From Acidobacteriaceae bacterium KBS 83 (GTDB lineage Bacteria > Acidobacteriota > Terriglobia > Terriglobales > Acidobacteriaceae): DNA of 64,000 bases. A program made the translations under genes and the position numbers. The stretch covers positions 418,836 to 482,835 of the forward strand of contig KB906735.1 in the NCBI GenBank assembly GCA_000381585.1. Direction: 5' to 3'. Under the pieces are notes generated by a model. It had not been told where the DNA came from and made no database searches. It worked only from the letters and a program-made list of their open reading frames with translations. Below, piece after piece: positions 1 to 64,000 of the stretch; position 1 is the first letter of the stretch, and each line of letters opens with the position of its first letter.

Positions 1-402
1 TGCACAGTTGATGGCCCCGTTACAGGGACCCGTTAAGGTCAGCAATATTGTTATCACGGGGTACAAACGCAGCTGCTGCCTACACGCTCTCCGCGATCGT
101 GGTTGAGTGACGGGCTATCTGGACGTTATCGGATCAGGGAAGAGTAGCCAACTGCACGTCCAGGACATCGAGGAATAAAACGCCAGCAATACAAACCAGC
201 GTGAGGCGGGAGACTCTTCTTTTGATATATTGTTCCCCCTGCGAAGGGGTTTTAACGTGGACGCCGAACGGAGTCGTACGCTGTGCTGTGCAGAACGCTA
301 TCCGCTCGTTGACGGTTCTGTCTGATTCTGCCTATTTGGCGCCTTTTCAATTCCCTACCGACACGTCGGTTCGAGGGTTTTTCTCCGAGGCACAAAATCA
401 CC
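1..402. other. Left edge, no gene recognised
   Basis: I see no convincing coding region, RNA gene or repeat in this stretch. Short open frames here have no recognisable composition or ribosome-binding site, and the longest (201-443) overlaps the start of the phosphotriesterase-like gene in another frame. It probably holds the upstream control region of that gene, but I cannot pick out a confident promoter. Confidence 0.5.
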
Positions 403-1449
403 ATGACAGCGCAACTGAAACTGACACGGCGGGCATTTCTTAGCGATGCCGCGTTGTTGACTGTTGTTGCAGCGGCCAATGCGCGTCTGGGTTCCCAGGC
501 TCCGGACACGTTCGTTCAAACTGTTCTTGGCCTAATCCCAGCCTCCAAACTAGGAGTCACCCTTGTTCATGAGCACGTGATGTGTGATTTCGTTGGCGCG
601 GAGGAGACCAACCGGCATCGCTGGGAGGTGGAGGCCGTGGTGAAACGGATGCTGCCCGTGCTCAGGCAGTTGAAGGAACGCGGGGTGACGGGATTCATCG
701 ACTGCACACCGGCCTACATCGGGCGCGATCCGCGAGTGTTAAAGCAGTTGGCCCAGGAAACCGGACTGCATATTGTCACGAACACCGGCTATTACGGTGG
801 CGCGGACGACAAATTTGTGCCGATGCATGCTTACGGAGCAACGCCAGATCAACTCGCTGACCTCTGGGTGGCGGAGTTCGTACACGGCATTGAAGACACC
901 GGGGTGAAGCCTGGCTTCATAAAGATCGGTATCGATGAAATCAAAGGTAGCTCGGATCGGCTTTCGCCCATCGATGAAAAACTTGTGCGGGCTTCTGCGC
1001 GTGCGTCTCGACAAAGCCATTTAGCTGTGACCTGTCATACCGGAGGTGGGCCAGCGGGCTTAACAGCGACGAAGATCTTCATCGAAGAAAGAGCCGACCC
1101 AGGGTGCTTTATCGTCGCTCATTCTGACGGCCATGGGCTGCCCATCAACCGAGCAGTGGCGGCACTTGGCGCGTGGGTCTCCTTCGACGGAATCGGCAGA
1201 CAGCCACTCGAATCGCACCTCAAGCTGGTCCACGCCATGGCGAAGAATCATGCCAGCCGCCTGCTGCTTTCGCAGGATAGTGGTTGGTATTGGGTCGGCC
1301 AGCAGAACGGAGGAGAGGTTCGCAACTACAATTATTTGAGTGATGTGTTTTTACCCGCTTTGCATAACAGCGGTATCAGCGAAGCAACTATTCGAAAACT
1401 CATGGTAGAAAATCCGGCGAACGCATTTGCTATTCGTTGTCAGCGATAG
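403..1449 (+). CDS. Phosphotriesterase-family metal-dependent hydrolase, Tat-exported
   Basis: A 348-residue amidohydrolase-fold protein of the phosphotriesterase (PTE/PHP) family. Seen: a Tat-like signal (TRRAFLSDAALL, residues 8-19); the family's first metal pair in LVHEHVMCDF (His56, His58); a KIGIDE strand carrying the lysine that is carboxylated in this family; CHTGGG and AHSDGHG for the second metal's histidines; and the closing LLLSQDSGW aspartate. So both metal ions should bind. Members include lactonases and phosphotriesterases, and the true substrate cannot be read from sequence. The ATG is preceded only by a distant GAGG (387-390). It lies upstream of, and convergent with, the GH30-GH3 operon, so a role with those enzymes is only positional inference. 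Confidence 0.85.
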   Translation: MTAQLKLTRRAFLSDAALLTVVAAANARLGSQAPDTFVQTVLGLIPASKLGVTLVHEHVMCDFVGAEETNRHRWEVEAVVKRMLPVLRQLKERGVTGFIDCTPAYIGRDPRVLKQLAQETGLHIVTNTGYYGGADDKFVPMHAYGATPDQLADLWVAEFVHGIEDTGVKPGFIKIGIDEIKGSSDRLSPIDEKLVRASARASRQSHLAVTCHTGGGPAGLTATKIFIEERADPGCFIVAHSDGHGLPINRAVAALGAWVSFDGIGRQPLESHLKLVHAMAKNHASRLLLSQDSGWYWVGQQNGGEVRNYNYLSDVFLPALHNSGISEATIRKLMVENPANAFAIRCQR

Positions 1450-1585
1450 CGCATCAAGGAAAATCCGGCGATCATGCAAGACACGCAAGCTTGGTGCCTT
1501 CAAGGGTTCGCAAAAAGGCATTCCTGGCTGTCTTCCGGAATTGGACTGCTATGGCGGCCAATTGGAAGTTGGCGAGCTACTTCCC

Positions 1586-3892
1586 TTAGTCATTTGATGG
1601 GAAATCGCCTAGATTCAACCTGGGTTCGAGGCGGAAATGCGCGGCGAGAGAAGCCTCGGACGAGCCGCCGGCCCAGACAGTGAACCGTCCTGGCTCGATA
1701 GCCCACTTCCCTTCTGAGTTCCAGATGGCAACCTGACTTTGCGGGATGCGGAAGGCAATCGTCCTCGTTTCCTTTGGCTTGAGGTGAATGCGCGAAAAGC
1801 CCACGAGGGAGCGATCGGGCGTCTCGACACTAGTGACGTTCTCGCGAAGGTAGAGCTGGGCTACCTCGTCTCCGTCGCGATCGCCCGTATTTGTGACTTC
1901 CACGGTTACCCCAATCGCCACGTCGCTGCGAGGCGCCGGGGCGTTTACAACGAGGTGGTCGTAGCGAAAGCTGGTGTAACTGAGGCCGAAGCCGAAGGGA
2001 AAGAGGGGCTTGCCGTCGTCGTCGACATACTTGCGGATGCGTGAAGGATCACTGTTATAGAAATCCGGAAGCTGACCGACCGTGCGTGGGAAGGTGATGG
2101 TAAGGCGACCGGCAGGGTTGTTGTCTCCGAAGAGTGTTTCAGCGATGGCCTGGCCGCCGAACTCGCCCGGATACCAGGCTTCGAGGATCGCAGGGACGTG
2201 TTGCTTTGCCCAACCGATGGTGAGCGGCCTTCCGTTTTCAAGTACAAGAACGACGGGCTTTCCGGTGGCGACGACGGCCTCGAGAAGCTGCTCCTGGTTG
2301 CCCGGCAGGTCGAGGCTGGAGCGATCAAAACCTTCACCCGAGATGCCCTGCCATTCCCCGAGACCAAGAATAACGACATCCGCCTGCTTTGCCAGCTCGA
2401 CGGCAGTATCAATGTCCTTGCCGGGAGAGGAGATGACGGTTGCTTGCGGGACGATCGCTCGAATGCCATCGAGCAGGCTGATGTGCTGGCCATTCGATTC
2501 GCGCTCGTAGTCGCCGTAGCGCGCTACATCGGCATTGGGACCTATGACCGCGATACGTTGGGTGGATTTTGCAAGGGGAAGGAGGTGGCCATCGTCCTTG
2601 AGCAGCGTCATGGACTCGCGTGCCGATTCCAGCGAAACGGCGAGATGCGGCTGCGAGCGGTGGACGCGCGGGTTGAGGGCGGGATCGACGAAAGGGTGAT
2701 CGAAGAGACCGAGGGCGAACTTTACTCGTAAAACAGAACGAACGGCGCGATCGAAATCGAACCGCGAAAGAGAGCCTTCGCGCACGCAATCGACGATCGC
2801 TTTCTGGAAGACGTCCTGAGGAAAGTCGTAGAACTGCATGTCAACGCCTGAGCGAATAGCCAGGCAGGATGCGTCTTTCGGCGAGTCAGCGACGTGGTGC
2901 ACGGTGTAGAGGCGCTCGATCGCGCCGAGATCGGAGAGGACAAAACCGCGGAAACCCCACTCCTGACGGAGGATGGTTTTGAGCAGAAGCGGATCTGCGG
3001 TGATGGGGATGCCGTCAATCTCGTGATAAGCGGCCATGGTGGCCATGGCGTGTCCCTCGCGAAAGGCGGGCTCGAACGACTTCAGCATTACGGTGCGCAG
3101 CTCACGCTCGCCGATGTGTACGGGCGAGGTATTGGTGCCGCCTTCCGGCGAGCCGTGACCGGCGAAGTGCTTAGGCTCGGCGACAACGGTGTGATCGCTG
3201 TCGATGGTGTCGCCCTGCGCACCACGCACGTAGGCAAGGCCAAGCTGGCCGGTGAGATAGGGGTCTTCGCCGAAGTCTTCTTCAACACGCCCCCAGCGCG
3301 GATCGCGGGCGAGATCGAGCACGGGCGCGAGGATCATTGCGACGCCGGTGGCGCGTGCCTCCGCGGCGATGGCTGCGCCGGTCTGTTGTGCGATCTGCGG
3401 GTTCCATGTGGCGGCGAGATTGATGGGTGCGGGAAATACGGTGCCAGTATCGAAGCCGTGCAGACCTTCTTCGATAAAGAGAGCGGGGATGCCCAGATGA
3501 TTGTGCGCGATGACCCACTTCTGGATGCTGTTTGCCTGCTCCGGCGTGGGGTTGAGGTCATGAATACTTCCGACCCCGAGATCGCCCCAGAGGCGCTGAG
3601 CCTTCTCAGGAAGGAAGGCGGCATCCAGCGCCGCGTGTGTATCGTCGGTGTGGCTCTCGACGAGATAGCGAGCGCCGGAGTACATATCCAGTTGCCTCGC
3701 CTTCTCCTCCAACGTCATCCGCCGAAGAAGATCATCAATACGGCCTTCTATGGACGCGTCTGCCTGCTTGTAGAGAGGCAATTGCTGTGTCGATTGCGCG
3801 CTAGCATCGGTGAGATGTGTTTGAGTGAGGCCCGCTGCGCAGACAAGCATGCCACGCGCGAGACGCGAGAATATGGAGACCCAGCTTCCCAT
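1586..3892 (-). CDS. bglX: Exported GH3 beta-glucosidase-type glycosidase
   Basis: A secreted or periplasmic glycoside hydrolase family 3 enzyme of 768 residues that removes terminal beta-linked sugars, usually glucose or xylose. I start it at the internal ATG at 3892 because a Sec signal peptide follows at once (MGSWVSIFSRLARGM, cleavage after DASA) and because this places it 10 bp after the stop of the GH30 gene, as an operon. Domains: GH3 N-terminal barrel with the nucleophile Asp in GFVLSDLGAI (about residue 321); C-terminal alpha/beta sandwich with GEGFDRSSLDLPG, which usually carries the acid/base Glu; and a fibronectin-III-like end domain (VEVTNTGDRDGDEVAQLYL). The closest named family member is periplasmic BglX. 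An upstream in-frame start at 4009 would overlap the GH30 coding region and is not preferred. Confidence 0.9.
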   Translation of the reverse strand: MGSWVSIFSRLARGMLVCAAGLTQTHLTDASAQSTQQLPLYKQADASIEGRIDDLLRRMTLEEKARQLDMYSGARYLVESHTDDTHAALDAAFLPEKAQRLWGDLGVGSIHDLNPTPEQANSIQKWVIAHNHLGIPALFIEEGLHGFDTGTVFPAPINLAATWNPQIAQQTGAAIAAEARATGVAMILAPVLDLARDPRWGRVEEDFGEDPYLTGQLGLAYVRGAQGDTIDSDHTVVAEPKHFAGHGSPEGGTNTSPVHIGERELRTVMLKSFEPAFREGHAMATMAAYHEIDGIPITADPLLLKTILRQEWGFRGFVLSDLGAIERLYTVHHVADSPKDASCLAIRSGVDMQFYDFPQDVFQKAIVDCVREGSLSRFDFDRAVRSVLRVKFALGLFDHPFVDPALNPRVHRSQPHLAVSLESARESMTLLKDDGHLLPLAKSTQRIAVIGPNADVARYGDYERESNGQHISLLDGIRAIVPQATVISSPGKDIDTAVELAKQADVVILGLGEWQGISGEGFDRSSLDLPGNQEQLLEAVVATGKPVVLVLENGRPLTIGWAKQHVPAILEAWYPGEFGGQAIAETLFGDNNPAGRLTITFPRTVGQLPDFYNSDPSRIRKYVDDDGKPLFPFGFGLSYTSFRYDHLVVNAPAPRSDVAIGVTVEVTNTGDRDGDEVAQLYLRENVTSVETPDRSLVGFSRIHLKPKETRTIAFRIPQSQVAIWNSEGKWAIEPGRFTVWAGGSSEASLAAHFRLEPRLNLGDFPSND

Positions 3893-3902
3893 CCCGGCAT
3901 TT

Positions 3903-5330
3903 TTACAGGACGAGGGTGGTAACTGAATCTGCCGGCAGATCGATTTGGAGTGATTTATCCTGCATCGCGCAGCGGACATGCTGGTCCTGACCGCGATTGG
4001 TGAGGACAAGCACGCGGGCGCCGTCGGGGTTTTGCGCTGCTATGTGATCCACATCGGGAAGGTCGCCGCGGGTGGCGAAGACACGGGCACCACGCTGCAT
4101 GAATCTGGAGTAGTGAGCCAATGCCCAGTAGAGCCCACTGCGCGTGAGCTGATGTGTCTGGGAGCTGAGAGTGAGAACGCCGCCGCAGGAGAAGGGGCCA
4201 ACATTGGGCTTGCCTTGCTCGTCGAGCACCAGGTTCCAGCTGACGATGGAGCGCGCCCAGTTATTCAGGATGCCCGCGAAGGTACCGGACCATTTCGACC
4301 AATCGGTTGTGTAGTCGGGCGAGGTGAAGTCGGATCCGCCTTCGGTCCAGTACGCATTCTTGAGCGGGAACATGTTGTGGACGCGGGTCATGGCGGCGGG
4401 CGAACCATAGTAGCCGTGCCAGGCGACGCCGTCGACGTACTTCGAAAGACCGGGATCTTCGAATTCATCTGCCACGCGCCCCCATAAGTTGTAGTTGTGG
4501 TCGAGTATCCAGACTTTTGTGTCGAGGGAGTTCATCTCAAGGGCCGGCCCCAGGAACTGCTTCACGAACTGGATCTCGTATTCCTGTCCCCACATGCACT
4601 GTGGCATGCGGCCATTCTGGTCGGTGTCGATCTCGTTCTGAACCGTTACAGCACGGATGTGGACTCCGTCAGCGGCATACCCCTTGAGAAATTTGACGAA
4701 ATATTCCGCATAAGGCTCGAAGTAGCGGCTACGCATGGAACCGCCGCGCAGCGAATCGCCTGCCTTCATCCAGGCTGGCGGAGTCCAGGGGGAGGAGAAG
4801 TAGAAGATCTCCGGATTCACCTGCTGGGTCTCGCGGAGCACGGGCAGGATGTATTGTCGATCGTGGTCAATGCTGAAGTGCTGGAGATTGGGATCGGGCT
4901 GAGCGCTGTCGTCGTAGGTGTACGCGTCGCGGGAGTAATCGCTGGAACCGATGGTGGTGCGCGCAACGGACATACGGAGTCCGTCGCCTCCGAAACATTC
5001 CTTGAGCAAGGCTTCGCGTGCGGCCGCGGGCATTTGCTGGATCAGGTAACAGGAGGCGTCGGTTAGGGCGGCGCCAAACCCTAGTAACTGCTGAAATTGT
5101 TGTGTTGGATCGAGTTGGATGACTCCGGCGCTCGTTTCGGCCCCATTTCGCCAGGGGGGAGGTTCGATCTGCTGGCAGCGAACCTTTTCCGAGGTGCGCC
5201 AGGCCTGTATGGGCTTCCCGGAGGAAGTGTCCGACGGCAGACCCCACGCTGCGAGCGAACCAAAAGTGGTGGCAGAAGGGGCAGCCAAAGCTGCCAATTT
5301 CAGGAAGGTACGCCGGCTCGTCATATCCAT
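3903..5330 (-). CDS. GH30 glucosylceramidase-type glycosidase, Tat-exported
   Basis: A glycoside hydrolase family 30 enzyme, about 475 residues. Family activities include glucosylceramidase and beta-1,6-glucanase; the substrate here is not certain. Seen: a textbook Tat signal (SRRTFLKLAALAAPS); the GH30 opening FGAALTDASCYL; the acid/base Glu233 in VTVQNEID; and the nucleophile Glu330 in YWTEGGSD. The open frame runs upstream to 5456, but a promoter-like pair (5391-5420) lies inside that stretch, so the start must be at 5357 or 5330. I chose 5330 because it puts the twin arginines close to the N-terminus. It is followed 10 bp later by the GH3 gene, and both enzymes are exported, which suggests stepwise breakdown of a beta-glucan or glycolipid sugar head. 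Confidence 0.9.
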   Translation of the reverse strand: MDMTSRRTFLKLAALAAPSATTFGSLAAWGLPSDTSSGKPIQAWRTSEKVRCQQIEPPPWRNGAETSAGVIQLDPTQQFQQLLGFGAALTDASCYLIQQMPAAAREALLKECFGGDGLRMSVARTTIGSSDYSRDAYTYDDSAQPDPNLQHFSIDHDRQYILPVLRETQQVNPEIFYFSSPWTPPAWMKAGDSLRGGSMRSRYFEPYAEYFVKFLKGYAADGVHIRAVTVQNEIDTDQNGRMPQCMWGQEYEIQFVKQFLGPALEMNSLDTKVWILDHNYNLWGRVADEFEDPGLSKYVDGVAWHGYYGSPAAMTRVHNMFPLKNAYWTEGGSDFTSPDYTTDWSKWSGTFAGILNNWARSIVSWNLVLDEQGKPNVGPFSCGGVLTLSSQTHQLTRSGLYWALAHYSRFMQRGARVFATRGDLPDVDHIAAQNPDGARVLVLTNRGQDQHVRCAMQDKSLQIDLPADSVTTLVL

Positions 5331-5372
5331 GAACTTTATCGATCTCTCTTCGGACATCTGTTTACTGATATG

Positions 5373-5390
5373 AAGACAAAGGATTGTCTT
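5373..5390 (-). promoter_or_regulatory. Inverted repeat, candidate operator of GH30-GH3 operon
   Basis: A perfect 7-bp inverted repeat with a 4-nt spacer (AAGACAA-n4-TTGTCTT) directly abuts the proposed -10 box, where a repressor would cover the transcription start. The regulator is unknown. Confidence 0.45.
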
Positions 5391-5420
5391 AGCATACGCA
5401 ACGAAGATTTCGCTTGACAA
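5391..5420 (-). promoter_or_regulatory. Sigma70-like promoter of GH30-GH3 operon
   Basis: On the minus strand TTGTCA (5415-5420) and TATGCT (5391-5396) are 18 bp apart. The expected start of transcription near 5384 leaves a 5' leader of 27 or 54 nt before the two candidate start codons. This excludes the longer open frame that begins at 5456. Confidence 0.45.
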
Positions 5421-5736
5421 TGATCTTCTTGAATTGTTTTCATCTGCAACGATCACCGGAGACCATCTTTACCGGACGCGAAGGCGAACCCGTTGTCTCT
5501 GAGTCGAACCGGGCGGAGAAAACGGGAAGAAAAACCAATATTGCTTATTCGCCAAAAGATGCCGGTGATTGACGGACGGGTTGAGACGATCTGCGGTCCT
5601 TCCCTTCCGTGCTCGGGGAGTCGTGGGCTTACTGCCGGATTGACGGCAGGGGCCTGATGCAACAAAGAAGAAGCGCGAAGCCTACGGATCAACCGCTGGC
5701 GCAGCGCAGGCAGATTGTAGTTTTCCAGGAGGCAAC

Positions 5737-8700
5737 ATGAAGCAGTGGATTCGCGCCAGCCTTGGCCTTGCCATGTTATGGCCGGCCCTAGCGGCCATCG
5801 CACAGAACACCAATTCCGGTGAGATCCGTGGTGTTGTAACGGATTCCGCGGGAGCCGTCATCCCAGGCGCCACAGTGAAAGTCGATGACGTCGACAAGGG
5901 CATTTCCCACACCTACACAACCGATGGAGCCGGCCTTTACTACACTGGTTCGATCGTTCCGGATCATTACCTGATCACCGTTACCGCGCCTGGCTTCCAA
6001 ACCTTTGTTCGCGGCCCGATCACTCTGCGGGTAGCCACGGTCTCTGTCGACGCCCAGATGACTGTCGGTGGTGCGCAACAGGAGGTGGTGGTTAAGACGG
6101 ATGTGCCTCTGTTGCAAACAGAGAACGGTTCACAATCGAGTACCCTTGAGTCCAAACAACTTCTCCAACTGCCACAGGTGGGCGCAGACTGGCAGAACTT
6201 CGTCGTGCTTATGCCGGGCGCTTCCAGCACGAACTACCGTACCGGCCAGACTGCCTCGATTAACGGCAACTTGCCCTACAACACGGTCCTGGCTGATGGC
6301 GCGACGACCACTCTGCCGATGAGCCAGAACGCCGACGTGATGGTTCTGGAGACGGTTGCGGAACTCAAGGTCGACTCCTCTTCCTTCTCGGCCCAGTACG
6401 GTATCGGCGGCGCGAGCTTCAATCAGATCAGCAAGGGCGGTACCAACCAGTTCCACGGTGCAGGCTACGAATTCTTCCAGAATGATGCTTTGGACGCTGC
6501 GGACTACGGCTTCGGCAGTGGGAGCCGTCCTTATCAGCGCTACAACAATTTCGGCTTCTCGGTTGGCGGTCCGATCTGGAAGGACAAGATCTTCTTCTAC
6601 TTCAACTACGACAAGACGATCAATCCCGGAACTGCATCTGCAGGCTTTGAGAACGTCCCTACAGCCAACATGCTTGCCGGCGACTTCACCGGCTTTCAAA
6701 CCCTGTATGATCCAACGACACAGACCGTTGATAGCACCGGCGCCTTTCACAGAAAATCATTCCTGGAGGAAACCGGCAAAAACGCTATTCCCGCGGGCAA
6801 GATCGATCCTGTCGCAGCGGCGATCTCCAAATACTATCCGGCTCCGAACGTGGCGGGAGCATCTGGTTTCACGAACAACTTCCACTACAACGTGCCCAGT
6901 TCGAATCCCTTCACAAAGTACTTCGGCCGGTTAGACTGGCAAATCAACCAGAACAACCACATCATCATTTCGGAGACGAACAGCGACAATCCGGCGCAGT
7001 TCCGCAATCAAGGCATTTGTCCGGTCAATTGCCAAAATGGCGACGTGAGCCGCGACAATGCGCAGGTCTCCTGGGTGTGGACGATCAGCCCGAGTACCAT
7101 CAACGAAGCACGCATGGGCTTTACGGATCAGCTCAACTTCTTTACGCCGTTCTCGATTGGGCAGGGCTTTCCCGCCCAGCTAGGTTGGCAATTCGCGAAG
7201 GCGGATACCTTCCCGGACGTCCAAATCGAGGGCAACGGCGGCCAGATCTATGAGCTGGCTCCCCAGTCCAACGCGGTCTATAAGGAATTTGTCTTCGATC
7301 CGTCGGATGTAGTCACTTTGGTCCGCGGCCGGCACGTGCTGCACTTTGGCGGCGAGTTCCTGATCAACCAGGCAAACTCAACCGCCTGGGGCAATACCAA
7401 CGCGGGCACTATGAAGTACACGGGCGCTTATACGGCGGCTACCGCCGGAGACACGACGACGGGCATGTCATTCGCAGATTTCCTGCTCGGGTATACGAAT
7501 CAATGGAATGCGAAGGTCACCCCTGAATACGGCGGCCGATTGAAGAGCCCTCAGGTGTTTGCGCAGGACGATATCAAACTTACTCCTAAGCTGACCGTGA
7601 ACGCCGGGCTGCGCTGGCAGGGGATGACTGGCTGGCACGAGGTGAAGGGAAACATGATTTCCTTCGATCCGACTGTCACAAATCCTGCAGACGGCTCGCT
7701 CGGTGCTGTGTGGTACGGCACAACCAAGGCAAACGGACGCGATAGCCTGCAGGCAGGAAACTGGAACACTTGGCTGCCTCGCGGTGGCTTCGCTTATCAA
7801 CTCCGGCCTACCACCGTGCTTCGCGGCGGGATCGGGCTCTACGGCTATACCTGGAGCAATGACACCTATGCCCCGGGCATGGGCGGAGCGTTCGGGTCTT
7901 CAGGCACTCTGAACGACAACACGAACGGAACATTTCCGGTGGTGCTGCTCGCTTCCAATGGCAATACGAACAATCAGGGCGCAGGGGGAAAGAGCGTCAA
8001 CGCAGCATACCTGACGGCACCAAGCACGCCGGATGCCTATAACGGGCTGCAAATCTCGTATCAGCAGTACCACACGCCGGTGCCGAAGATTCTGGAATGG
8101 AATGCCGAGGTGCAGCAAGAGATAGGCCCGAGCATGGTTTTCAGAGTCCGTTATGTTGCGAGCCATGGATACAACCTGTTATTCCCGGCCGATATCAATG
8201 CGGTTCCAGAGCAGTTCCTGGGGCCGAACGATCAAGGTAAACGACCCTATCCACTGTTTCAGTCCATCAGCAGCGGCAACAATGGTTCCGGCGGCACCAA
8301 CAACGGTGTCTCCAATTACAACTCGCTGCAAACTGAAGTCAGCCAACGGCTTTCCCACGGCCTGGAATTCCAGGCGAACTATGTCTGGTCGCACATGCTT
8401 ACCAGCATTGATTCCTCCGGATGGGGCAGCAGTTCGGGAAATGACTTCTACCAGCGGCCTTACAATGTGTCGGCCAATTACGGAGCATCGAACTTCGATG
8501 TCCGCAATGCCTTCAAGACAGCAGTGCTCTACGACCTGCCTTTCGGCAAGGGTCAGCAATTCCTGAACAGCAACTCGCTGGTCGACGCAACTATTGGTGG
8601 ATGGCAGGTTGCGCCAACTATCGTCTGGACGTCCGGCAGTCCATTCAACGTTACGATGAGCTCCAATAACTCCTTCGATCTGACGGGCAATGGACAGCAG

Positions 8701-9042
8701 TTCCCCAATCAGATCGGAAATGCGAATCCGTCTAATAGAAGCATTAACCAGTGGTTCGACCCGGCAGCATTCCAACAGCCGCTCCCCGGGACATACGGCA
8801 ATACGCGACGGAATAATCTGTATGGGCCAAACTACTTCATCATGAATGCGGCGCTTGGGAAGACATTCCACCTTCCGTGGGAAAACATGGCCGTAGAAAT
8901 TCGCGCAGCAGCACAAAATGTCCTAAATCATCCCTCCTTTGACAATCCGAACGCTTCGATCGGAGACCCCAACGCCGGGATCATCAACAGCCTGAGGGTG
9001 GGCGGCCGTACCATGCAGCTCTACGGGCGTATTTCCTTCTGA
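5737..9042 (+). CDS. Oar-like TonB-dependent outer-membrane receptor
   Basis: A 1101-residue outer-membrane receptor, divergent from the GH30-GH3 operon and probably importing or binding the glycan they process. Seen: signal peptide (MKQWIRASLGLAMLWPALAAIAQ); a carboxypeptidase-regulatory-like domain at about residues 25-115 (GEIRGVVTDSAGAVIPGATV); a plug-like region (QISKGGTNQFHG); then a long beta-barrel rich in aromatic, glycine and asparagine strands, ending in LYGRISF with the terminal Phe typical of outer-membrane barrels. Start is well fixed by AGGAGG (5727-5732) four bases ahead of the ATG. No SusD-like lipoprotein follows, which is the acidobacterial rather than Bacteroidetes arrangement. 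Ligand unknown. Confidence 0.9.
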   Translation: MKQWIRASLGLAMLWPALAAIAQNTNSGEIRGVVTDSAGAVIPGATVKVDDVDKGISHTYTTDGAGLYYTGSIVPDHYLITVTAPGFQTFVRGPITLRVATVSVDAQMTVGGAQQEVVVKTDVPLLQTENGSQSSTLESKQLLQLPQVGADWQNFVVLMPGASSTNYRTGQTASINGNLPYNTVLADGATTTLPMSQNADVMVLETVAELKVDSSSFSAQYGIGGASFNQISKGGTNQFHGAGYEFFQNDALDAADYGFGSGSRPYQRYNNFGFSVGGPIWKDKIFFYFNYDKTINPGTASAGFENVPTANMLAGDFTGFQTLYDPTTQTVDSTGAFHRKSFLEETGKNAIPAGKIDPVAAAISKYYPAPNVAGASGFTNNFHYNVPSSNPFTKYFGRLDWQINQNNHIIISETNSDNPAQFRNQGICPVNCQNGDVSRDNAQVSWVWTISPSTINEARMGFTDQLNFFTPFSIGQGFPAQLGWQFAKADTFPDVQIEGNGGQIYELAPQSNAVYKEFVFDPSDVVTLVRGRHVLHFGGEFLINQANSTAWGNTNAGTMKYTGAYTAATAGDTTTGMSFADFLLGYTNQWNAKVTPEYGGRLKSPQVFAQDDIKLTPKLTVNAGLRWQGMTGWHEVKGNMISFDPTVTNPADGSLGAVWYGTTKANGRDSLQAGNWNTWLPRGGFAYQLRPTTVLRGGIGLYGYTWSNDTYAPGMGGAFGSSGTLNDNTNGTFPVVLLASNGNTNNQGAGGKSVNAAYLTAPSTPDAYNGLQISYQQYHTPVPKILEWNAEVQQEIGPSMVFRVRYVASHGYNLLFPADINAVPEQFLGPNDQGKRPYPLFQSISSGNNGSGGTNNGVSNYNSLQTEVSQRLSHGLEFQANYVWSHMLTSIDSSGWGSSSGNDFYQRPYNVSANYGASNFDVRNAFKTAVLYDLPFGKGQQFLNSNSLVDATIGGWQVAPTIVWTSGSPFNVTMSSNNSFDLTGNGQQFPNQIGNANPSNRSINQWFDPAAFQQPLPGTYGNTRRNNLYGPNYFIMNAALGKTFHLPWENMAVEIRAAAQNVLNHPSFDNPNASIGDPNAGIINSLRVGGRTMQLYGRISF

Positions 9043-9059
9043 CCTCTAAACCTGCTTCG

Positions 9060-9098
9060 AAAAAGAAGAGAACGGCGATCGCCGTTCTCTTCTTTTTT
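9060..9098 (+). terminator. Rho-independent terminator, perfect palindrome
   Basis: Positions 9060-9097 form an unbroken 38-nt palindrome centred on CGATCG with A-rich left and T-rich right ends (…TTCTTTTTT). It lies 18 nt past the receptor stop. The AT-rich flanks mean it would also work on the minus strand. Confidence 0.9.
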
Positions 9099-9135
9099 CG
9101 TCCCGGCGATATCGCCACTTTATGATGACTTAGAC

Positions 9136-10344
9136 ATGACTTGCCGCGTTGTCCTCAGTGCCCTTCTGTTGCTGCCCCTCTCTGCAATCACTTGTGTCGG
9201 TCAGGTGGCCAAACCGCAGACTGGCTCGTCGAAGCAGCAGGCGCGTCAACATATTCAGGCGTCACAGCAGTACCTCCAGCAGCAACGGCCAGACCTGGCC
9301 ATACCGGAGTTGCAAAAGGCGGTGGCACTGGAACCGAACAATGTGGACGCACGGGGGAACCTGGGTGTGCTGCTGTTTTTTCGCGGAGACTATGCCGGCG
9401 CGGTCCCCGAACTACGCGTGGCGGTCAAGCTTAAGCCCGACCTATGGAAGCTGCAGGGACTTCTGGGGCTTGCAGAAGAGCGGACGGGACAGATCGATGC
9501 GGGGAACGCTGATCTGGAAGCTGCCTTCCCCCACCTGACAGAGCAGAAATTCAAGACCGAAGTTGGCAATGCTCTGGTGACGAGTTACACCAGCACAGGA
9601 GAGACAGAGAAAGCAGCGGCGATTGTGTCGCAACTGCTTGCGGACCAGCCGACGAACACCGACTTACTCTATTCGTCCTATCGCTTGTATTCCGACCTGA
9701 CGGACAAGGCCATCGTGACGATGGCGCTTACCGATCCCGATGGCGCACTGATGCACGAAATGATGGGCCGCGAACTGGCGCGGCATGGGGATGAGGCGCA
9801 GGCCATCGTCAATCTGCGCGAGGCTCTGAAAATCAATCCACACCTTCCGTCTGCGCACTTCGAACTCGGCGAGCTACTCTATAACTCAACAAACGATGCA
9901 TTGAAGGCGCAGGCGGAGCCGGAGTTTCAGGCGGCGATTGCCGACAATCCTGCCGATGAGCAGGCGCACCTGATGATGGGCCAGGCTGCCGCGAAGCGTG
10001 GGGACACGAAGGCCGCGTTCACTGAAGACTCGAAGGCGGTGGAGCTGCAACCGAACGATGCGGATGCGCTGGTGGAACTGGGGAAAATCCTGATGACCAT
10101 GAACGAAAACGAGAAGGCACAAGAGATGTTCGAGCGAGCGGCAAAGGCGGATCCGACCAACACGGTAGCCCACTACCGGCTGAGCGTGCTCTATCGCCGG
10201 CAAGGCAAGACTGCCGAGGCGGATCAGCAGATGGCAGAGTACAAGAAGTACAAGGATATGAAGAGCAAGCTCGAAAAAATCTTCCGCGACATGCGCATGG
10301 GATCGCTTCAGAAGAATGCTGATGATACGGTCGAGCAGCGCTGA
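9136..10344 (+). CDS. Exported TPR-repeat protein
   Basis: A 402-residue protein with a Sec signal peptide (MTCRVVLSALLLLPLSAITCVG) followed by tetratricopeptide repeats along most of its length, for example PELQKAVALEPNNVDARGNLG near residue 60, EALKINPHLPSAHFELGELLY near 235, and SKAVELQPNDADALVELGKIL near 300. TPRs form a protein-binding superhelix; no catalytic domain is present. Its last 29 bp overlap the next gene, a CRTAC1-type protein, in another frame, so the two are translationally coupled and probably act together outside the inner membrane. It sits just after the receptor terminator, so it is likely a separate transcript. Partner and role are unknown. Confidence 0.85.
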   Translation: MTCRVVLSALLLLPLSAITCVGQVAKPQTGSSKQQARQHIQASQQYLQQQRPDLAIPELQKAVALEPNNVDARGNLGVLLFFRGDYAGAVPELRVAVKLKPDLWKLQGLLGLAEERTGQIDAGNADLEAAFPHLTEQKFKTEVGNALVTSYTSTGETEKAAAIVSQLLADQPTNTDLLYSSYRLYSDLTDKAIVTMALTDPDGALMHEMMGRELARHGDEAQAIVNLREALKINPHLPSAHFELGELLYNSTNDALKAQAEPEFQAAIADNPADEQAHLMMGQAAAKRGDTKAAFTEDSKAVELQPNDADALVELGKILMTMNENEKAQEMFERAAKADPTNTVAHYRLSVLYRRQGKTAEADQQMAEYKKYKDMKSKLEKIFRDMRMGSLQKNADDTVEQR

Positions 10345-12142
10345 TCGGCGAGGTCTTTGGGCGCGGCTTGCCGCCGGCGTGTGCGGACAAATGCTCGTAC
10401 TTTTGGGATGCCTGTGCGCGCCGGCGATGTGTCTCAGCCAGTCGGCGCAGGCAGTGAAGGCGCCTCCAACGAGTGGGCCCGCGCCTCAACCGAGTGCTGC
10501 GACGCAACTGGTGGATATCACCGCCCGCACCGGCATTCATTTCGACCACATGTCGACGCCCGATGCGCGCTACATCGTCGAGTCGATGAGCGGCGGCGTG
10601 GCACTGATCGATTACGACCAGGATGGCTATCCCGATATGTATTTCACAAACGCCGCGAGCGTGGAGATGGGGCTGGCGGGGAAAAAGGCGAAGAGTGCGC
10701 TATACCGTAACAATCACGATGGCACATTCACGGACGTCACCGACAAGGCTGGAGTTGGCTATCCCTGCTGGGCAATGGGCTCAACGATCGGAGACTACAA
10801 CAATGATGGTCGACCTGATCTGCTGGTGACGTGCTTCGGCGGAGTCGTCCTCTACCGCAACAATGGCAACGGTACGTTTACGGATGTGACCAAACAAGCC
10901 GGGCTGAGCGGGGACAACAGTTGGGCGACCGGTGCTTCTTTCGGTGACTATGACGGCGACGGATGGCCGGACTTGTTCGTGGCGCACTATGTCGACTTTC
11001 ATCTGAATGATCTGCCGACCTTCGGGTCGAAGAAGACCTGTCAGTATCACGATGTCCCGGTGCAGTGCGGGCCGCGCGGTCTAAAGGGGACAAGCGACAA
11101 CCTGTACCACAATCACGGCGATGGCAGGTTCGAGGGCGTTTCCAAGCAGGCGGGCGTGGACGATGCGCGCGGTTTCTTCGGATTGACGGCGGTGTGGGCT
11201 CACCTGGGAGGCGATGGGCCGCCCAACCTGTTTGTAGCGAACGATGGCGAGCCGAACTTTCTTTACATGAACGACGGTCACGGGCACTTCACCGATGTCG
11301 CCTACCCGTCGGGCGTGGCAGTGAACCAGGATGGCACGGAACAGGCGAACATGGGAGTCGCTCTAGGCGACTACATGCACACCGGCCGCTTCTCCATTGC
11401 GATTTCGCACTTCAGCGAGGAGTACGCGACACTCTATCGGAACGATGGCGGAATGAATTTTACCGACGTTTCTTACCCTTCCGGCATTGCGCGCGCTACG
11501 ACTCCGTATGTCGGGTGGGGCGATGCCTTCATCGACCTCAACAACAGCGGCTGGCTCGACTTCATCCTGGTGAATGGCCACGTCTATCCGCAAGTGGGAG
11601 CTTCGGGCACAGGTACGGTGTATCGGGAACCGAAGCTGGTTTATAGCAATCAGCATGATGGGACATTTCGCGATGTCAGTAGGCTCAGCGGCCCGGCAGT
11701 CCTGATACCGCAGGTGAGCAGAGGGCTGGCCGTGGGCGATCTCTTCAATGATGGGCATCTCGAAATCGTGATCGAGAACCTGGAGGGCAGCCCAATGATT
11801 CTGCGTGCGGAGGCGGATGCGCAGAATCATTGGATCAGTCTGGACCTGCGGGGCGCGAAGGGAAACTTGCTGGCACTGAATGCCCGGGTCAGGGTGACAG
11901 CGGCCGACCTTATACAAGGAGATGAAGTACGCAGCGGCGGCAGCTACCTATCGCAGAACGATATGCGCCTGCATTTTGGATTGGGGAATCATTCCCGCGC
12001 AGATAAGGTCGAGGTCACCTGGTCTTCCGGCGCCAAAGAGACACTCGCGAATCTGGCCGCCGATCGCTTTTATGTAGTGCAAGAGGGTAAAGGTGTCATA
12101 TCGACACATCCGGCGGCGACTTCACCGGCGCTCGCGCATTAA
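10316..12142 (+). CDS. CRTAC1-family FG-GAP / ASPIC-UnbV protein, exported
   Basis: A 608-residue exported beta-propeller protein. Seen: hydrophobic signal segment (residues 15-40); repeated FG-GAP calcium-binding motifs DYDQDGYPDMYF, DYNNDGRPDLLV, DYDGDGWPDLFV, DLNNSGWLDFIL and DLFNDGHLEIVI; then a C-terminal ASPIC/UnbV domain (about residues 505-590; LHFGLGNHSRADKVEVTW). Proteins of this type are common in acidobacteria and their function is unproven; binding of carbohydrate or protein at the cell surface is the usual suggestion. The start is either ATG 10316 or ATG 10322, both inside the end of the TPR gene, which implies coupled expression. Confidence 0.88.
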   Translation: MLMIRSSSADRRGLWARLAAGVCGQMLVLLGCLCAPAMCLSQSAQAVKAPPTSGPAPQPSAATQLVDITARTGIHFDHMSTPDARYIVESMSGGVALIDYDQDGYPDMYFTNAASVEMGLAGKKAKSALYRNNHDGTFTDVTDKAGVGYPCWAMGSTIGDYNNDGRPDLLVTCFGGVVLYRNNGNGTFTDVTKQAGLSGDNSWATGASFGDYDGDGWPDLFVAHYVDFHLNDLPTFGSKKTCQYHDVPVQCGPRGLKGTSDNLYHNHGDGRFEGVSKQAGVDDARGFFGLTAVWAHLGGDGPPNLFVANDGEPNFLYMNDGHGHFTDVAYPSGVAVNQDGTEQANMGVALGDYMHTGRFSIAISHFSEEYATLYRNDGGMNFTDVSYPSGIARATTPYVGWGDAFIDLNNSGWLDFILVNGHVYPQVGASGTGTVYREPKLVYSNQHDGTFRDVSRLSGPAVLIPQVSRGLAVGDLFNDGHLEIVIENLEGSPMILRAEADAQNHWISLDLRGAKGNLLALNARVRVTAADLIQGDEVRSGGSYLSQNDMRLHFGLGNHSRADKVEVTWSSGAKETLANLAADRFYVVQEGKGVISTHPAATSPALAH

Positions 12143-12164
12143 CGATGTCAAGTCGCTGGCAGGA

Positions 12165-13295
12165 TCAGGCGAGCGATTCCAGATAGTTCCCCCATCCGAC
12201 TACAACTGTCGAGCCGACGAGCAGGAAGAGGCCGAGAGCCATGAGGAGCTTGGTTCTCCGGCTCGTATCGCGCCACTCGTGCAGCACCAGCCCCCAAAGG
12301 GTGGCAAAGACGATGATGCTGGCCATGTGTAGGGTCCAACTGGAGAAGTCGTACTTCCCCATCTTGGTCTGACCCATCGAGTAGAAGAAGAACTGGAAAT
12401 ACCAGAGAACCCCGGCGAGGGAGGCCAGCGCGTAATTACTGACCAGAATGGCCGGAGTAAGCCGTTCGGATAAGTCGGCAGTTTCGTCTACCGGCGCTGC
12501 CTGCTCAGGATTGACTCCTGGTGCTCCAAGAAATTCCGCCGCGGAATGATTGCGCACGATAAGGATGATGGACCAGAGGAGGTTAGTAGCAAAGCCGCCG
12601 ATGAGCACCACAATGAGTAGTGGAAGGTTTTGCCAGAGTTCCGAGCCGCCATGAGCAAGAAGGTGTTGCCGCGCGATGAGCGCGATGCCTTTGCCGGCGT
12701 TGAGCCCGTAGGCAAAGCACGAACTCATGATGCCTGCAAAGATTGCCACGCCGAGCCCTTTACCAAAAGAGAAGTCGCGTTCGCCAATCGCTGCTCTTTC
12801 CTCCGCGGGAACCTCTTTCTCTTTCGAATAACCAGCCAGCCCATTCACCGCGATCGCCAGTACGCAGATGGCAACACCGAGGAGGATAACGCGCCCTCCG
12901 GTTTGGCGCAGAATGCTGAAGATCTGTCCGTTGAAGATAGGCGGCATCAAGGTGCCGAAGGCGGTGCAGAATCCGAGTGCGATCGCATATCCGAGCGCAA
13001 TACCGAGATAGCGTACCGCGAGACCGAACGTAAGGCCGCCGACACCCCACATGGCGCCCCAAAACATGGTGTGCCACAGTGTCGAAACTGGCGTCACACG
13101 GAGTACGGTGAGAACGTCCGGCACAAAGATGTGTCCGATGATAATGGGGGCCACGATCCATGCGGCGAAGCCCTGGATGATCCAGTAGATTTCAAACGAC
13201 CAGCGCTTGATGGGCCGAAATGGAATGAAGTTGCTGGCAGACGCCAGGCCGCCAATCCAGTGATAGATGACCCCAACCAGGGGATTCACACCCAA
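12165..13295 (-). CDS. rhaT: L-rhamnose/proton symporter RhaT
   Basis: A 376-residue inner-membrane transporter with about ten hydrophobic helices, matching the RhaT L-rhamnose:H+ symporter family. The opening (MGVNPLVGVIYHWIGGLAS), the conserved FNGQIFSILRQTGGRVILLG stretch and the final LFLLVGSTVVVGWGNYL segment follow the family from end to end. The middle has a short charged loop (GYSKEKEVPAEERAAIG) usual for this group. It is divergent from the rhamnose catabolic operon across about 145 bp and is surely its uptake partner. It ends 22 bp from the convergent CRTAC1 gene. Confidence 0.92.
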   Translation of the reverse strand: MGVNPLVGVIYHWIGGLASASNFIPFRPIKRWSFEIYWIIQGFAAWIVAPIIIGHIFVPDVLTVLRVTPVSTLWHTMFWGAMWGVGGLTFGLAVRYLGIALGYAIALGFCTAFGTLMPPIFNGQIFSILRQTGGRVILLGVAICVLAIAVNGLAGYSKEKEVPAEERAAIGERDFSFGKGLGVAIFAGIMSSCFAYGLNAGKGIALIARQHLLAHGGSELWQNLPLLIVVLIGGFATNLLWSIILIVRNHSAAEFLGAPGVNPEQAAPVDETADLSERLTPAILVSNYALASLAGVLWYFQFFFYSMGQTKMGKYDFSSWTLHMASIIVFATLWGLVLHEWRDTSRRTKLLMALGLFLLVGSTVVVGWGNYLESLA

Positions 13296-13439
13296 GCCAT
13301 GCCTCCGCGCCGTGAGTTAGTTCAAGCCATCTTACGTGGGCATCGCTGCATTTGATATTCGCGGCTGCAATTGAAAGGAGTTTGCGGCGGGCGATACACT
13401 CGCTGTTGCGCCGTCATTCCTACAGGGAGGAGCACGCAG

Positions 13440-14627
13440 GTGCCTGACACGCTAGCCTTGGAAGGTGCGCTGACGCGCCTGGACCGCTTCACGATCGAGG
13501 TGCCGTCGTGGGGATTTGCGAATACGGGCACACGGTTTGGCAAGTTTCTGCAGGCGGGGGCTGCCACCACTCTGGAGGAAAAGTTCGCCGATGCTGCGCT
13601 CGTACTTGCGCTGACGGGTGTAACGCCCTCAATAGCGCTGCATGTGCTTTGGGATCTTCCGCGCGGTCTGGACGGCGTGCCAGAAGTGGCGCGCCTCGTG
13701 GAGAAATATGGAGTCCGGGCCGGATCTATCAACCCGAATCTATTTCAGGACCAGGAATACAAATTCGGTTCGCTGTGCAATCCGGATGCCGGTATCCGAC
13801 GGCGTGCACTCGAACATGTACTGTATTCAGTTGAGATAGCGCGGTTGCTCGGCTGTCGTGACATCTCACTCTGGCTCGCTGACGGCTCAAATTATCCTGG
13901 AGCGCAAAGCATTCTTCATCGCATTGGATGGTTGGAAACGGCTTTATTGGAGATACACAGCGCCTTGGCCGGCGATCAGCGATTGCTGATCGAATACAAG
14001 CCGTTCGAACCTGCTTTTTATCACACGGATATTGCCGACTGGGGAATGGCATCACATTTAGCTCGTGCTGCCGGGCCGAGGGCGCGTGTGCTCGTGGACA
14101 CAGGTCATCATTATCAGTCGCAGAACATCGAACAGATAGTCGCGTGGCTGCTGCATCTTGGCCTTCTTGGTGGCTTCCATTTCAATGATCGGCGGTATGC
14201 GGACGATGACCTGACCCTGGGCTCGATTGATCCGTATCAGTTGTTCCGCATCTTCCACGAGATTCCTTCTACTGACGAGGCTGAATTCGCGAATGTCGCG
14301 TTCATGTTGGACCAGAGCCACAACATAAAAGGAAAAATCGAAGCGACGATACAGAGTGTGATTGTGGCACAGGAGCTGTTTGCGAAGGCATCGGTGGTGG
14401 ACCATAGCCGCCTGGCCGAGTTGCAGTCCGCTGCAAAGACGGTAGAAGCGGAGGAGTGTCTGCGCGCAGCATTTTGGACAGATGTACGTCCGGCATTAAC
14501 GGCGTGGCGCGAACGCCGCGGCGTACCTTGCGATCCGCTGCGCGCTTTGGCAGAGAGCGGATACGTAGCAAAGGTTGAACGGGAACGTGGATCGCGCAAT
14601 GCAGTGCTGCAGTCGAGCTACGCCTGA
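13440..14627 (+). CDS. rhaI: L-rhamnose isomerase (RhaI type)
   Basis: Converts L-rhamnose to L-rhamnulose, the first step of the pathway. The 395-residue protein belongs to the TIM-barrel xylose-isomerase-like group used by Pseudomonas stutzeri-type rhamnose isomerases, not to E. coli RhaA. Seen: KYGVRAGSINPNLFQDQEYK, LLIEYKPFEPAFY (metal-binding Glu), VLVDTGHHY and GGFHFNDRRYADDDLT, the barrel-edge residues that hold the metal and sugar. The start is GTG 13440, backed by AGGGAGG (13424-13430) nine bases upstream; an in-frame ATG at 13371 would only add a composition-poor tail. First gene of rhaI-rhaDE-rhaB. Confidence 0.92.
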   Translation: MPDTLALEGALTRLDRFTIEVPSWGFANTGTRFGKFLQAGAATTLEEKFADAALVLALTGVTPSIALHVLWDLPRGLDGVPEVARLVEKYGVRAGSINPNLFQDQEYKFGSLCNPDAGIRRRALEHVLYSVEIARLLGCRDISLWLADGSNYPGAQSILHRIGWLETALLEIHSALAGDQRLLIEYKPFEPAFYHTDIADWGMASHLARAAGPRARVLVDTGHHYQSQNIEQIVAWLLHLGLLGGFHFNDRRYADDDLTLGSIDPYQLFRIFHEIPSTDEAEFANVAFMLDQSHNIKGKIEATIQSVIVAQELFAKASVVDHSRLAELQSAAKTVEAEECLRAAFWTDVRPALTAWRERRGVPCDPLRALAESGYVAKVERERGSRNAVLQSSYA

Positions 14628-14651
14628 TGCGCAACGGAGAGATACGAAATC

Positions 14652-16874
14652 ATGACACTGGCACCATCACATAGCGCAACGGAGCTCCAGTACCTTGACG
14701 ACCGTTGGGACGACAAGGTTGCCGCAAATATGGATGAACCTGAGCTGCTACGGTATCGATCGAACCTGCTTGGCTCAGACCTGCGCATCACGAATTTCGG
14801 AGGCGGAAATACCAGCTCGAAAGTGGTCACGAAGGATCCGCTTACAGGCGAAGAAGTCCGCATCTTGTGGGTCAAAGGCAGCGGGGGTGACCTTGGAAGT
14901 ATCAAGCGAGCTGGGTTCGCGACCCTGTATCTGGAGAGGTTTCTAACGCTCGAGGGGATCTATCGCGGCGCGGACCGCGAGGACGAGATGGTGGAGTTTT
15001 ACCCGCTCTGCACCTTCGGCATCAATCCGGTTGCAGCTTCCATCGACACGCCGCTGCACGGTTTCCTTCCTTACCGGCATGTCGATCATCTTCACCCGGA
15101 TTGTGCCATCGCGCTGGCCGCTGCCGCCAACGGGCGCGAGAAGATGGAAGAGTTCAACCGCACCTACGTTCACAAGCTCATCTGGGTACCGTGGCAGCGG
15201 CCGGGGTTCGAGCTTGCGATGATGATGAAGCGCGCAGTTGAGCAGGAACCTGCGTGCGATGGCATTGTGCTTGGCGGTCATGGACTCTTCACCTGGGGTG
15301 ATACGCAACGCGGCTGCTATCTGAATACGCTTCGTATGATCGACCACCTCACTGATTTCATTGAAAGCCACCTGAAAGCGAAAGGGCAGAACATACTCGG
15401 CGGCCAGCGGTTTGCGCCGCTCGATGATCGGGAAGAGGTCGCGGTCAAGATACTCCCTTTCCTCCGCGGAAGGGTCAGTGAACAGAAGCGATCGATTGCG
15501 AGCTATTCCGACCTTCCCGATGTGCTGGAGTTTGTGAATTCGCATGATGCGGAAAAACTGGCGTACATGGGAACGAGTTGCCCGGATCACTTTATCCGTA
15601 CCAAGATTCGCCCGATGCATGTGCCATGGGAACCCACGAGTGGCATCGCCGCACTGAAACAGGCGATCATGGATAGACTAGCTGTCTATCGCACTGAGTA
15701 CGCCGACTACTATCGGAGGCACGCTGAGGCAGCGTCGCCTGCGATGCGCGACCCTAATCCGGCCGTTGTGTTGATTCCCGGACTCGGCATGTTCACCTTC
15801 GGGAAGAACAAGACGGAGTCGAGGATCGTTGGCGAATTTTATGTCAATGCAATCCACGTAATGAAAGGCGCAGCGGGACTGTCCGAAGGGGCGCCACCGA
15901 GGCACCTTCCACAATGCGGCTCTGACACACTTGCCGATGCATTTCAGACTTACAGCAACTACGTGTCGCTTCCCCCTTCAGAGGCGTACAGGATTGAATA
16001 TTGGGCGCTGGAAGATGCAAAGATTCGACGGCAGCCAGCGGAAAAGGAGCTAAGCCGCACGATCGCGTTTATTGTTGGTGGTGGCAGTGGGATCGGGCGC
16101 GCAGTGGCGCTGCTGGCCGCGGAGCGCGGAGCGCACGTGTTCATCGCGGACCGTGACCTCGAGAGCGCGACGCGCGTGACGGAGGAGGTGCGCGCGATTG
16201 TGGGCAAGGAAGCCGCAACTGTGTCCGCGGTCGATATTCGTAGCCGCGACTCGATTCGCGAGACGATTCGTCAGACTGTATCGGCGTTCGGGGGTCTCGA
16301 CATTCTCGTCAACACCGCGGCGCTGTTTCCTTCGTCCCCCTCGGGTGCGATCTCGGATGAGCAGTGGGCGCTGACGCTGGAAGTGAATGTCACGGCGAAT
16401 TTTCTGCTGGTCGAGGAGGTTGGTCGCTTGCTTCAGGAGCAAGGACTTCCGGCGAGTGTCGTTCTGACGAGCTCAGCGAATGCGGTCGTTCCGAAGAGAG
16501 GCAGCGAGGCATATGACGTCAGCAAAGCGGCCCTGAGTCACCTGATTCGGGAGCTCGCAGTGTCGCATGCACCGCTGGTGCGGATCAACGGCATCAGCCC
16601 CGCGACGGTTGTGAAGGGGTCGACGATGTTTCCGCGCGACCGTGTCATTGCGTCACTGATAAAGTACGATATCCCGTTTCGTTCGGAGATGAATGACGAG
16701 GAATTGCGCAGCAGTCTTGCCGCTTTCTATGCTGCCCGTACGTTGACCCACGCGCCGATCGATCCGCAGAATTGCGCGGAGGCAATCCTTTTTCTTGCCG
16801 GCCCGAAGGCACCGTGTACAACAGGGCATCTAATTCCCGTGGACGGCGGCCTGGCCGACGCTTTTCTACGTTGA
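14652..16874 (+). CDS. rhaD: Bifunctional rhamnulose-1-phosphate aldolase / lactaldehyde dehydrogenase
   Basis: A 740-residue fusion (RhaD-RhaE type). The N-terminal half (about 1-430) is a class II aldolase of the RhaD/fuculose aldolase family, splitting rhamnulose-1-phosphate into DHAP and lactaldehyde; LVKG-type signature ILWVKGSGGDLG and zinc histidines in PLHGFLPYRHVDHLHP and LGGHGLFTW are present. The C-terminal part (about 470-740) is a short-chain dehydrogenase with the NAD-binding IVGGGSGIGRAVALLA, the catalytic SSAN plus YDVSK motif, and VDGG at the end; in this family it oxidises or reduces lactaldehyde. Start ATG 14652 has GGAGAGA upstream. The next gene begins 7 bp after the stop. 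Confidence 0.93.
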   Translation: MTLAPSHSATELQYLDDRWDDKVAANMDEPELLRYRSNLLGSDLRITNFGGGNTSSKVVTKDPLTGEEVRILWVKGSGGDLGSIKRAGFATLYLERFLTLEGIYRGADREDEMVEFYPLCTFGINPVAASIDTPLHGFLPYRHVDHLHPDCAIALAAAANGREKMEEFNRTYVHKLIWVPWQRPGFELAMMMKRAVEQEPACDGIVLGGHGLFTWGDTQRGCYLNTLRMIDHLTDFIESHLKAKGQNILGGQRFAPLDDREEVAVKILPFLRGRVSEQKRSIASYSDLPDVLEFVNSHDAEKLAYMGTSCPDHFIRTKIRPMHVPWEPTSGIAALKQAIMDRLAVYRTEYADYYRRHAEAASPAMRDPNPAVVLIPGLGMFTFGKNKTESRIVGEFYVNAIHVMKGAAGLSEGAPPRHLPQCGSDTLADAFQTYSNYVSLPPSEAYRIEYWALEDAKIRRQPAEKELSRTIAFIVGGGSGIGRAVALLAAERGAHVFIADRDLESATRVTEEVRAIVGKEAATVSAVDIRSRDSIRETIRQTVSAFGGLDILVNTAALFPSSPSGAISDEQWALTLEVNVTANFLLVEEVGRLLQEQGLPASVVLTSSANAVVPKRGSEAYDVSKAALSHLIRELAVSHAPLVRINGISPATVVKGSTMFPRDRVIASLIKYDIPFRSEMNDEELRSSLAAFYAARTLTHAPIDPQNCAEAILFLAGPKAPCTTGHLIPVDGGLADAFLR

Positions 16875-16881
16875 GGAGACG

Positions 16882-18321
16882 GTGCCCACTGCGCGCATGA
16901 GCCGGCCACCCAATATCGTGGCCATCGACCTAGGTGCCGAGAGCTGTCGCGTCTCCCTGCTGCAGTGGAACGACGACGTCCCGCAAATTGACGTGATTCA
17001 ACGCTCGAGCAATGGTCCTGTCGCTCGAGGCAACTCGCTCCATTGGGACCTGCAGAAGCTGATCAACGAAGTGAAAGTGGGCCTGCGGCTGTGTGCCGAA
17101 AGGACACACGGCCCCATAGCGTCCATCGGAGTTGACGGGTGGGCGGTGGACTATGTTCGGCTCAACCAAGACGGTGTGCCGATTGGCGCAGCCTTTTGCT
17201 ACCGGGATGAGCGGACGATGGCCAGCGAAATGGCGACTGAGAAAGCATGTCCGGCAGCATTTCTCTATCGGCATACTGGCGTGCAGCCGCTTCGCATCAA
17301 TACGCTTTACCAGCTTGTTGCCGACGGACAAGCGGGTGTTCCAGCGCATTATCGCTGGGTAAATCTGCCGGAGTATGTACTCTCGCAACTAGGCGGCCGG
17401 CTTGTCTCGGAGTTGACCAACGCCGCTCACACCGGACTCCTGGATGCGCGTGCGAATACGTGGAACAAAGAGGTCTTCGACCGGGCTGGACTCGACCTTG
17501 AAGCGGCGCCTGAGCTCGTTGCGACCGGGACTGATATTGGCACCGTAAGCGCCGATTTGCGGATGCTTCCGCCGTTCGCAAAGACACGGTTAATCGCGCC
17601 AGCCTGCCATGACACGGCGTCGGCGGTTGCGGGGATTCCGGCGGAAGGCGATGCGTGGGCGTACATCAGCTCCGGTACGTGGTCATTACCTGGCTCGCTT
17701 CTCGATCAGCCTATTTTGGCAGAAGACGCGCGCATTGCGGGATTCACCAATCTGCGGGCTGCTTGCGGCCGATATTGCTTCCACAAGAACGTGAATGGCA
17801 TGTGGCTATTGAAACAGGTCGAGAAGCAGCTTTGTCTTCGAGGGAATGCGTGGAGCATTGCGGAGGTGATTGCAGCAGCAGAGGGGACACCAACACCGCA
17901 GGGTTTGTTAAACGTGGATGATCCGCGACTGCTGGTGCCGGGCAAACTCGCATCGCTGATCAACCAGCAGCTTCTGGAGCAGGGCGTCTCGGCCGTTCCA
18001 GAAGACGAATCTTCTCTCCCCGCGTTTGCAAGTCTTATCTTCCATAGCCTCGCGCATCGGTATGGCGAGGTTCTGCGTGATCTGGTGCGGCTCACCGGAT
18101 GCACGCCTGAACGGATCTATGTTGTGGGCGGCGGGAGTCTGAATTCCCTACTGAATCGGCTGACGGCCGAAGCAACTGGTTTGCCGCTCTCCTGTGGGGT
18201 AGTCGAAAGCTCGACCATCGGAAACTTCGCCGTACAGCTTGCCTCGCTCGAAGGCGCATTGTACGAACGTGACAGAATTCGCCATTGGGCGAAACTGCTC
18301 ACTTCTTCCGCTGAGTGCTGA
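16882..18321 (+). CDS. rhaB: Rhamnulokinase
   Basis: An FGGY-family sugar kinase of about 479 residues that phosphorylates L-rhamnulose at C1. Seen: N-terminal ATPase motif AIDLGAESCRVSLLQW; substrate-loop GVDGWAVDYVRLNQDG; the domain-II ISSGTWSLPG; and the nucleotide-binding VVGGGSLNSLLNRLTAEATG near residue 415. Start is uncertain: GTG 16882 follows AGGAG by only 3-4 bases, while ATG 16897 (MSRPPNIVAIDLG) also fits the family. It closes the operon rhaI-rhaDE-rhaB and converges on kdpC with 6 bp between stops. No rhamnose regulator is encoded alongside. Confidence 0.93.
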   Translation: MPTARMSRPPNIVAIDLGAESCRVSLLQWNDDVPQIDVIQRSSNGPVARGNSLHWDLQKLINEVKVGLRLCAERTHGPIASIGVDGWAVDYVRLNQDGVPIGAAFCYRDERTMASEMATEKACPAAFLYRHTGVQPLRINTLYQLVADGQAGVPAHYRWVNLPEYVLSQLGGRLVSELTNAAHTGLLDARANTWNKEVFDRAGLDLEAAPELVATGTDIGTVSADLRMLPPFAKTRLIAPACHDTASAVAGIPAEGDAWAYISSGTWSLPGSLLDQPILAEDARIAGFTNLRAACGRYCFHKNVNGMWLLKQVEKQLCLRGNAWSIAEVIAAAEGTPTPQGLLNVDDPRLLVPGKLASLINQQLLEQGVSAVPEDESSLPAFASLIFHSLAHRYGEVLRDLVRLTGCTPERIYVVGGGSLNSLLNRLTAEATGLPLSCGVVESSTIGNFAVQLASLEGALYERDRIRHWAKLLTSSAEC

Positions 18322-18327
18322 TCTGGT

Positions 18328-18921
18328 TTAAGGGTTGGTCTGCGAACGCGAGATATTCGGCTTATTCTCGCTTAGTCTGCCCAGGTCCAGGTTGAGTTCG
18401 AGCACATTCACACGAGGCTCGCCGAGAAGGCCCAGTTGTCGTGGGGTAATATGTGCCGCAACCAGCCTACGGAGCGTCTCCTCCGGAATTCCCGTTGCGC
18501 TAGACACACGATGCACCTGATAGAGCGCCGCAGCCGGTGAGATGTCGGGATCGAGCCCGGAGCCGGAAGCCGTCACGAGGTCCACAGGCACCGGAGCTTC
18601 TGTTTTCTCACTGCTGACGCTCTGCGCAATTCTCTCGACCAATGGCTTGCTCGTGGGGCCAAGATTCGAGCCTGACGACGCGGAAGCATCGTAGCCGCTG
18701 CCGGCTGCTGAAGGCCGGGAGTGGAAGTAATGGTCTCCGCTGAAAGGTTGGCCAATAAGCCGAGAGCCGACCAGCACGCCATTCCGCCACACCAACTCGC
18801 CGGATGCCTGCGCTGGAAAAGCAAGACGCGCGATGCCAGTGATGAGGAGCGGATAGCCGACCCCAAGAACAATCGCAGTGATTGCGGTGTAAAGGCAGGC
18901 GGTGATGAGATGGCGCTTCAT
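18328..18921 (-). CDS. kdpC: Potassium-transporting ATPase subunit C
   Basis: The 197-residue KdpC subunit, a single-pass periplasm-facing protein needed to assemble KdpFABC, the high-affinity K+ pump. Seen: one N-terminal membrane helix ([20 protein letters not shown]), [29 protein letters not shown] and [16 protein letters not shown], all family hallmarks. Start ATG 18921 is chosen because GAGGAG lies 8-13 bases upstream; the frame is open for 30 more codons into kdpB but without a start signal. It follows kdpB by 13 bp. Confidence 0.95.
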
Positions 18922-18934
18922 CGCGATAGCTCCT

Positions 18935-21016
<2,082 letters not shown>

Positions 21017-21017
21017 G

Positions 21018-22793
21018 TTAGAAAACCTGACCGGCATGCATCATGAGGTGCTCCAGAACGGGGCCGAGACTCAACGCAGGAACAAAGGTGAGTGCGCCGA
21101 CGATCAGGATCACGCTGGTGAGCAGTGCAGTAAAGAGTGGAGTGGTAACCGGAAAAGTGCCAACAGAGGCAGGGGCGCGCCGCTTTGTGACCAGATTTCC
21201 TGCGACGGCGAGCATGGGCACGATCATGAGAAAGCGTCCGAAAAACATCGCGATCCCGAGTGTGATGTTGTACCAGCGCGTATTCGCACTCAACCCTGCG
21301 AACGCAGAGCCGTTGTTTCCGGTCGCAGAGGTATAGGCATAGAAGATCTCGGAGAGGCCGTGCGGTCCTTGGTTTGTCAGCGCAGAGAGACCAAAGCCTG
21401 GAGAGAGCACGGAAATTGCGGACAAGCAAAGAATGATGAGCGGAAAGATTAACAAATAGAGCATCGCAAGCTGGACATCGTAGGCTTCGATCTTCTTGCC
21501 TAGATATTCCGGAGTGCGCCCGACCATCAGGCCAGCGATGAAGACCGAGATAATGACGAAAATCAACATGCCGTAAAGCCCGGCACCCACACCCCCGAAG
21601 ACGATTTCACCCAAAAGGATATTGACCATGGGCACCATGCCGCCCAACGGTGTAAATGAATCGTGCGCGGAGTTGACGGCGCCGCAGCTCGCATCCGTGG
21701 TCACTGTTGCGAAGAGCGCTGAGTTCGCGATGCCGAATCGGACCTCCTTGCCCTCCATGTTCCCTCCGGCCTGATTGAGGGACGCGCGTTGTTCAACGCC
21801 ATGAACAAGCGGGCTTGGCTGCGATTCTGCCCAGTAGCATGTGAAAACGCCTGCGAACCATAGCAAGGCCATCGCAGCGAAGACAGCCCATCCGTGACGG
21901 GGCGATCCCGTCATCTCTCCGAGTGTCGCCGTCAGACCTGCGGGGATGAGGAAGATTGCGAACATCTCCAACAGGTTGCTGAACGGGGTTGGGTTTTCGA
22001 ACGGGTGGGCGCTATTCGCGTTAAAGAATCCGCCTCCGTTGGTGCCGAGCATCTTGATGGCTTCCTGCGAAGCTGCCGGGCCTTGTGCAATGGTCTGCGT
22101 ACTGATCGTCGCGGTCGCCGGCTTGCCATCCGGACCCGTCGTCGTCTGTGTTTGAGGCTGGAGGATCTGTGCTGTAGCATATGGCCGCAGATTTTGAATC
22201 ACGCCCTGCGACACGAGCACCAATGCCAGCACAATCGATATCGGCAGCAGAACCCAAAGCGTCGCGCGTGTGAGATCGACCCAGAAGTTACCCAGCGTCT
22301 TCATCTCGCGCCGCGCGATGCCACGGATGAACGCGACCGCCAACGCGATTCCGGTTGCTGCAGACCAAAAGTTATGGGTGGCCAGACCGAGCATCTGAGT
22401 CAGGTAGCTCATCGTCTGCTCGGGCACATAGGACTGCCAGTTTGTGTTCGTCGTGAACGAGACCGCGGTATTCCAGGCGAGTGCCGGTGTGACACCTGCC
22501 AGGTGCTGGGGGTTCCAGGGCAGGATATGCTGTGCTCTCTCGATCACGTATGTCAGCAACATCGTGGCCAAACTGAAGAGAAGCATGGCCCCGCCATATT
22601 CGGTCCACCGCATCTCGTCTTCGCGTTGCACACCTGTCATGCGATAGAGGAGTCTCTCGACGGGAACGAGAATGGGATCCAGCAATGTCCTACGCCCCTC
22701 AAAGACGCGAGCCATGTATTTACCAAGCGGCTTCGTCGTCAAAAGAACGAGGGCAAAGAACACCGCGATTTGCAGCCATCCATTAACGGTCAT
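21018..22793 (-). CDS. kdpA: Potassium-transporting ATPase subunit A
   Basis: The 591-residue K+-channel-like subunit of KdpFABC, ten or so membrane helices related to the Trk/Ktr superfamily. The four selectivity-filter loops can be found: [44 protein letters not shown] and [12 protein letters not shown]. Length and motifs match full-length family members. The ATG lies directly against the kdpF stop (kdpF stop 22794-22796), so the kdpF-kdpA junction has no spacer. Confidence 0.96.
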
Positions 22794-22880
22794 TTAGAAC
22801 TTCTCCGGCCGCAGCATTGCATAGACGAGATAGACCAGCAGAGCGGCAGAAATGAGAAGAAGAATCGTACTTTCACTCAC
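22794..22880 (-). CDS. kdpF: KdpF small membrane subunit (28 aa)
   Basis: A 28-residue peptide: GTG start, MSESTILLLISAALLVYLVY helix, then AMLRPEKF. A single membrane helix followed by a basic LRPEKF end is the signature of KdpF, which stabilises the KdpABC complex. AGAGAGG lies 6 bases ahead of the GTG. The start codon overlaps the stop of the upstream 34-aa reading frame by four bases (GTGA), and the stop touches kdpA. It is too short for ordinary gene finders. Confidence 0.88.
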   Translation of the reverse strand: MSESTILLLISAALLVYLVYAMLRPEKF

Positions 22881-22981
22881 AAGCGGCCTCTCTTCAGCGC
22901 GTCGCATGCCTTGATATAGGCCAATGCGATCACAAAACAGAAAGCTGTGCCCAGCAGCCCAGCTAAGTCAAATACGAACAT
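22877..22981 (-). CDS. 34-aa single-helix membrane peptide ahead of kdpF
   Basis: A 34-residue open frame: MFVFDLAGLLGTAFCFVIAL followed by AYIKACDALKRGRL. Start ATG 22981 has an excellent AGGAGG six bases upstream, and its TGA overlaps the kdpF GTG by four bases, so coupling to kdpF looks deliberate. It is predicted to be one membrane helix with a basic C-terminal tail. It is not KdpF, which is the next frame. I recall short unnamed reading frames at this place in other kdp operons, but cannot check that here. An additional Kdp-associated peptide or a leader controlling kdpF translation are both possible. Confidence 0.7.
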   Translation of the reverse strand: MFVFDLAGLLGTAFCFVIALAYIKACDALKRGRL

Positions 22982-23052
22982 GCCCGACCTCCTGGGCGCG
23001 TTTCGCCCATGCGTCGTAGCCTTTAGTAGAAGCGTGACGCGAGTAGGAAGTC

Positions 23053-23065
23053 CGTCTTGAAGACG
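23053..23065. repeat. Short dyad between kdpE and kdp structural genes
   Basis: CGTCTT-G-AAGACG is a perfect 6-bp dyad directly after the kdpE stop, about 70 bp ahead of the 34-aa frame. It could be an operator for the kdp structural genes or a chance match. No T-tract follows on either strand, so it is not a terminator. Confidence 0.3.
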
Positions 23066-23776
23066 TTAAGAAGTGGTAATGTCAGTCGATTCGAGCGAGC
23101 TTTGATCGGGATCGAACCTATAACCGACCCAAGGCTCGTTGAGGATGTATCGAGGCTCTGCCGTCGCTTCAATCTTTTTTCGCAGTTGCGCCACGAGCAC
23201 CCGCAGGTACTCGGGTTGGTCCTGGCCAGCCGGACCCCATACGGCCTTCAGCAATGTGCGGTGGGTTAAGACGCGACTAGGGTTCCGCGCAAATACCAGC
23301 AACAGCGCGAATTCCTTGGGGGTCAGGTGCACGTCCTGCTGGCGTACCCTGACGCTATGCTGTTCGGTATCGATCTCGAAATCGCCGATAGATAGATGGG
23401 TGGCTTCCTGCGGCTGCCTTGCGGATTTCCTCAACTGAGCCCGGACCCTGGCCAAAAGCTCCTGCATGCTGAAAGGCTTTGTAACGTAGTCATCGGCGCC
23501 CTCGTCCAGCGCCGCGACCTTCATGATCTCCTGCTCCCGCACCGAGAGCACGATGATCGGCGTGTCGCCTATCTGCCGGATGGCGCGCGTCAGCTCGATC
23601 CCATCCATCCGCGGCATGGAAAGGTCGGTAATCACCAGGTCGGGCGCTGATTCACGATAAGAGTCGAACGCCTCGACACCGTCTTTTGCCAACTGCACCT
23701 CATAGCCACTACTGACCAGGGAGGCGCGCAATACGCGAGTGATTTGGGGCTCGTCGTCTACAACCAGTATGCGCAT
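23066..23776 (-). CDS. kdpE: KdpE-type OmpR-family response regulator
   Basis: A 236-residue response regulator: receiver domain (residues 1-115) with phospho-acceptor Asp in LVITDLSMPRMDG and conserved Lys in YVTKPF; then a winged-helix DNA-binding domain of the OmpR type (HLTPKEFALLLVFARNPSRV, WVGYRF). The VAQLRKKIEATAEPRYILNE helix-wing region is close to KdpE. It is transcribed toward the kdp structural genes and is 84 bp from the 34-aa frame. It is divergent from the sensor kinase, an arrangement that differs from the common kdpDE operon. Confidence 0.9.
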   Translation of the reverse strand: MRILVVDDEPQITRVLRASLVSSGYEVQLAKDGVEAFDSYRESAPDLVITDLSMPRMDGIELTRAIRQIGDTPIIVLSVREQEIMKVAALDEGADDYVTKPFSMQELLARVRAQLRKSARQPQEATHLSIGDFEIDTEQHSVRVRQQDVHLTPKEFALLLVFARNPSRVLTHRTLLKAVWGPAGQDQPEYLRVLVAQLRKKIEATAEPRYILNEPWVGYRFDPDQSSLESTDITTS

Positions 23777-23864
23777 TATTCCTCACCTGCTGCGAAAGGC
23801 ACAGAACTGAAACTCGGCCAGGTATTGCGGAGATGCTGCCGCTGCATGCTCGTAGAATCCTCCT

Positions 23865-25328
23865 GTGGCTTCTCAGCGTCAGGTCGTGGTCAGCCGATGG
23901 CTCATCGCTGCATCTGCTCTGGTTGCGATTCTAGCCGTGTACCGGCTCTGGCTGCACGTCAATCCGACGACGGTTGCTCTGACCCTGTTGCTGCTCATCT
24001 TATCGCTCGCCGCGCGGTGGGGGCTTACATACGCCGTCGCAATATCGATTGCGGCCGCGCTCTGCTACAACTTTTTGTTCCTACCGCCGGTAGGAACCTT
24101 GACAATCGAAGACCCGCAAAATTGGATCGCACTGTTGGCATTTCTCAGTACCTCAGTCATTGCCAGCAGATTGTCTACACGCATCCGCCAAGAGGCAAAG
24201 GAGGCCGGAAGACGGGAACACGAGGTGGAAGTACTCTTCCACCTGAGCCGTGAGCTGCTGCAGACGGACAAGGTCACAGAATTGCTCCGGACCGTCCCAG
24301 ATTCCATCGCGCGAGTTACCGGTGCTTCATTCGCTGCACTCTATCTCGGAGATGAGGATCAACTTTACCAGTCGAAAACGGCAACCGAGTGCGCACCGGC
24401 GGGAGAGCGACCGCAAGAGCTGATGCTTCTGTCCCAGGTCACTCCGCTGAAGACGTGCGACGGGGTGGCGATTCCACTGAGGGCAGGCGTGCGGCCCCGC
24501 GGCGCATTGCTGCTGGCATCGACCATTCTCTCCGATGAGACGCTTCAGGCCCTTGGAGGTCTCGTGTCGATTTCGATTGACCGGGCACAGGCGCTGGAAG
24601 ACGCGGCGCGCAGTGAAGCCGCAAAGGAGAGCGAACGGCTGCGGAGCCTAATGCTGGACTCGATCACACACGAGCTTCGCACGCCGCTGACCGCTATCAA
24701 GGCATCTGCTACGACCATGCTCTCCTCTGCGGAAGTCAGCCTTGATGATCGGCGCGAACTGCTGACGGTCATCGATGAGGAGACGGACCGACTGAATCAC
24801 CTGATCGCGCAGGCAGTAGAGATGGCGCAATTGGACACTCAAGAGGTCCACATGAACCTGCAACCAATCAGTATGGAAGATGTCCTTCAGCGCGGAATGC
24901 TTGCGAGTGCAATCCAGCTTCAGGAGCGTCCGGTCAAAATCACTATCGAACCGCACCTGCCTCGCGTGCTGGCAGATGCGACCTGGCTACCGAAGGTCAT
25001 GTCGAACCTCGTCGAAAATGCCGCGAAATACTCGCCACCCGCCTCGCCGATCATTGTGAAGGCCCTCGTTGTTGGAGATAAAGTAACAGTAGCTATTACG
25101 GACTACGGAGTTGGCATTCCCGCATCCGAACAAATCTTGATCTTTGAAAAGTTCTATCGCGGACCGGCGCAGGCACATCGCAAGCCGGGTACGGGCATGG
25201 GGCTTGCTATTTCCCGGGCGATTATTGAAGCACATCAAGGAACGATCAGCGTATCAAGCGCTCCTGGCGAAGGGTCGACGTTTACTGTGGGGATCCCGAT
25301 CTGGCACGGAAGTGGGCGGATCAGCTGA
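23865..25328 (+). CDS. kdpD: Short KdpD-like sensor histidine kinase
   Basis: A 487-residue membrane sensor kinase corresponding to the C-terminal half of KdpD. Seen: four closely packed helices at residues 12-105 (DUF4118 module; LLLLILSLAARWGLTYAVAI); a GAF-like region (about 125-235); HisKA with the phospho-His in LDSITHELRTPLTAIKA; and HATPase with NLVENAAKYSPPASP and GTGMGLAISRAIIEAHQG. The usual N-terminal KdpD domain with Walker A and the Usp domain (about 400 residues) is absent. Start is a GTG with no clear ribosome-binding site and there is no in-frame ATG nearby, so expression may be low. Pairing with the divergent KdpE is strongly suggested by position. Confidence 0.85.
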   Translation: MASQRQVVVSRWLIAASALVAILAVYRLWLHVNPTTVALTLLLLILSLAARWGLTYAVAISIAAALCYNFLFLPPVGTLTIEDPQNWIALLAFLSTSVIASRLSTRIRQEAKEAGRREHEVEVLFHLSRELLQTDKVTELLRTVPDSIARVTGASFAALYLGDEDQLYQSKTATECAPAGERPQELMLLSQVTPLKTCDGVAIPLRAGVRPRGALLLASTILSDETLQALGGLVSISIDRAQALEDAARSEAAKESERLRSLMLDSITHELRTPLTAIKASATTMLSSAEVSLDDRRELLTVIDEETDRLNHLIAQAVEMAQLDTQEVHMNLQPISMEDVLQRGMLASAIQLQERPVKITIEPHLPRVLADATWLPKVMSNLVENAAKYSPPASPIIVKALVVGDKVTVAITDYGVGIPASEQILIFEKFYRGPAQAHRKPGTGMGLAISRAIIEAHQGTISVSSAPGEGSTFTVGIPIWHGSGRIS

Positions 25329-25345
25329 ATCAGGGCTCCTATTAC

Positions 25346-25357
25346 GGGCACGTTAAC
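25346..25357. promoter_or_regulatory. Candidate LacI-type operator O1 (weak)
   Basis: GGGCACGTTAAC shares the central CACGTTA and the CG dyad with the other sites of this set, but it is the least similar. It lies about 245 bp upstream of the DUF5107 gene start, just after kdpD. Confidence 0.3.
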
Positions 25358-25471
25358 AATTGTTGGAATACCGCGGGATGAACCCGCATTCCGCTCGAGT
25401 ACCTCAATGTTCTCTTAGTGATCAGCGGTGCAGTAGCAGAGCGGCGATCCATTTGATCGACGAGGTTAGTC

Positions 25472-25477
25472 TTGACA
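25472..25477 (+). promoter_or_regulatory. Candidate -35 box ahead of DUF5107 gene
   Basis: TTGACA. A clear -10 is not visible; TCATTT at 17 bp spacing is the best fit. Transcription starting near 25507 would run straight into operator O2, as at the receptor promoter near 31.75 kb. Confidence 0.35.
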
Positions 25478-25502
25478 TCGATTCAGGTCGCATGTCATTT
25501 TC

Positions 25503-25514
25503 GTGTACGTTACC
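25503..25514. promoter_or_regulatory. Candidate LacI-type operator O2
   Basis: GTGTACGTTACC, an imperfect dyad around a central CG, differs from O3 by one base and is followed by GTTTTT as is O5. It overlaps the furthest upstream GTG of the DUF5107 frame, which argues that translation begins later, at 25593. Confidence 0.6.
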
Positions 25515-25592
25515 GTTTTTGGTCATTCTTCTATTTTGAGTGCTTCCGGCTATGCTCTATCTATTCCGGAACGCAAGACGTTGAGCAACGGC

Positions 25593-28500
25593 ATGCGCGA
25601 AGAATCTTGTTCGCTTCCATTTCGCCTGGAGCTTCCGCCAGCGCCTCTTGAAGAGAGTGCTGCGGTCAAGGTTTGGCGGCAACCGGTCGTCATGAAGAGC
25701 TACCTGCCTCGTCCTCCCGACCGTAATCCGATGTTCCTTGAGACACGCGTGTACCAGGGCAGTAGTGGCCGGGTTTACCCAATTCCGTTTGTTGACCGCA
25801 TTGCCGAAACTGCGATCGACCAATCCTGGGAGGCAGTGCATCTTGAGAACGCGTATCTGCGATTGATGGTGCTGCCGCAGATTGGTGGACGTATTCATGT
25901 TGGTTTCGACAAGACCAATGATTACGACTTTTTCTACCGGCAGAACGTGATCAAGCCGGCGCTTGTTGGTCTGGCGGGACCGTGGATCTCCGGCGGCGTG
26001 GAGTTTAACTGGCCGCAGCATCATCGTCCCGCGACATTTATGCCTGTAGAGACGGAGATCGAACGCCATCCGGATGGTTCCGTCACGGTGTGGTGCAGCG
26101 ATCACGATCCGATGCAACGCATGAAAGGGATGCACGGTGTCTGCCTGCATCCGGAGCGAGCTGTGGTCGAGCTCAAGGTGCGGCTCTACAACCGTACGCC
26201 GTACCAACAGACATTCCTATGGTGGGCAAATGCCGCTGCGCGCGTCCACGAGAAGTATCAGTCTTTTTTCCCGCCCGACGTACGTTATGTTGCCGATCAT
26301 GCGAAGCGCGCAATTACGTCGTTCCCGCACAGCGACCGTCCCTACTATGGTGTGAACTATCCGGATCGTGCCCGTGACGGAGTTCCGGAAGAACAGCAGC
26401 CCCGTCAGTTCCGTCCTGACGGTTCTTACGCAGCAGACGATCTGAGCTGGTATGCAAACATTCCGGTGCCGACCAGTTACATGATTACGTCCACCAAAGC
26501 AGATTTTTTTGGTGGCTATGACCATCGCGCACAGGCCGGCGTGCTGCACATCGCCAATCACCACATCGCGCCAGGCAAAAAACAGTGGACCTGGGGAAAT
26601 CATGAGTTCGGTTATGCGTGGGATCGCAGTCTGACAGATGCGGATGGCCCTTATATCGAGTTAATGGCCGGGGTCTACACAGACAACCAGCCGGACTTTT
26701 CTTTCCTGTCTCCAGGAGAGACGAAGCACTTTTCGCAGTTCTGGTATCCCCTGCATCGCATTGGACCCCCTCAGGCAGCGTGCCTGAAGTGCGCGCTCAG
26801 CCTGACGGCGACAGAGCATCAGGTCAGGATAGGCGTGCAGGCAACGGAGGACCTGGACGACGTAACCGTGACGTTGACACGCAGGGGAGTCGTTGCCGCG
26901 GAGTGGACCCAGAACATCCGGGTAGGCATCCCGCTGACCGTCGAGCACGCAGTTGTCATCCCTACAGACGAGACTGATCTTGCTGTCACCGTGACGGAAG
27001 CGAATGGTGTTCTCCTGCTCCACTATGCTCCTGGCGAAGTCATTTCCGCGCCCGCGCCCACGGTAGCGACGGAACCGCCGGAACCCGAATGTATCGCGAC
27101 TAGCGAGGAGCTCTATCTCACTGGCCTTCATCTGTCGCAATACCGCCACGCGACGCGACGGCCGGAGGTCTATTGGCAGGAGGCACTGCGCCGCGATCCG
27201 TTCGACGCGCGCGCAAACACCGCGCTGGGCGCGTGGCACATAGAGCGCGGAGAGTTCATAGCTGCGGAGACGCTACTGCGCAAAGCGATTCAGCGGCTCA
27301 CTATGTTCAATCCGAATCCTGAAGATGGACGATCGTTCTACCTTCTGGGGCTGACGCTTCGATTCATGGATCGACTGGCGGACAGTTACGACGCTTTTTC
27401 GAAAGCTACCTGGAATGCAGCCTGGAAGTCTGCAGCCCACTATGCATTGGCGCAGGCAGATGCAGCCGCGGGTCGACGGGGGGCAGTTCTTCAGCATGGA
27501 CAGCTCAGCTTGGCATCGGGCGCCGATCACCTCAATGCGCGCAATCTTTGCGCGCTTACACTTCGCGCGCTTGGCCGCGAGAATGAAGCGCACGCTATGC
27601 TGGCCGAGACGCGCGCGATGGATCCGCTCGATCACTGGAGCCGTCACCTGGCCTTTGAAGAGGTGCCTGCAGACAACCGCGTTTTGCTGGATTTGGCCTG
27701 GGACTACGTTTATTGCGGTCAGGTGGACTGCGCCATTGGCCTACTCCATGCTGGGGACATGCAATGCCTCGACGGCAGCGTGCCAATTCTGCAATACACG
27801 CTCGGATATCTTTTGCACCGTGTGAAACGTACTGATGAAGCCGAGTTGGCCTGGCAGCGCGCCGCCGCTGCCAGGCCAGACTACTGCTTTCCACATCGCC
27901 TAGAAGAGATGTTGGTCCTTCAGGCTGCATCCGAGGCGGTCGCACACGATGCGCGCGCCCCCTACTACCTTGGCAATCTGCTCTATGACCGGCGACGCTA
28001 CGATGAGGCGATTTATCACTGGAAGCGCGCAGCGGGGCTTGATCCTGCATTTCCCACCGTGCACCGCAACCTTGGCATTGCGTTGTTCAATGTATGCGGT
28101 GATGCCGAAGCAGCCATGGCCGCCTTTGATCGCGCGCAGATCGCCGATCCGACGGATGGTCGCATTCTGTATGAGCGCGATCAGCTCTGGAAGCGTACGG
28201 GAGTCGCCCCTCAGCGGCGTCTCGCAGAATTGTTGAGACATGCGGATCTCGTGGCGTCGCGGGACGATCTGTCAGTCGAGGTTGCAACGCTTTACAACCA
28301 GACCGCCGCGCCGGAACACGCGCTCGCGCGATTGCTCTCACGCAATTTTCAGCCGTGGGAGGGCGGCGAAGGCTTGGTTCTCGGACAATATGTGCGCGCT
28401 CGCCTGCTGCTGGCGCGGCGCGCGATAGCGGCTCAAAAACCTGCCGACGCGATCATGCACCTCGAAGCTGCGCTCGATCCTCCACAATCGCTTGGAGAAG

Positions 28501-29033
28501 CACGCCACCTCCTTGCCAACAAGAGTGATATTGAATATGCACTGGGTGTCGCTCATGCCGCTGCGGACCATCCGCAAGAGGCAGAGCGCTGGTGGAGGCG
28601 AGCGGCAAGAGAGGCCGGCGATTTCCAGCAGATGAATGTTCTTACCGTCTCAGATATGACTTACTGGCGAGGTGCGGCGCTCGAAAAGCTACAACAGCCT
28701 GAGCAGGCCGAGCAGGTTTTCCGCCGCATCGCCGCATATGCTGACGAGCTCGAAATGCAGGAGCCGAAAATCGATTACTTCGCGACATCACTGCCCACCA
28801 TGCTGCTCTTCCGAGAAGACTTGGGCCGTCGCCACCATGTGCTTGCGGCCTTCCTGCGTGCCCAAGCCACCTACGGCTGCGATGGTGTGGAGGCTGCTGT
28901 TCCAATGCTGCGCTCTGTGCTCAAACTGGACAGCAATCATCCCGGCGCATCTGATCTGCTTCAACAGGCTGAGCTCGGGTTAGGTGAAGCACCCGCACAA
29001 ACCGACCAAAGCAACACTTCAAAGCTGAGATGA
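25593..29033 (+). CDS. DUF5107 domain plus TPR protein, giant
   Basis: An approximately 1146-residue protein of no proven function. The N-terminal third (about 40-390) is a DUF5107 domain resembling the galactose-mutarotase / aldose-epimerase beta-sandwich fold (RLMVLPQIGGRIHVGFDKT, GGVEFNWPQHHRPA). The rest is a chain of about 15 TPR-like helices (FDARANTALGAWHIERGEF, YYLGNLLYDRRRYDEAIYHW, FPTVHRNLGIALFNVCGDAE). No signal peptide is visible, so it is probably cytoplasmic. I use ATG 25593; a GTG at 25503 would put the operator inside the gene. Its TGA overlaps the transporter ATG (ATGA), so the two are one transcript. A role in processing or binding the imported sugar is inference. Confidence 0.85.
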   Translation: MREESCSLPFRLELPPAPLEESAAVKVWRQPVVMKSYLPRPPDRNPMFLETRVYQGSSGRVYPIPFVDRIAETAIDQSWEAVHLENAYLRLMVLPQIGGRIHVGFDKTNDYDFFYRQNVIKPALVGLAGPWISGGVEFNWPQHHRPATFMPVETEIERHPDGSVTVWCSDHDPMQRMKGMHGVCLHPERAVVELKVRLYNRTPYQQTFLWWANAAARVHEKYQSFFPPDVRYVADHAKRAITSFPHSDRPYYGVNYPDRARDGVPEEQQPRQFRPDGSYAADDLSWYANIPVPTSYMITSTKADFFGGYDHRAQAGVLHIANHHIAPGKKQWTWGNHEFGYAWDRSLTDADGPYIELMAGVYTDNQPDFSFLSPGETKHFSQFWYPLHRIGPPQAACLKCALSLTATEHQVRIGVQATEDLDDVTVTLTRRGVVAAEWTQNIRVGIPLTVEHAVVIPTDETDLAVTVTEANGVLLLHYAPGEVISAPAPTVATEPPEPECIATSEELYLTGLHLSQYRHATRRPEVYWQEALRRDPFDARANTALGAWHIERGEFIAAETLLRKAIQRLTMFNPNPEDGRSFYLLGLTLRFMDRLADSYDAFSKATWNAAWKSAAHYALAQADAAAGRRGAVLQHGQLSLASGADHLNARNLCALTLRALGRENEAHAMLAETRAMDPLDHWSRHLAFEEVPADNRVLLDLAWDYVYCGQVDCAIGLLHAGDMQCLDGSVPILQYTLGYLLHRVKRTDEAELAWQRAAAARPDYCFPHRLEEMLVLQAASEAVAHDARAPYYLGNLLYDRRRYDEAIYHWKRAAGLDPAFPTVHRNLGIALFNVCGDAEAAMAAFDRAQIADPTDGRILYERDQLWKRTGVAPQRRLAELLRHADLVASRDDLSVEVATLYNQTAAPEHALARLLSRNFQPWEGGEGLVLGQYVRARLLLARRAIAAQKPADAIMHLEAALDPPQSLGEARHLLANKSDIEYALGVAHAAADHPQEAERWWRRAAREAGDFQQMNVLTVSDMTYWRGAALEKLQQPEQAEQVFRRIAAYADELEMQEPKIDYFATSLPTMLLFREDLGRRHHVLAAFLRAQATYGCDGVEAAVPMLRSVLKLDSNHPGASDLLQQAELGLGEAPAQTDQSNTSKLR

Positions 29034-30472
29034 GCGTGCAGTATGCTCTGCCGGCCGCATCGCCCGTCGAACCAGACGCACCGCGGCTTCGACTTGGCTA
29101 TCTTCTCTGGATCGCCGCTGTTGCAGCACTAGGTGGATTCCTTTTCGGCTATGACTGGGTCGTGATCGGCGGTGCAAAGCCGTTCTATGAAGCATATTTT
29201 CACCTTACAACGGATACGCTTATCGGCTGGGCCAATAGCTGCGCCCTGGTGGGCTGCCTTGCAGGGTCGCTTCTTTCCGGCATGATCGGCGATCGATTAG
29301 GCCGTAAGCGTTCTCTCCTCCTCGCTGGCGCGCTATTCGCCATCTCCTCCGTATTCACCGGTTGGGCGTTCTCATTTTCCGCATTCATCACATGGCGCGT
29401 TGTGGGCGGGCTCGCCATCGGCCTTGCTTCAAACATCTCACCTATGTACATCGCCGAGATCAGTCCAGCGCAGTGGCGTGGCCGACTGGTCAGTCTTAAT
29501 CAGCTTGCGATTGTCTGCGGCATCCTTGGCGCACAGATTTTCGACTGGCAGATTGGCACACGCGGCGCGCGGCTCTTGCATGGATCGCTTTCAACCATGG
29601 CATGGAACGCGCATTTTGGATGGCGCTGGATGTTTACCGCAGTTGCCGTCCCTGCGTTGCTGTTGTTCTTTCTGGCCGGGATCATTCCGGAAAGCCCCCG
29701 CTGGTTACTATCCCATCACCGGATGGCCGACGCGGAGTCCGTCCTTGCACGCATGGGCGGACCCGATTATGCGGGCGCCATGATGCGTAGCATTACGGAA
29801 CATCTGCAACACGATCGCGCGCAGCAAACGGGCTGGCGGGAGTTAGCGTCACCCGGCGTACGACGCCTGGCGTTTATTGGGATCGGGCTTGCTGTGCTGC
29901 AGCAATGGAGTGGCATCAATATCCTCTTCAACTACGCGGAAGAGGTGTACCGGAGCGCCGGCTACGGGGTGAATGACATTCTGTTCAATATTGTGATCAC
30001 CGGCGCGATCAACCTGGTCTTCACAATGTTGGCCATGCTTTTTGTCGATCGCATCGGACGCCGCTTCCTGATGTTGCTTGGTTGCGCCAGCGTGGGCATC
30101 GTCCATTTGGCACTGGCAATTGTGTACCACCTGCATTTGCGTGGCCTGCCCATTCTCATCCTTACGCTGTGCGCCATCGGCTGCTATGCCATGACGCTCG
30201 CGCCGGTCACCTGGGTCCTGATCACCGAGATATTTCCCAATCGCCTTCGTGCGAGGGGCGTTTCGCTGGCTGTTTCCGCGCTTTGGGCGTCTTCCTTTCT
30301 GCTCACGTTCTCGTTCCCCGCGCTGACTCACGCCTTCGGTCAGTCGGGAGCGTTCGTGGTCTATGGCGTGACGTGCCTCGTAGGTTGGCTGTGTGTGCGA
30401 GCCCTGGTGCCGGAAACGAAGGGACGCAGCCTGGAACAAATCGAAGAGCAGATCGGCGACGTAGCGAACTGA
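29030..30472 (+). CDS. MFS sugar porter
   Basis: A 480-residue, 12-helix sugar:H+ symporter-type transporter. The sugar porter signatures are all present: GFLFGYDWVVIGG at helix 1, DRLGRKRSLLL between helices 2 and 3, IAEISPAQWRGRLVSLNQLA, PESPRWLL at the central loop, QQWSGINILFNYAEEVY in helix 7, DRIGRRFLMLLG, and PETKGRSLEQIEEQ after helix 12. This family carries xylose, galactose, arabinose or glucose; sequence alone does not say which. It is translationally coupled to the DUF5107 gene and converges on the LacI gene, leaving 8 bp between. Confidence 0.92.
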   Translation: MSVQYALPAASPVEPDAPRLRLGYLLWIAAVAALGGFLFGYDWVVIGGAKPFYEAYFHLTTDTLIGWANSCALVGCLAGSLLSGMIGDRLGRKRSLLLAGALFAISSVFTGWAFSFSAFITWRVVGGLAIGLASNISPMYIAEISPAQWRGRLVSLNQLAIVCGILGAQIFDWQIGTRGARLLHGSLSTMAWNAHFGWRWMFTAVAVPALLLFFLAGIIPESPRWLLSHHRMADAESVLARMGGPDYAGAMMRSITEHLQHDRAQQTGWRELASPGVRRLAFIGIGLAVLQQWSGINILFNYAEEVYRSAGYGVNDILFNIVITGAINLVFTMLAMLFVDRIGRRFLMLLGCASVGIVHLALAIVYHLHLRGLPILILTLCAIGCYAMTLAPVTWVLITEIFPNRLRARGVSLAVSALWASSFLLTFSFPALTHAFGQSGAFVVYGVTCLVGWLCVRALVPETKGRSLEQIEEQIGDVAN

Positions 30473-30480
30473 ATTGCGGA

Positions 30481-31578
30481 TCAGGCACCACGGGCTTCGA
30501 GCGCGCTTGTGACACGGGCCTTGCTGCGAACGCGATCGGCAAAGAGCGGTAGATTACTGCGAAAGACCGTATGGGGCGCAAGCCGCGTCGCACGCTCCGG
30601 ACGTATGCGCTCCACTAGATAGCGGAGAAGTATCTCGAAGGCAGTCTTGCCCTGCGCAAACGGCCGCTGATACAGCGTTGCAAGGATGCGGCCGCCTTCC
30701 AGCAGCGGAATGAGTTCCGGAAACAGATCCGTGCAGAGCACCTGCACTTTGCCGAGTAGTTGCTGCTCCTCCAGAACGCGCAGCACCGGCAAACTGTTCG
30801 CCGTGCTCACGTAGATGCCTGCAATCTCCGGATGGCGTTTGAGCAGGTTGCGCGTCTGTCGCAATGCCTCCTGCGGGCTTTCGTGCGACTCTACAACGGG
30901 CAGCAAGGAGAGATGCGGTGCAAGGAGCGCGAGGTTAGCCGCGAAGCCACGCAGCTTCTCTGCGTGGTCCAGAACGTGAAGCTCGCCGGTGATCATTGCA
31001 ACACTGCCGCTGCGTGGAATGGTGTGGCCGAGCAACTCGGCGGCGAGGGCACCGCTCACGTATGCATCAACCGAGACGGCGGTCATGCGCTCGCTATGGG
31101 GTGCATCGCTGGCGACGCATACCATTGCGGTGCCGGAGCGGCTCAGCCGATTGATCACCGGCTCCGACTTTGCGGGATCGCCTGGCGTGAAGATGACTCC
31201 GTCAAAACGGCCATCTGGAATGGATTCAAGCAGGGCAAGGTCGCCCTCACCCATCCGCGGATAGGTACGGTATTCGACATCCATCTCAACGCCAAAGACG
31301 CTGTCTGCGGCGGACCTCACGCCTTCGAGCAACGGCGTGAAAAATGAGTGGATCTGTTCCGGCAGATACACTGCGATGCTCAATCGCCGGTTCAGTTTCA
31401 GATTGCGGGCTGCTAGATTCGGCCGGTAGTTGAGCTTCTGTGCCATCGCCAGCACGCGCGCACGGGTCTTCGGGTTCACACCCGCGCGATCGTGAAAGGC
31501 GCGATCCACGGTTGCAATCGAGATCCCCAGCGCGCGTGCCACATCCTTGATGCCTGCCGGCTTCTTTCCCCTATCCAT
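30481..31578 (-). CDS. LacI-family transcriptional repressor
   Basis: A 365-residue regulator. The N-terminal helix-turn-helix is IKDVARALGISIATVDRAFH with hinge helix YRPNLAARNLKLNR, then a periplasmic-binding-protein-like effector domain (about 65-345; RFDGVIFTPGDPAKSEPVIN, AMITGELHVLDHAEKLRGF, AGIYVSTANSLPVLRVL). The TVDRAF variation in the recognition helix is a little unusual, where TVSRAL or TVSRVL is common. It is divergent from the TonB receptor and shares its control region with three candidate operators, so it very likely represses itself, the receptor and, at 25.5 kb, the DUF5107-transporter operon. Effector sugar unknown. Confidence 0.92.
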   Translation of the reverse strand: MDRGKKPAGIKDVARALGISIATVDRAFHDRAGVNPKTRARVLAMAQKLNYRPNLAARNLKLNRRLSIAVYLPEQIHSFFTPLLEGVRSAADSVFGVEMDVEYRTYPRMGEGDLALLESIPDGRFDGVIFTPGDPAKSEPVINRLSRSGTAMVCVASDAPHSERMTAVSVDAYVSGALAAELLGHTIPRSGSVAMITGELHVLDHAEKLRGFAANLALLAPHLSLLPVVESHESPQEALRQTRNLLKRHPEIAGIYVSTANSLPVLRVLEEQQLLGKVQVLCTDLFPELIPLLEGGRILATLYQRPFAQGKTAFEILLRYLVERIRPERATRLAPHTVFRSNLPLFADRVRSKARVTSALEARGA

Positions 31579-31634
31579 GCCACAGGCATCGTAGCGCAGC
31601 TACGCGACTTTACGGTTATGCTTCGTCGTCATTC

Positions 31635-31646
31635 GTGCACGTTACC
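31635..31646. promoter_or_regulatory. Candidate LacI-type operator O3
   Basis: GTGCACGTTACC, 57 bp upstream of the lacI-type start codon, placed for autoregulation. It matches O2 in 11 of 12 bases and O4 in 11 of 12. Confidence 0.6.
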
Positions 31647-31703
31647 GCTAAAGTCCGACATCGAGGATCATTTTCGGAGTGCGAGCGTCAGCAAATTGCG
31701 GTC

Positions 31704-31715
31704 GTGCACGCTACC
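31704..31715. promoter_or_regulatory. Candidate LacI-type operator O4
   Basis: GTGCACGCTACC, 69 bp from O3, preceded by the same TC as O2 and O3. Spacing of several helical turns would allow looping between sites. Confidence 0.55.
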
Positions 31716-31752
31716 TGATGAAAAGAATCTAGATTGTTTCCGCCCAAACCGC

Positions 31753-31782
31753 TTGACAGTGCTTTGTTTCACGACCTAATCT
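31753..31782 (+). promoter_or_regulatory. Candidate promoter of second TonB receptor
   Basis: TTGACA (31753-31758) and TAATCT (31777-31782) are 18 bp apart. Transcription would begin near 31790, just ahead of operator O5. Confidence 0.45.
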
Positions 31783-31803
31783 CGCTTCGTTTCAGTAAAT
31801 TTC

Positions 31804-31815
31804 GGGAACGTACCC
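31804..31815. promoter_or_regulatory. Candidate LacI-type operator O5
   Basis: GGGAACGTACCC, a near-perfect dyad with central CG, 22 bp after the -10 box and 24 bp before the receptor ATG. A repressor bound here would block transcription of the receptor. Confidence 0.5.
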
Positions 31816-31839
31816 GTTTTTAGGACAAGAGGCCAACCG

Positions 31840-34800
31840 ATGCAATCTACGCGCAGATGCAGTTTCTCCCTGGGCTCATGGCTTATTCGCATCACTTTGC
31901 TCATCGGTGTCTTGAGCAATCTGCCCGCGACAGTGCTGGCCCAAATGGATCAGGGGACGATCACAGGCACTGTGCTCGACAATACCGGCGCTGCAGTACC
32001 GGGCGCGGCGGTTTCGCTGACGAGTGTCGATACCGGTTTGACCCTGAACTCCACTACCGATGGCTCGGGAGGCTACACCTTTTCGCCGGTCAAGATCGGC
32101 AATTACAAGCTGTCGGCCAAGGCTGCGGGCTTTTCCACCGCAGTGCAGGACAATGTCCATCTCAGCATCCAGCAGCGGCTTGAAGTGAACCTCCAATTAA
32201 AGCCCGGCACAGCCACGCAAACCGTCGAAGTAACTACCGCACCCCCATTGCTCCAAACGCAAAGCGGTTCGACCGGCCAGGTGGTCGATGCAGCGACAAT
32301 CAATGCAACACCCCTGAATGGACGCAACTGGGTCTTTATCGCGCAACTTACCGCGGGGGTTGCGCCGGCGAATGGCGCGCGCGGTCAGGGTAAAGGCGAC
32401 TTCAACGCAAACGGCCAGCGCGCGGAACAGAATAACTTCATTCTCGACGGCGTAGACAACAACACGAATGCCGTCGACTTTTTGAACGGCGCCAGTTTCA
32501 GTGTCCGCCCGCCGCCGGATGCGCTTGCCGAGTTCAAGGTCCAGACGGGCAGTTACAGTGCGGAGTTCGGCCACTCCGCCGGCGCTGTCGTCAATGCCTC
32601 CATCAAATCCGGTACCAATCAAATTCACGGCGACCTTTGGGAATATTGGCGCAACGACGTTCTGGATGCCCGCGACTACTTTGCAACCAGCGTTCCCAAG
32701 TATCGCCAGAACCAGTTCGGCGCCACGCTCGGTTTTCCCATCATCAAGGACAAGCTCTTCTTCTTTGGCGACGTCGAGGCCAATCGCATTTTGTTTGCAG
32801 CGCCCAGCGTCACCACTACGGTGCCCACGCCTCTCATGCGCCAGGGCAACTTCTCCGAGTTGCTGAACACTAACCTAACCGGCTCCGCACAGCCGGTGCA
32901 GCTCTATCAACCCAACAGCGCCAACCCGGCGACGCCGTTGGCCTGCAACGGCCAGAACAACGTGTTCTGCCCGAACCAGATCAGCGCCATAGCGCAGAAG
33001 ATCCTTAATCTCTATCCGCTGCCCAACATCAACGGCGGGAAGACCTATTCGAACTACGCGGTCCAGCGGCAGATCACCGACAATACCTGGCAATGGGACA
33101 CGCGCATGGACTGGAACATCAGTCAGCACGATCAGGCCTTCGCCCGCTTCAGCTATCTCAACGAGCCGGCGTTCCATCCCGCCCCGCTCGGTCCCATTCT
33201 GGACGGCGGCAGCTATGGCGATGACGGCAATTTGAAGAACTTCGGCGAAAACTTCGCCGGCAGCGAAACGCACGAGTTCAACAGCAGCCTGATTAACGAG
33301 TTCCGCTTCGGCTACAACTACGGGCATTTCAGCAACACGCAGCAGACCGCCGATGAGAACACGGCGGCACAGGTGGGACTCGGCGGCATACCGTTTGCGC
33401 CACTCAATGGCGGACTTCCGGCAACCTCCATCACCGGCATCTCCTCCTTCGGCGCTCCGGAGTTCTATGCCGCGAATGAGTATCAGAACATCTTCCAGAT
33501 TCTCGATAACGTCACGAAGGTGGCTGGCCATCATACGCTGAAGGCAGGAGTGAACTTTCAACGCAGCCGTTTCTACACACTTGCGCCCACAGCGCCGCGC
33601 GGAGCTTACAGTTTCACCGGCCAGTTCACTGGCATTCCCGGGCAGAGCTTCACCGGATTCGGCGTCGCCGACTTTCTAGCCGACCAGATCGCGACCGCGC
33701 AGATCTCCAATCTCGCCGGTGTCGATCAGTACCGCTGGACCCGCGCGGCGTACTTCGAGGATGATTGGAAAGCTCTGCCGCGCCTAACGCTCAACCTCGG
33801 TCTCCGCTACGAGTTTGTGACACCGCCCATCGAGCGTCACGACCGTCAGGCTGCATTCGAGATTACCGGGCCCATCGGTCCCGGCACGGGCTCAGGGGTC
33901 TTCCACCTGCCAGCCAGCCAGCGATCCACTCCACTACCGGCATCCTTCCTCGACCTCCTCGCCAAGGACAACGTCACGGTCAGCTACTCGAACAATCGCG
34001 CGCTGGTCGATCCGCAGTACGCCAACTTCGGACCACGCATCGGTCTGGCCTACACGCTTAAGAATCGTCTGGTCCTTCGTGGTGGTTACGGGATTTTCTT
34101 TGGGGGAGCAGAGAGCACCGGTGGCGCACCGAATCTCGGGTTCAACTTCCCCTTCCAGTTCACCTCGTCCCTCTATAGTCCCGACTGTGCAATCAACAAT
34201 TGCCCCAGTAGCGGCATCACGCTGGAGAACGGCTTCACGCAGCAGATCAATGAAGGTTTGGTTAACTCAGCAACGTCGCCCACGCTGGTCGGCTCGCAGC
34301 ATCTGGTCCAGACCACGTACAGCCAGCAATTCAATCTCGCTCTGGAGTATGCGCTCTCGAACAATCTCACCGCTTCAGCTGCATACGTAGGGTCGAACTC
34401 GCGGCATCTGTCGGTATCGCCGGACGGCAACGCCTCCGCCGCACTGATTGCCCCGGGATTGAATGCGAACCTGGTGCGGCCTTTCCCGGATCTCGGCACT
34501 ATCTACTACAACTTGTACGAGGGCACCGGCAACTACAACGCGTTGCAGACCAAGCTGGAGCGCCGCTTCGCCTCGCACCTTAGCTTCCTTGCAACGTACA
34601 CATACGCCCACTCCCTTGACGATGCGACGACGCCGCTCGGGAGCAATGGCGATGGCGGCTATCGCAACGTCAATCTGATTGGACTCTTCGGCGACTACAG
34701 CAATTCGCCCTGGGACACGCGGCATCGCTTTACCTTCAACGGCACTTACGAGCTGCCCTTCGGCAACGGCCGGCGCTTCCTCAATCATGGTGGAGTGGTG

Positions 34801-35352
34801 AACCAGCTTGTTGGCGGCTGGTCCAATACGCTGGTCTTCCGCGCGCAGACCGGGCAGCCTTTCACCGTTTACAACAACAACTCTGCGGTTAACGGCGGAA
34901 ACTCGCGCGCCATTCTGGTGGGCGATCCCTTCAAGGGCGGCGGTTCAGCAAACCCAACAAATCCCGGAGTGGATTGCCCTGCCAAGGTCCGCACCGTCGC
35001 CAACTGGTATAACCCCTGCGCTTTTGCGAATCCGCCAGATGGCAGCGTCATCAGCGGGAACGAGCAGGTCACGGGCGATCAGGCCCTCTCGCTTTTGGGT
35101 GGGCGACGCAATCAGGCATTCGGCCCGGGATATGAGCGCATCGACATGTCGATCTTCAAAGCTTTCCCGATCCTTCGGGAGCAGTCGCTGCAGTTTCGCG
35201 CCGACGCGTTCAACCTGCTGAACACGCCGTCTTATGGAACACCGAATGGCAGTATCGGGTCGAATGGCGGCCAGATCACGAGCGCTCGCAACTTCCAGCC
35301 CAACACACCGGATGCACGCTTCTTCCAACTGGCACTGAAGTACATCTTTTAA
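31840..35352 (+). CDS. Oar-like TonB-dependent outer-membrane receptor
   Basis: A 1170-residue outer-membrane receptor, the second in the window and of the same architecture as the first. Seen: signal peptide ending LPATVLAQ; carboxypeptidase-regulatory-like domain (residues 40-125, GTITGTVLDNTGAAVPGAAV); plug (INATPLNGRNWVFIAQLTAG, INFILDGVDNN-type NNFILDGVDNNTNAVD); and a beta-barrel ending FFQLALKYIF with the terminal aromatic residue. It is probably the uptake gate for the sugar handled by the neighbouring porter, DUF5107 protein and GH59 enzyme, under the LacI repressor. No SusD partner. Ligand unknown. Confidence 0.92.
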   Translation: MQSTRRCSFSLGSWLIRITLLIGVLSNLPATVLAQMDQGTITGTVLDNTGAAVPGAAVSLTSVDTGLTLNSTTDGSGGYTFSPVKIGNYKLSAKAAGFSTAVQDNVHLSIQQRLEVNLQLKPGTATQTVEVTTAPPLLQTQSGSTGQVVDAATINATPLNGRNWVFIAQLTAGVAPANGARGQGKGDFNANGQRAEQNNFILDGVDNNTNAVDFLNGASFSVRPPPDALAEFKVQTGSYSAEFGHSAGAVVNASIKSGTNQIHGDLWEYWRNDVLDARDYFATSVPKYRQNQFGATLGFPIIKDKLFFFGDVEANRILFAAPSVTTTVPTPLMRQGNFSELLNTNLTGSAQPVQLYQPNSANPATPLACNGQNNVFCPNQISAIAQKILNLYPLPNINGGKTYSNYAVQRQITDNTWQWDTRMDWNISQHDQAFARFSYLNEPAFHPAPLGPILDGGSYGDDGNLKNFGENFAGSETHEFNSSLINEFRFGYNYGHFSNTQQTADENTAAQVGLGGIPFAPLNGGLPATSITGISSFGAPEFYAANEYQNIFQILDNVTKVAGHHTLKAGVNFQRSRFYTLAPTAPRGAYSFTGQFTGIPGQSFTGFGVADFLADQIATAQISNLAGVDQYRWTRAAYFEDDWKALPRLTLNLGLRYEFVTPPIERHDRQAAFEITGPIGPGTGSGVFHLPASQRSTPLPASFLDLLAKDNVTVSYSNNRALVDPQYANFGPRIGLAYTLKNRLVLRGGYGIFFGGAESTGGAPNLGFNFPFQFTSSLYSPDCAINNCPSSGITLENGFTQQINEGLVNSATSPTLVGSQHLVQTTYSQQFNLALEYALSNNLTASAAYVGSNSRHLSVSPDGNASAALIAPGLNANLVRPFPDLGTIYYNLYEGTGNYNALQTKLERRFASHLSFLATYTYAHSLDDATTPLGSNGDGGYRNVNLIGLFGDYSNSPWDTRHRFTFNGTYELPFGNGRRFLNHGGVVNQLVGGWSNTLVFRAQTGQPFTVYNNNSAVNGGNSRAILVGDPFKGGGSANPTNPGVDCPAKVRTVANWYNPCAFANPPDGSVISGNEQVTGDQALSLLGGRRNQAFGPGYERIDMSIFKAFPILREQSLQFRADAFNLLNTPSYGTPNGSIGSNGGQITSARNFQPNTPDARFFQLALKYIF

Positions 35353-35368
35353 AGGAAAGGGCTATGCT

Positions 35369-35385
35369 GGGCGGCGGCACCGCCC
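35369..35385 (+). repeat. GC-rich hairpin between receptor and GH59 gene
   Basis: GGGCGG-n5-CCGCCC could form a 6-bp stem in the 46-nt gap after the receptor stop. No U-tract follows, so it may only reduce read-through or stabilise the upstream mRNA end. Confidence 0.35.
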
Positions 35386-35398
35386 CACCCTCTGATTG

Positions 35399-37366
35399 AT
35401 GCATAAAAAAATCTCGATCGCGGTCCTTTTATCCTCGCTTCTCGGCACTACCGGGGCTCTTGCGCAGTCCGTCTCGGTCACGATTGATCCCGTTGACCCC
35501 GGCAAAACCTTCGATGGCTTTGGCGCAGTTAGCGCCGGGGCATCCTCACGGCTGCTCTACGATTATCCGGAGCCATATCGCTCGCAGGTTCTCGACTACC
35601 TTTTCAAGCCTGATTACGGAGCCGCTCTGCAGCATTTAAAGGTGGAGATCGGCAGTGACGTGAACTCCACCGATGGCTCCGAGCCGAGCCACATGCGTAC
35701 TGCTCAGGACAAAAACTTCACTCGCGGCTACGAATGGTGGCTCATGCAGGAGGCTCATCGCCGGAATCCGAAGATCATCCTGGACACACTGGCGTGGGGG
35801 GCGCCTGGATGGATCGGCAAGGGCACGCTTTACACGCCGGCGATGGCACATTATTCGGCAGTCTTTCTCAATGGCGCGGAGTCGCAGTATCACCTGAATA
35901 TTCCCTACACGGGCATCTGGAACGAGAAGCAGTTTGATGCACAGTATGTGAAGACCCTGCGCAGCGTGCTAGATAAGGAGCGGCCCGGCGCCAAGATCGT
36001 GTGCTGCGACGAGTACCCGCATGAAGGGCTTGGGCAGTGGAGCATTCTTGACGCCATGCGTAAGGACCCGGCACTCGCCAAAGCAGTCGACTTCGTGAGC
36101 GTCCACTACCCTCGAGAGAAAGGCAAGCTCACCACGCCCGCCGATGCCGTCGACGCCGGCAAGCCACTGTGGTCCAGCGAAGATCAGCCCGAGTCGAGCG
36201 CCTCAATCATTCTTTCGCGTGACTGGGCCATTGGCGGCCGCAGCCTCGCACATCTCTATAACGAGAATTACCTCGAAGGCCACTTCACCAAGACAGAGAT
36301 TTGGAGCCCGGTCACTTCCTACTACGACATCCTTGCCGCGCCGAACTCCGGCCTGATGTATGCGAACACTCCCTGGTCCGGCCACTACGATGTGCAGGGA
36401 GCCATCTGGGCGACAGCGCATACCACTCAGTTCGCAGATCCCGGCTGGCGCTACCTGCAGAACGCCTCAGGACAACTCACCCCCGGCAGCTACGTCACAC
36501 TCGCCGCGCCCAATGGCCACGACTGGAGCATGGTCGTCGAAACCATCAACAGCAAGCAGCCGACCAGGATGACCGTCGTCATAAAAGGCCCGCTTGGTCA
36601 CGACGCGCTTCACGTATGGGAAACGAACCACAAGCGCACCTTTGAGCATGTGGGCGATATCGCGCCACACGACGGCAGCTTTGTTTACACGTTCGAGCCG
36701 GACTCGCTCTATACCATTACCACCACGGTCGGCCAGCATAAGGGCACTGCCGTACCTCCGCCCAGCAAGCCGTTCCCACTTCCCTATCGTGATTCGTTCG
36801 AAAAAACGCCGCTGCTGCGGTCCGCCGCCTATCTCTCCGACCAGGACGGCGCCTATGAGGTGCATCCGTGTGTCGGACGACCAGGCAAGTGCCTGGAACA
36901 GGTCATTACGCAGAAGCCGATTCCGTGGGGACCAATTCCCGATCCCTGGACGCTGGCTGGAGACATTCACTGGACCGATTACACGGAGCGCACGGACTTC
37001 AGCGTTCCGGCAAATGGCATCGCGACCCTGATAGGCCGTATCGATTCAGCCGATGTATTTGCTGACGGCAACGCCCGCTATCCCAGCGGATATGTGCTGC
37101 GCGTGCAGGCGGACGGGCATTGGGCGCTGCTAGCGACCGCTTACAAAAAGGCTGAGAAGCAGTTGGCCGCGGGTGAGACCGCCGTGGATGCAACGCGATG
37201 GCACAAGATGGAATTGCGCTTCCACGGGAGCGGCATTCAAGCCGCAATTGACGGAAAAACCGTAGCAGAAGTCCAGGACCAGACGCATACCCACGGAATG
37301 ATCGGCATCGGTTCGGGCTGGAACCATACAGCGTTCGATAACCTCGCCGTCGATACATCCGAATAG
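35399..37366 (+). CDS. GH59 galactosylceramidase-type beta-galactosidase, exported
   Basis: A 655-residue exported glycosidase of family 59, the family of galactocerebrosidase (GALC). Seen: Sec signal (KKISIAVLLSSLLGTTGALAQ); FDGFGAVSAGASSRLLYDYP opening of the TIM barrel; acid/base Glu176 in GIWNEKQFDAQYVK; nucleophile Glu261 in LWSSEDQPESS; the beta-sandwich; and a C-terminal lectin-like concanavalin-type domain (about 465-650; ending HTAFDNLAVD). This copies the animal GALC domain order in full. In a soil bacterium a galactan, arabinogalactan or galactolipid is as likely a substrate as galactosylceramide. The start is ATG 35399; a TTG three bases upstream is less likely. It lies 46 bp downstream of the receptor and is probably co-transcribed. 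Confidence 0.9.
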   Translation: MHKKISIAVLLSSLLGTTGALAQSVSVTIDPVDPGKTFDGFGAVSAGASSRLLYDYPEPYRSQVLDYLFKPDYGAALQHLKVEIGSDVNSTDGSEPSHMRTAQDKNFTRGYEWWLMQEAHRRNPKIILDTLAWGAPGWIGKGTLYTPAMAHYSAVFLNGAESQYHLNIPYTGIWNEKQFDAQYVKTLRSVLDKERPGAKIVCCDEYPHEGLGQWSILDAMRKDPALAKAVDFVSVHYPREKGKLTTPADAVDAGKPLWSSEDQPESSASIILSRDWAIGGRSLAHLYNENYLEGHFTKTEIWSPVTSYYDILAAPNSGLMYANTPWSGHYDVQGAIWATAHTTQFADPGWRYLQNASGQLTPGSYVTLAAPNGHDWSMVVETINSKQPTRMTVVIKGPLGHDALHVWETNHKRTFEHVGDIAPHDGSFVYTFEPDSLYTITTTVGQHKGTAVPPPSKPFPLPYRDSFEKTPLLRSAAYLSDQDGAYEVHPCVGRPGKCLEQVITQKPIPWGPIPDPWTLAGDIHWTDYTERTDFSVPANGIATLIGRIDSADVFADGNARYPSGYVLRVQADGHWALLATAYKKAEKQLAAGETAVDATRWHKMELRFHGSGIQAAIDGKTVAEVQDQTHTHGMIGIGSGWNHTAFDNLAVDTSE

Positions 37367-37435
37367 TGGGCGCCATAGGCGGCTCGCAAGGCCTCCGTGG
37401 GCAGCCAATCCACACTGCTGTGAATCACAGCGTCC

Positions 37436-38281
37436 ATGGCGCGATCTACATGGCAAGGACAGATTCAGATCTCTCTCGTCTCGTTTGGAGTTAGCATTGT
37501 GCCGGCAAGCACCTCGGCTCGGCAGGTGGCATTTCACGAAGTCGACCGCAAAACCGGCGAACGAATTCACCACCGCAAAACCGCCGCGGACGACGAAGCG
37601 GTCGAGGCGGAGGACGTCGCCAAAGGATTTGAATACGAGAAGGGCAGATACCTCGTGATCGAACCGGAGGACCTCAAACGCCTTCGACTTCCCGGACAGA
37701 AGACCGTGACCCTTGAGCACTTTGTCCCACGCGACGACATTGATCCGGCGTTCTTCGAGCGTCCGTACCTTCTTGTTCCCAAGGATGACGCGCAGGCTCG
37801 CACCATGGCCACCATCAGCCGGGCGCTTCGAGAAAGCGGACGTGTGGGATTGTCGGAGATCACCTTCAGCGGACGGGAGCACTTCGCCGCTTTTGCGCCG
37901 CCAACCGACAGTGACTCACCATGGCTCAACATGTACCTGTTGCGCTATGAGGAGGAACTCCGCGATCCTGCCGACTACTACAAAGACTTTAAGAAGCCCA
38001 CGGTCGATAAAAAACAACTCGCCATGGCGGAGCAGCTGATTCGATCCTATAGCGAGAAATTCGAACCGACGGCGTTCAAGGACGACTTTGAAACGGCGCT
38101 GCGTGAATTCGTCCAGGCAAAACTTGCCAACAAGCCCCTGCCGAAGCGTCCTCCGGAAGCGAAGGCTGGGAAAGTGATTGACCTGAGGGATGCTCTGAAG
38201 CGCTCTCTGGCTGAGCGCAAGAACGGACATGCCGCTGCCGGACATGCGAAGTCCAAAACGCGCCGAAATAAGGCCGCCTGA
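37436..38281 (+). CDS. ku: Non-homologous end-joining protein Ku
   Basis: A 281-residue bacterial Ku, which forms a homodimer ring on DNA ends and recruits LigD. Seen: SFGVSIVPASTSARQVAFHE, the conserved KGFEYEKGRYLVIEPEDLKR, and VPRDDIDPAFFERPYLLVPK, then a lysine-rich C-terminal tail (HAAAGHAKSKTRRNKAA), usual in soil bacteria and thought to aid DNA threading and ligase stimulation. It overlaps ligD by one base (TGATG), so the pair is co-translated. A two-gene Ku-LigD system is common in desiccation-prone soil bacteria. Confidence 0.95.
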   Translation: MARSTWQGQIQISLVSFGVSIVPASTSARQVAFHEVDRKTGERIHHRKTAADDEAVEAEDVAKGFEYEKGRYLVIEPEDLKRLRLPGQKTVTLEHFVPRDDIDPAFFERPYLLVPKDDAQARTMATISRALRESGRVGLSEITFSGREHFAAFAPPTDSDSPWLNMYLLRYEEELRDPADYYKDFKKPTVDKKQLAMAEQLIRSYSEKFEPTAFKDDFETALREFVQAKLANKPLPKRPPEAKAGKVIDLRDALKRSLAERKNGHAAAGHAKSKTRRNKAA

Positions 38282-40947
38282 TGCCAGCGCGCACGAAACC
38301 AACAAAGAGCCCCGCCGCGGCGGTCGATGCACAACTCGCCCGCTATCGCGAGATGCGCGACTTCTCACACACGGCAGAGCCTCGCGGCGCCGCAAAGGAT
38401 ACAAAGGCGGCAGCAGATGGTCTCCCGTTCGTTATCCAGAAGCATGCGGCGACGCGGCTGCATTATGACTTCCGCCTCGGCTGGAACGGCGTGCTGAAGA
38501 GTTGGGCAGTTGCCAAAGGACCAAGCTACGTCGTAGCGGACAAACGACTCGCCGTTCAAGTCGAAGACCATCCCATGGAATACGGCGGCTTCGAGGGAAC
38601 GATTCCAAAGGGCCAGTATGGCGGCGGCACCGTCATGCTGTGGGACACGGGGACGTGGGAACCCGTTGGCGATGCCAATGAAGGCTTCCGCACCGGACGT
38701 CTCAAATTCATCCTGCAAGGACATAAGCTCAAAGGCCACTGGACGCTGGTACGCATGGGCGGCAAGGCCGCGAAGGAATCCAAGCCGAATTGGCTGCTCA
38801 TCAAGGAGCATGACGAGTACGAGCGATCCGCCGATGCGCCCGCGGTTGTCGATGAAGAACCGGACAGCGTCATCACACATCGCGATTTGGAGGCGATCGG
38901 GAGCGCCTCCGACCACGTGTGGGACTCGCGTACGGGCCTTGCCGCTGACGAACGGGCCAGATCGGCGGGCGCAAAGATAAAGGCCACGAAAAAACTAAGC
39001 AGCATTGCTATTCCGAAGGGTGCAAAGGCAGAGTCGTTGCCCAAGTTCATTAGGCCCCAGCTCGCCGCCTCGGCGGAGCTTCCTCCTGTTGGCAAAGATT
39101 GGCTCCACGAATTGAAGCTCGATGGCTATCGGATGCAGGCCCGGCTGGAGAATCACAAGGTCCAGCTGCTGACCCGCAGCGGGCTCGACTGGACGCATCG
39201 CATGCGTTCCCTTGCAACTTCGCTCGAGGCAATCCCGGCGAAGGCGGCGCTTCTGGATGGCGAAGTGATCGTGCTCGATGAGCGAGGCATCAGCAGCTTC
39301 GCCGCGCTGCAGGCAGCATTTCAGGAAGGAGCCAAACATGCGCTGCATTACTACGTCTTCGATCTGCTGCACCTCGACGGCCACTCTCTGTGCCAACTTC
39401 CGCTGATCGAGCGAAAGACGTTGCTCGGCGATCTCATTGAGGGCTTAGACGACGATGCAATTCGACTGAGTGAACACGTCCGCGACGAGCAGGCGGCCAT
39501 CTTCGATGAAGTCTGCCGCCACGGTGCTGAGGGAATCGTTTCGAAACGCGCCGAAAGCCAGTATATCTCCGGTCGCACCGCAAGCTGGGTGAAGGTGAAG
39601 TGCGGATTGCGGCAGGAGTTTGTGATCGGCGGCTTTACCTTGCCTTCAAAAGGCGGCGAAGGGCTTGGCGCGTTGCTCCTTGGCTACTATCAGGACGGCA
39701 AGTTTATCTACGCTGGCCGAACCGGCACTGGATTTACGCAGAAATCTCAGGCACAGATTCGCATGCGGCTGGAATCTATTCGTTCGGATACGAATCCCTT
39801 CCTTGCCATCGGCACCGCGGAGCGCCGCGGAGCTCTGTGGGTGAAACCTCAACTCGTCGGGGAGGTCGCTTTCAGCACCTGGACCGCCGATAACCTGGTG
39901 CGCCAGGCTTCCTTCAAAGGTCTGCGAGAGGATAAGCCGGCGACCGAAGTCGTTCGAGAAAAGGCCGCGACAGGAATACCAAATGCGCGCGCCGCCTCCA
40001 GTGCAGGCAAAGGCCGTGCCCACGCCGCAACCTCCTCCAAAGTTCAAACGTCTGCTCTGCCTCGCGTCACGCATCCGGACAAGATTGTCGACCGCGAATC
40101 CGCGCTTACCAAGGAGCAACTCGTCACCTACTACGCCGAGGTAGCGAGCCACATACTGCCGCACATCTCGGACCGCCCTTTGAGTATTGTGCGTTGCCCT
40201 TCCGGCACTGCGGCGAAGTGTTTTTTCCAGAAGCACGTGAAACCGGGGCTCCCCAAGGGAATCGGCTCAGTCGAGATTGTGGATCGTAAGAGCGGAAAAC
40301 CAGAGCCGTACATCATCCTCTCCAACGCGGATGTCATTCCGGAGCTCGGCCAGCTTAACGTCTTCGAACTGCATCCATGGGGCTCGCCGGCCAGCGACTT
40401 CGAGCATCCTGATCGAATCATCTTCGATCTCGATCCCGATGCAAGCATTGAATGGAAGACACTAGGGGACACGGCCTCTGAAGTTCGATCACGTCTCAAG
40501 AAGCTTGGCCTCGAATCTTTCCTGAAGAACACCGGCGGCAAGGGTCTACATATCGTGGCGCCTATCCAGTGTGAACATGACTGGCCCACGGTAAAAGAGT
40601 TTGCGCATCAGTTCGTGCTCGCCATGGAGGCAGACAATCCCTCCCTTTACATCACCAAAATGACGAAGTCCGCGCGCACCGGACGCATCTATCTCGATTA
40701 TCTGCGGAATGAACGCGGCGCTACGGCCGTGGCGCCCTACTCGCCGCGCAGCCGCGCTGGCGTTCCCGTCTCTGTGCCGATGGACTGGAGCGAGCTGAAG
40801 GCATCGGCTCCCCCGCGCTGCCTGGTCGCGAAATTTGATGAGTGGCGCAAGCGCCTGTCCCGTGATCCGTGGGTCGACCTGCCGGAGACAAAGCAGCGGC
40901 TGACCCAGAAGGCCATCGATTCCTTGCGAGCAAAAAAGTCTAAATAG
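38281..40947 (+). CDS. ligD: ATP-dependent multifunctional DNA ligase D
   Basis: An 888-residue LigD with three enzyme modules. Residues about 35-200 are the 3'-phosphoesterase (KHAATRLHYDFRLGWNGVLK, HPMEYGGFEGTIPKGQYGGG). Residues about 255-560 are the ATP-dependent ligase with the adenylated Lys279 in HELKLDGYRMQ and VKVKCGLRQEFVIGG. Residues about 595-885 are the primase-like polymerase (DPDASIEW metal site, VRCPSG, GGKGLHIVAPI). The order PE-LIG-POL is one of the known permutations. It repairs double-strand breaks with Ku. The stop is 12 bp from the convergent nucleotide-sugar dehydrogenase. Confidence 0.95.
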   Translation: MPARTKPTKSPAAAVDAQLARYREMRDFSHTAEPRGAAKDTKAAADGLPFVIQKHAATRLHYDFRLGWNGVLKSWAVAKGPSYVVADKRLAVQVEDHPMEYGGFEGTIPKGQYGGGTVMLWDTGTWEPVGDANEGFRTGRLKFILQGHKLKGHWTLVRMGGKAAKESKPNWLLIKEHDEYERSADAPAVVDEEPDSVITHRDLEAIGSASDHVWDSRTGLAADERARSAGAKIKATKKLSSIAIPKGAKAESLPKFIRPQLAASAELPPVGKDWLHELKLDGYRMQARLENHKVQLLTRSGLDWTHRMRSLATSLEAIPAKAALLDGEVIVLDERGISSFAALQAAFQEGAKHALHYYVFDLLHLDGHSLCQLPLIERKTLLGDLIEGLDDDAIRLSEHVRDEQAAIFDEVCRHGAEGIVSKRAESQYISGRTASWVKVKCGLRQEFVIGGFTLPSKGGEGLGALLLGYYQDGKFIYAGRTGTGFTQKSQAQIRMRLESIRSDTNPFLAIGTAERRGALWVKPQLVGEVAFSTWTADNLVRQASFKGLREDKPATEVVREKAATGIPNARAASSAGKGRAHAATSSKVQTSALPRVTHPDKIVDRESALTKEQLVTYYAEVASHILPHISDRPLSIVRCPSGTAAKCFFQKHVKPGLPKGIGSVEIVDRKSGKPEPYIILSNADVIPELGQLNVFELHPWGSPASDFEHPDRIIFDLDPDASIEWKTLGDTASEVRSRLKKLGLESFLKNTGGKGLHIVAPIQCEHDWPTVKEFAHQFVLAMEADNPSLYITKMTKSARTGRIYLDYLRNERGATAVAPYSPRSRAGVPVSVPMDWSELKASAPPRCLVAKFDEWRKRLSRDPWVDLPETKQRLTQKAIDSLRAKKSK

Positions 40948-40959
40948 ATCGAATCTGCT

Positions 40960-42306
40960 TCAGCAGCGCACGATATTCGGCGAATTCATACCTCGCGTAG
41001 CATTGCGAGTATCCACCACCAGCTGTGCATCGCGCACGATCGCAGCGTAATCGTAACTGGAATGATCGGTCACGATAAGGACGCAATCGTATTCTCCAAC
41101 CTTGTCCAGCGAGGTGCTACGCATGTGCAGATCGTAGTGACGCCCGCGACCGACAGACGGAAAGAAGGGATCGTTGTAGTCCACCAATGCGCCGCGTTGT
41201 TGTAGCAGTTCTATGATGGTGAGCGAAGGCGACTCCCGCAGGTCATCTATATCGCGTTTGTAGGCCATGCCCAGCACCAGGACCCGGGAGCCCTTCAAGG
41301 GCTTGCGACGCTCATTCAACGCGGCGGCGGTTTCATCGACAACGTAATACGGCATGCGGCCATTGATCTCACCTGCAAGTTCGATGAAACGTGTTCGAAA
41401 GTCAAACTGCTTTGCCTTCCATGAGAGGTAGAACGGATCGATAGGAATGCAATGGCCACCCAGTCCCGGCCCGGGGTAGAACGGCTGGAATCCAAAAGGC
41501 TTGGTCTTCGCCGCGTCGATAACCTCGAAGATGTCGATCTCCATGCGCGCGCAGAGCTGTTTCAGCTCGTTTACCAGGGCAATATTGACTGACCGGTAGA
41601 TATTCTCAAGCAGTTTGGTCATCTCCGCCACCGCAGGCTTGCTCACCGACACGGTCCGGTTAAAGATGCTGCCGTAGAGTGCGGCGCCAAGCTCAGTAGC
41701 GATCGGGTCCACGCCACCTACGACCTTGGGGATATCGCGCCGGGCTACGGTGTCGTTGCCGGGATCCTCACGCTCGGGAGAAAAGGCAACGTAAATGTCT
41801 CCTTTTCCAGTGTCGCCCCGCACTACACGCAGCGCTGCGCTATTGCCCTGTTCGAGCAGTGGAACTACTACCTCGTCGGTTGTACCGGGATAGGTGGTAC
41901 TCTCGAGCACTATCAATTGCCCGGCGCGCAGCCGCGGTGCGAGCGCCTTGACGGTATCGGTGATGTAGCTCAGATCTGGCTCGTGGTATTCGTTCAGTGG
42001 CGTGGGCACACAGATCAGCACCACATCCATCTCGCGCAAACGGTCGTAGTCGCTGGTAGCTTCAAAACCGCTCGCCTGCGCACGAGCAATCTCGTTTGGC
42101 GGGATGCGGACGATGTAGGAGCCGCCACCATTCAGCGTCTTCACCTTGGCTTCGTCGATATCGAAGCCTGTTACGCGAAAGCGCTCTTCACTGAAGAGCA
42201 GGGCCAGGGGAAGCCCCACGTACCCGAGTCCGATGATGCCGATGTGCGATGTATGGTCCTCGATACGTTGTTTCAGCTCCTGCGACTGACTTCCCGCCAA
42301 AGCCAT
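40960..42306 (-). CDS. UDP-sugar 6-dehydrogenase (WecC/TviB type)
   Basis: A 448-residue nucleotide-sugar dehydrogenase that oxidises the C6 alcohol of a UDP-sugar to a uronic acid with two NAD+. Seen: Rossmann IGIIGLGYVGLPLALLFSEE; VLICVPTPLNEYHEPDLSY; ESTTYPGTTDEVV; YRSVNIALVNELKQLC; GPGLGGHCIPIDPFYLSWKA containing the catalytic Cys; and MAYKRDIDDLRESPSLTIIE. The motif set fits the UDP-GlcNAc/GalNAc dehydrogenase branch more than UDP-glucose dehydrogenase. ATG 42306 is chosen because GAGGAGAG lies 3-10 bases upstream. It is downstream of the dUTPase gene by 29 bp; polysaccharide synthesis is the likely use. Confidence 0.9.
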   Translation of the reverse strand: MALAGSQSQELKQRIEDHTSHIGIIGLGYVGLPLALLFSEERFRVTGFDIDEAKVKTLNGGGSYIVRIPPNEIARAQASGFEATSDYDRLREMDVVLICVPTPLNEYHEPDLSYITDTVKALAPRLRAGQLIVLESTTYPGTTDEVVVPLLEQGNSAALRVVRGDTGKGDIYVAFSPEREDPGNDTVARRDIPKVVGGVDPIATELGAALYGSIFNRTVSVSKPAVAEMTKLLENIYRSVNIALVNELKQLCARMEIDIFEVIDAAKTKPFGFQPFYPGPGLGGHCIPIDPFYLSWKAKQFDFRTRFIELAGEINGRMPYYVVDETAAALNERRKPLKGSRVLVLGMAYKRDIDDLRESPSLTIIELLQQRGALVDYNDPFFPSVGRGRHYDLHMRSTSLDKVGEYDCVLIVTDHSSYDYAAIVRDAQLVVDTRNATRGMNSPNIVRC

Positions 42307-42335
42307 CTTTCTCTCCTCAATAAAAGGCGTTGGAC

Positions 42336-42890
42336 TCAACGACCGCTCGATCCAAAGCCGCGCTCACCTCGACCGCTCTCGGCCAGATTCTCTACCACTG
42401 TAACCACCCAATCGGTCGAAGCGCGTAGGGGGGTCATCTGCACGATCTTATCTCCCTTGCGTAAATGCACCGTCACATCGCTCTTCATCAGGGTCACCCC
42501 CCGCAGGGTACCTGACGCATCGCGATCTTCCACAAGTTCGTATGCAGGTTGGTTGACATTGACCAAGCAAACGAGGATCTCCCCGCGATAGCCAGCATCG
42601 ATACGTCCGCCCGCATAGGTCACTCCTCGGGCGGCCAGTGAAGAGCGATCTCCTAAGACGAAACCGAAGCCTTCCGGACCCTCAACGGCTATGCCCGTGC
42701 GCACACGCATCATCACGCCAGGCTCCAGCACCGCGTCTTCCAACGCGTACAGGTCGAAGCCCAGATCACTGCCAGGATGGGCGACCGTGGGAGGCTTCGC
42801 CTCAGGATCCAGCAGCTTGACGCGCAGCACGGCCTCTGTCACTAATCTTTCTACCGGCTCAGGCACACAAAGCGCGTCGCTCGAGCTCAC
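42336..42890 (-). CDS. dut: dUTP diphosphatase
   Basis: A 184-residue trimeric-type dUTPase that hydrolyses dUTP to dUMP, keeping uracil out of DNA and supplying dTMP synthesis. All five motifs are present: GSDLGFDLYA, LGDRSSLAARGV, GRIDAGYRGEILV, KGDKIVQM and GRGERGFGSSGR. It has an insertion (ELVEDRDASGTLRGVTLMKS) between motifs 3 and 4 and is longer than the usual 150 or so residues. It starts within the last 4 bp of the small basic-protein gene upstream, so the two are translationally coupled. Confidence 0.9.
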   Translation of the reverse strand: MSSSDALCVPEPVERLVTEAVLRVKLLDPEAKPPTVAHPGSDLGFDLYALEDAVLEPGVMMRVRTGIAVEGPEGFGFVLGDRSSLAARGVTYAGGRIDAGYRGEILVCLVNVNQPAYELVEDRDASGTLRGVTLMKSDVTVHLRKGDKIVQMTPLRASTDWVVTVVENLAESGRGERGFGSSGR

Positions 42891-43120
42891 TTAGCCTTCA
42901 CGCCTTCTTCTTTTTTCTGCTTGGCCCAGCGGCGACGCTGTGCCTCGATGATTCGCCTGCGCCCTTCCGGGCTGATCCGGCGCCTGATGGCGGGTTTCGG
43001 CTGGATGTCTCTCACAGTAATTCCGGCAGCCACATCGCGTGAGTTGCGTATCAATGTGCGAGCTGTCTCCAGTCGCTGAATCTCCTGATCGAGAGCGACA
43101 ATCATATCGTGTCGTGTCAT
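42887..43120 (-). CDS. Small basic protein, function unknown
   Basis: A 77-residue protein: a short coiled N-terminal helix (MIVALDQEIQRLETARTLI) and a basic tail ISPEGRRRIIEAQRRRWAKQ. The tail resembles the short DNA-binding NUMOD3-type motif found in some nucleases and regulators, but this is only similarity in pattern. The ATG at 43120 has GAGG nine bases upstream; the frame is open for 52 more codons without a credible start. It is coupled to the dUTPase gene by a 4-bp overlap and divergent from otsB. A nucleic-acid-binding role is plausible but unproven. Confidence 0.7.
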   Translation of the reverse strand: MTRHDMIVALDQEIQRLETARTLIRNSRDVAAGITVRDIQPKPAIRRRISPEGRRRIIEAQRRRWAKQKKEEGVKAK

Positions 43121-43211
43121 TGTGGGGGGCCTCGAGAATCTGTATTTGTAACTACGGGAGAGAGTGGAGCAGAATCTCTCAAGAAGTATCTTAGCAATAG
43201 CTTTCTCTCTC

Positions 43212-43227
43212 ATGTTCGAGAGAACAT
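43212..43227. promoter_or_regulatory. Inverted repeat between small basic protein and otsB
   Basis: ATGTTC-GAGA-GAACAT is a perfect 6-bp dyad in the 159-bp divergent control region, 53 bp before the otsB start. I cannot assign the regulator. Confidence 0.35.
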
Positions 43228-43279
43228 CACGTTTCTTTTGAATCAAACGTTGCCATTGAATCGGCAACCCGCGCATCCA

Positions 43280-44089
43280 ATGCTGGTGAACGCTATGCTC
43301 GTTGCTCCTCCTCGTTGGAACGCCTCTACGGAGTCGCTGTCTCAGGTTAGCCGGGGACCATCACTGCTGATGCTGGACTACGATGGCACGCTCGCTCCGT
43401 TTCACCAGGACCGCATGCAGGCGTGGCCTTGGCCGGGGATCGCGGAGCGCCTGGATCGGCTCGCCACCATCCCCACGGTCCACCTGGCTCTGGTTACGGG
43501 CCGTTCGGCCAGAGAACTTGCTTCTCTGCTTCCTTTGCCGCGTGCAGTTGAGATATGGGGCTCGCATGGGCGCGAGCATCTCACCCCCGACGGCGTTTAC
43601 ACCTCCGCCACTCTTGCGCCAGCCCAGCAGGCTGCTCTGGATCAGATGGAGAAGGCCCTCAAAGAAGCAGGATTCGCTGCACAGGCCGAACGAAAGGTCG
43701 CTAGCCTCGCCGCGCACTGGCGAGGCCTCACTGCGGACGCCGCCGAAACGGTGGAGCGGATTGTCCGCGATGCATTCCGAGCCTCAGGCGACCGGTCCGG
43801 ATTGCAACTGCTCGTCTTCGACGGCGGTGTTGAAGTGCGGTCGGATTCCATCACCAAGGGACACGCCGCCCTGCATATGATGACTCGGTATCCCACTGCA
43901 ACACCAGCGTATGTCGGGGATGACATGACGGATGAGGATGCCTTTGCTGTTCTGCGCGGGCGCGGTCTTACTCTGCTGGTGCGCCCTGAGCCTCGTCCCA
44001 GCCAGGCAATCTACTGGCTAAAGCCTCCGGAAGATTTGCTCGCATTCCTCGATGGCTGGACCCGCGCCGCGGAAAGGGCTGTCGGATGA
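43280..44089 (+). CDS. otsB: Trehalose-6-phosphate phosphatase
   Basis: A 269-residue HAD-superfamily phosphatase, releasing trehalose from trehalose-6-phosphate. Seen: LLMLDYDGTLAPF (nucleophile Asp and general acid Asp), LALVTGRSARELASLLP, GSHGREHLTPDG, and YVGDDMTDEDAFAVLRGRG with the metal-binding aspartates. The start is ATG 43280 (or 43295); the longer open frame to 43109 covers the divergent promoter. Its TGA overlaps the otsA ATG (ATGA), so synthase and phosphatase are made together. Confidence 0.92.
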   Translation: MLVNAMLVAPPRWNASTESLSQVSRGPSLLMLDYDGTLAPFHQDRMQAWPWPGIAERLDRLATIPTVHLALVTGRSARELASLLPLPRAVEIWGSHGREHLTPDGVYTSATLAPAQQAALDQMEKALKEAGFAAQAERKVASLAAHWRGLTADAAETVERIVRDAFRASGDRSGLQLLVFDGGVEVRSDSITKGHAALHMMTRYPTATPAYVGDDMTDEDAFAVLRGRGLTLLVRPEPRPSQAIYWLKPPEDLLAFLDGWTRAAERAVG

Positions 44090-45570
44090 TGGTTCAGGGC
44101 AAAAGGCACACATTGTCGACGACGCGACACCGGCTTCTTGTTGTCTCAAACCGGCTTCCGGTCTCGATCAAAAAGGACGAGAGCGGCAATATGACGGCTG
44201 TTCCCTCGAGCGGCGGCCTGGTCAGCGCGCTGAATCCAATTTTGTCCGAATATGGCGGCACCTGGGTGGGCAATACCGGTTTTGCCAGCAATGGCGAGTC
44301 CCATGACGCCGAGGTACGCAGACTGCTTACAGCCACAACGCGTGGCACATCCGTCCGGTATCTTCCCGTCTTCCTGTCCACTGAAGAACAGACTAACTTC
44401 TACGAAGGCTTCTCGAACGAAATTCTGTGGCCACTCTTCCACGATCTTCAGTCTCGCTGTAACTTCGCGCCGCGTTACTGGGAGTTTTACCAGAGGGTCA
44501 ATCAACGTTTTGCCGCTGTCTCGCTTAAGGCTTCGCAGCCCGGCGACGTGATCTGGATCCAGGACTATCAGCTGATGGATGTGGGCAGGTTGATCCGGCA
44601 TAAGCGGCCGGAAGGCACACTAGCCTTCTTCATGCACATTCCGTTTCCCGCGCCGGATATTTTCGAAAAGCTGCCTTGGCGGCGGCAAATTCTTGAAAGC
44701 CTCCTCGAACACGATCTATTGGGAGTGCAGACCCCGCGTGACGAGCGCAATCTGGTTGCCTGTATCCGCACCTTCCTTCCCAGCGCGGAGGTCGAGCGCG
44801 AGCATGACTATCGGCGCATCCTCTATCGCTCACGTCAGACTCGCATCCAGGCTTTTCCTATCAGCATCGACTTTCAGCAGTTCGCGCACGGGGCAGCCAG
44901 CCCCGAGGTCGGACGGCGTGCCTTCGAGATACGCCGGCAACTCAACGGCATCCCGATCGCGATCGGTATCGATCGGCTGGACTACACCAAGGGAATTCCT
45001 GAGCGCCTCCGTGCTTTTGCGCGGTTCCTCCGCGATTTTCCCACCACACGCGGTCGGATCTCGCTCTACCAGGTTGTGGTTCCCAGCCGCGAGAACATCA
45101 CCGGTTACCGCCGTCTCATGCACGAGATCGAACAGCTCGTGGCGCATATCAATGGCGAGTATAGTCAGCCCGGGTGGGTTCCTATTCACTACGTTCACCG
45201 CTCTCTGCCGCGCAAAGAGCTGCTGGCACTCTACAGAGCCGCAAGCCTTGCCCTTATCACGCCCTTAAAGGACGGCATGAACCTGGTTTCCAAAGAGTAT
45301 TGTGCAGCGCGAACTGAGAACGACGGAGTGCTTATTTTGAGCGAGTTTGCGGGCGCTGCCCCGGAACTGCACCGCGGTGCGCTGCTGGTGAACCCCTACG
45401 ATGAGCTCGGAATCGCTGAGTCACTCAATCGCGCCCTTGCGATGGAGCCGCAGGAGCAGCGCCGGCGGATGATGCGGATGCGGGCCTGGGTGCGTCGGCA
45501 TGACATCCACAATTGGCGGGACAGCTTCTTCGCCGCGCTCGATGGATATTCCGGAGCCGCTGCGTCCTAG
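44086..45570 (+). CDS. otsA: Trehalose-6-phosphate synthase
   Basis: A 494-residue GT20 glycosyltransferase that joins UDP-glucose to glucose-6-phosphate. Seen: [38 protein letters not shown] with the glucose-6-phosphate loop; [53 protein letters not shown]; and [14 protein letters not shown] with the UDP-binding Glu. Trehalose protects against drying and osmotic stress. Its TAG stop shares the palindrome CTAG (45567-45570) with the stop of the convergent kinase. Confidence 0.94.
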
Positions 45571-47039
45571 GCCGTCTTGCGCATGACATCTCCCCGCGGC
45601 AGGGTCATCACAAAAGCGGTTCCGTGGTCTTCTTCTTTCTGACTGCTCATCACATTGAGCTGTCCCCGGTGCTTCTCCACGATTCCCTTGACTACCCAGA
45701 GCCCGAGCCCTGTCCCGGCATCTTTCTTCGTAGTGAAGAAGGGCTCGAAGATGTGTTCCAGCAAGGGTGTGGCAATGCCATGCCCTGTGTCCGAGATGGA
45801 CAGACGAACCTGCTCCCTTTGCAACCGCACCTCCACCCCAAGGACACCGTAGGGCTCCATTGCATCCAGCGCATTGGACAGCAGATTTGCCGCTACCTGA
45901 CGGAGCTCGCCAGCGACACCCTCTACTATGACGGTTTCCATGTTGCGAGTTACACGGATCTGACGCGCATCGAGCTTTCGCTGATAGAGCGTCAGAACGT
46001 CGTTGACGAGTGCCGAAAGATCGACTGGCTGAGGAGTACTGGACTCGCGATAGAAGCCCAACGTCTGGCTCACAATATGACCCACCCGGCGCAACTCCTC
46101 ATTCGCCATTCGCAGATAACCTCTGGAGATAGGCGGCAGTTCCGGTTCGTGGAGCGCCAGGTAAATCAGATTGCCCACAGCTTCGAGGGGATTGTTAATC
46201 TCGTGTGCCACCGTTGCGGCCAGCCGTCCTGCGGCAGCCAATTTCTCGGCTCGAAGCAACAGGTTCTCTTGAGCCTTACGATCATCGATGTCCGTGGATG
46301 TGCCAAACCAGTGCGCCACCTTGCCCATCGTATCGATGAGCGGCTGGGCTCGCGCCAGCACCCAGCGGTAACTGCCGTCCCCCCGCCGCATGCGATGCTC
46401 GACCTCGTATGGCCGTTCTGTGCGAAGGGCATTGATGAACATTGCAGCAGTCCGTTCGCGATCTTCGGGATGGATCAGATCCGCGCCGCCCAACGGCTCG
46501 CTGCCTGGACCAGCATTCATCTCCCTTCCGGTAAAACTGCGCCATCGCTCGTTTACATATTCCGGTTCACCGGCAGCCCCGGTCATCCACGCCATCTGCG
46601 GGATGGCTTCCATCCATTGCGCCTGACCGGCACGTATCTCGTTTAGAGCATCTTCTGGGACATGCTGCGGCGTCAGGTCTTCTACAACGACGATCGCCGC
46701 CTGCGGATCTGCCAACTCATCTCGCAGCAGTGAGCTACTGACACGTACCCATCGAGTGGAACCGTCTTCACGGAGAATACGGACTTGCAACCGAAGCCTT
46801 ACCTTTTCAGCATGCAACAGACTGTAGAGTTGAGACTCTACGTCAGACTGTTCGTCCGGATGCGCCAAAGATGCAAAAGCGCGGTCATGCAGCGTTGCCG
46901 CGGAGTATCCGGAAACCTCGCAATATGCAGGGTTTGCGTACCGGATCCTTCCCTTGAGATCCAGCACTGCGATGCCGACGCTTACCGTCTCGATAACTTC
47001 GCGAAGCAAGGTGTCGGGAGAAAGGCCGCGAGCAGCCAT
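45567..47039 (-). CDS. Soluble PAS-PAS sensor histidine kinase
   Basis: A 490-residue kinase with no membrane helix. Domains: PAS 1 (about 10-125; IETVSVGIAVLDLKGRIRYA); PAS 2 (about 135-255; EAIPQMAWMTGAAGEPEYVN); HisKA with phospho-His in AATVAHEINNPLEAVGNLIY; and HATPase with LLSNALDAMEPYG and GTGLGLWVVKGIVEKHRG. It is of the NtrB/GHKL-like soluble type, and no response regulator is adjacent. ATG 47039 is preceded by GGAG with almost no spacing, so the start is uncertain. It lies directly downstream of treZ and converges on otsA. A link to trehalose control is only positional. Confidence 0.85.
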   Translation of the reverse strand: MAARGLSPDTLLREVIETVSVGIAVLDLKGRIRYANPAYCEVSGYSAATLHDRAFASLAHPDEQSDVESQLYSLLHAEKVRLRLQVRILREDGSTRWVRVSSSLLRDELADPQAAIVVVEDLTPQHVPEDALNEIRAGQAQWMEAIPQMAWMTGAAGEPEYVNERWRSFTGREMNAGPGSEPLGGADLIHPEDRERTAAMFINALRTERPYEVEHRMRRGDGSYRWVLARAQPLIDTMGKVAHWFGTSTDIDDRKAQENLLLRAEKLAAAGRLAATVAHEINNPLEAVGNLIYLALHEPELPPISRGYLRMANEELRRVGHIVSQTLGFYRESSTPQPVDLSALVNDVLTLYQRKLDARQIRVTRNMETVIVEGVAGELRQVAANLLSNALDAMEPYGVLGVEVRLQREQVRLSISDTGHGIATPLLEHIFEPFFTTKKDAGTGLGLWVVKGIVEKHRGQLNVMSSQKEEDHGTAFVMTLPRGDVMRKTA

Positions 47040-48955
47040 CTCCGTAAATATTGCCGGCAACCGTTGCAAACAATGCCCCCTCCCTGCTCCAACCTGCGTA
47101 TGCCCGTAAGGCAACACTGTCTAGGAGTGCATGTTGGGGTAGCGGAGATGGCCACGCCCGGCAGATTGGTGCAGATCCGTGATTCGCTATGGGGTTTTTG
47201 CCATATCCGGTTACGTAAAACCGCAACGCTTCTTGCAGGAAGGCGGAGATTGTCTGCTCCGCATGCGATCTCTTGCGAGGAGCTCAGTATGGTCTCGTAA
47301 CTATTTGCGACTGGAAGTGTTACCTCGGATTTTCCGGCATTGAAAGCCACTTCGATTGGCCCGCGGGTCATCCGTAACCACTTTTGTGTCTCGTCGAAGC
47401 TGACCCCGACATCCTGCAACTCCCCGCGGGTTAGGGCGCTCTCCTGTCGGCGTAAGACGATCAATCGCCGATACCAATCCAGCATCTCGGCATGCGAATC
47501 CCCGCCCAGTTCCTCCCATTGCAGCTTGGAACGCAGGAATGTCTCCTCGGCCTGTGGATCGGGCACCTCATCCGGGGACCAGCCGAACGCGACAAACTCG
47601 TTGCGCCGCCCCTCAGAAACCAGCCTTCCCAACTCCTTGTCCTGAAAATCGGTGAAGTACAGGAAGGGTGACGATGCTGCAAACTCCTCGCCGGCAAACA
47701 GCATAGGGACAAACGGACCCAGCAGCACCATGGCCGCGGCGATCTTGGCTCGCCCGATATCCAATAGCTGACTTAACCGCTCGCCTTGTGCGCGATTGCC
47801 CACCTGGTCATGGTTCTGGATGTAGCCAAGAAAGCGATCGCTCGGCAGTGCGACCACTGGACGGCCATGACTTCGCCTGCGATGCGGCGAATATTGGCCT
47901 TGGTAGACGAATACCTCTCGGATGGCCGTCGCGAGATGCGCCATGGGTCCGGCACCTCCGATGTCACCGAAGTCCTGGTAGTAGCCTCGGGTCTCGCCTG
48001 TCAACACAGACCAGAGGGCATGGTGGAAGTCATCACTCCACTGTGCGTCTAGTCCGTAGCCGCCAGCCTCGCGTGCCGTGACCAGCCGAGGATCGTTCAG
48101 GTCGCTCTCTGCAATCACAAGGTAGTGCCTGCCCGTGTGGTTGCTCAGGGCGCGCACCTCTTCTTCAAGCTGCTCAAGGAAATGCTTCGCCGAGCGATCG
48201 ATAAAAGCATGGACCGCATCGACACGCAGACCGTCAAAGTGGTAGTCACGCAACCACATCAGCGCGTTTTGGATGAAAAAATCGCGCACCTCCGCCGAAC
48301 CGGCGTCTTCAAAATTCACGGCCCCACCCCAGGGCGTCGTGTGCCGATCGGTGAGGTAGCCCCCGAACTTGCCCGTGTAGTTTCCGCTCGGCCCGAAGTG
48401 GTTGTAGACCACATCGATCAACACGGCCAGTCCGTGTCCATGCGCCGCATCTACGAATCGCCTGACGGCCTCCGGACCGCCATACGCTTCGTGCGGAGCG
48501 TACAGCGCCACGCCATCATAGCCCCATCCGCGAGCGCCCTCTGCCGCAGCCAGCGGCATCAGCCCGACGTGCGTGATGCCAAGATCGTGAAGGTAATTGA
48601 TACGGCTGATCGCTGCATCCAAGGTTCCCTCCGGAGTGAAAGTCCCCACATGCAGCTCGTAAATCACGCCACTGGCCAATGTCGGTGGTCGCCAGTCGTC
48701 GTCTTTCCATGAAAAGGCCGCGTGGTCCACCAACTCTGAAAGGCCATGAACGCCGTACGGCTGCCGTGCCGACTGCGGATCTGGCACCGGAGTCTCATCT
48801 TCATCCAGCAGAAAGCCATATCGCGACCCTGCACGAGCCTCGTTCACCGTCACCACCCACCAGTCGCCTGGTTCTCGCTCCATTGCGTATCGTTCACCAT
48901 CCACCACCACCGAGACGCGCCTTGCCCGCGGTCCCCAAACTCGAAACGTATGCAT
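46982..48955 (-). CDS. treZ: Malto-oligosyltrehalose trehalohydrolase, C-terminus probably frameshifted
   Basis: A GH13 enzyme that releases trehalose from maltooligosyl trehalose, the second step of the TreY-TreZ route. Seen: CBM48-like start (MHTFRVWGPRARRVSVVV); YELHVGTFTPEGTLDAAI; nucleophile Asp in DGLRVDAVHAFIDRS; acid Glu in LVIAESDLNDPRL; and YIQNHDQVGNRAQG. Start ATG 48955 follows TAAGGA. The family is usually about 580-600 residues and ends near RSVAVLR. Here the frame runs about 75 residues further in composition-poor sequence into the kinase gene. One extra A at the AAAA run 47217-47220 would restore a stop at 47211 and a 581-residue protein. TreY is not in the window. Confidence 0.88.
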   Translation of the reverse strand: MHTFRVWGPRARRVSVVVDGERYAMEREPGDWWVVTVNEARAGSRYGFLLDEDETPVPDPQSARQPYGVHGLSELVDHAAFSWKDDDWRPPTLASGVIYELHVGTFTPEGTLDAAISRINYLHDLGITHVGLMPLAAAEGARGWGYDGVALYAPHEAYGGPEAVRRFVDAAHGHGLAVLIDVVYNHFGPSGNYTGKFGGYLTDRHTTPWGGAVNFEDAGSAEVRDFFIQNALMWLRDYHFDGLRVDAVHAFIDRSAKHFLEQLEEEVRALSNHTGRHYLVIAESDLNDPRLVTAREAGGYGLDAQWSDDFHHALWSVLTGETRGYYQDFGDIGGAGPMAHLATAIREVFVYQGQYSPHRRRSHGRPVVALPSDRFLGYIQNHDQVGNRAQGERLSQLLDIGRAKIAAAMVLLGPFVPMLFAGEEFAASSPFLYFTDFQDKELGRLVSEGRRNEFVAFGWSPDEVPDPQAEETFLRSKLQWEELGGDSHAEMLDWYRRLIVLRRQESALTRGELQDVGVSFDETQKWLRMTRGPIEVAFNAGKSEVTLPVANSYETILSSSQEIACGADNLRLPARSVAVLRNRIWQKPHSESRICTNLPGVAISATPTCTPRQCCLTGIRRLEQGGGIVCNGCRQYLRRWLLAAFLPTPCFAKLSRR

Positions 48956-49084
48956 GCCCAATCGTCCTTAGCCGGATCCGATCAACACTCCGGTTGTTCG
49001 TTCACGGTTAGGATGCAGCATTGCGCAGCATTTCTTCACGCAACACATCCACCCAGGAGCCCAATTTCAACAATCTCAAGCAGC

Positions 49085-50005
49085 ATGGCAGTCTCCAGCG
49101 GTACGCAGGGACGCATCCGTGTCGGCATTTCCGGGTGGAATTATGCGCCGTGGCGCGGCGTCTTTTATCCTGAGCGTCTTCCCCACGCGCGCGAGCTCGC
49201 CTACGCCGCCGAGCGCTTCTCCACCATCGAGGTCAACGGCACGTTTTATTCTCTGCAGCGGCCTTCCAGTTTCGCCCGCTGGGCCGCCGCGACACCGGAT
49301 GACTTCGTCTTCAGCGTGAAGGGCTCCCGCTTCATTACTCACATGTTGCGTCTGCGCAATGTGGAGCAGGCGCTGGCGAACTTCTTCGCCTCAGGACTGC
49401 TCCTGCTCGGCCCTAAGCTTGGTCCCATCCTGTGGCAGTTCTCGCCGGACTTTGCCTTCAACGCCTCTCGGCTCGAAAGCTTTTTCCAGCTTCTCCCGCA
49501 ATCTACGACGGAGGCTGCGCAGCTCGGCCGCAGTCATGACAGCCGCGTCAAAGGCCGCGCCTACACGGAACCAGACGAAAACCGCCCCTTGCGCCATGCC
49601 ATCGAAATCCGCCACGACAGCTTCCTTACGGAGGATTTCATCAAGTTGCTGCGCCGTTACCGCATCGCACTCGTCTGTGCGGATACCGTGAGCTGGCCGC
49701 GACTCGTCGATGCGACTACTGATTTCGTCTACTGCCGTCTTCATGGCTCACGCGAACTCTACGCCAGCGGCTACGGACCGAAAGCCATCGCCACATGGGC
49801 GGATCGCATGGCAGCCTGGGCCGGCGGCAACCCGCCCAGCGGACCGCGTGTGTCACCATTCAGTCCCATCGAAACCCGCCCGCACGATGTGTACGTCTAC
49901 TTCGATAACGACATGAAGGTACGTGCTCCCGCGGACGCGCTAAGCCTGGAGCGACGGCTTGCAAAGCTGGGATTGGCGCAGCCATGGAACCCCTCACTTC
50001 CCTGA
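49085..50005 (+). CDS. DUF72 family protein
   Basis: A 306-residue DUF72 (YecE-like) protein with a TIM-barrel fold. Seen: IRVGISGWNYAPWRGVFYPE opening; TIEVNGTFYSLQRPSSFARW; FVFSVKGSRFITH; LGPILWQFSPDFAFN; HAIEIRHDSFL; and YVYFDNDMKVRAPADALSL at the end. The family is widespread and without a settled function. The frame is open back to 48746 but the extra residues have no ordinary composition and overlap the start of treZ, so I start at ATG 49085. It overlaps the next, convergent, gene by 12 bp at its 3' end. Confidence 0.88.
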   Translation: MAVSSGTQGRIRVGISGWNYAPWRGVFYPERLPHARELAYAAERFSTIEVNGTFYSLQRPSSFARWAAATPDDFVFSVKGSRFITHMLRLRNVEQALANFFASGLLLLGPKLGPILWQFSPDFAFNASRLESFFQLLPQSTTEAAQLGRSHDSRVKGRAYTEPDENRPLRHAIEIRHDSFLTEDFIKLLRRYRIALVCADTVSWPRLVDATTDFVYCRLHGSRELYASGYGPKAIATWADRMAAWAGGNPPSGPRVSPFSPIETRPHDVYVYFDNDMKVRAPADALSLERRLAKLGLAQPWNPSLP

Positions 50006-50395
50006 TTTAGTTTTCCTCTTGTGGGGCGGTTCGTACACTGCCCGCACCGCGTCCAGGTCTGGAAGCAGGACGGGATGCACCTCCGCAACAAGCCGTCCAG
50101 CCTGCACACCCGGATCGTTCTCGGCCAACCGAAGCGCCGCTTTATAGGTGGCAGCGGCGATAAGCAGCACGCCCGTGAACTCGCCTTCGTCCATCACCGG
50201 CCCAGCCGCTAGGTATCGGCCGGCTTCAGAGTGTTCACGCAGATAGGACAGTTGCCGTTGTATGAGTCCCGTCGCCTCCGGGCCCTCGGTTTCATTCCAG
50301 CGTGGACCGCGACGCAACAGGCCCAGGAAGTAGGGCTTCAGGTTCTTCGGCACATCGCGCATGCCCGTTTCCTTCGGACTCCGCTCTTCAGTCAT
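49994..50395 (-). CDS. YCII-related domain protein
   Basis: A 133-residue protein of the YCII/dimeric ferredoxin-like fold family (PYFLGLLRRGPRW, HSEAGRYLAAGPVMDEGEFT, AEVHPVLLPDLDAVRAVYEP). The AAGP-(M)-DEG turn is the usual family loop. Start ATG 50395 has GCGAGG just upstream; a TTG further up is less likely. Activity unknown. Its last 12 bp overlap the end of the DUF72 gene. Confidence 0.75.
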   Translation of the reverse strand: MTEERSPKETGMRDVPKNLKPYFLGLLRRGPRWNETEGPEATGLIQRQLSYLREHSEAGRYLAAGPVMDEGEFTGVLLIAAATYKAALRLAENDPGVQAGRLVAEVHPVLLPDLDAVRAVYEPPHKRKTKSGK

Positions 50396-50493
50396 CGCGC
50401 CTCGCAAGACTCCATCATGCCACCCAGCACGAGTGACGATCTGGTGACAAGGAATGTTGATCCATGCGCTATGATTTTCGAACCAGACCCATC

Positions 50494-51720
50494 ATGCTGC
50501 GCATACTGCTTCTGACCCTGACCAGCATCGCGTTTGCATGGAACCTCAACGCGCAACAACCTGCTCCCGGAACAAACAGAAAATTCGTCGGCTCGGCCGC
50601 GTGCAAGCCCTGTCACGAAGCGGCTTACAACGGCTGGCGCCAGACCCGCATGGCCAATGTCATCCGTGATCCGAAGCTGCATCCCGATGCGGTGCTCGGA
50701 GACTTCAACCATCCGGACCCGGTCCGCTCCTTCACGCTGGATCAGGTGGCGTTCGTTTACGGCAGCCGGTGGAAGCAGCGTTACTTCGAGAAGCGCGGGC
50801 GCGACTACTTTCCGCTCCCCGCGCAATGGGACATCCAGCACCGCAAGTGGCTGCCCTATCACGTCCCGGATGGAGCCGACTGGTGGACACAACACTACGG
50901 CAAGGCCAACACCGACCGCCCGACCGGCCCTACCTGCGATGGCTGCCACTCCGTCAACTACAACCTCGCCACCCGCGAGGTTACGGAATGGAACGTCGGC
51001 TGCGAGAAGTGCCATGGCCCCGGCAGCGAGCATGTCGCCCACCCCACGACCCAGAACATCATCAATCCGGACCGTCTTGACTATGTCCGCGGAAACGATG
51101 TGTGCATGCAGTGCCACACGCAGGGCAGGCCTGCCTCACTTCCCATACACGGTGAGTATCCAGACTGGCCCGTCGGTTATCTGCCTGGCGAACGACTCGC
51201 CGACGTCTGGAAACTCGAAGAAGCGAAATTGGGCACGCAGGACTTCTATTTTTTTCCGGATGGCAGCGCACACAAGAACCGCATGCAGGGCAATGATTTC
51301 ATTCAGAGCAATATGTACCATCGGGGGCTGCGCTGCTTCGACTGCCATCAGGTCCACAGCAACCGCAATCCATCCAATCTAATCGCGACGGGAAACCAGC
51401 TCTGCCTCAACTGCCACACGAAGGACAACCCAGCCGGCCTGAAAGGCACCGTTTCAGAACACACCCACCACGCCGAAGGCAGTCCGGGCAGTCAATGTAC
51501 CGCCTGCCACATGCCCCAAATCGCCCAGACTCTCGCCAATAAGCAGAATGGCGACGTCTTTGTCTCCAGCCACACCTTCCGCTTCCTTTCGCCGGCGCTG
51601 ACGGAGACGTCAGGCATCCCCAACCCATGCGTGAGCTGCCACAAAGATAAGACGAACGTATGGGCTGCGGGACAATTGCGCTCATGGAACAGTGCCAGTC
51701 CATGGCGAGTGGCAAACTGA
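50494..51720 (+). CDS. Exported octaheme cytochrome c
   Basis: About 408 residues with a Sec signal (MLRILLLTLTSIAFAWNLNA) and eight CXXCH haem-binding sites: CKPCH, CDGCH, CEKCH, CMQCH, CFDCH, CLNCH, CTACH and CVSCH. The first six are spread and the last two sit near the C-terminus. It is of the cytochrome c554 / nitrite- or tetrathionate-type multihaem class, but no family-defining active-site residue can be assigned by eye. Periplasmic electron transfer is the safe statement. Start is ATG 50494 or 50464. The alanyl-tRNA editing gene begins 31 bp after its stop. No cytochrome maturation genes are in the window. Confidence 0.88.
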   Translation: MLRILLLTLTSIAFAWNLNAQQPAPGTNRKFVGSAACKPCHEAAYNGWRQTRMANVIRDPKLHPDAVLGDFNHPDPVRSFTLDQVAFVYGSRWKQRYFEKRGRDYFPLPAQWDIQHRKWLPYHVPDGADWWTQHYGKANTDRPTGPTCDGCHSVNYNLATREVTEWNVGCEKCHGPGSEHVAHPTTQNIINPDRLDYVRGNDVCMQCHTQGRPASLPIHGEYPDWPVGYLPGERLADVWKLEEAKLGTQDFYFFPDGSAHKNRMQGNDFIQSNMYHRGLRCFDCHQVHSNRNPSNLIATGNQLCLNCHTKDNPAGLKGTVSEHTHHAEGSPGSQCTACHMPQIAQTLANKQNGDVFVSSHTFRFLSPALTETSGIPNPCVSCHKDKTNVWAAGQLRSWNSASPWRVAN

Positions 51721-51751
51721 TGGCATCTCCAAACCTTCTAAAATATCGCCT

Positions 51752-53068
51752 ATGCCAGCCAAGCGCCTCTACTATGCTGACGCAGCACTTACGCATTTCA
51801 CCGCCACGGTAACCGACATCCGCGAGCACTCCCGGATCGGCGGCACATCTCTGTGGCAGGTCGCACTCGATCGCACTGCCTTCTATCCCACCAGCGGAGG
51901 GCAACCCCACGACACTGGCGAGCTCACCGCGATGGCTCCCAGTGGCGCGCGGCTGGAGGCTTCCGTCGTCGATGTGGACGAGGACGAGCATGGTGAGGTC
52001 TGGCATCTGACTTCAAAGCCTTTGCTCGCCGGCACGCAAATCGAAGGACGCGTCGACTGGGCGCGCCGGCTGGATCACATGCAGCAGCACTCCGGCCAGC
52101 ACCTGCTTTCCGCCCTCTTCCACCAGGAGCTAGGCGCCCTCACTATCTCGTTTCATCTTGGTGACACGGTCTCGACCATCGATCTCAACACCGAGTCCCT
52201 GGAGCCAAAGCAGCTCGCGCACGTTGAGCAACTCGCCAACGCCATCGTTGAGGAAGGTCGGCCTGTGATTCAACGCATTGTCACCTCAGCCGATGCCGAG
52301 ACACTGTTCCAATCTGGAGCCCTCCGGAAGTTGCCGGTGCGCTCAGGCGACATCCGCCTCATCGTGATTCCTGAAACGGACGCACCAGGCAGGGATGGAG
52401 AGGGTGGCGCAAAACCGGACCTAGACGTGAATGCGTGTGGCGGCACTCACGTTAGTTCCACGAGTCAAATCGGCGCCGTTCTCATCCGCGGCACCGAGCG
52501 CATCCGCCAGGCCGTCCGGGTGAGCTTCCTGTGTGGAAATCGCGCCATCTCCGCGGCCCGCGCCGACGATGCCCTGCTTACCGGATTAGGCCGTGAGTTC
52601 TCCGTCGGCCGAGCGGACCTGCTTGCGGCGGCCAGCCGCCTCAAAACCGACGCCAAAGCCAGCGCCAAGGAGCTACAGGCACTGCGCGAGGAGCTTGCCA
52701 ACTACCACGCCGCGCGTCTGCTGGTCGAAGATCCACCGCACCACGATCTGCGCATCGTCCGGCGGGTCTTTTCCGATCGCGACGCTGACTACATCAAACT
52801 TTTGGCTAGCCGTGTCACCAGCGCGGCACCGCACACCATAGCCCTGCTCGCCTCTACACAGCAATCCCCGGCCACCGTAGTGATGGGATCGAGCAAGGAG
52901 TTGGGAAGGAATGCTGGCGAGTTGCTGCGCGCCGCGCTGGCCCAGTCAGGCGGCCGTGGCGGCGGGTCACCGACGTTGGCCCAAGGCCTGGTCTCTCGCG
53001 ATCAGCTCGACAGGATGCTCAACGGGTTGGAGGCGCTGCTGCGGTCAGGGCCGGTTCCAGCGGTCTAG
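51752..53068 (+). CDS. Alanyl-tRNA editing protein with DHHA1 domain (AlaX type)
   Basis: A 438-residue free-standing editing protein that removes wrongly attached Ser or Gly from tRNA-Ala. Seen: an AlaRS-like N-terminal fold (residues 1-85, [13 protein letters not shown]); zinc site histidines in [17 protein letters not shown]; the second zinc part in [13 protein letters not shown]; and a C-terminal DHHA1 domain ([14 protein letters not shown]) after a coiled linker. That is the AlaX-L (long) form. The ATG at 51752 fits the family; the frame opens at 51692 inside the cytochrome gene. A tRNA-Ala gene begins 64 bp after its stop. Confidence 0.9.
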
Positions 53069-53131
53069 TCCCATTTCGCACCCGGCAGCGTTGCTGCTAT
53101 AGTTTGTGAGGCACTCCCGCCTATTGGTTGT

Positions 53132-53207
53132 GGGGCTATAGCTCAGCTGGGAGAGCGCATCGTTCGCAACGATGAGGTCGTCGGTTCGATCCCGACTAGC
53201 TCCACCA
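53132..53207 (+). tRNA. tRNA-Ala (anticodon CGC)
   Basis: A complete 76-nt cloverleaf with encoded CCA: acceptor GGGGCTA paired to TAGCTCC; D arm GCTC…GAGC; anticodon stem CATCG/CGATG with loop TTCGCAA, giving anticodon CGC for GCG codons; and T arm GTCGG TTCGATC CCGAC. The acceptor contains G3:U70, the identity mark for alanyl-tRNA synthetase, and discriminator A73. No terminator or flanking repeat that would mark an integration site is visible. Confidence 0.97.
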
Positions 53208-53255
53208 AAATCAAAAAAAGTAAGTTATTGGTGTAAAGCAGCTTGGCGTTCCGGG

Positions 53256-53540
53256 CTACTTTTCGATCTCTACGCCGCGCCAAAAGGCCATGTGATTTTT
53301 CACGTGCTTTGCCGCCGGCTTCGGATCGGGGTAATACCAAGCGGCATCCTGATTCTCCTGTCCGTCCACCACAAGGGTGTAATACCGTGCCTGTCCCTTC
53401 CAGGGACAGGTTGAGGTGGTCGAGCTGGGACGCAGAAATTCGCGGTTCACTGAGGCATCCGGGAAATACAGGTTCCCTTCTACAGTTTCTACTTGGTCAC
53501 TCTCCGCGATTACTTTGCCGTTCCAGGTCGCCTTCGCCAT
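53256..53540 (-). CDS. DUF427 family protein
   Basis: A 94-residue protein of the DUF427 family (MAKATWNGKVIAESDQVETV; GNLYFPDASVNREFL; STCPWKGQARYYTLVVDG; AAWYYPDPKPAAKHVKNHMA; FWRGVEIE). The family is a small beta-fold of unknown function, sometimes fused to or near other enzymes. The length is full for the family. No ribosome-binding site is obvious. It is transcribed opposite to the tRNA, ending 49 bp from it. Confidence 0.85.
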   Translation of the reverse strand: MAKATWNGKVIAESDQVETVEGNLYFPDASVNREFLRPSSTTSTCPWKGQARYYTLVVDGQENQDAAWYYPDPKPAAKHVKNHMAFWRGVEIEK

Positions 53541-53724
53541 GGTCTGTTGTCGCCTTCTTCAGGAGTCGCGCCCGGGCATTCCGCCACAAGCCACGCAGTA
53601 CAGTAACAGATTCTTCATGGCAAAGGCTTGCGGATCGCGCGGAAACCGCACGAGAGGACCTGCGAGCATAACGTCGGTCTCGATCTCCTGACCATTACAG
53701 GAAATTAGAGATATCGGACCGCAC
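53541..53724. other. Short intergenic stretch
   Basis: No recognised gene. A 68-codon minus-strand frame crosses it but lacks a start signal and overlaps the next gene. Confidence 0.4.
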
Positions 53725-54195
53725 TCAATCCGGTCGTTGAATATCGGCAAGGGGCGGGGCCTCACGCGCCGCCAGTCGCTTCTTCACTCGGACCTGCATC
53801 GCCTCAAGCTTCTGCCGGGCCGTACCGCTGCGTTCGACCAGCTTCTCAATCTGCACCATAAAGCCAGGCGCTTGCTTCCGGATTTCCCCCACGTAGGGCC
53901 AGAACTTGGCCGCAATGAAGAAGGGTTCAGTGCTGCAATCTAAAAACAGATCCGGCGCCAGAACCCCATGGTTGACCAGCGCCGCTGCCATCTCCCAGTA
54001 GGAGGTCACCTGGCGGAACCAGCAATTCGTCTCGGACCCGGCATCGTTGAGAACGATCTGAATCTCCTCCGCCGATGTGGGCCAAAACGCTCCTGTCATC
54101 CATGCGCGGGCCTTGCGCAGCTCCGGTTCCTGCCGCAGCTCATAGAGCTTCAGGATGGTCGCGGCATCTTCGCGCGCTGCAAGAGTGCTTTCCAT
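53725..54195 (-). CDS. Conserved-looking hypothetical protein, mostly helical
   Basis: A 156-residue protein (DAATILKLYELRQEPELRKA; WMTGAFWPTSAEEIQIVLND; WEMAAALVNHGVLAPDLFLD; LVERSGTARQKLEAMQVRVK). It looks real: sensible composition, charged helices and a clean start at 54195. It resembles unnamed acidobacterial proteins of DUF4760 type, but I cannot be sure of the family. No catalytic residue or membrane segment is apparent. It lies 20 bp downstream of topA in the same direction, so may be its operon partner. Confidence 0.7.
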   Translation of the reverse strand: MESTLAAREDAATILKLYELRQEPELRKARAWMTGAFWPTSAEEIQIVLNDAGSETNCWFRQVTSYWEMAAALVNHGVLAPDLFLDCSTEPFFIAAKFWPYVGEIRKQAPGFMVQIEKLVERSGTARQKLEAMQVRVKKRLAAREAPPLADIQRPD

Positions 54196-54215
54196 GATCG
54201 CTCCCTAAATCGCGG

Positions 54216-56828
54216 TTATGCGACGGGTTGAGCTGCCTCTTCGGTTGTTCGTTTCTGCTTGGACGGGACCGGCGCCTCTGCCGCGGGAGCATCGCGCAGG
54301 CGCTTCGAGTAATGGCAGGTGATACCCGTCTCTTCCTCGACCTTCTTCTTGCGCTTGCTGCCCTTGTCGTCGGCCGACGCTGGCTTCTTGTTGTTCGGGC
54401 AGGTGAGGTAGACGCCGGATTTTAACGTCTTTTCGATCAGGTATGGCGAGCCGCATTCCGGGCACTTCTTCGGGACGGGCTTACCGTTCGCAGTAAAGTC
54501 GCACTTGGGATACCGGGTGCAGCCGTAGAAGGTCGTGCCGAAGCGCGTCTTGCGTTCCGCGATGTCACCCTCGCCGCACTTGGGGCACTTCATTCCCTCC
54601 ACCAGGTTCTGCTTGATGTACTTGCACTCCGGATAACCAGAGCAGGAAACGAACTCGCCGAAGCGGCCTGTGCGCCGGACCAAGTCCTTGCCACACACCG
54701 GGCATGGTTCGCCGATCGGCACCGGAGGTTTCTGCTGCTCGCGGCTTGTGAGCCGGCGGACCGTCTTGCACGGCGGATCCTCGTTGTAGCCCGGGCACGC
54801 CATAAATGGACCGAACGGTCCATTGCGCAGCACCATCACGCGCCCACAGGCCTCGCAGTACTCCTCTTCCTTTTCGTCCGGATTCTCAAGCTGCGGCTTG
54901 GCCGCGAAATTCTCCTTTGTAAAGGTGCAGCTTTCCTTGTCCTTCTTGTTGTAGGTGCTGCAGGCGTAGAAAGAGCCGAATTTCCCCCATTTCAGCACCA
55001 GTGGGGCGCCGCACCGCTCGCACTTCTCGTCGGTGGGCTGCTCCATGCGCTTGATGTTCTCCATGTGCTTCTCGGCGTGCTTCAGCTCCTTCTTGAAGTA
55101 GCCATAGAAGGCGCTCAGCAGGTCGGTCCAGCGCTCCTTGCCGTCTTCGATGTCATCGAGCTCACCTTCGAGCTTTGCTGTGTACTCCGGATCGAAGATG
55201 TAGGGGAAGTTCGCAACCAGCAGATCTGTCACGACTAGACCAATCTCGGTCGGTACAAACTTGCCGGAGCGCCCCTGTCCCACTTTCTGCACATACTCGC
55301 GCTCTTGGATCGTCGATAGGATGGTGGCGTAGGTCGACGGCCGCCCGATGCCGCGCTCTTCGAGCGTTTTGACAAGCGAGGCTTCGTTGTAACGTGGTGG
55401 CGGCTCGGTGAACTTCTGCTCATGCTTCAGTTCCTGAAGCGAGAGAGCCTGGCCGGCGTTCAGGTCGGGAAGCTTGTTCTTCAACGCATCATCATCGTCG
55501 TCCTTGGTGTCCTTGGCCTCTTCGTACACCTTGAGGTAACCGTCGAACTTCAGGATCGACCCTGTGACTCGAAAGTCATAACGCCGGTCTGCCTGCGCCT
55601 GCACGTCGACAATCGTCTGATCGAAAACCGCGGGCACCATCTGCGATGCCACAAAGCGTCGCCAGATGAGCTGGTAGAGCTTGAACTGCTCCTCGCTCAG
55701 ATACCGCCGGACCGACTCCGGAGTGTGCCGCACCTCTGTCGGACGGATCGCTTCATGCGCATCCTGCACATCCTTTTTGCTCTTAAAGGTGTTTGGCGAT
55801 TCCGGCAGGTATGTCGAGCCAAGCTGCTTGCCAATGTACTCACGCACTTCAGCAATCGCATCCGGTGAAACGCGCGTCGAGTCGGTACGCATGTAGGTGA
55901 TCAGGCCTTCGGTGCCCTCGGAGCCCAGCTCCACGCCCTCGTAAAGCCGTTGCGCGACGCCCATGGTGCGCTTCACCGAGAAGCCAAGCTGCCGCGATGC
56001 ATCCTGCTGCAAGCGGCTGGTAGTGAAAGGCGCGGCAGGGTTCTTCCGCCGCTCCTTGCGCTCCACCTCACGCACCGACCACTTCGCCTTCTCAAGCGCG
56101 CCGAGGACTTCCTTCGTGATGCGCTCATCGGGCAGCGCATTGCCGCTGACCGTGTCCACCTTCGCACTCTCGCCATCAATGCCAACGAAGCGCGCGGTGA
56201 AGACGCTGTCGTCCTTCGCATTCGTTTTCAGGTCGGCATCAATGGTCCAGTACTCAACCGGATTGAATGCCTTGATCTCACGCTCGCGTTCGACGATCAG
56301 GCGGAGAGCTACCGTCTGCACGCGTCCGGCGGAGAGTCCGCGGCGTACCTTGTCCCACAGCAATGGCGAGATCTGGTAACCCACGATCCGATCCAGCACG
56401 CGGCGCGTCTGCTGTGCATCTACGAGGTTACGATCCACCTTGCGTGGATTTTCGAAAGCCGCCCGCACGGCCTTGGGCGTGATCTCGTTGAAGGTCACGC
56501 GCTGGATCGAATTCTTCGGTGAAACCTCGCGCAGCTCGTCTTCGAGATGGGCAGCGATGGCTTCGCCTTCGCGGTCCGGGTCAGGCGCCAGATAGACGTT
56601 CGTCATCTTGCCCGCGATCTTGCGCAGGCGGTCCACCACTTTCACCTTGTCAGGCATGACGATCAGGTCAGGCTCAAAGGTGCCGTTGTCCAGTTCTACG
56701 CCGATTTTGTTTTTGGGCAGGTCCTTGACATGGCCGATAGACGCTTCGACCACGAAGTCCTTGCCCAGATATTTTCCGATGGATTTCGCCTTGGCGGGCG
56801 ATTCAACGATGACCAGTGATTTACTCAT
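54216..56828 (-). CDS. topA: DNA topoisomerase I
   Basis: An 870-residue type IA topoisomerase relaxing negative supercoils. Seen: Toprim (residues 3-110; LVIVESPAKAKSIGKYLGKD and the acidic APDPDREGEA); the nucleophile Tyr312 in GLITYMRTDSTRV; the domain IV ending with GIGRPSTYATIL; then five C-terminal zinc-finger-like C4 repeats (CERCGAPLVLKWGKFG, CEACGRVMVL, CPVCGKDLVRRTGRFG, CPKCGEGDIAERKTRFG, CPECGSPYLIE). The last repeat has lost its second cysteine pair, TCPNNKK having one Cys. The tail after it is low-complexity and basic. It lies downstream of dprA, a common pairing. Confidence 0.95.
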   Translation of the reverse strand: MSKSLVIVESPAKAKSIGKYLGKDFVVEASIGHVKDLPKNKIGVELDNGTFEPDLIVMPDKVKVVDRLRKIAGKMTNVYLAPDPDREGEAIAAHLEDELREVSPKNSIQRVTFNEITPKAVRAAFENPRKVDRNLVDAQQTRRVLDRIVGYQISPLLWDKVRRGLSAGRVQTVALRLIVEREREIKAFNPVEYWTIDADLKTNAKDDSVFTARFVGIDGESAKVDTVSGNALPDERITKEVLGALEKAKWSVREVERKERRKNPAAPFTTSRLQQDASRQLGFSVKRTMGVAQRLYEGVELGSEGTEGLITYMRTDSTRVSPDAIAEVREYIGKQLGSTYLPESPNTFKSKKDVQDAHEAIRPTEVRHTPESVRRYLSEEQFKLYQLIWRRFVASQMVPAVFDQTIVDVQAQADRRYDFRVTGSILKFDGYLKVYEEAKDTKDDDDDALKNKLPDLNAGQALSLQELKHEQKFTEPPPRYNEASLVKTLEERGIGRPSTYATILSTIQEREYVQKVGQGRSGKFVPTEIGLVVTDLLVANFPYIFDPEYTAKLEGELDDIEDGKERWTDLLSAFYGYFKKELKHAEKHMENIKRMEQPTDEKCERCGAPLVLKWGKFGSFYACSTYNKKDKESCTFTKENFAAKPQLENPDEKEEEYCEACGRVMVLRNGPFGPFMACPGYNEDPPCKTVRRLTSREQQKPPVPIGEPCPVCGKDLVRRTGRFGEFVSCSGYPECKYIKQNLVEGMKCPKCGEGDIAERKTRFGTTFYGCTRYPKCDFTANGKPVPKKCPECGSPYLIEKTLKSGVYLTCPNNKKPASADDKGSKRKKKVEEETGITCHYSKRLRDAPAAEAPVPSKQKRTTEEAAQPVA

Positions 56829-57114
56829 TGCTTCCCTTCACTTCCGCCTGCTCTCCGTTCCGGCCGCGGATCTGCCGGTGCGTCCCATGCCGGCGACGCT
56901 CCTGAACCGGGGTCAGGCAATTTGTTGTGCCCGCTCGCCGGCAATTTCCGAACGCTACCACGCGATGCCCCATGTGTCCAAGCCCCCAGGCGGCGGGACA
57001 CTGGCCGCAACTCGCGTAAAGCATCAGACGCGGCTCACCTCGGGAGGTCGCTAAATTCGTCTGGAGGCGGGATACAACTACGTTAACGGCGGGAAAGGTG
57101 TTCCCGGAGGCAGC

Positions 57115-58362
57115 CTACATGCGCCGTACGTAGTTTTTGCCTGGGAGCTGACGGATGTGGTTGTTCAGCTCAAGTTCGAACAGCGCTGTAAATACCTCAG
57201 CCGACGTAACTTGCCCCTCAAGCTGTTCGAGTAGCTCCTCCAGATGGAGCGTCTCGTCCATGCGTAACAACCCGTAGACCGCAGCCTCTGCGGGGCTAAG
57301 TGGCAGCCCTGGGGGCATCGCCGAGTGTCCCTGTCGTAGTAATGATGCAGTTACCCCCGCTCCGGATTCGGCTGAAATCGCAAATAGGTTCTCCTGCTCC
57401 CCAATCCGGTCTCCGTCTTGGGCGGCCTCCAGCCGGCCCTCCAGTTCCAGCCGGATCTGGCTCCGCAGGTCTTCCCAGATGTCTTCCCAGGTGGCCGTCA
57501 GCCTGGCTCCCTGCTTGATCAGGGTATTCGGCCCCCAGGCATTCCGGCTAGTCACATTTCCCGGCACGGCATAGACCTCACGGTTCTGCTCGAGCGCGCA
57601 ACGCGCGGTCACCCGGGTGCCGCTCTGCTCACCGGCTTCCACCACCAGTACACCCACACTCATCCCGCTGATGATGCGGTTGCGCAGGGGAAAGTTCTGT
57701 GGCGCGGGGAAGGTGCCCATCGGCTGCTCGGAAACGATCGTGCCGCTGGCGAGGATGATCTCCTCCGCGAGTCGCTTGTTTTCCTTTGGGTACACGACGT
57801 CAATACCCGTTCCCCATACGGCCACCGTGCGGCCTCCAGCGCTCAGTGCTCCTTTGTGTGCAGCGGTATCGATCCCACGCGCCATACCGCTCAGAATCAC
57901 CATCCGGCGTGCCGCCAGATCACGTGAGAGCATCTCCGCCATACCTGAACCGTAGGCGCTGGGTGCACGCGTGCCCACCACTGCAATTGCAGGTTGTGAC
58001 AGAAGTCCGCGGTCGCCACGTACCCACAACACCGGGGGCGGATCGAAGATCTCGCGCAATCGCTCCGGGTAATCGTCATCTGCCAGCGTCATCACGCTGC
58101 AGCCGCCTTCGGTCGTTTTCTGCCATTCTTCTTCCGCGGCTTTGCGCGCCTTGCCTTCAGCAATAAAACGCGCTGATACGACCGGTATCTGCAGGGCTTC
58201 GAGTGCGGTTAGGGGCAGCCGGAATAATTCCGCGGCTTCACCGAGACCACCCACAACACGCTGGATGCGGCGCGGCCCCAGCCCGGGCGTCATCGCCATG
58301 GCGAGCCATGCCAAGGTGGTTTCAGTTGCAGGAGGGGAAGCGCAGGTGGTCTGTGGGCCCAT
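57115..58362 (-). CDS. dprA: DNA-processing protein DprA
   Basis: A 415-residue DprA/Smf protein that loads RecA on incoming single-stranded DNA in natural transformation. Seen: SAM-like N-terminal region (MTPGLGPRRIQRVVGGLG); the Rossmann-like core IAVVGTRAPSAYGSGMAEML, VILSGMARGIDTAAHKGALS, GGRTVAVWGTGIDVVYPKEN, FPLRNRIISGMSVGVLVVEA, and SGTRVTARCALEQNREVYAV; plus a C-terminal winged helix (EAAVYGLLRMDETLHLEELL). It is upstream of topA by 286 bp and divergent from mqnA. Confidence 0.95.
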   Translation of the reverse strand: MGPQTTCASPPATETTLAWLAMAMTPGLGPRRIQRVVGGLGEAAELFRLPLTALEALQIPVVSARFIAEGKARKAAEEEWQKTTEGGCSVMTLADDDYPERLREIFDPPPVLWVRGDRGLLSQPAIAVVGTRAPSAYGSGMAEMLSRDLAARRMVILSGMARGIDTAAHKGALSAGGRTVAVWGTGIDVVYPKENKRLAEEIILASGTIVSEQPMGTFPAPQNFPLRNRIISGMSVGVLVVEAGEQSGTRVTARCALEQNREVYAVPGNVTSRNAWGPNTLIKQGARLTATWEDIWEDLRSQIRLELEGRLEAAQDGDRIGEQENLFAISAESGAGVTASLLRQGHSAMPPGLPLSPAEAAVYGLLRMDETLHLEELLEQLEGQVTSAEVFTALFELELNNHIRQLPGKNYVRRM

Positions 58363-58476
58363 TGTTATAAGCCGAGGCTATTCAGCGTCAAACGGTAGCG
58401 GCAATCCGACAAATGGGTTAGAGCTTCACTCTGCAGACCTTTCAGCCTAGAGGCTTTGCACCCTGTACTCTATCGA

Positions 58477-59331
58477 GTGAGCCGTCTTCGCGTTGCTGCC
58501 ATCCGATTCCTGAATCCTGCACCGCTGATGTGGGACTTCGATCATCCACCTCTCGCCGTACCGCTTGCGGCGCGCTATGACATCGAGAGTATGATGCCCG
58601 CACAATGCGCGGAGCGTCTCACGGATGGGACGGCCGATCTAGGGCTGGTGCCTATCACTGCGTTCGCGCAAAGCCGGTCTCTTCGCATGGTTCCTGGTTG
58701 CGCTATCGCTTCAAAGGGAGCGATCCGCTCCCTCCTGCTGGTCTTCCGCGCGGCGACGGGCCTTAAAGCTGTGCGAAGCATCGCGGCAGATACATCCTCC
58801 CGAGCCACGCTTGCGTATGTGCAGATCATGTCGAAGCAGTTCTGGCAGATTCGAGCTACATTCGTGCCGTATGCACCGGACCTCGACGCAATGCTGGCCG
58901 CATGTGACGCTGCATTGCTGATTGGCGACCCGGCACTGCTCGCGCTGGAGAACCGCGATGCTCGCCGGTTCCGGACAGGAGAGGAGCTGCTCTATCTCGA
59001 TCTAGGGACTGAGTGGCACAAATGTACGGGGCTGCCATGGATCTCTGCGCTCTGGGGTGTCCGCGAGGAGGCACTCTGCTCTGCCGGGCAGCGCGACCAA
59101 CTCGTCGACGATCTACTGGGGTCGCGCGATGCCGGCCTCGCCCACATCGATGAGCTGGCCAACGAGTGGGCCATGCATATCGAAGTGCCACGCGCCACCA
59201 TCCACACGTATCTGAGCAAAAACATCCACTACGTTCTTGATGACGAATGCCTTACAGGATTACGGCGCTTCTACGAGCTTGCCGCGGAATGCGGCATGCT
59301 GCCTGAACTGGCAGAGCTGCCGCTGCTCTAA
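58477..59331 (+). CDS. mqnA: Chorismate dehydratase MqnA
   Basis: A roughly 284-residue periplasmic-binding-protein-like enzyme that dehydrates chorismate to 3-enolpyruvylbenzoate in the futalosine route to menaquinone. Seen: LRVAAIRFLNPAPLMWDF, the AERLTDGTADLGLVPITAFA lobe hinge, IAADTSSRATLAYVQIM, ALLIGDPALL and LYLDLGTEWHKCTGLPWISA. Start uncertain: GTG 58477 or TTG 58456, neither with a well-spaced ribosome-binding site. Other futalosine genes (mqnB-E) are not in the window. It implies menaquinone as a respiratory quinone. Confidence 0.9.
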   Translation: MSRLRVAAIRFLNPAPLMWDFDHPPLAVPLAARYDIESMMPAQCAERLTDGTADLGLVPITAFAQSRSLRMVPGCAIASKGAIRSLLLVFRAATGLKAVRSIAADTSSRATLAYVQIMSKQFWQIRATFVPYAPDLDAMLAACDAALLIGDPALLALENRDARRFRTGEELLYLDLGTEWHKCTGLPWISALWGVREEALCSAGQRDQLVDDLLGSRDAGLAHIDELANEWAMHIEVPRATIHTYLSKNIHYVLDDECLTGLRRFYELAAECGMLPELAELPLL

Positions 59332-59423
59332 ATCGTTCCGGATTTGCCACCCCTGCGCAGCCTGGGAGCGCCTCCACGCGTCCAAGAGGCTGGCGACGAA
59401 GTGGACGTGAAAGCGAGGCACCC

Positions 59424-60086
59424 GTGACAATGTCGTTCCTCGAGACCGCTCTGGCCACACCGACGAACCATCGCGCGATGCACTGGCTCGTCCATCTGGG
59501 AGCGGTAGGCCTCTTCGGCGTTTCCTTGCTGGATGCGTGCCCTTTCCCGTTGCCCATTCCTGGAACAACCGACCTGCTGCTCCTGATCCTGATCGCCCGC
59601 AAGGGCAATCCCTGGCTGCTGGTCGCACTGGCCGCCGGTGGAGCAGTAGCCGGGGCATTCACCACATGGTCCGCGGGCAAGAAAGGGGGAGAAGAGGCCC
59701 TCCGCCGCTACGTGCCCGAGCGTTACTACGACCGCATCACAGGCTGGGTAAAGAGGTATGGCGCGACCGCTGTGGCGCTGGCCGCTATCAACCCTCCACC
59801 GATTCCCCTGATGCCCTTCCTTGCAGCCTCAGGCGCGCTGGGTGTCACACGCGGGCGTTTCCTGACCGCATTCACACTAGCGCGTACGGCGCGCTACACC
59901 GTGGTGGCGTGGTTGGGTGTCGTGTATGGACGCCAGATGGTCCGCTGGTGGAATCATTACCTTGCCCGCTACTCCGGCGCGATCGGCTGGGCCACCTTCG
60001 CGCTATTCCTTGCGGCTTTCGCCTGGGGCTTCTGGAAGTGGCGCACAACCGCCGCGCAGCGCACCGCACAGCATGCGCATTCCTGA
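59424..60086 (+). CDS. DedA/VTT-domain inner-membrane protein
   Basis: A 220-residue membrane protein with the SNARE-associated VTT fold. Seen: a re-entrant helix-like stretch (VSLLDACPFPLPIPGTTDLL), YGATAVALAAINPPPIPLMP, and FTLARTARYTVVAWLGVVYG; two or three further helices to the C-terminus. The usual DedA FxxR and Gly motifs are partly changed (PPPIPLMPF). DedA proteins act as proton-coupled lipid flippases or in membrane homeostasis; specific role unknown. GTG 59424 is favoured by GAGG five bases upstream over ATG 59430. Confidence 0.85.
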   Translation: MTMSFLETALATPTNHRAMHWLVHLGAVGLFGVSLLDACPFPLPIPGTTDLLLLILIARKGNPWLLVALAAGGAVAGAFTTWSAGKKGGEEALRRYVPERYYDRITGWVKRYGATAVALAAINPPPIPLMPFLAASGALGVTRGRFLTAFTLARTARYTVVAWLGVVYGRQMVRWWNHYLARYSGAIGWATFALFLAAFAWGFWKWRTTAAQRTAQHAHS

Positions 60087-60132
60087 CTATCGGGAAATCA
60101 TGGCATCCATCATTACGATTGATGCCGATTCC

Positions 60133-61791
60133 CTATTCCTTTTTGTGTTGTAGCGGCCGCGAGATCACGCACGCATTGATGCCGCCGATGCCGCTCGAGA
60201 GCTTCCCGGCGAACCCTTCGGCCGCAATGCAGCTATCCGCGAAGACGAACTGGCCGTGGATGCCGGCGATTGCTGGATTCAATGATTTCTCGGTGAGGAG
60301 CGTCGGGAAAAGATGGCCGCTGGCGTAGCCCAGATATTGTGCGGTCAGTTCCCAGCCGCCGCCGGCGCTCATGCCGTGGCCAAAAGTGCCCTTCCGTGCG
60401 GTCACCATCACTGTCTCGGGCAACATGGTGCGGAGTGTGGTCATCTCCGCGTAGTCACCCGGCGTGGCGGTGGCGTGCAGGTCCCACGTAGCGATCTTTT
60501 CAGGACTGGTATGAGCCTCTTCGAGCGCCTGCCGGATGGCGGCCTGCGGGCCTGCAAGGGACGGCGTGATGATGTGATGGGCATCCGAGCTGACACCTGC
60601 CGCAATCGGCTCCATGCCGAGCGGCGTCATGCCCTTGGATTCGAGGTACTCCATATCTCCCACAATCCAAACCACTGAGCCCCCGGCCACATGTGTTCCC
60701 TGCAACTGCGTCAGCGGATTCGAGACCTGCCGGCTGGCCGAAAGCACGCGCGCTCCGTAGAAGGAGCCGACAACCAGCGGATGTGGGGGCGGATCGGTTG
60801 CTCCGACCACCACGACCTTGGCCTCACCTCGTTCGATGGCCTGCATCGCCAGCCGAAGCGCCACGCCAAATGTCGAGCAAGCGGCCACCGGCGCAAACGC
60901 GAGACCGGTGATGCGTCCCAGAATGGAAACCTGAGATGCGGGGGTGTTGTGGATGTTCCAGATCAGGTTTGCCGAGACCCTCCAGGGCGGCTCCGGCGCG
61001 CTCCACTTCTCCTGCAGACGGGCGTGTCGTTTGCCGCGTTCCCGCAGCACGTGAAGCTTTCCATGCTCGACCCCGCCTTCCATGACCAGCGCGTCGATGC
61101 GCGCAGCTTCGTCCAGATATTCCCGCAGCTCGGGCGATCGCTCCGTCCAGTAGGCTTCCCAGGCGAGCGAGAGTTCGACCAGGTCGCCCTCTGCATCGGC
61201 GGGATTCAACGGCACACCCTCCACACCCTTTCGTTCACCTTCGAGATAGGCAGTGAGCGCGCTGTTGTTCTCGCGGCTGCCCCAGAAGCGGTTCCAGCGC
61301 TGCTGCGCAAGGTAGAGGGTCACGCTGGACTGGTACATCGTCTCCACAGCGCCCAGGCCCGTCCCGAGGTACACATGCGCCTGACTGCCAAGCTCCTGCA
61401 TGAGCTCTTCCAGTCCAGGGTTCTGCCCCAGAGCCTGGATGAAAGCCCCGATCGCATAGAGCGACGGGGAGTCCATCTTCTCTTTTAGATTCTGATAATG
61501 GCGGGGCGCGAAGCGCGCGTCGATCCACGGCTTGTAGTCTTCAAAGCGGAAGTCGGGCTGCCCTACCAGGAAGTTGCTGGGACCGAAGCCGTCGAAGGGT
61601 GTGAGCCAGCTCTCGGATTTCTCGAGATTGCGGGCAAATGCTTCGATATTTGGCGACTTGGGCGCCACGATGCCCCATCCGAAGACACCCACGCGAGGCA
61701 CTTTCGGCCGCCGGTCGTGGTCGGCGGAGGCAACTGTCCCTACAGAGGATGCAACGGAAGCGGTGCTCGTCGGTAACTCGGCTGAGCTCAT
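60133..61791 (-). CDS. Beta-ketoacyl synthase with a long insertion
   Basis: A 552-residue thiolase-fold condensing enzyme, longer than the roughly 410 residues of FabF/FabB. Full KAS triad: nucleophile Cys in APVAACSTFGVALRLAMQ, His in TWDLHATATPGDYAEM, and Lys/His in VTARKGTFGHGMSAGG. Between the entry helix and the Cys there is an acidic, helical insertion (about 230-300; LREYLDEAARIDALVMEGG, HGKLHVLRERGKRHARLQ). The ATG at 61791 is used, with AAAGGG near; the frame upstream covers the SRP RNA. No acyl carrier protein or ketoreductase is adjacent, so its pathway is unknown. Confidence 0.85.
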   Translation of the reverse strand: MSSAELPTSTASVASSVGTVASADHDRRPKVPRVGVFGWGIVAPKSPNIEAFARNLEKSESWLTPFDGFGPSNFLVGQPDFRFEDYKPWIDARFAPRHYQNLKEKMDSPSLYAIGAFIQALGQNPGLEELMQELGSQAHVYLGTGLGAVETMYQSSVTLYLAQQRWNRFWGSRENNSALTAYLEGERKGVEGVPLNPADAEGDLVELSLAWEAYWTERSPELREYLDEAARIDALVMEGGVEHGKLHVLRERGKRHARLQEKWSAPEPPWRVSANLIWNIHNTPASQVSILGRITGLAFAPVAACSTFGVALRLAMQAIERGEAKVVVVGATDPPPHPLVVGSFYGARVLSASRQVSNPLTQLQGTHVAGGSVVWIVGDMEYLESKGMTPLGMEPIAAGVSSDAHHIITPSLAGPQAAIRQALEEAHTSPEKIATWDLHATATPGDYAEMTTLRTMLPETVMVTARKGTFGHGMSAGGGWELTAQYLGYASGHLFPTLLTEKSLNPAIAGIHGQFVFADSCIAAEGFAGKLSSGIGGINACVISRPLQHKKE

Positions 61792-61901
61792 GGCTGGCCC
61801 TTTGATTCTCGCCGACCACGCGCTCGGATGTCCACGCGCGACTGCGAAGTGACAGTGCTGTTCAGGATTCGTCGGAAGCAGTTCGCGAGCGGAGCGCTTC
61901 A

Positions 61902-62000
61902 GTGCACCGGGTGGCCTACTGCGCCCGGAGTGACCCGTTACCGTTGCTTCCTTCCGGACCTGGCGGGGTTGGCGGGATTCCGTCGCGTAGGACCCGGCAC
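61902..62000 (-). ncRNA. ffs: Signal recognition particle RNA (small bacterial SRP RNA)
   Basis: On the minus strand the sequence CAGGTCCGGAAGGAAGCA, the symmetric and asymmetric loop core plus GGAA-type tetraloop of helix 8, lies in the middle. The flanks pair end to end (GTGC-CGGGT with ACCCGGTGCAC). The size of about 99 nt is the 4.5S class rather than the long Bacillus type. Ends are approximate. TATTCT about 7 nt ahead of the predicted 5' end is a plausible -10. It lies between the ketosynthase and the DUF1624 gene. Confidence 0.9.
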
Positions 62001-62052
62001 TCGATAAGAATATCACTCTCGGATCGCCCTTCCCATAGCATGACAGGATCGC

Positions 62053-63255
62053 ATGTCTACTCTGCCCAACGTGCACGACCTTCCCACGCGCACGCCTCTC
62101 TTTGTCCGTAGCAGGCGCCTGGATTCGATCGACATCGTCCGCGGCATCATCATGATCCTGATGGCGCTGGACCTTGTGCGCGATTTCTTTGGTGTACCGG
62201 GCATCAGCCCCACGGACGTGACCCACGCTACCGCAGCACTTTTCCTGACCCGGTGGATTACTAATCTTTGCGCTCCAGGCTTTTTCCTCCTGATGGGGAC
62301 CGGCGTGTATCTATCGCTACAGAAAAGATCGCGCAGCGAACTGGGGCGCTTTCTGATTACGCGCGGCATGTGGCTCATCTTTTTGGAAGTCTTCGTGACG
62401 CGATGTCTCGGCCTCCAGTTCAACGTTGATTACCGCATGACCATGCTGACAGTGTTGTGGGCACTGGGATGGGCCATGATCGCTCTTGCAGCGCTGCTGA
62501 CCCTGCGAACGCGATGGATTGGCGTAATCGGTATCGCAATGATCGCTGCACACAATCTGTTGGATCGCGTCCAATCGGCCGATCCCCTGTGGCGGCTCAT
62601 CCATGCGCCCGGCGTCGTGCTTGCCGTGCGGGGTCACATTGTCTTCGCCGCCTACCCGCTGGTCGCGTGGATCGGAGTGACCGCGGTGGGCTTGTGCTTG
62701 GTCAGATTTACGGTTGGCCCGAGCAGAAGCGCAAAGCGTGGCTTGCGCGTGCCGGGATCGGGCTCACCTTGGCGTTTCTCGTTTTGCGCGCCATCAATCG
62801 TTACGGAGATCCGCAGCCCTGGAGCGTGCGGGCATCCATAGGACACACCGTTCTTTCCTTCGTGAACACGACGAAGTATCCGCTGTCGCTCTTGTCCTGC
62901 TGATGACGCTCGGTCCGATTCTGCTGTTGCTGCGGGTCTTTGAAGGCTGGACACCGCGCATTCTTCGCCCGGTGAATGTTTTCGGCCGGGTCCCAATGTT
63001 CTATTACCTATTGCATCTTCCATTGATCCATCTGCTGGCCGTCGCGTTATGCGGTCTGCGCTACGGTGCAGTCCATTGGATGTTTGAATCACCCACGCGG
63101 GGAATTTCCCGTTTACCGCGCCACCCGGTTGGGGCCTGACGCTGCCGGAAACCTACCTGGTTTGGGTCGCGGTCGTGGTACTGCTATCTCCGGTTTGCCG
63201 ATGGTTTGCTGCATTGAAGCAGCGGAATAAGGCTCTGTGGCTTAGCTATCTATAG
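62053..63255 (+). pseudogene. DUF1624 / HGSNAT-like membrane acyltransferase, frameshifted three times
   Basis: One about 400-codon membrane protein of the DUF1624 family (heparan-alpha-glucosaminide N-acetyltransferase-like) split over three frames. Frame 1 starts RLDSIDIVRGIIMILMALDL and reads to VAWIGVTAVG; frame 2 continues LVLGQIYGWPEQKRKAWLAR to VNTTKYPLSL; frame 3 LLMTLGPILLLLRVFEGWTP to VHWMFESP; frame 1 again FTAPPGWGLTLPETYLVW to its end LWLSYL (stop 63253). Each break needs one extra base (near 62688-62690 GGG, 62892-62897, 63099-63102 GGGG). Also LDL replaces the usual LDH of the family near the start. Either a decayed gene or sequence errors. Confidence 0.85.
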
Positions 63256-63290
63256 GCTGCCGCGGACGCGCGATCCGTTAAGATATGTAA

Positions 63291-64000
63291 GTGAATCCCA
63301 CCGACATTCTGGAAGCGCCGCCAACGGCAGCGGTCGTCGATGCCGCACGGCCGCGTGTCGGTTTTGTGAGCCTCGGCTGTCCGAAAAATCTCGTGGACAG
63401 CGAGGTGATGATGGGGCTGCTCGATCGCGCGGGGGCCGAGCTGACAGCCGATCCGGAAGCCGCCGAGATTCTGGTCGTGAACACCTGCTCGTTTATTGAT
63501 TCGGCCAAGCAAGAGTCAGTCGACACCATCCTCGAGATGGCGCAGCACAAGACCAGTGGCCGCGCCCGCAAGCTGATTGTGGCCGGGTGTCTGGTCGAGC
63601 GCTATCGGGACGAGATCCGTAAAAACATTCCCGAGGTTGATGCGGTGGTGGGCACGGGCGAGTTGGAGGCAATCCTGGACGCTGCCGGTCTTCGGCCCGC
63701 GCAGACCGCCGTCCCCGTGGCTCCGCAGCTGTTCAATATTTTGACCGCGCCAGCAACTCCGCGTCATTCGCCGGCGAACGCAGCTTCGACAACGTTGGAT
63801 GCTCGGGCGGGGACCGCCTCCTCGCGTGCCGAAGGCGACCTGCGCGAGCAGCAGGGGCGCTTTGCGCGCGATGCATGGGATGGCGCAACGACCACGCTGC
63901 CTACGTATCTCTACGACGAGACGACGCCGCGGTTGCTGGCCACCGGTAAGACATCGGCGTATCTGAAGATTGCGGAAGGGTGCGATCATCCCTGCTCGTT
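63291..64000 (+). CDS. rimO: Ribosomal protein S12 methylthiotransferase RimO, 5' part
   Basis: Runs off the window; 236 residues seen. RimO is a radical-SAM enzyme with two Fe-S clusters that adds a methylthio group to an Asp of S12. Seen: UPF0004 cysteines in VGFVSLGCPKNLVDSEVMMG, VNTCSFIDSAKQESVD and VAGCLVERY; the start of the radical-SAM CXXXCXXC (KIAEGCDHPCS) at the window edge. A Thr/Ala/Pro-rich insertion of about 60 residues (about 145-205) separates the domains and is longer than usual. GTG 63291 is the start; a nearby ATG at 63285 is followed by TAA at once. Ribosome-binding site weak. Confidence 0.9.
   Translation, partial: MNPTDILEAPPTAAVVDAARPRVGFVSLGCPKNLVDSEVMMGLLDRAGAELTADPEAAEILVVNTCSFIDSAKQESVDTILEMAQHKTSGRARKLIVAGCLVERYRDEIRKNIPEVDAVVGTGELEAILDAAGLRPAQTAVPVAPQLFNILTAPATPRHSPANAASTTLDARAGTASSRAEGDLREQQGRFARDAWDGATTTLPTYLYDETTPRLLATGKTSAYLKIAEGCDHPCS

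Follow-up and report, generated by a model that had tools for sequence, protein, structure and literature searches.

The window, a 64,000-nucleotide stretch of contig KB906735.1 from Acidobacteriaceae bacterium KBS 83, carries a long DUF5107-TPR gene that overlaps a sugar porter gene and lies close to a regulator, an outer-membrane receptor and a glycoside hydrolase. The features of the locus are as follows.

25500..25515, + strand: candidate LacI operator TTCGTGTACGTTACCG, 78 bp before ATG 25593
25593..29033, + strand: DUF5107-TPR (YphG-family) protein, 1146 aa from ATG 25593 (Pfam, AlphaFold model)
25656..26762, + strand: predicted galactose-mutarotase-fold domain, residues 22-390 (VIA-align Z scores, hhalign pairing, motif order, conservation)
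26019-26021, 26229-26231 and 26658-26660, + strand: putative site residues H143, N213 and E356 (H143 and N213 from hhalign, E356 from motif and strand order)
27093..28973, + strand: alpha superhelix of TPR type made of about 15-17 helical hairpins, residues 501-1127 (Pfam TPR matches, model secondary structure)
28353..28373, + strand: PWEGGEG motif, residues 921-927, in the TPR half (invariant in the 74 rows of alignment A2; E923 in 30/32 rows of A1)
29030..30472, + strand: MFS sugar porter (Sugar_tr E=1.9e-105; NCBIfam sugar porter family 2e-101, over the cut-off)
30481..31578, - strand: LacI-family regulator, divergent from the TonB receptor gene (Pfam)
31632..31647, + strand: candidate LacI operator TTCGTGCACGTTACCG, between the genes for LacI and the TonB receptor
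31701-31716: weaker copy of the candidate operator, in the same intergenic region
31840..35352, + strand: TonB-dependent outer-membrane receptor, presumably Oar-like (OMP_b-brl_4 4.3e-236)
35396..37366, + strand: GH59 galactocerebrosidase-like enzyme (Glyco_hydro_59 1.1e-105; nearest solved relative galactocerebrosidase 4ccc, 2.1e-109)

The open reading frame ends at 29033 on the + strand and has two possible starts, GTG 25503 and ATG 25593. The 1146-residue product matches DUF5107 (PF17128) at E=2e-50, with 171.9 bits against a curated cut-off of 24.4, and is also matched by several Pfam TPR models. Its AlphaFold model is confident (mean pLDDT 91.6, pTM 0.91) and comprises a beta-sandwich up to about residue 390, more beta structure to about residue 480, and, between residues 504 and 1127, 34 helices of at least four residues each, which make about 15-17 hairpins; TPR profile matches and paired helices, both features of a TPR superhelix, are thus present, and the first-pass annotation's description of a 1146-residue protein with DUF5107 and about 15 TPR-like repeats is borne out. 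Residues 860-1132, folded separately (pLDDT 94.3), are likewise TPR-like and helical, and a search of this segment for a non-TPR enzyme fold returned, among the 50 matches listed, TPR-like, 14-3-3 and designed helical proteins at Z 10.3-11.9, a level that VIA rates as common and that carries no weight against such a fold. No signal peptide or membrane segment was seen in the protein, whose hydropathy maximum in a 19-residue window is 1.36.

Judged by its sequence, the protein belongs to the widespread DUF5107-TPR family as an acidobacterial homologue of E. coli YphG, and it contains all of the YphG-clade motifs (NWPQHHRP, KKQWTWG/KKQWSWG, DNQPDF and PWEGGEG). DUF5107-TPR relatives occur in at least nine phyla, and the existence of at least 592 confirmed relatives rules out an orphan fusion. 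The membership in the YphG family had escaped the first-pass annotation, whose remark that a protein of this kind has no role in any described pathway stands insofar as the literature searched gives no function for the DUF5107-TPR/YphG family, but not insofar as it implied that the protein is unique. The only DUF5107 paper found counts the domain, in its accessible part, as one of unknown function (PMC8163842), and the accessible parts of PMC9308461, PMC10434189 and PMC10994844 hold nothing further on DUF5107-TPR proteins.

Porter coupling, candidate operators and gene neighbourhood

The stop codon TGA (29031-29033) of the DUF5107-TPR gene lies on the porter ATG (29030-29032), so the ATGA coupling to an MFS sugar porter that had been read from this DNA holds, both in the overlap itself (29030-29033) and in the conserved adjacency of the two genes. 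The nearest solved relative of the window's porter is a D-xylose-proton symporter (1.4e-77). Of 41 acidobacterial loci (window counted), 17 have a member of the same porter family directly downstream on the same strand, at a gap of -25 to +15 bp, and all 17 fall in the window's clade. In the cross-phylum set the porter family is found at most 100 bp away on the same strand in 27/80 loci, and where a porter lies within 200 bp it is upstream in 26 loci and downstream in 5. Because porter adjacency recurs across both the acidobacterial and the cross-phylum loci, the coupling of gene and porter is more than chance.

Comparison of the window's two promoter regions yielded an operator motif of which one candidate precedes each transcription unit, that of the DUF5107 gene and that of the TonB receptor and GH59 genes, and the exact core of which occurs, in the assembly searched, at only these two places; a scan for a palindromic operator common to the clade's promoters found none. 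The LacI marker is present in 15/18 clade loci, compared with 0/20 loci of other DUF5107 clades and 0/20 background stretches, the TonB receptor in 16/18 compared with 9/20 and 1/20, and galactosidase-type genes (GH97, GH27, GH36, GH59, GH35) in 17/18 (window included) compared with 2/20 and 1/20. These marker counts leave out L039 and L064, in which no anchor was called, and the fragment L072, and the associated Fisher values (e.g. 1.9e-7) overstate independence because the loci are related by descent, L034 and L052 being very alike. A chance neighbourhood is ruled out by the other-clade and background loci and by the operator controls.

Three sampled enzymes from these loci are nearest to the alpha-galactosidases 3a24 (GH97) and 4fnq (GH36) and to the galactocerebrosidase 4ccc (GH59). 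Of the clade loci, 7/18 also have a distinct aldose epimerase gene in the vicinity; the window's own locus is without one, and its genome has two elsewhere. The genome also encodes a galactokinase. Across phyla a GH97, GH27, GH36, GH59 or GH35 gene is present in only 28/80 loci, the commonest enzymes being those of GH2 (GH2a in 26/80, GH2b in 24/80), whose nearest solved relative, 8u01, has a record that names no substrate; GH95 and GH92 are also represented, 8/80 loci have the porter alone, and 11/80 have no marker.

Predicted mutarotase fold and putative active site

In the predicted model, residues 22-390 form a galactose-mutarotase supersandwich, so that structure prediction confirms the epimerase-like beta-sandwich proposed earlier. 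The best mutarotase match by VIA-align is 3mwx (Z 24.2 over 261 residues at 2.6 A), and others are GalM 4bze (Z 23.7), L. lactis GalM 1nsu (Z 20.8) and E. coli YphB 3nre (Z 20.8). Chains of the chloroplast NDH complex (9grx_2, 7wff_b) are also among the matches, and the fold therefore occurs in larger assemblies.

Conservation was read from three alignment sets. A1, which was not picked by peptide pattern, comprises 32 rows: YphG, the window and 30/40 loci (omitting L052, L055, L057, L061, L062, L064, L065, L066, L067 and L072). A2 has 74 rows, made up of the window plus 73/80 of the cross-phylum loci retained from the confirmed relatives (omitted were L085, which is short, L095, L099, L105, L107 and L109, with miscalled ORFs, and the overlong L100); two peptide patterns were used to fetch these loci, so invariance in A2 is partly circular for those patterns. 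A3 is the window with 68 of the 73 A2 loci, after removal by hand of L134, L140, L143, L148 and L150. E137, K330, W334 and E356 are present in 32/32 rows of A1, and N213, H144 and E923 in 30/32.

The domain profile aligns by hhalign to that of the neighbouring aldose epimerase (probability 96, E 4e-9), pairing H143 with the 'DHG' His and N213 with the 'CHP' His; profiles of GalM, YphB and YeaD gave no usable alignment with the domain. H143 is thus the hhalign partner of His96, the adjacent H144 being the His conserved family-wide, and the equivalent of His170 is N213, which is Asn in 74/74 rows of A2. E356 was paired with Glu304 by eye only, from strand order and an E...LxPGE motif as in GalM and YphB, a pairing that forced profile alignments did not recover. 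The site looks like that of a modified mutarotase, in which the Glu304 and His96 equivalents appear to be kept but that of His170 is an invariant Asn.

Proposed function and alternatives

The favoured reading, to which we give a probability of roughly 45%, is that the DUF5107-TPR protein processes sugar in the cytosol as part of a galactoside-use module under LacI control and is an enzyme but not a plain GalM. Its most likely target would be the anomeric end of galactose-type sugars after their import, with galactose or a galacto-configured relative as the most likely substrate and arabinose as a possible one. The fold match, the conserved site residues, the galactosidase-type neighbourhood and the operator candidate common to both transcription units speak for this reading, and the small share of cross-phylum loci with a galactosidase-type gene speaks against it. 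Secreted galactosidases would free the sugar, the TonB receptor and MFS porter would import it, and the protein, its translation coupled to that of the porter, would act on it in the cytosol. Within the mutarotase pocket E356 would be the base that acts on the anomeric hydroxyl, with help from H143/H144, and N213 would only bind; the acidic residues E923 and E926 of PWEGGEG would close over the site from the TPR half and supply the missing acid/base function, with a reaction other than simple anomer exchange, or tighter specificity, as the outcome. The broader proposal that DUF5107-TPR/YphG proteins are a new enzyme family, made in step with their importers, with clade-specific sugars (galactose-type here) and an active site drawn from two halves, the mutarotase-fold pocket with its His-to-Asn swap and the TPR-borne acidic motif, is tentative.

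Protein binding is the usual task of a TPR superhelix. Less likely than the favoured reading is a sugar-binding scaffold or sensor without catalytic activity, in which the fold domain would hold imported galactose while the superhelix docks the porter, the regulator or downstream enzymes; it would suit the replacement of a mutarotase residue by Asn, the tight coupling to the porter and the occurrence of the fold in larger assemblies such as the NDH complex. YphG, however, keeps the same motifs beside an ABC importer and not an MFS porter, a poor fit to docking on one partner, and the invariant positions of DUF5107-TPR proteins, taken by sequence position, include many charged and aromatic residues.

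A galactose mutarotase proper, extended by TPRs and supplying alpha-galactose to the galactokinase encoded in the genome, is improbable, though the fold match and the apparently kept Glu304 and His96 equivalents speak for it, as does one account in which, in the part accessible, the second His (equivalent to His170 by its order) serves in binding and not as acid/base (PMC5902678). Plain mutarotase activity becomes less likely because an invariant Asn stands opposite one of the three residues conserved in mutarotases and because separate aldose epimerases are encoded in clade loci, beside YphG and elsewhere in this genome; moreover, PF01263 is absent from the matches at E<=0.01, and a TPR half of about 630 residues would be unnecessary for such an enzyme. 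The earlier suggestion of a mutarotase-like or scaffold role on the imported sugar accordingly fares well in its fold and in its link to a sugar, which gene order and the shared operator strongly support, and less well as regards a plain mutarotase. Mutarotase-type folds also occur as domains of glycosidases and lyases, and a cytosolic enzyme of that kind, cleaving a galactoside after its import by means of a putative carboxylate pair, E137 and E356, would fit their invariance in A1 and the galactoside type of the loci, but it is the least probable reading, since the porter most resembles transporters of xylose and glucose, i.e. monosaccharide carriers, and dedicated galactosidases are already present in the clade loci.

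The enzymatic reading bears on E. coli, where yphG is found in 5369/5426 complete genomes (counting those in which a single location covers 80% or more of the gene). The acidobacterial loci provide what the E. coli operon is without, co-regulated enzymes for which solved relatives permit a guess at the substrate, and so narrow the open question to a short list of candidate sugars. A site built from two halves would, if true, be an unusual active-site construction using a repeat superhelix, and would provide a role for yphG, a core gene of E. coli, and for its operon.

Comparison with known systems

GalM and the other aldose 1-epimerases (PF01263), including YphB, share the fold, over residues 24-390, with the window protein, which also appears to keep equivalents of Glu304 and His96 and differs from them in its Asn at the His170 equivalent, its lack of a PF01263 match at E<=0.01 and its large TPR half. 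The solved relative Parabacteroides BDI_1685 (PDB 5cd6) likewise combines a mutarotase-fold domain with TPRs (Z 36.3 over 554 residues at 3.8 A), but its chain of 575 residues is about half the length of the window protein, and its title names no function.

E. coli YphG (b2549) is a full-length homologue that shares NWPQHHRP, KKQW, DNQPDF and PWEGGEG; identity is 35% overall, and the mutarotase-fold domain is the best conserved part, at 54% as against 27-29% for the TPR half. In a midpoint-rooted FastTree tree, whose topology was read without support values, YphG is sister to the window's clade. It is annotated only as a DUF5107 protein, and no function for it was found in the literature searched; for YphF, the accessible part of one paper reports a rise with levoglucosan in an engineered strain (PMC8753852). 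No annotated galactosidase lies in the 20 kb of E. coli examined around yphG. Like the window's gene, yphG adjoins a sugar importer and a regulator, but its neighbours are an ABC importer, the YphB aldose 1-epimerase, a zinc dehydrogenase and a NagC-like regulator, whereas beside the window's gene that ABC importer, epimerase and zinc dehydrogenase set is absent and an MFS porter, a LacI regulator, a TonB receptor and a GH59 enzyme are found instead.

The gene and its surroundings

The DUF5107-TPR (YphG-family) protein encoded in the window is most likely an enzyme, which would act at the reducing end of a galactose-type sugar taken up by the cell, the main alternative being that it is a sugar-binding scaffold. 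The first-pass annotation described a protein of 1146 residues coupled through an ATGA overlap to a sugar porter, and both descriptions are borne out by the reading frames, in which the gene opens at the ATG at 25593 and its stop codon at 29031-29033 is overlapped by the porter's ATG at 29030. In Pfam searches the protein matches DUF5107 (2e-50) and TPR models, and the porter matches Sugar_tr (1.9e-105); after them lie a LacI regulator on the opposite strand, a TonB receptor, a GH59 enzyme, and then Ku and LigD. An alternative GTG start at 25503 would add 30 residues, but the ATG is probably the true start because a candidate operator at 25500-25515 overlaps that GTG. No signal peptide or membrane segment was seen in the protein by simple hydropathy, which suggests that it should be cytosolic. 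The galactokinase gene of this genome lies on another contig.

Features of the window
1586-5456, - strand: GH3 and GH30 enzymes
5737-9042: second TonB receptor, which clusters with the first
14652-18321: fusion of a class II aldolase with a short-chain dehydrogenase, then an FGGY kinase; the two look like an L-rhamnose pathway pair
25593-29033, + strand: DUF5107-TPR protein
29030-30472, + strand: MFS sugar porter
35396-37366: GH59 enzyme
37436-40947: Ku and LigD genes (Pfam), a bacterial end-joining pair, directly behind the GH59 gene

The GH3 and GH30 genes, near which lie the second TonB receptor, a TPR protein and an FG-GAP/UnbV protein, form with their surroundings a second glycan locus of the window.

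Predicted fold and putative sugar site

A full-length model built from 74 sequences (the window protein and 73 cross-phylum loci) has a mean pLDDT of 91.6 and a pTM of 0.91. Its residues 24-390 align to the galactose mutarotase 3mwx (Z 24.2, 261 residues, 2.6 Å) and also to 4bze (Z 23.7), L. lactis GalM 1nsu (Z 20.8) and E. coli YphB 3nre (Z 20.8), so that the earlier proposal of an epimerase-like fold, which was to be given up if no such fold were matched, survives at the level of the predicted structure. The arrangement of the two halves of the model is supported by the solved DUF5107 relative 5cd6, whose alignment spans 554 residues (Z 36.3, 3.8 Å). Foldseek itself aligned the model only loosely to 5cd6 (TM-score 0.51 by target, rmsd 21 Å).

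PMC5622589 gives the mutarotase site as Arg71, His96, His170, Asp243 and Glu304 (L. lactis numbering), and PMC5902678 assigns, in a related mutarotase, the acid/base roles to the first histidine and the glutamate and a binding role to the second histidine; equated by order, these would be His96, Glu304 and His170. An hhalign comparison of the profile of the mutarotase-fold domain with that of the aldose epimerases encoded nearby in these loci reached a probability of 96 (E 4e-9). In it H143 is matched to the His96 equivalent, the histidine of “DHG”, and N213 to the histidine of “CHP”, which its motif marks as the His170 equivalent. E356 was paired with Glu304 by eye, from its position in the penultimate strand and the E...LxPGE order found in GalM and YphB.

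Conservation was evaluated in the 74 sequences, which were fetched with two peptide patterns (around E137 and K329-W334), and in a wider set of 32 (the window protein, YphG and 30 loci) assembled without a pattern. The invariance seen within those patterns is in part circular, since they were used to fetch the 74; N213, E356 and the PWEGGEG motif of the TPR half (residues 921-927) lie outside both. Glutamate is kept at E356 in 74/74 and 32/32, asparagine at N213 in 74/74 and 30/32, and histidine at H144 in 73/74 and 30/32, while H143 is histidine in 74/74, yet in 21/32. PWEGGEG is invariant across the 74, with E923 kept in 30/32 and E926 in 19/32 of the wider set. Residues and profile place this DUF5107-TPR/YphG protein, with its predicted mutarotase fold, outside the aldose 1-epimerase family.

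Conserved neighbourhood and candidate operator

A single panel of marker proteins was used to search the 20-kb stretches by tblastn (E <1e-15, at least 35% of the marker). Genes were called by a simple longest-ORF script.

Loci with each marker (window's clade; other DUF5107 clades; background stretches of clade-carrying genomes)
Sugar porter: 17/18; 0/20; 0/20
LacI: 15/18; 0/20; 0/20
TonB receptor: 16/18; 9/20; 1/20
Any of GH97, GH27, GH36, GH59, GH35: 17/18; 2/20; 1/20
Any listed glycosidase: 18/18; 3/20; 4/20
Aldose epimerase, either kind: 7/18; 0/20; 0/20

By family, GH97 occurs in 10 of the 18 clade loci, GH36 in 7, GH59 in 4, GH27 in 3, GH95 in 3, and GH35 and GH92 in 1 each. Substrates were guessed from the nearest solved relative of one protein each of GH97, GH36 and GH59: the sampled GH97 matches the retaining alpha-galactosidases 3a24 (4e-99) and 5e1q (4e-98) better than alpha-glucosidases, for which E is 9e-70 or weaker, the sampled GH36 is nearest to alpha-galactosidases, and the GH59 of the window to galactocerebrosidase 4ccc (E 2e-109). 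In the cross-phylum set of 80 loci, many of which are shorter, 46 carry the porter family, 54 a listed glycosidase, 28 one of the five galactosidase-type families, 15 an aldose epimerase and 1 the GH59 marker; 8 carry the porter only and 11 no marker. Many Bacteroidota loci have the porter upstream of the DUF5107 gene and a divergent AraC-type gene (one member of that cluster was scanned).

When the window's two promoter regions were compared, the operator candidates TTCGTGTACGTTACCG (25500) and TTCGTGCACGTTACCG (31632) emerged; a further, weaker copy stands at 31701. If up to 3 mismatches are allowed, 4 matches are present in the window where 0.61 would be expected, and 0 of 100 shuffles reached 4. 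The pattern was itself derived from two of these matches, however, and another, at 47650, probably arose by chance, so that the fair test lies outside the window. There, 19 sites with up to 2 mismatches were found in the 17 other clade loci, compared with 1 in the 20 other-clade and 1 in the 20 background stretches; with as many as 3 mismatches allowed, the counts are 31, 11 and 5. In 12 of the 17 a site of the latter kind precedes the called start of the DUF5107 gene by about 240 bp or less, and there are additional sites that coincide with or precede the starts of GH97, GH36, GH59 or TonB genes; locus L046 has no site, and L047 only one, inside its DUF5107 gene. Exact copies of the 14-base core number 14 and are spread over 10 of 14 genomes, the remaining 4 having none, while the reversed pattern occurs once; 13 of the 14 occurrences lie, by coordinates, within 14 kb of a DUF5107 gene (the exception is in genome G155), and the window's assembly contains the core only at the 25500 and 31632 promoters. 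LacI would presumably bind these candidate sites.

Other clades and the relation to YphG

The DUF5107 family is common: PF17128 matches at E<=0.001 occur in 103 of 299 genomes of the class, 98 of them over the cut-off. A scan of genome contigs confirmed at least 592 relatives, of which the best 80, by record titles, fall in Acidobacteriota, Verrucomicrobiota, Bacteroidota, Actinomycetota, Bacillota, Pseudomonadota, Planctomycetota, Armatimonadota and Chloroflexota, the phylum of some genera being presumed. The window's genome has a second PF17128 copy, on contig 5 (locus L048), whose DUF5107-TPR protein belongs to another clade; of its neighbours two were scanned, one a DNA polymerase X-type protein and the other phage-tail-sheath-like, and the stretch also has a GH92 marker match.

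Some other-clade loci carry an AgaS-like isomerase (L054, L055, L059, L061, L062, L072), in some cases PfkB kinases and a DeoR regulator, a DeoC/LacD-type aldolase (L059, L061), or GH27 with a NagB-like gene (L066, L067). These gene sets hint at amino sugars or tagatose-type routes, a reading given little weight because the isomerase, the kinase and the deaminase each score below the cut-offs of the NCBIfam models they match, and the best match of the kinase is an inositol-pathway kinase.

The E. coli control match of PF17128 is YphG (b2549), which was found in 5369 of 5426 complete E. coli genomes and appears as sister to the window protein's clade in a tree of 41 proteins. In L088 and L092 (Pleomorphomonas, Ancalomicrobiaceae) a YphB-type epimerase gene directly follows the DUF5107-TPR gene, and L088 additionally encodes proteins related to the transporter components YphD and YphE; the yphG-yphB pairing is therefore not confined to E. 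coli.
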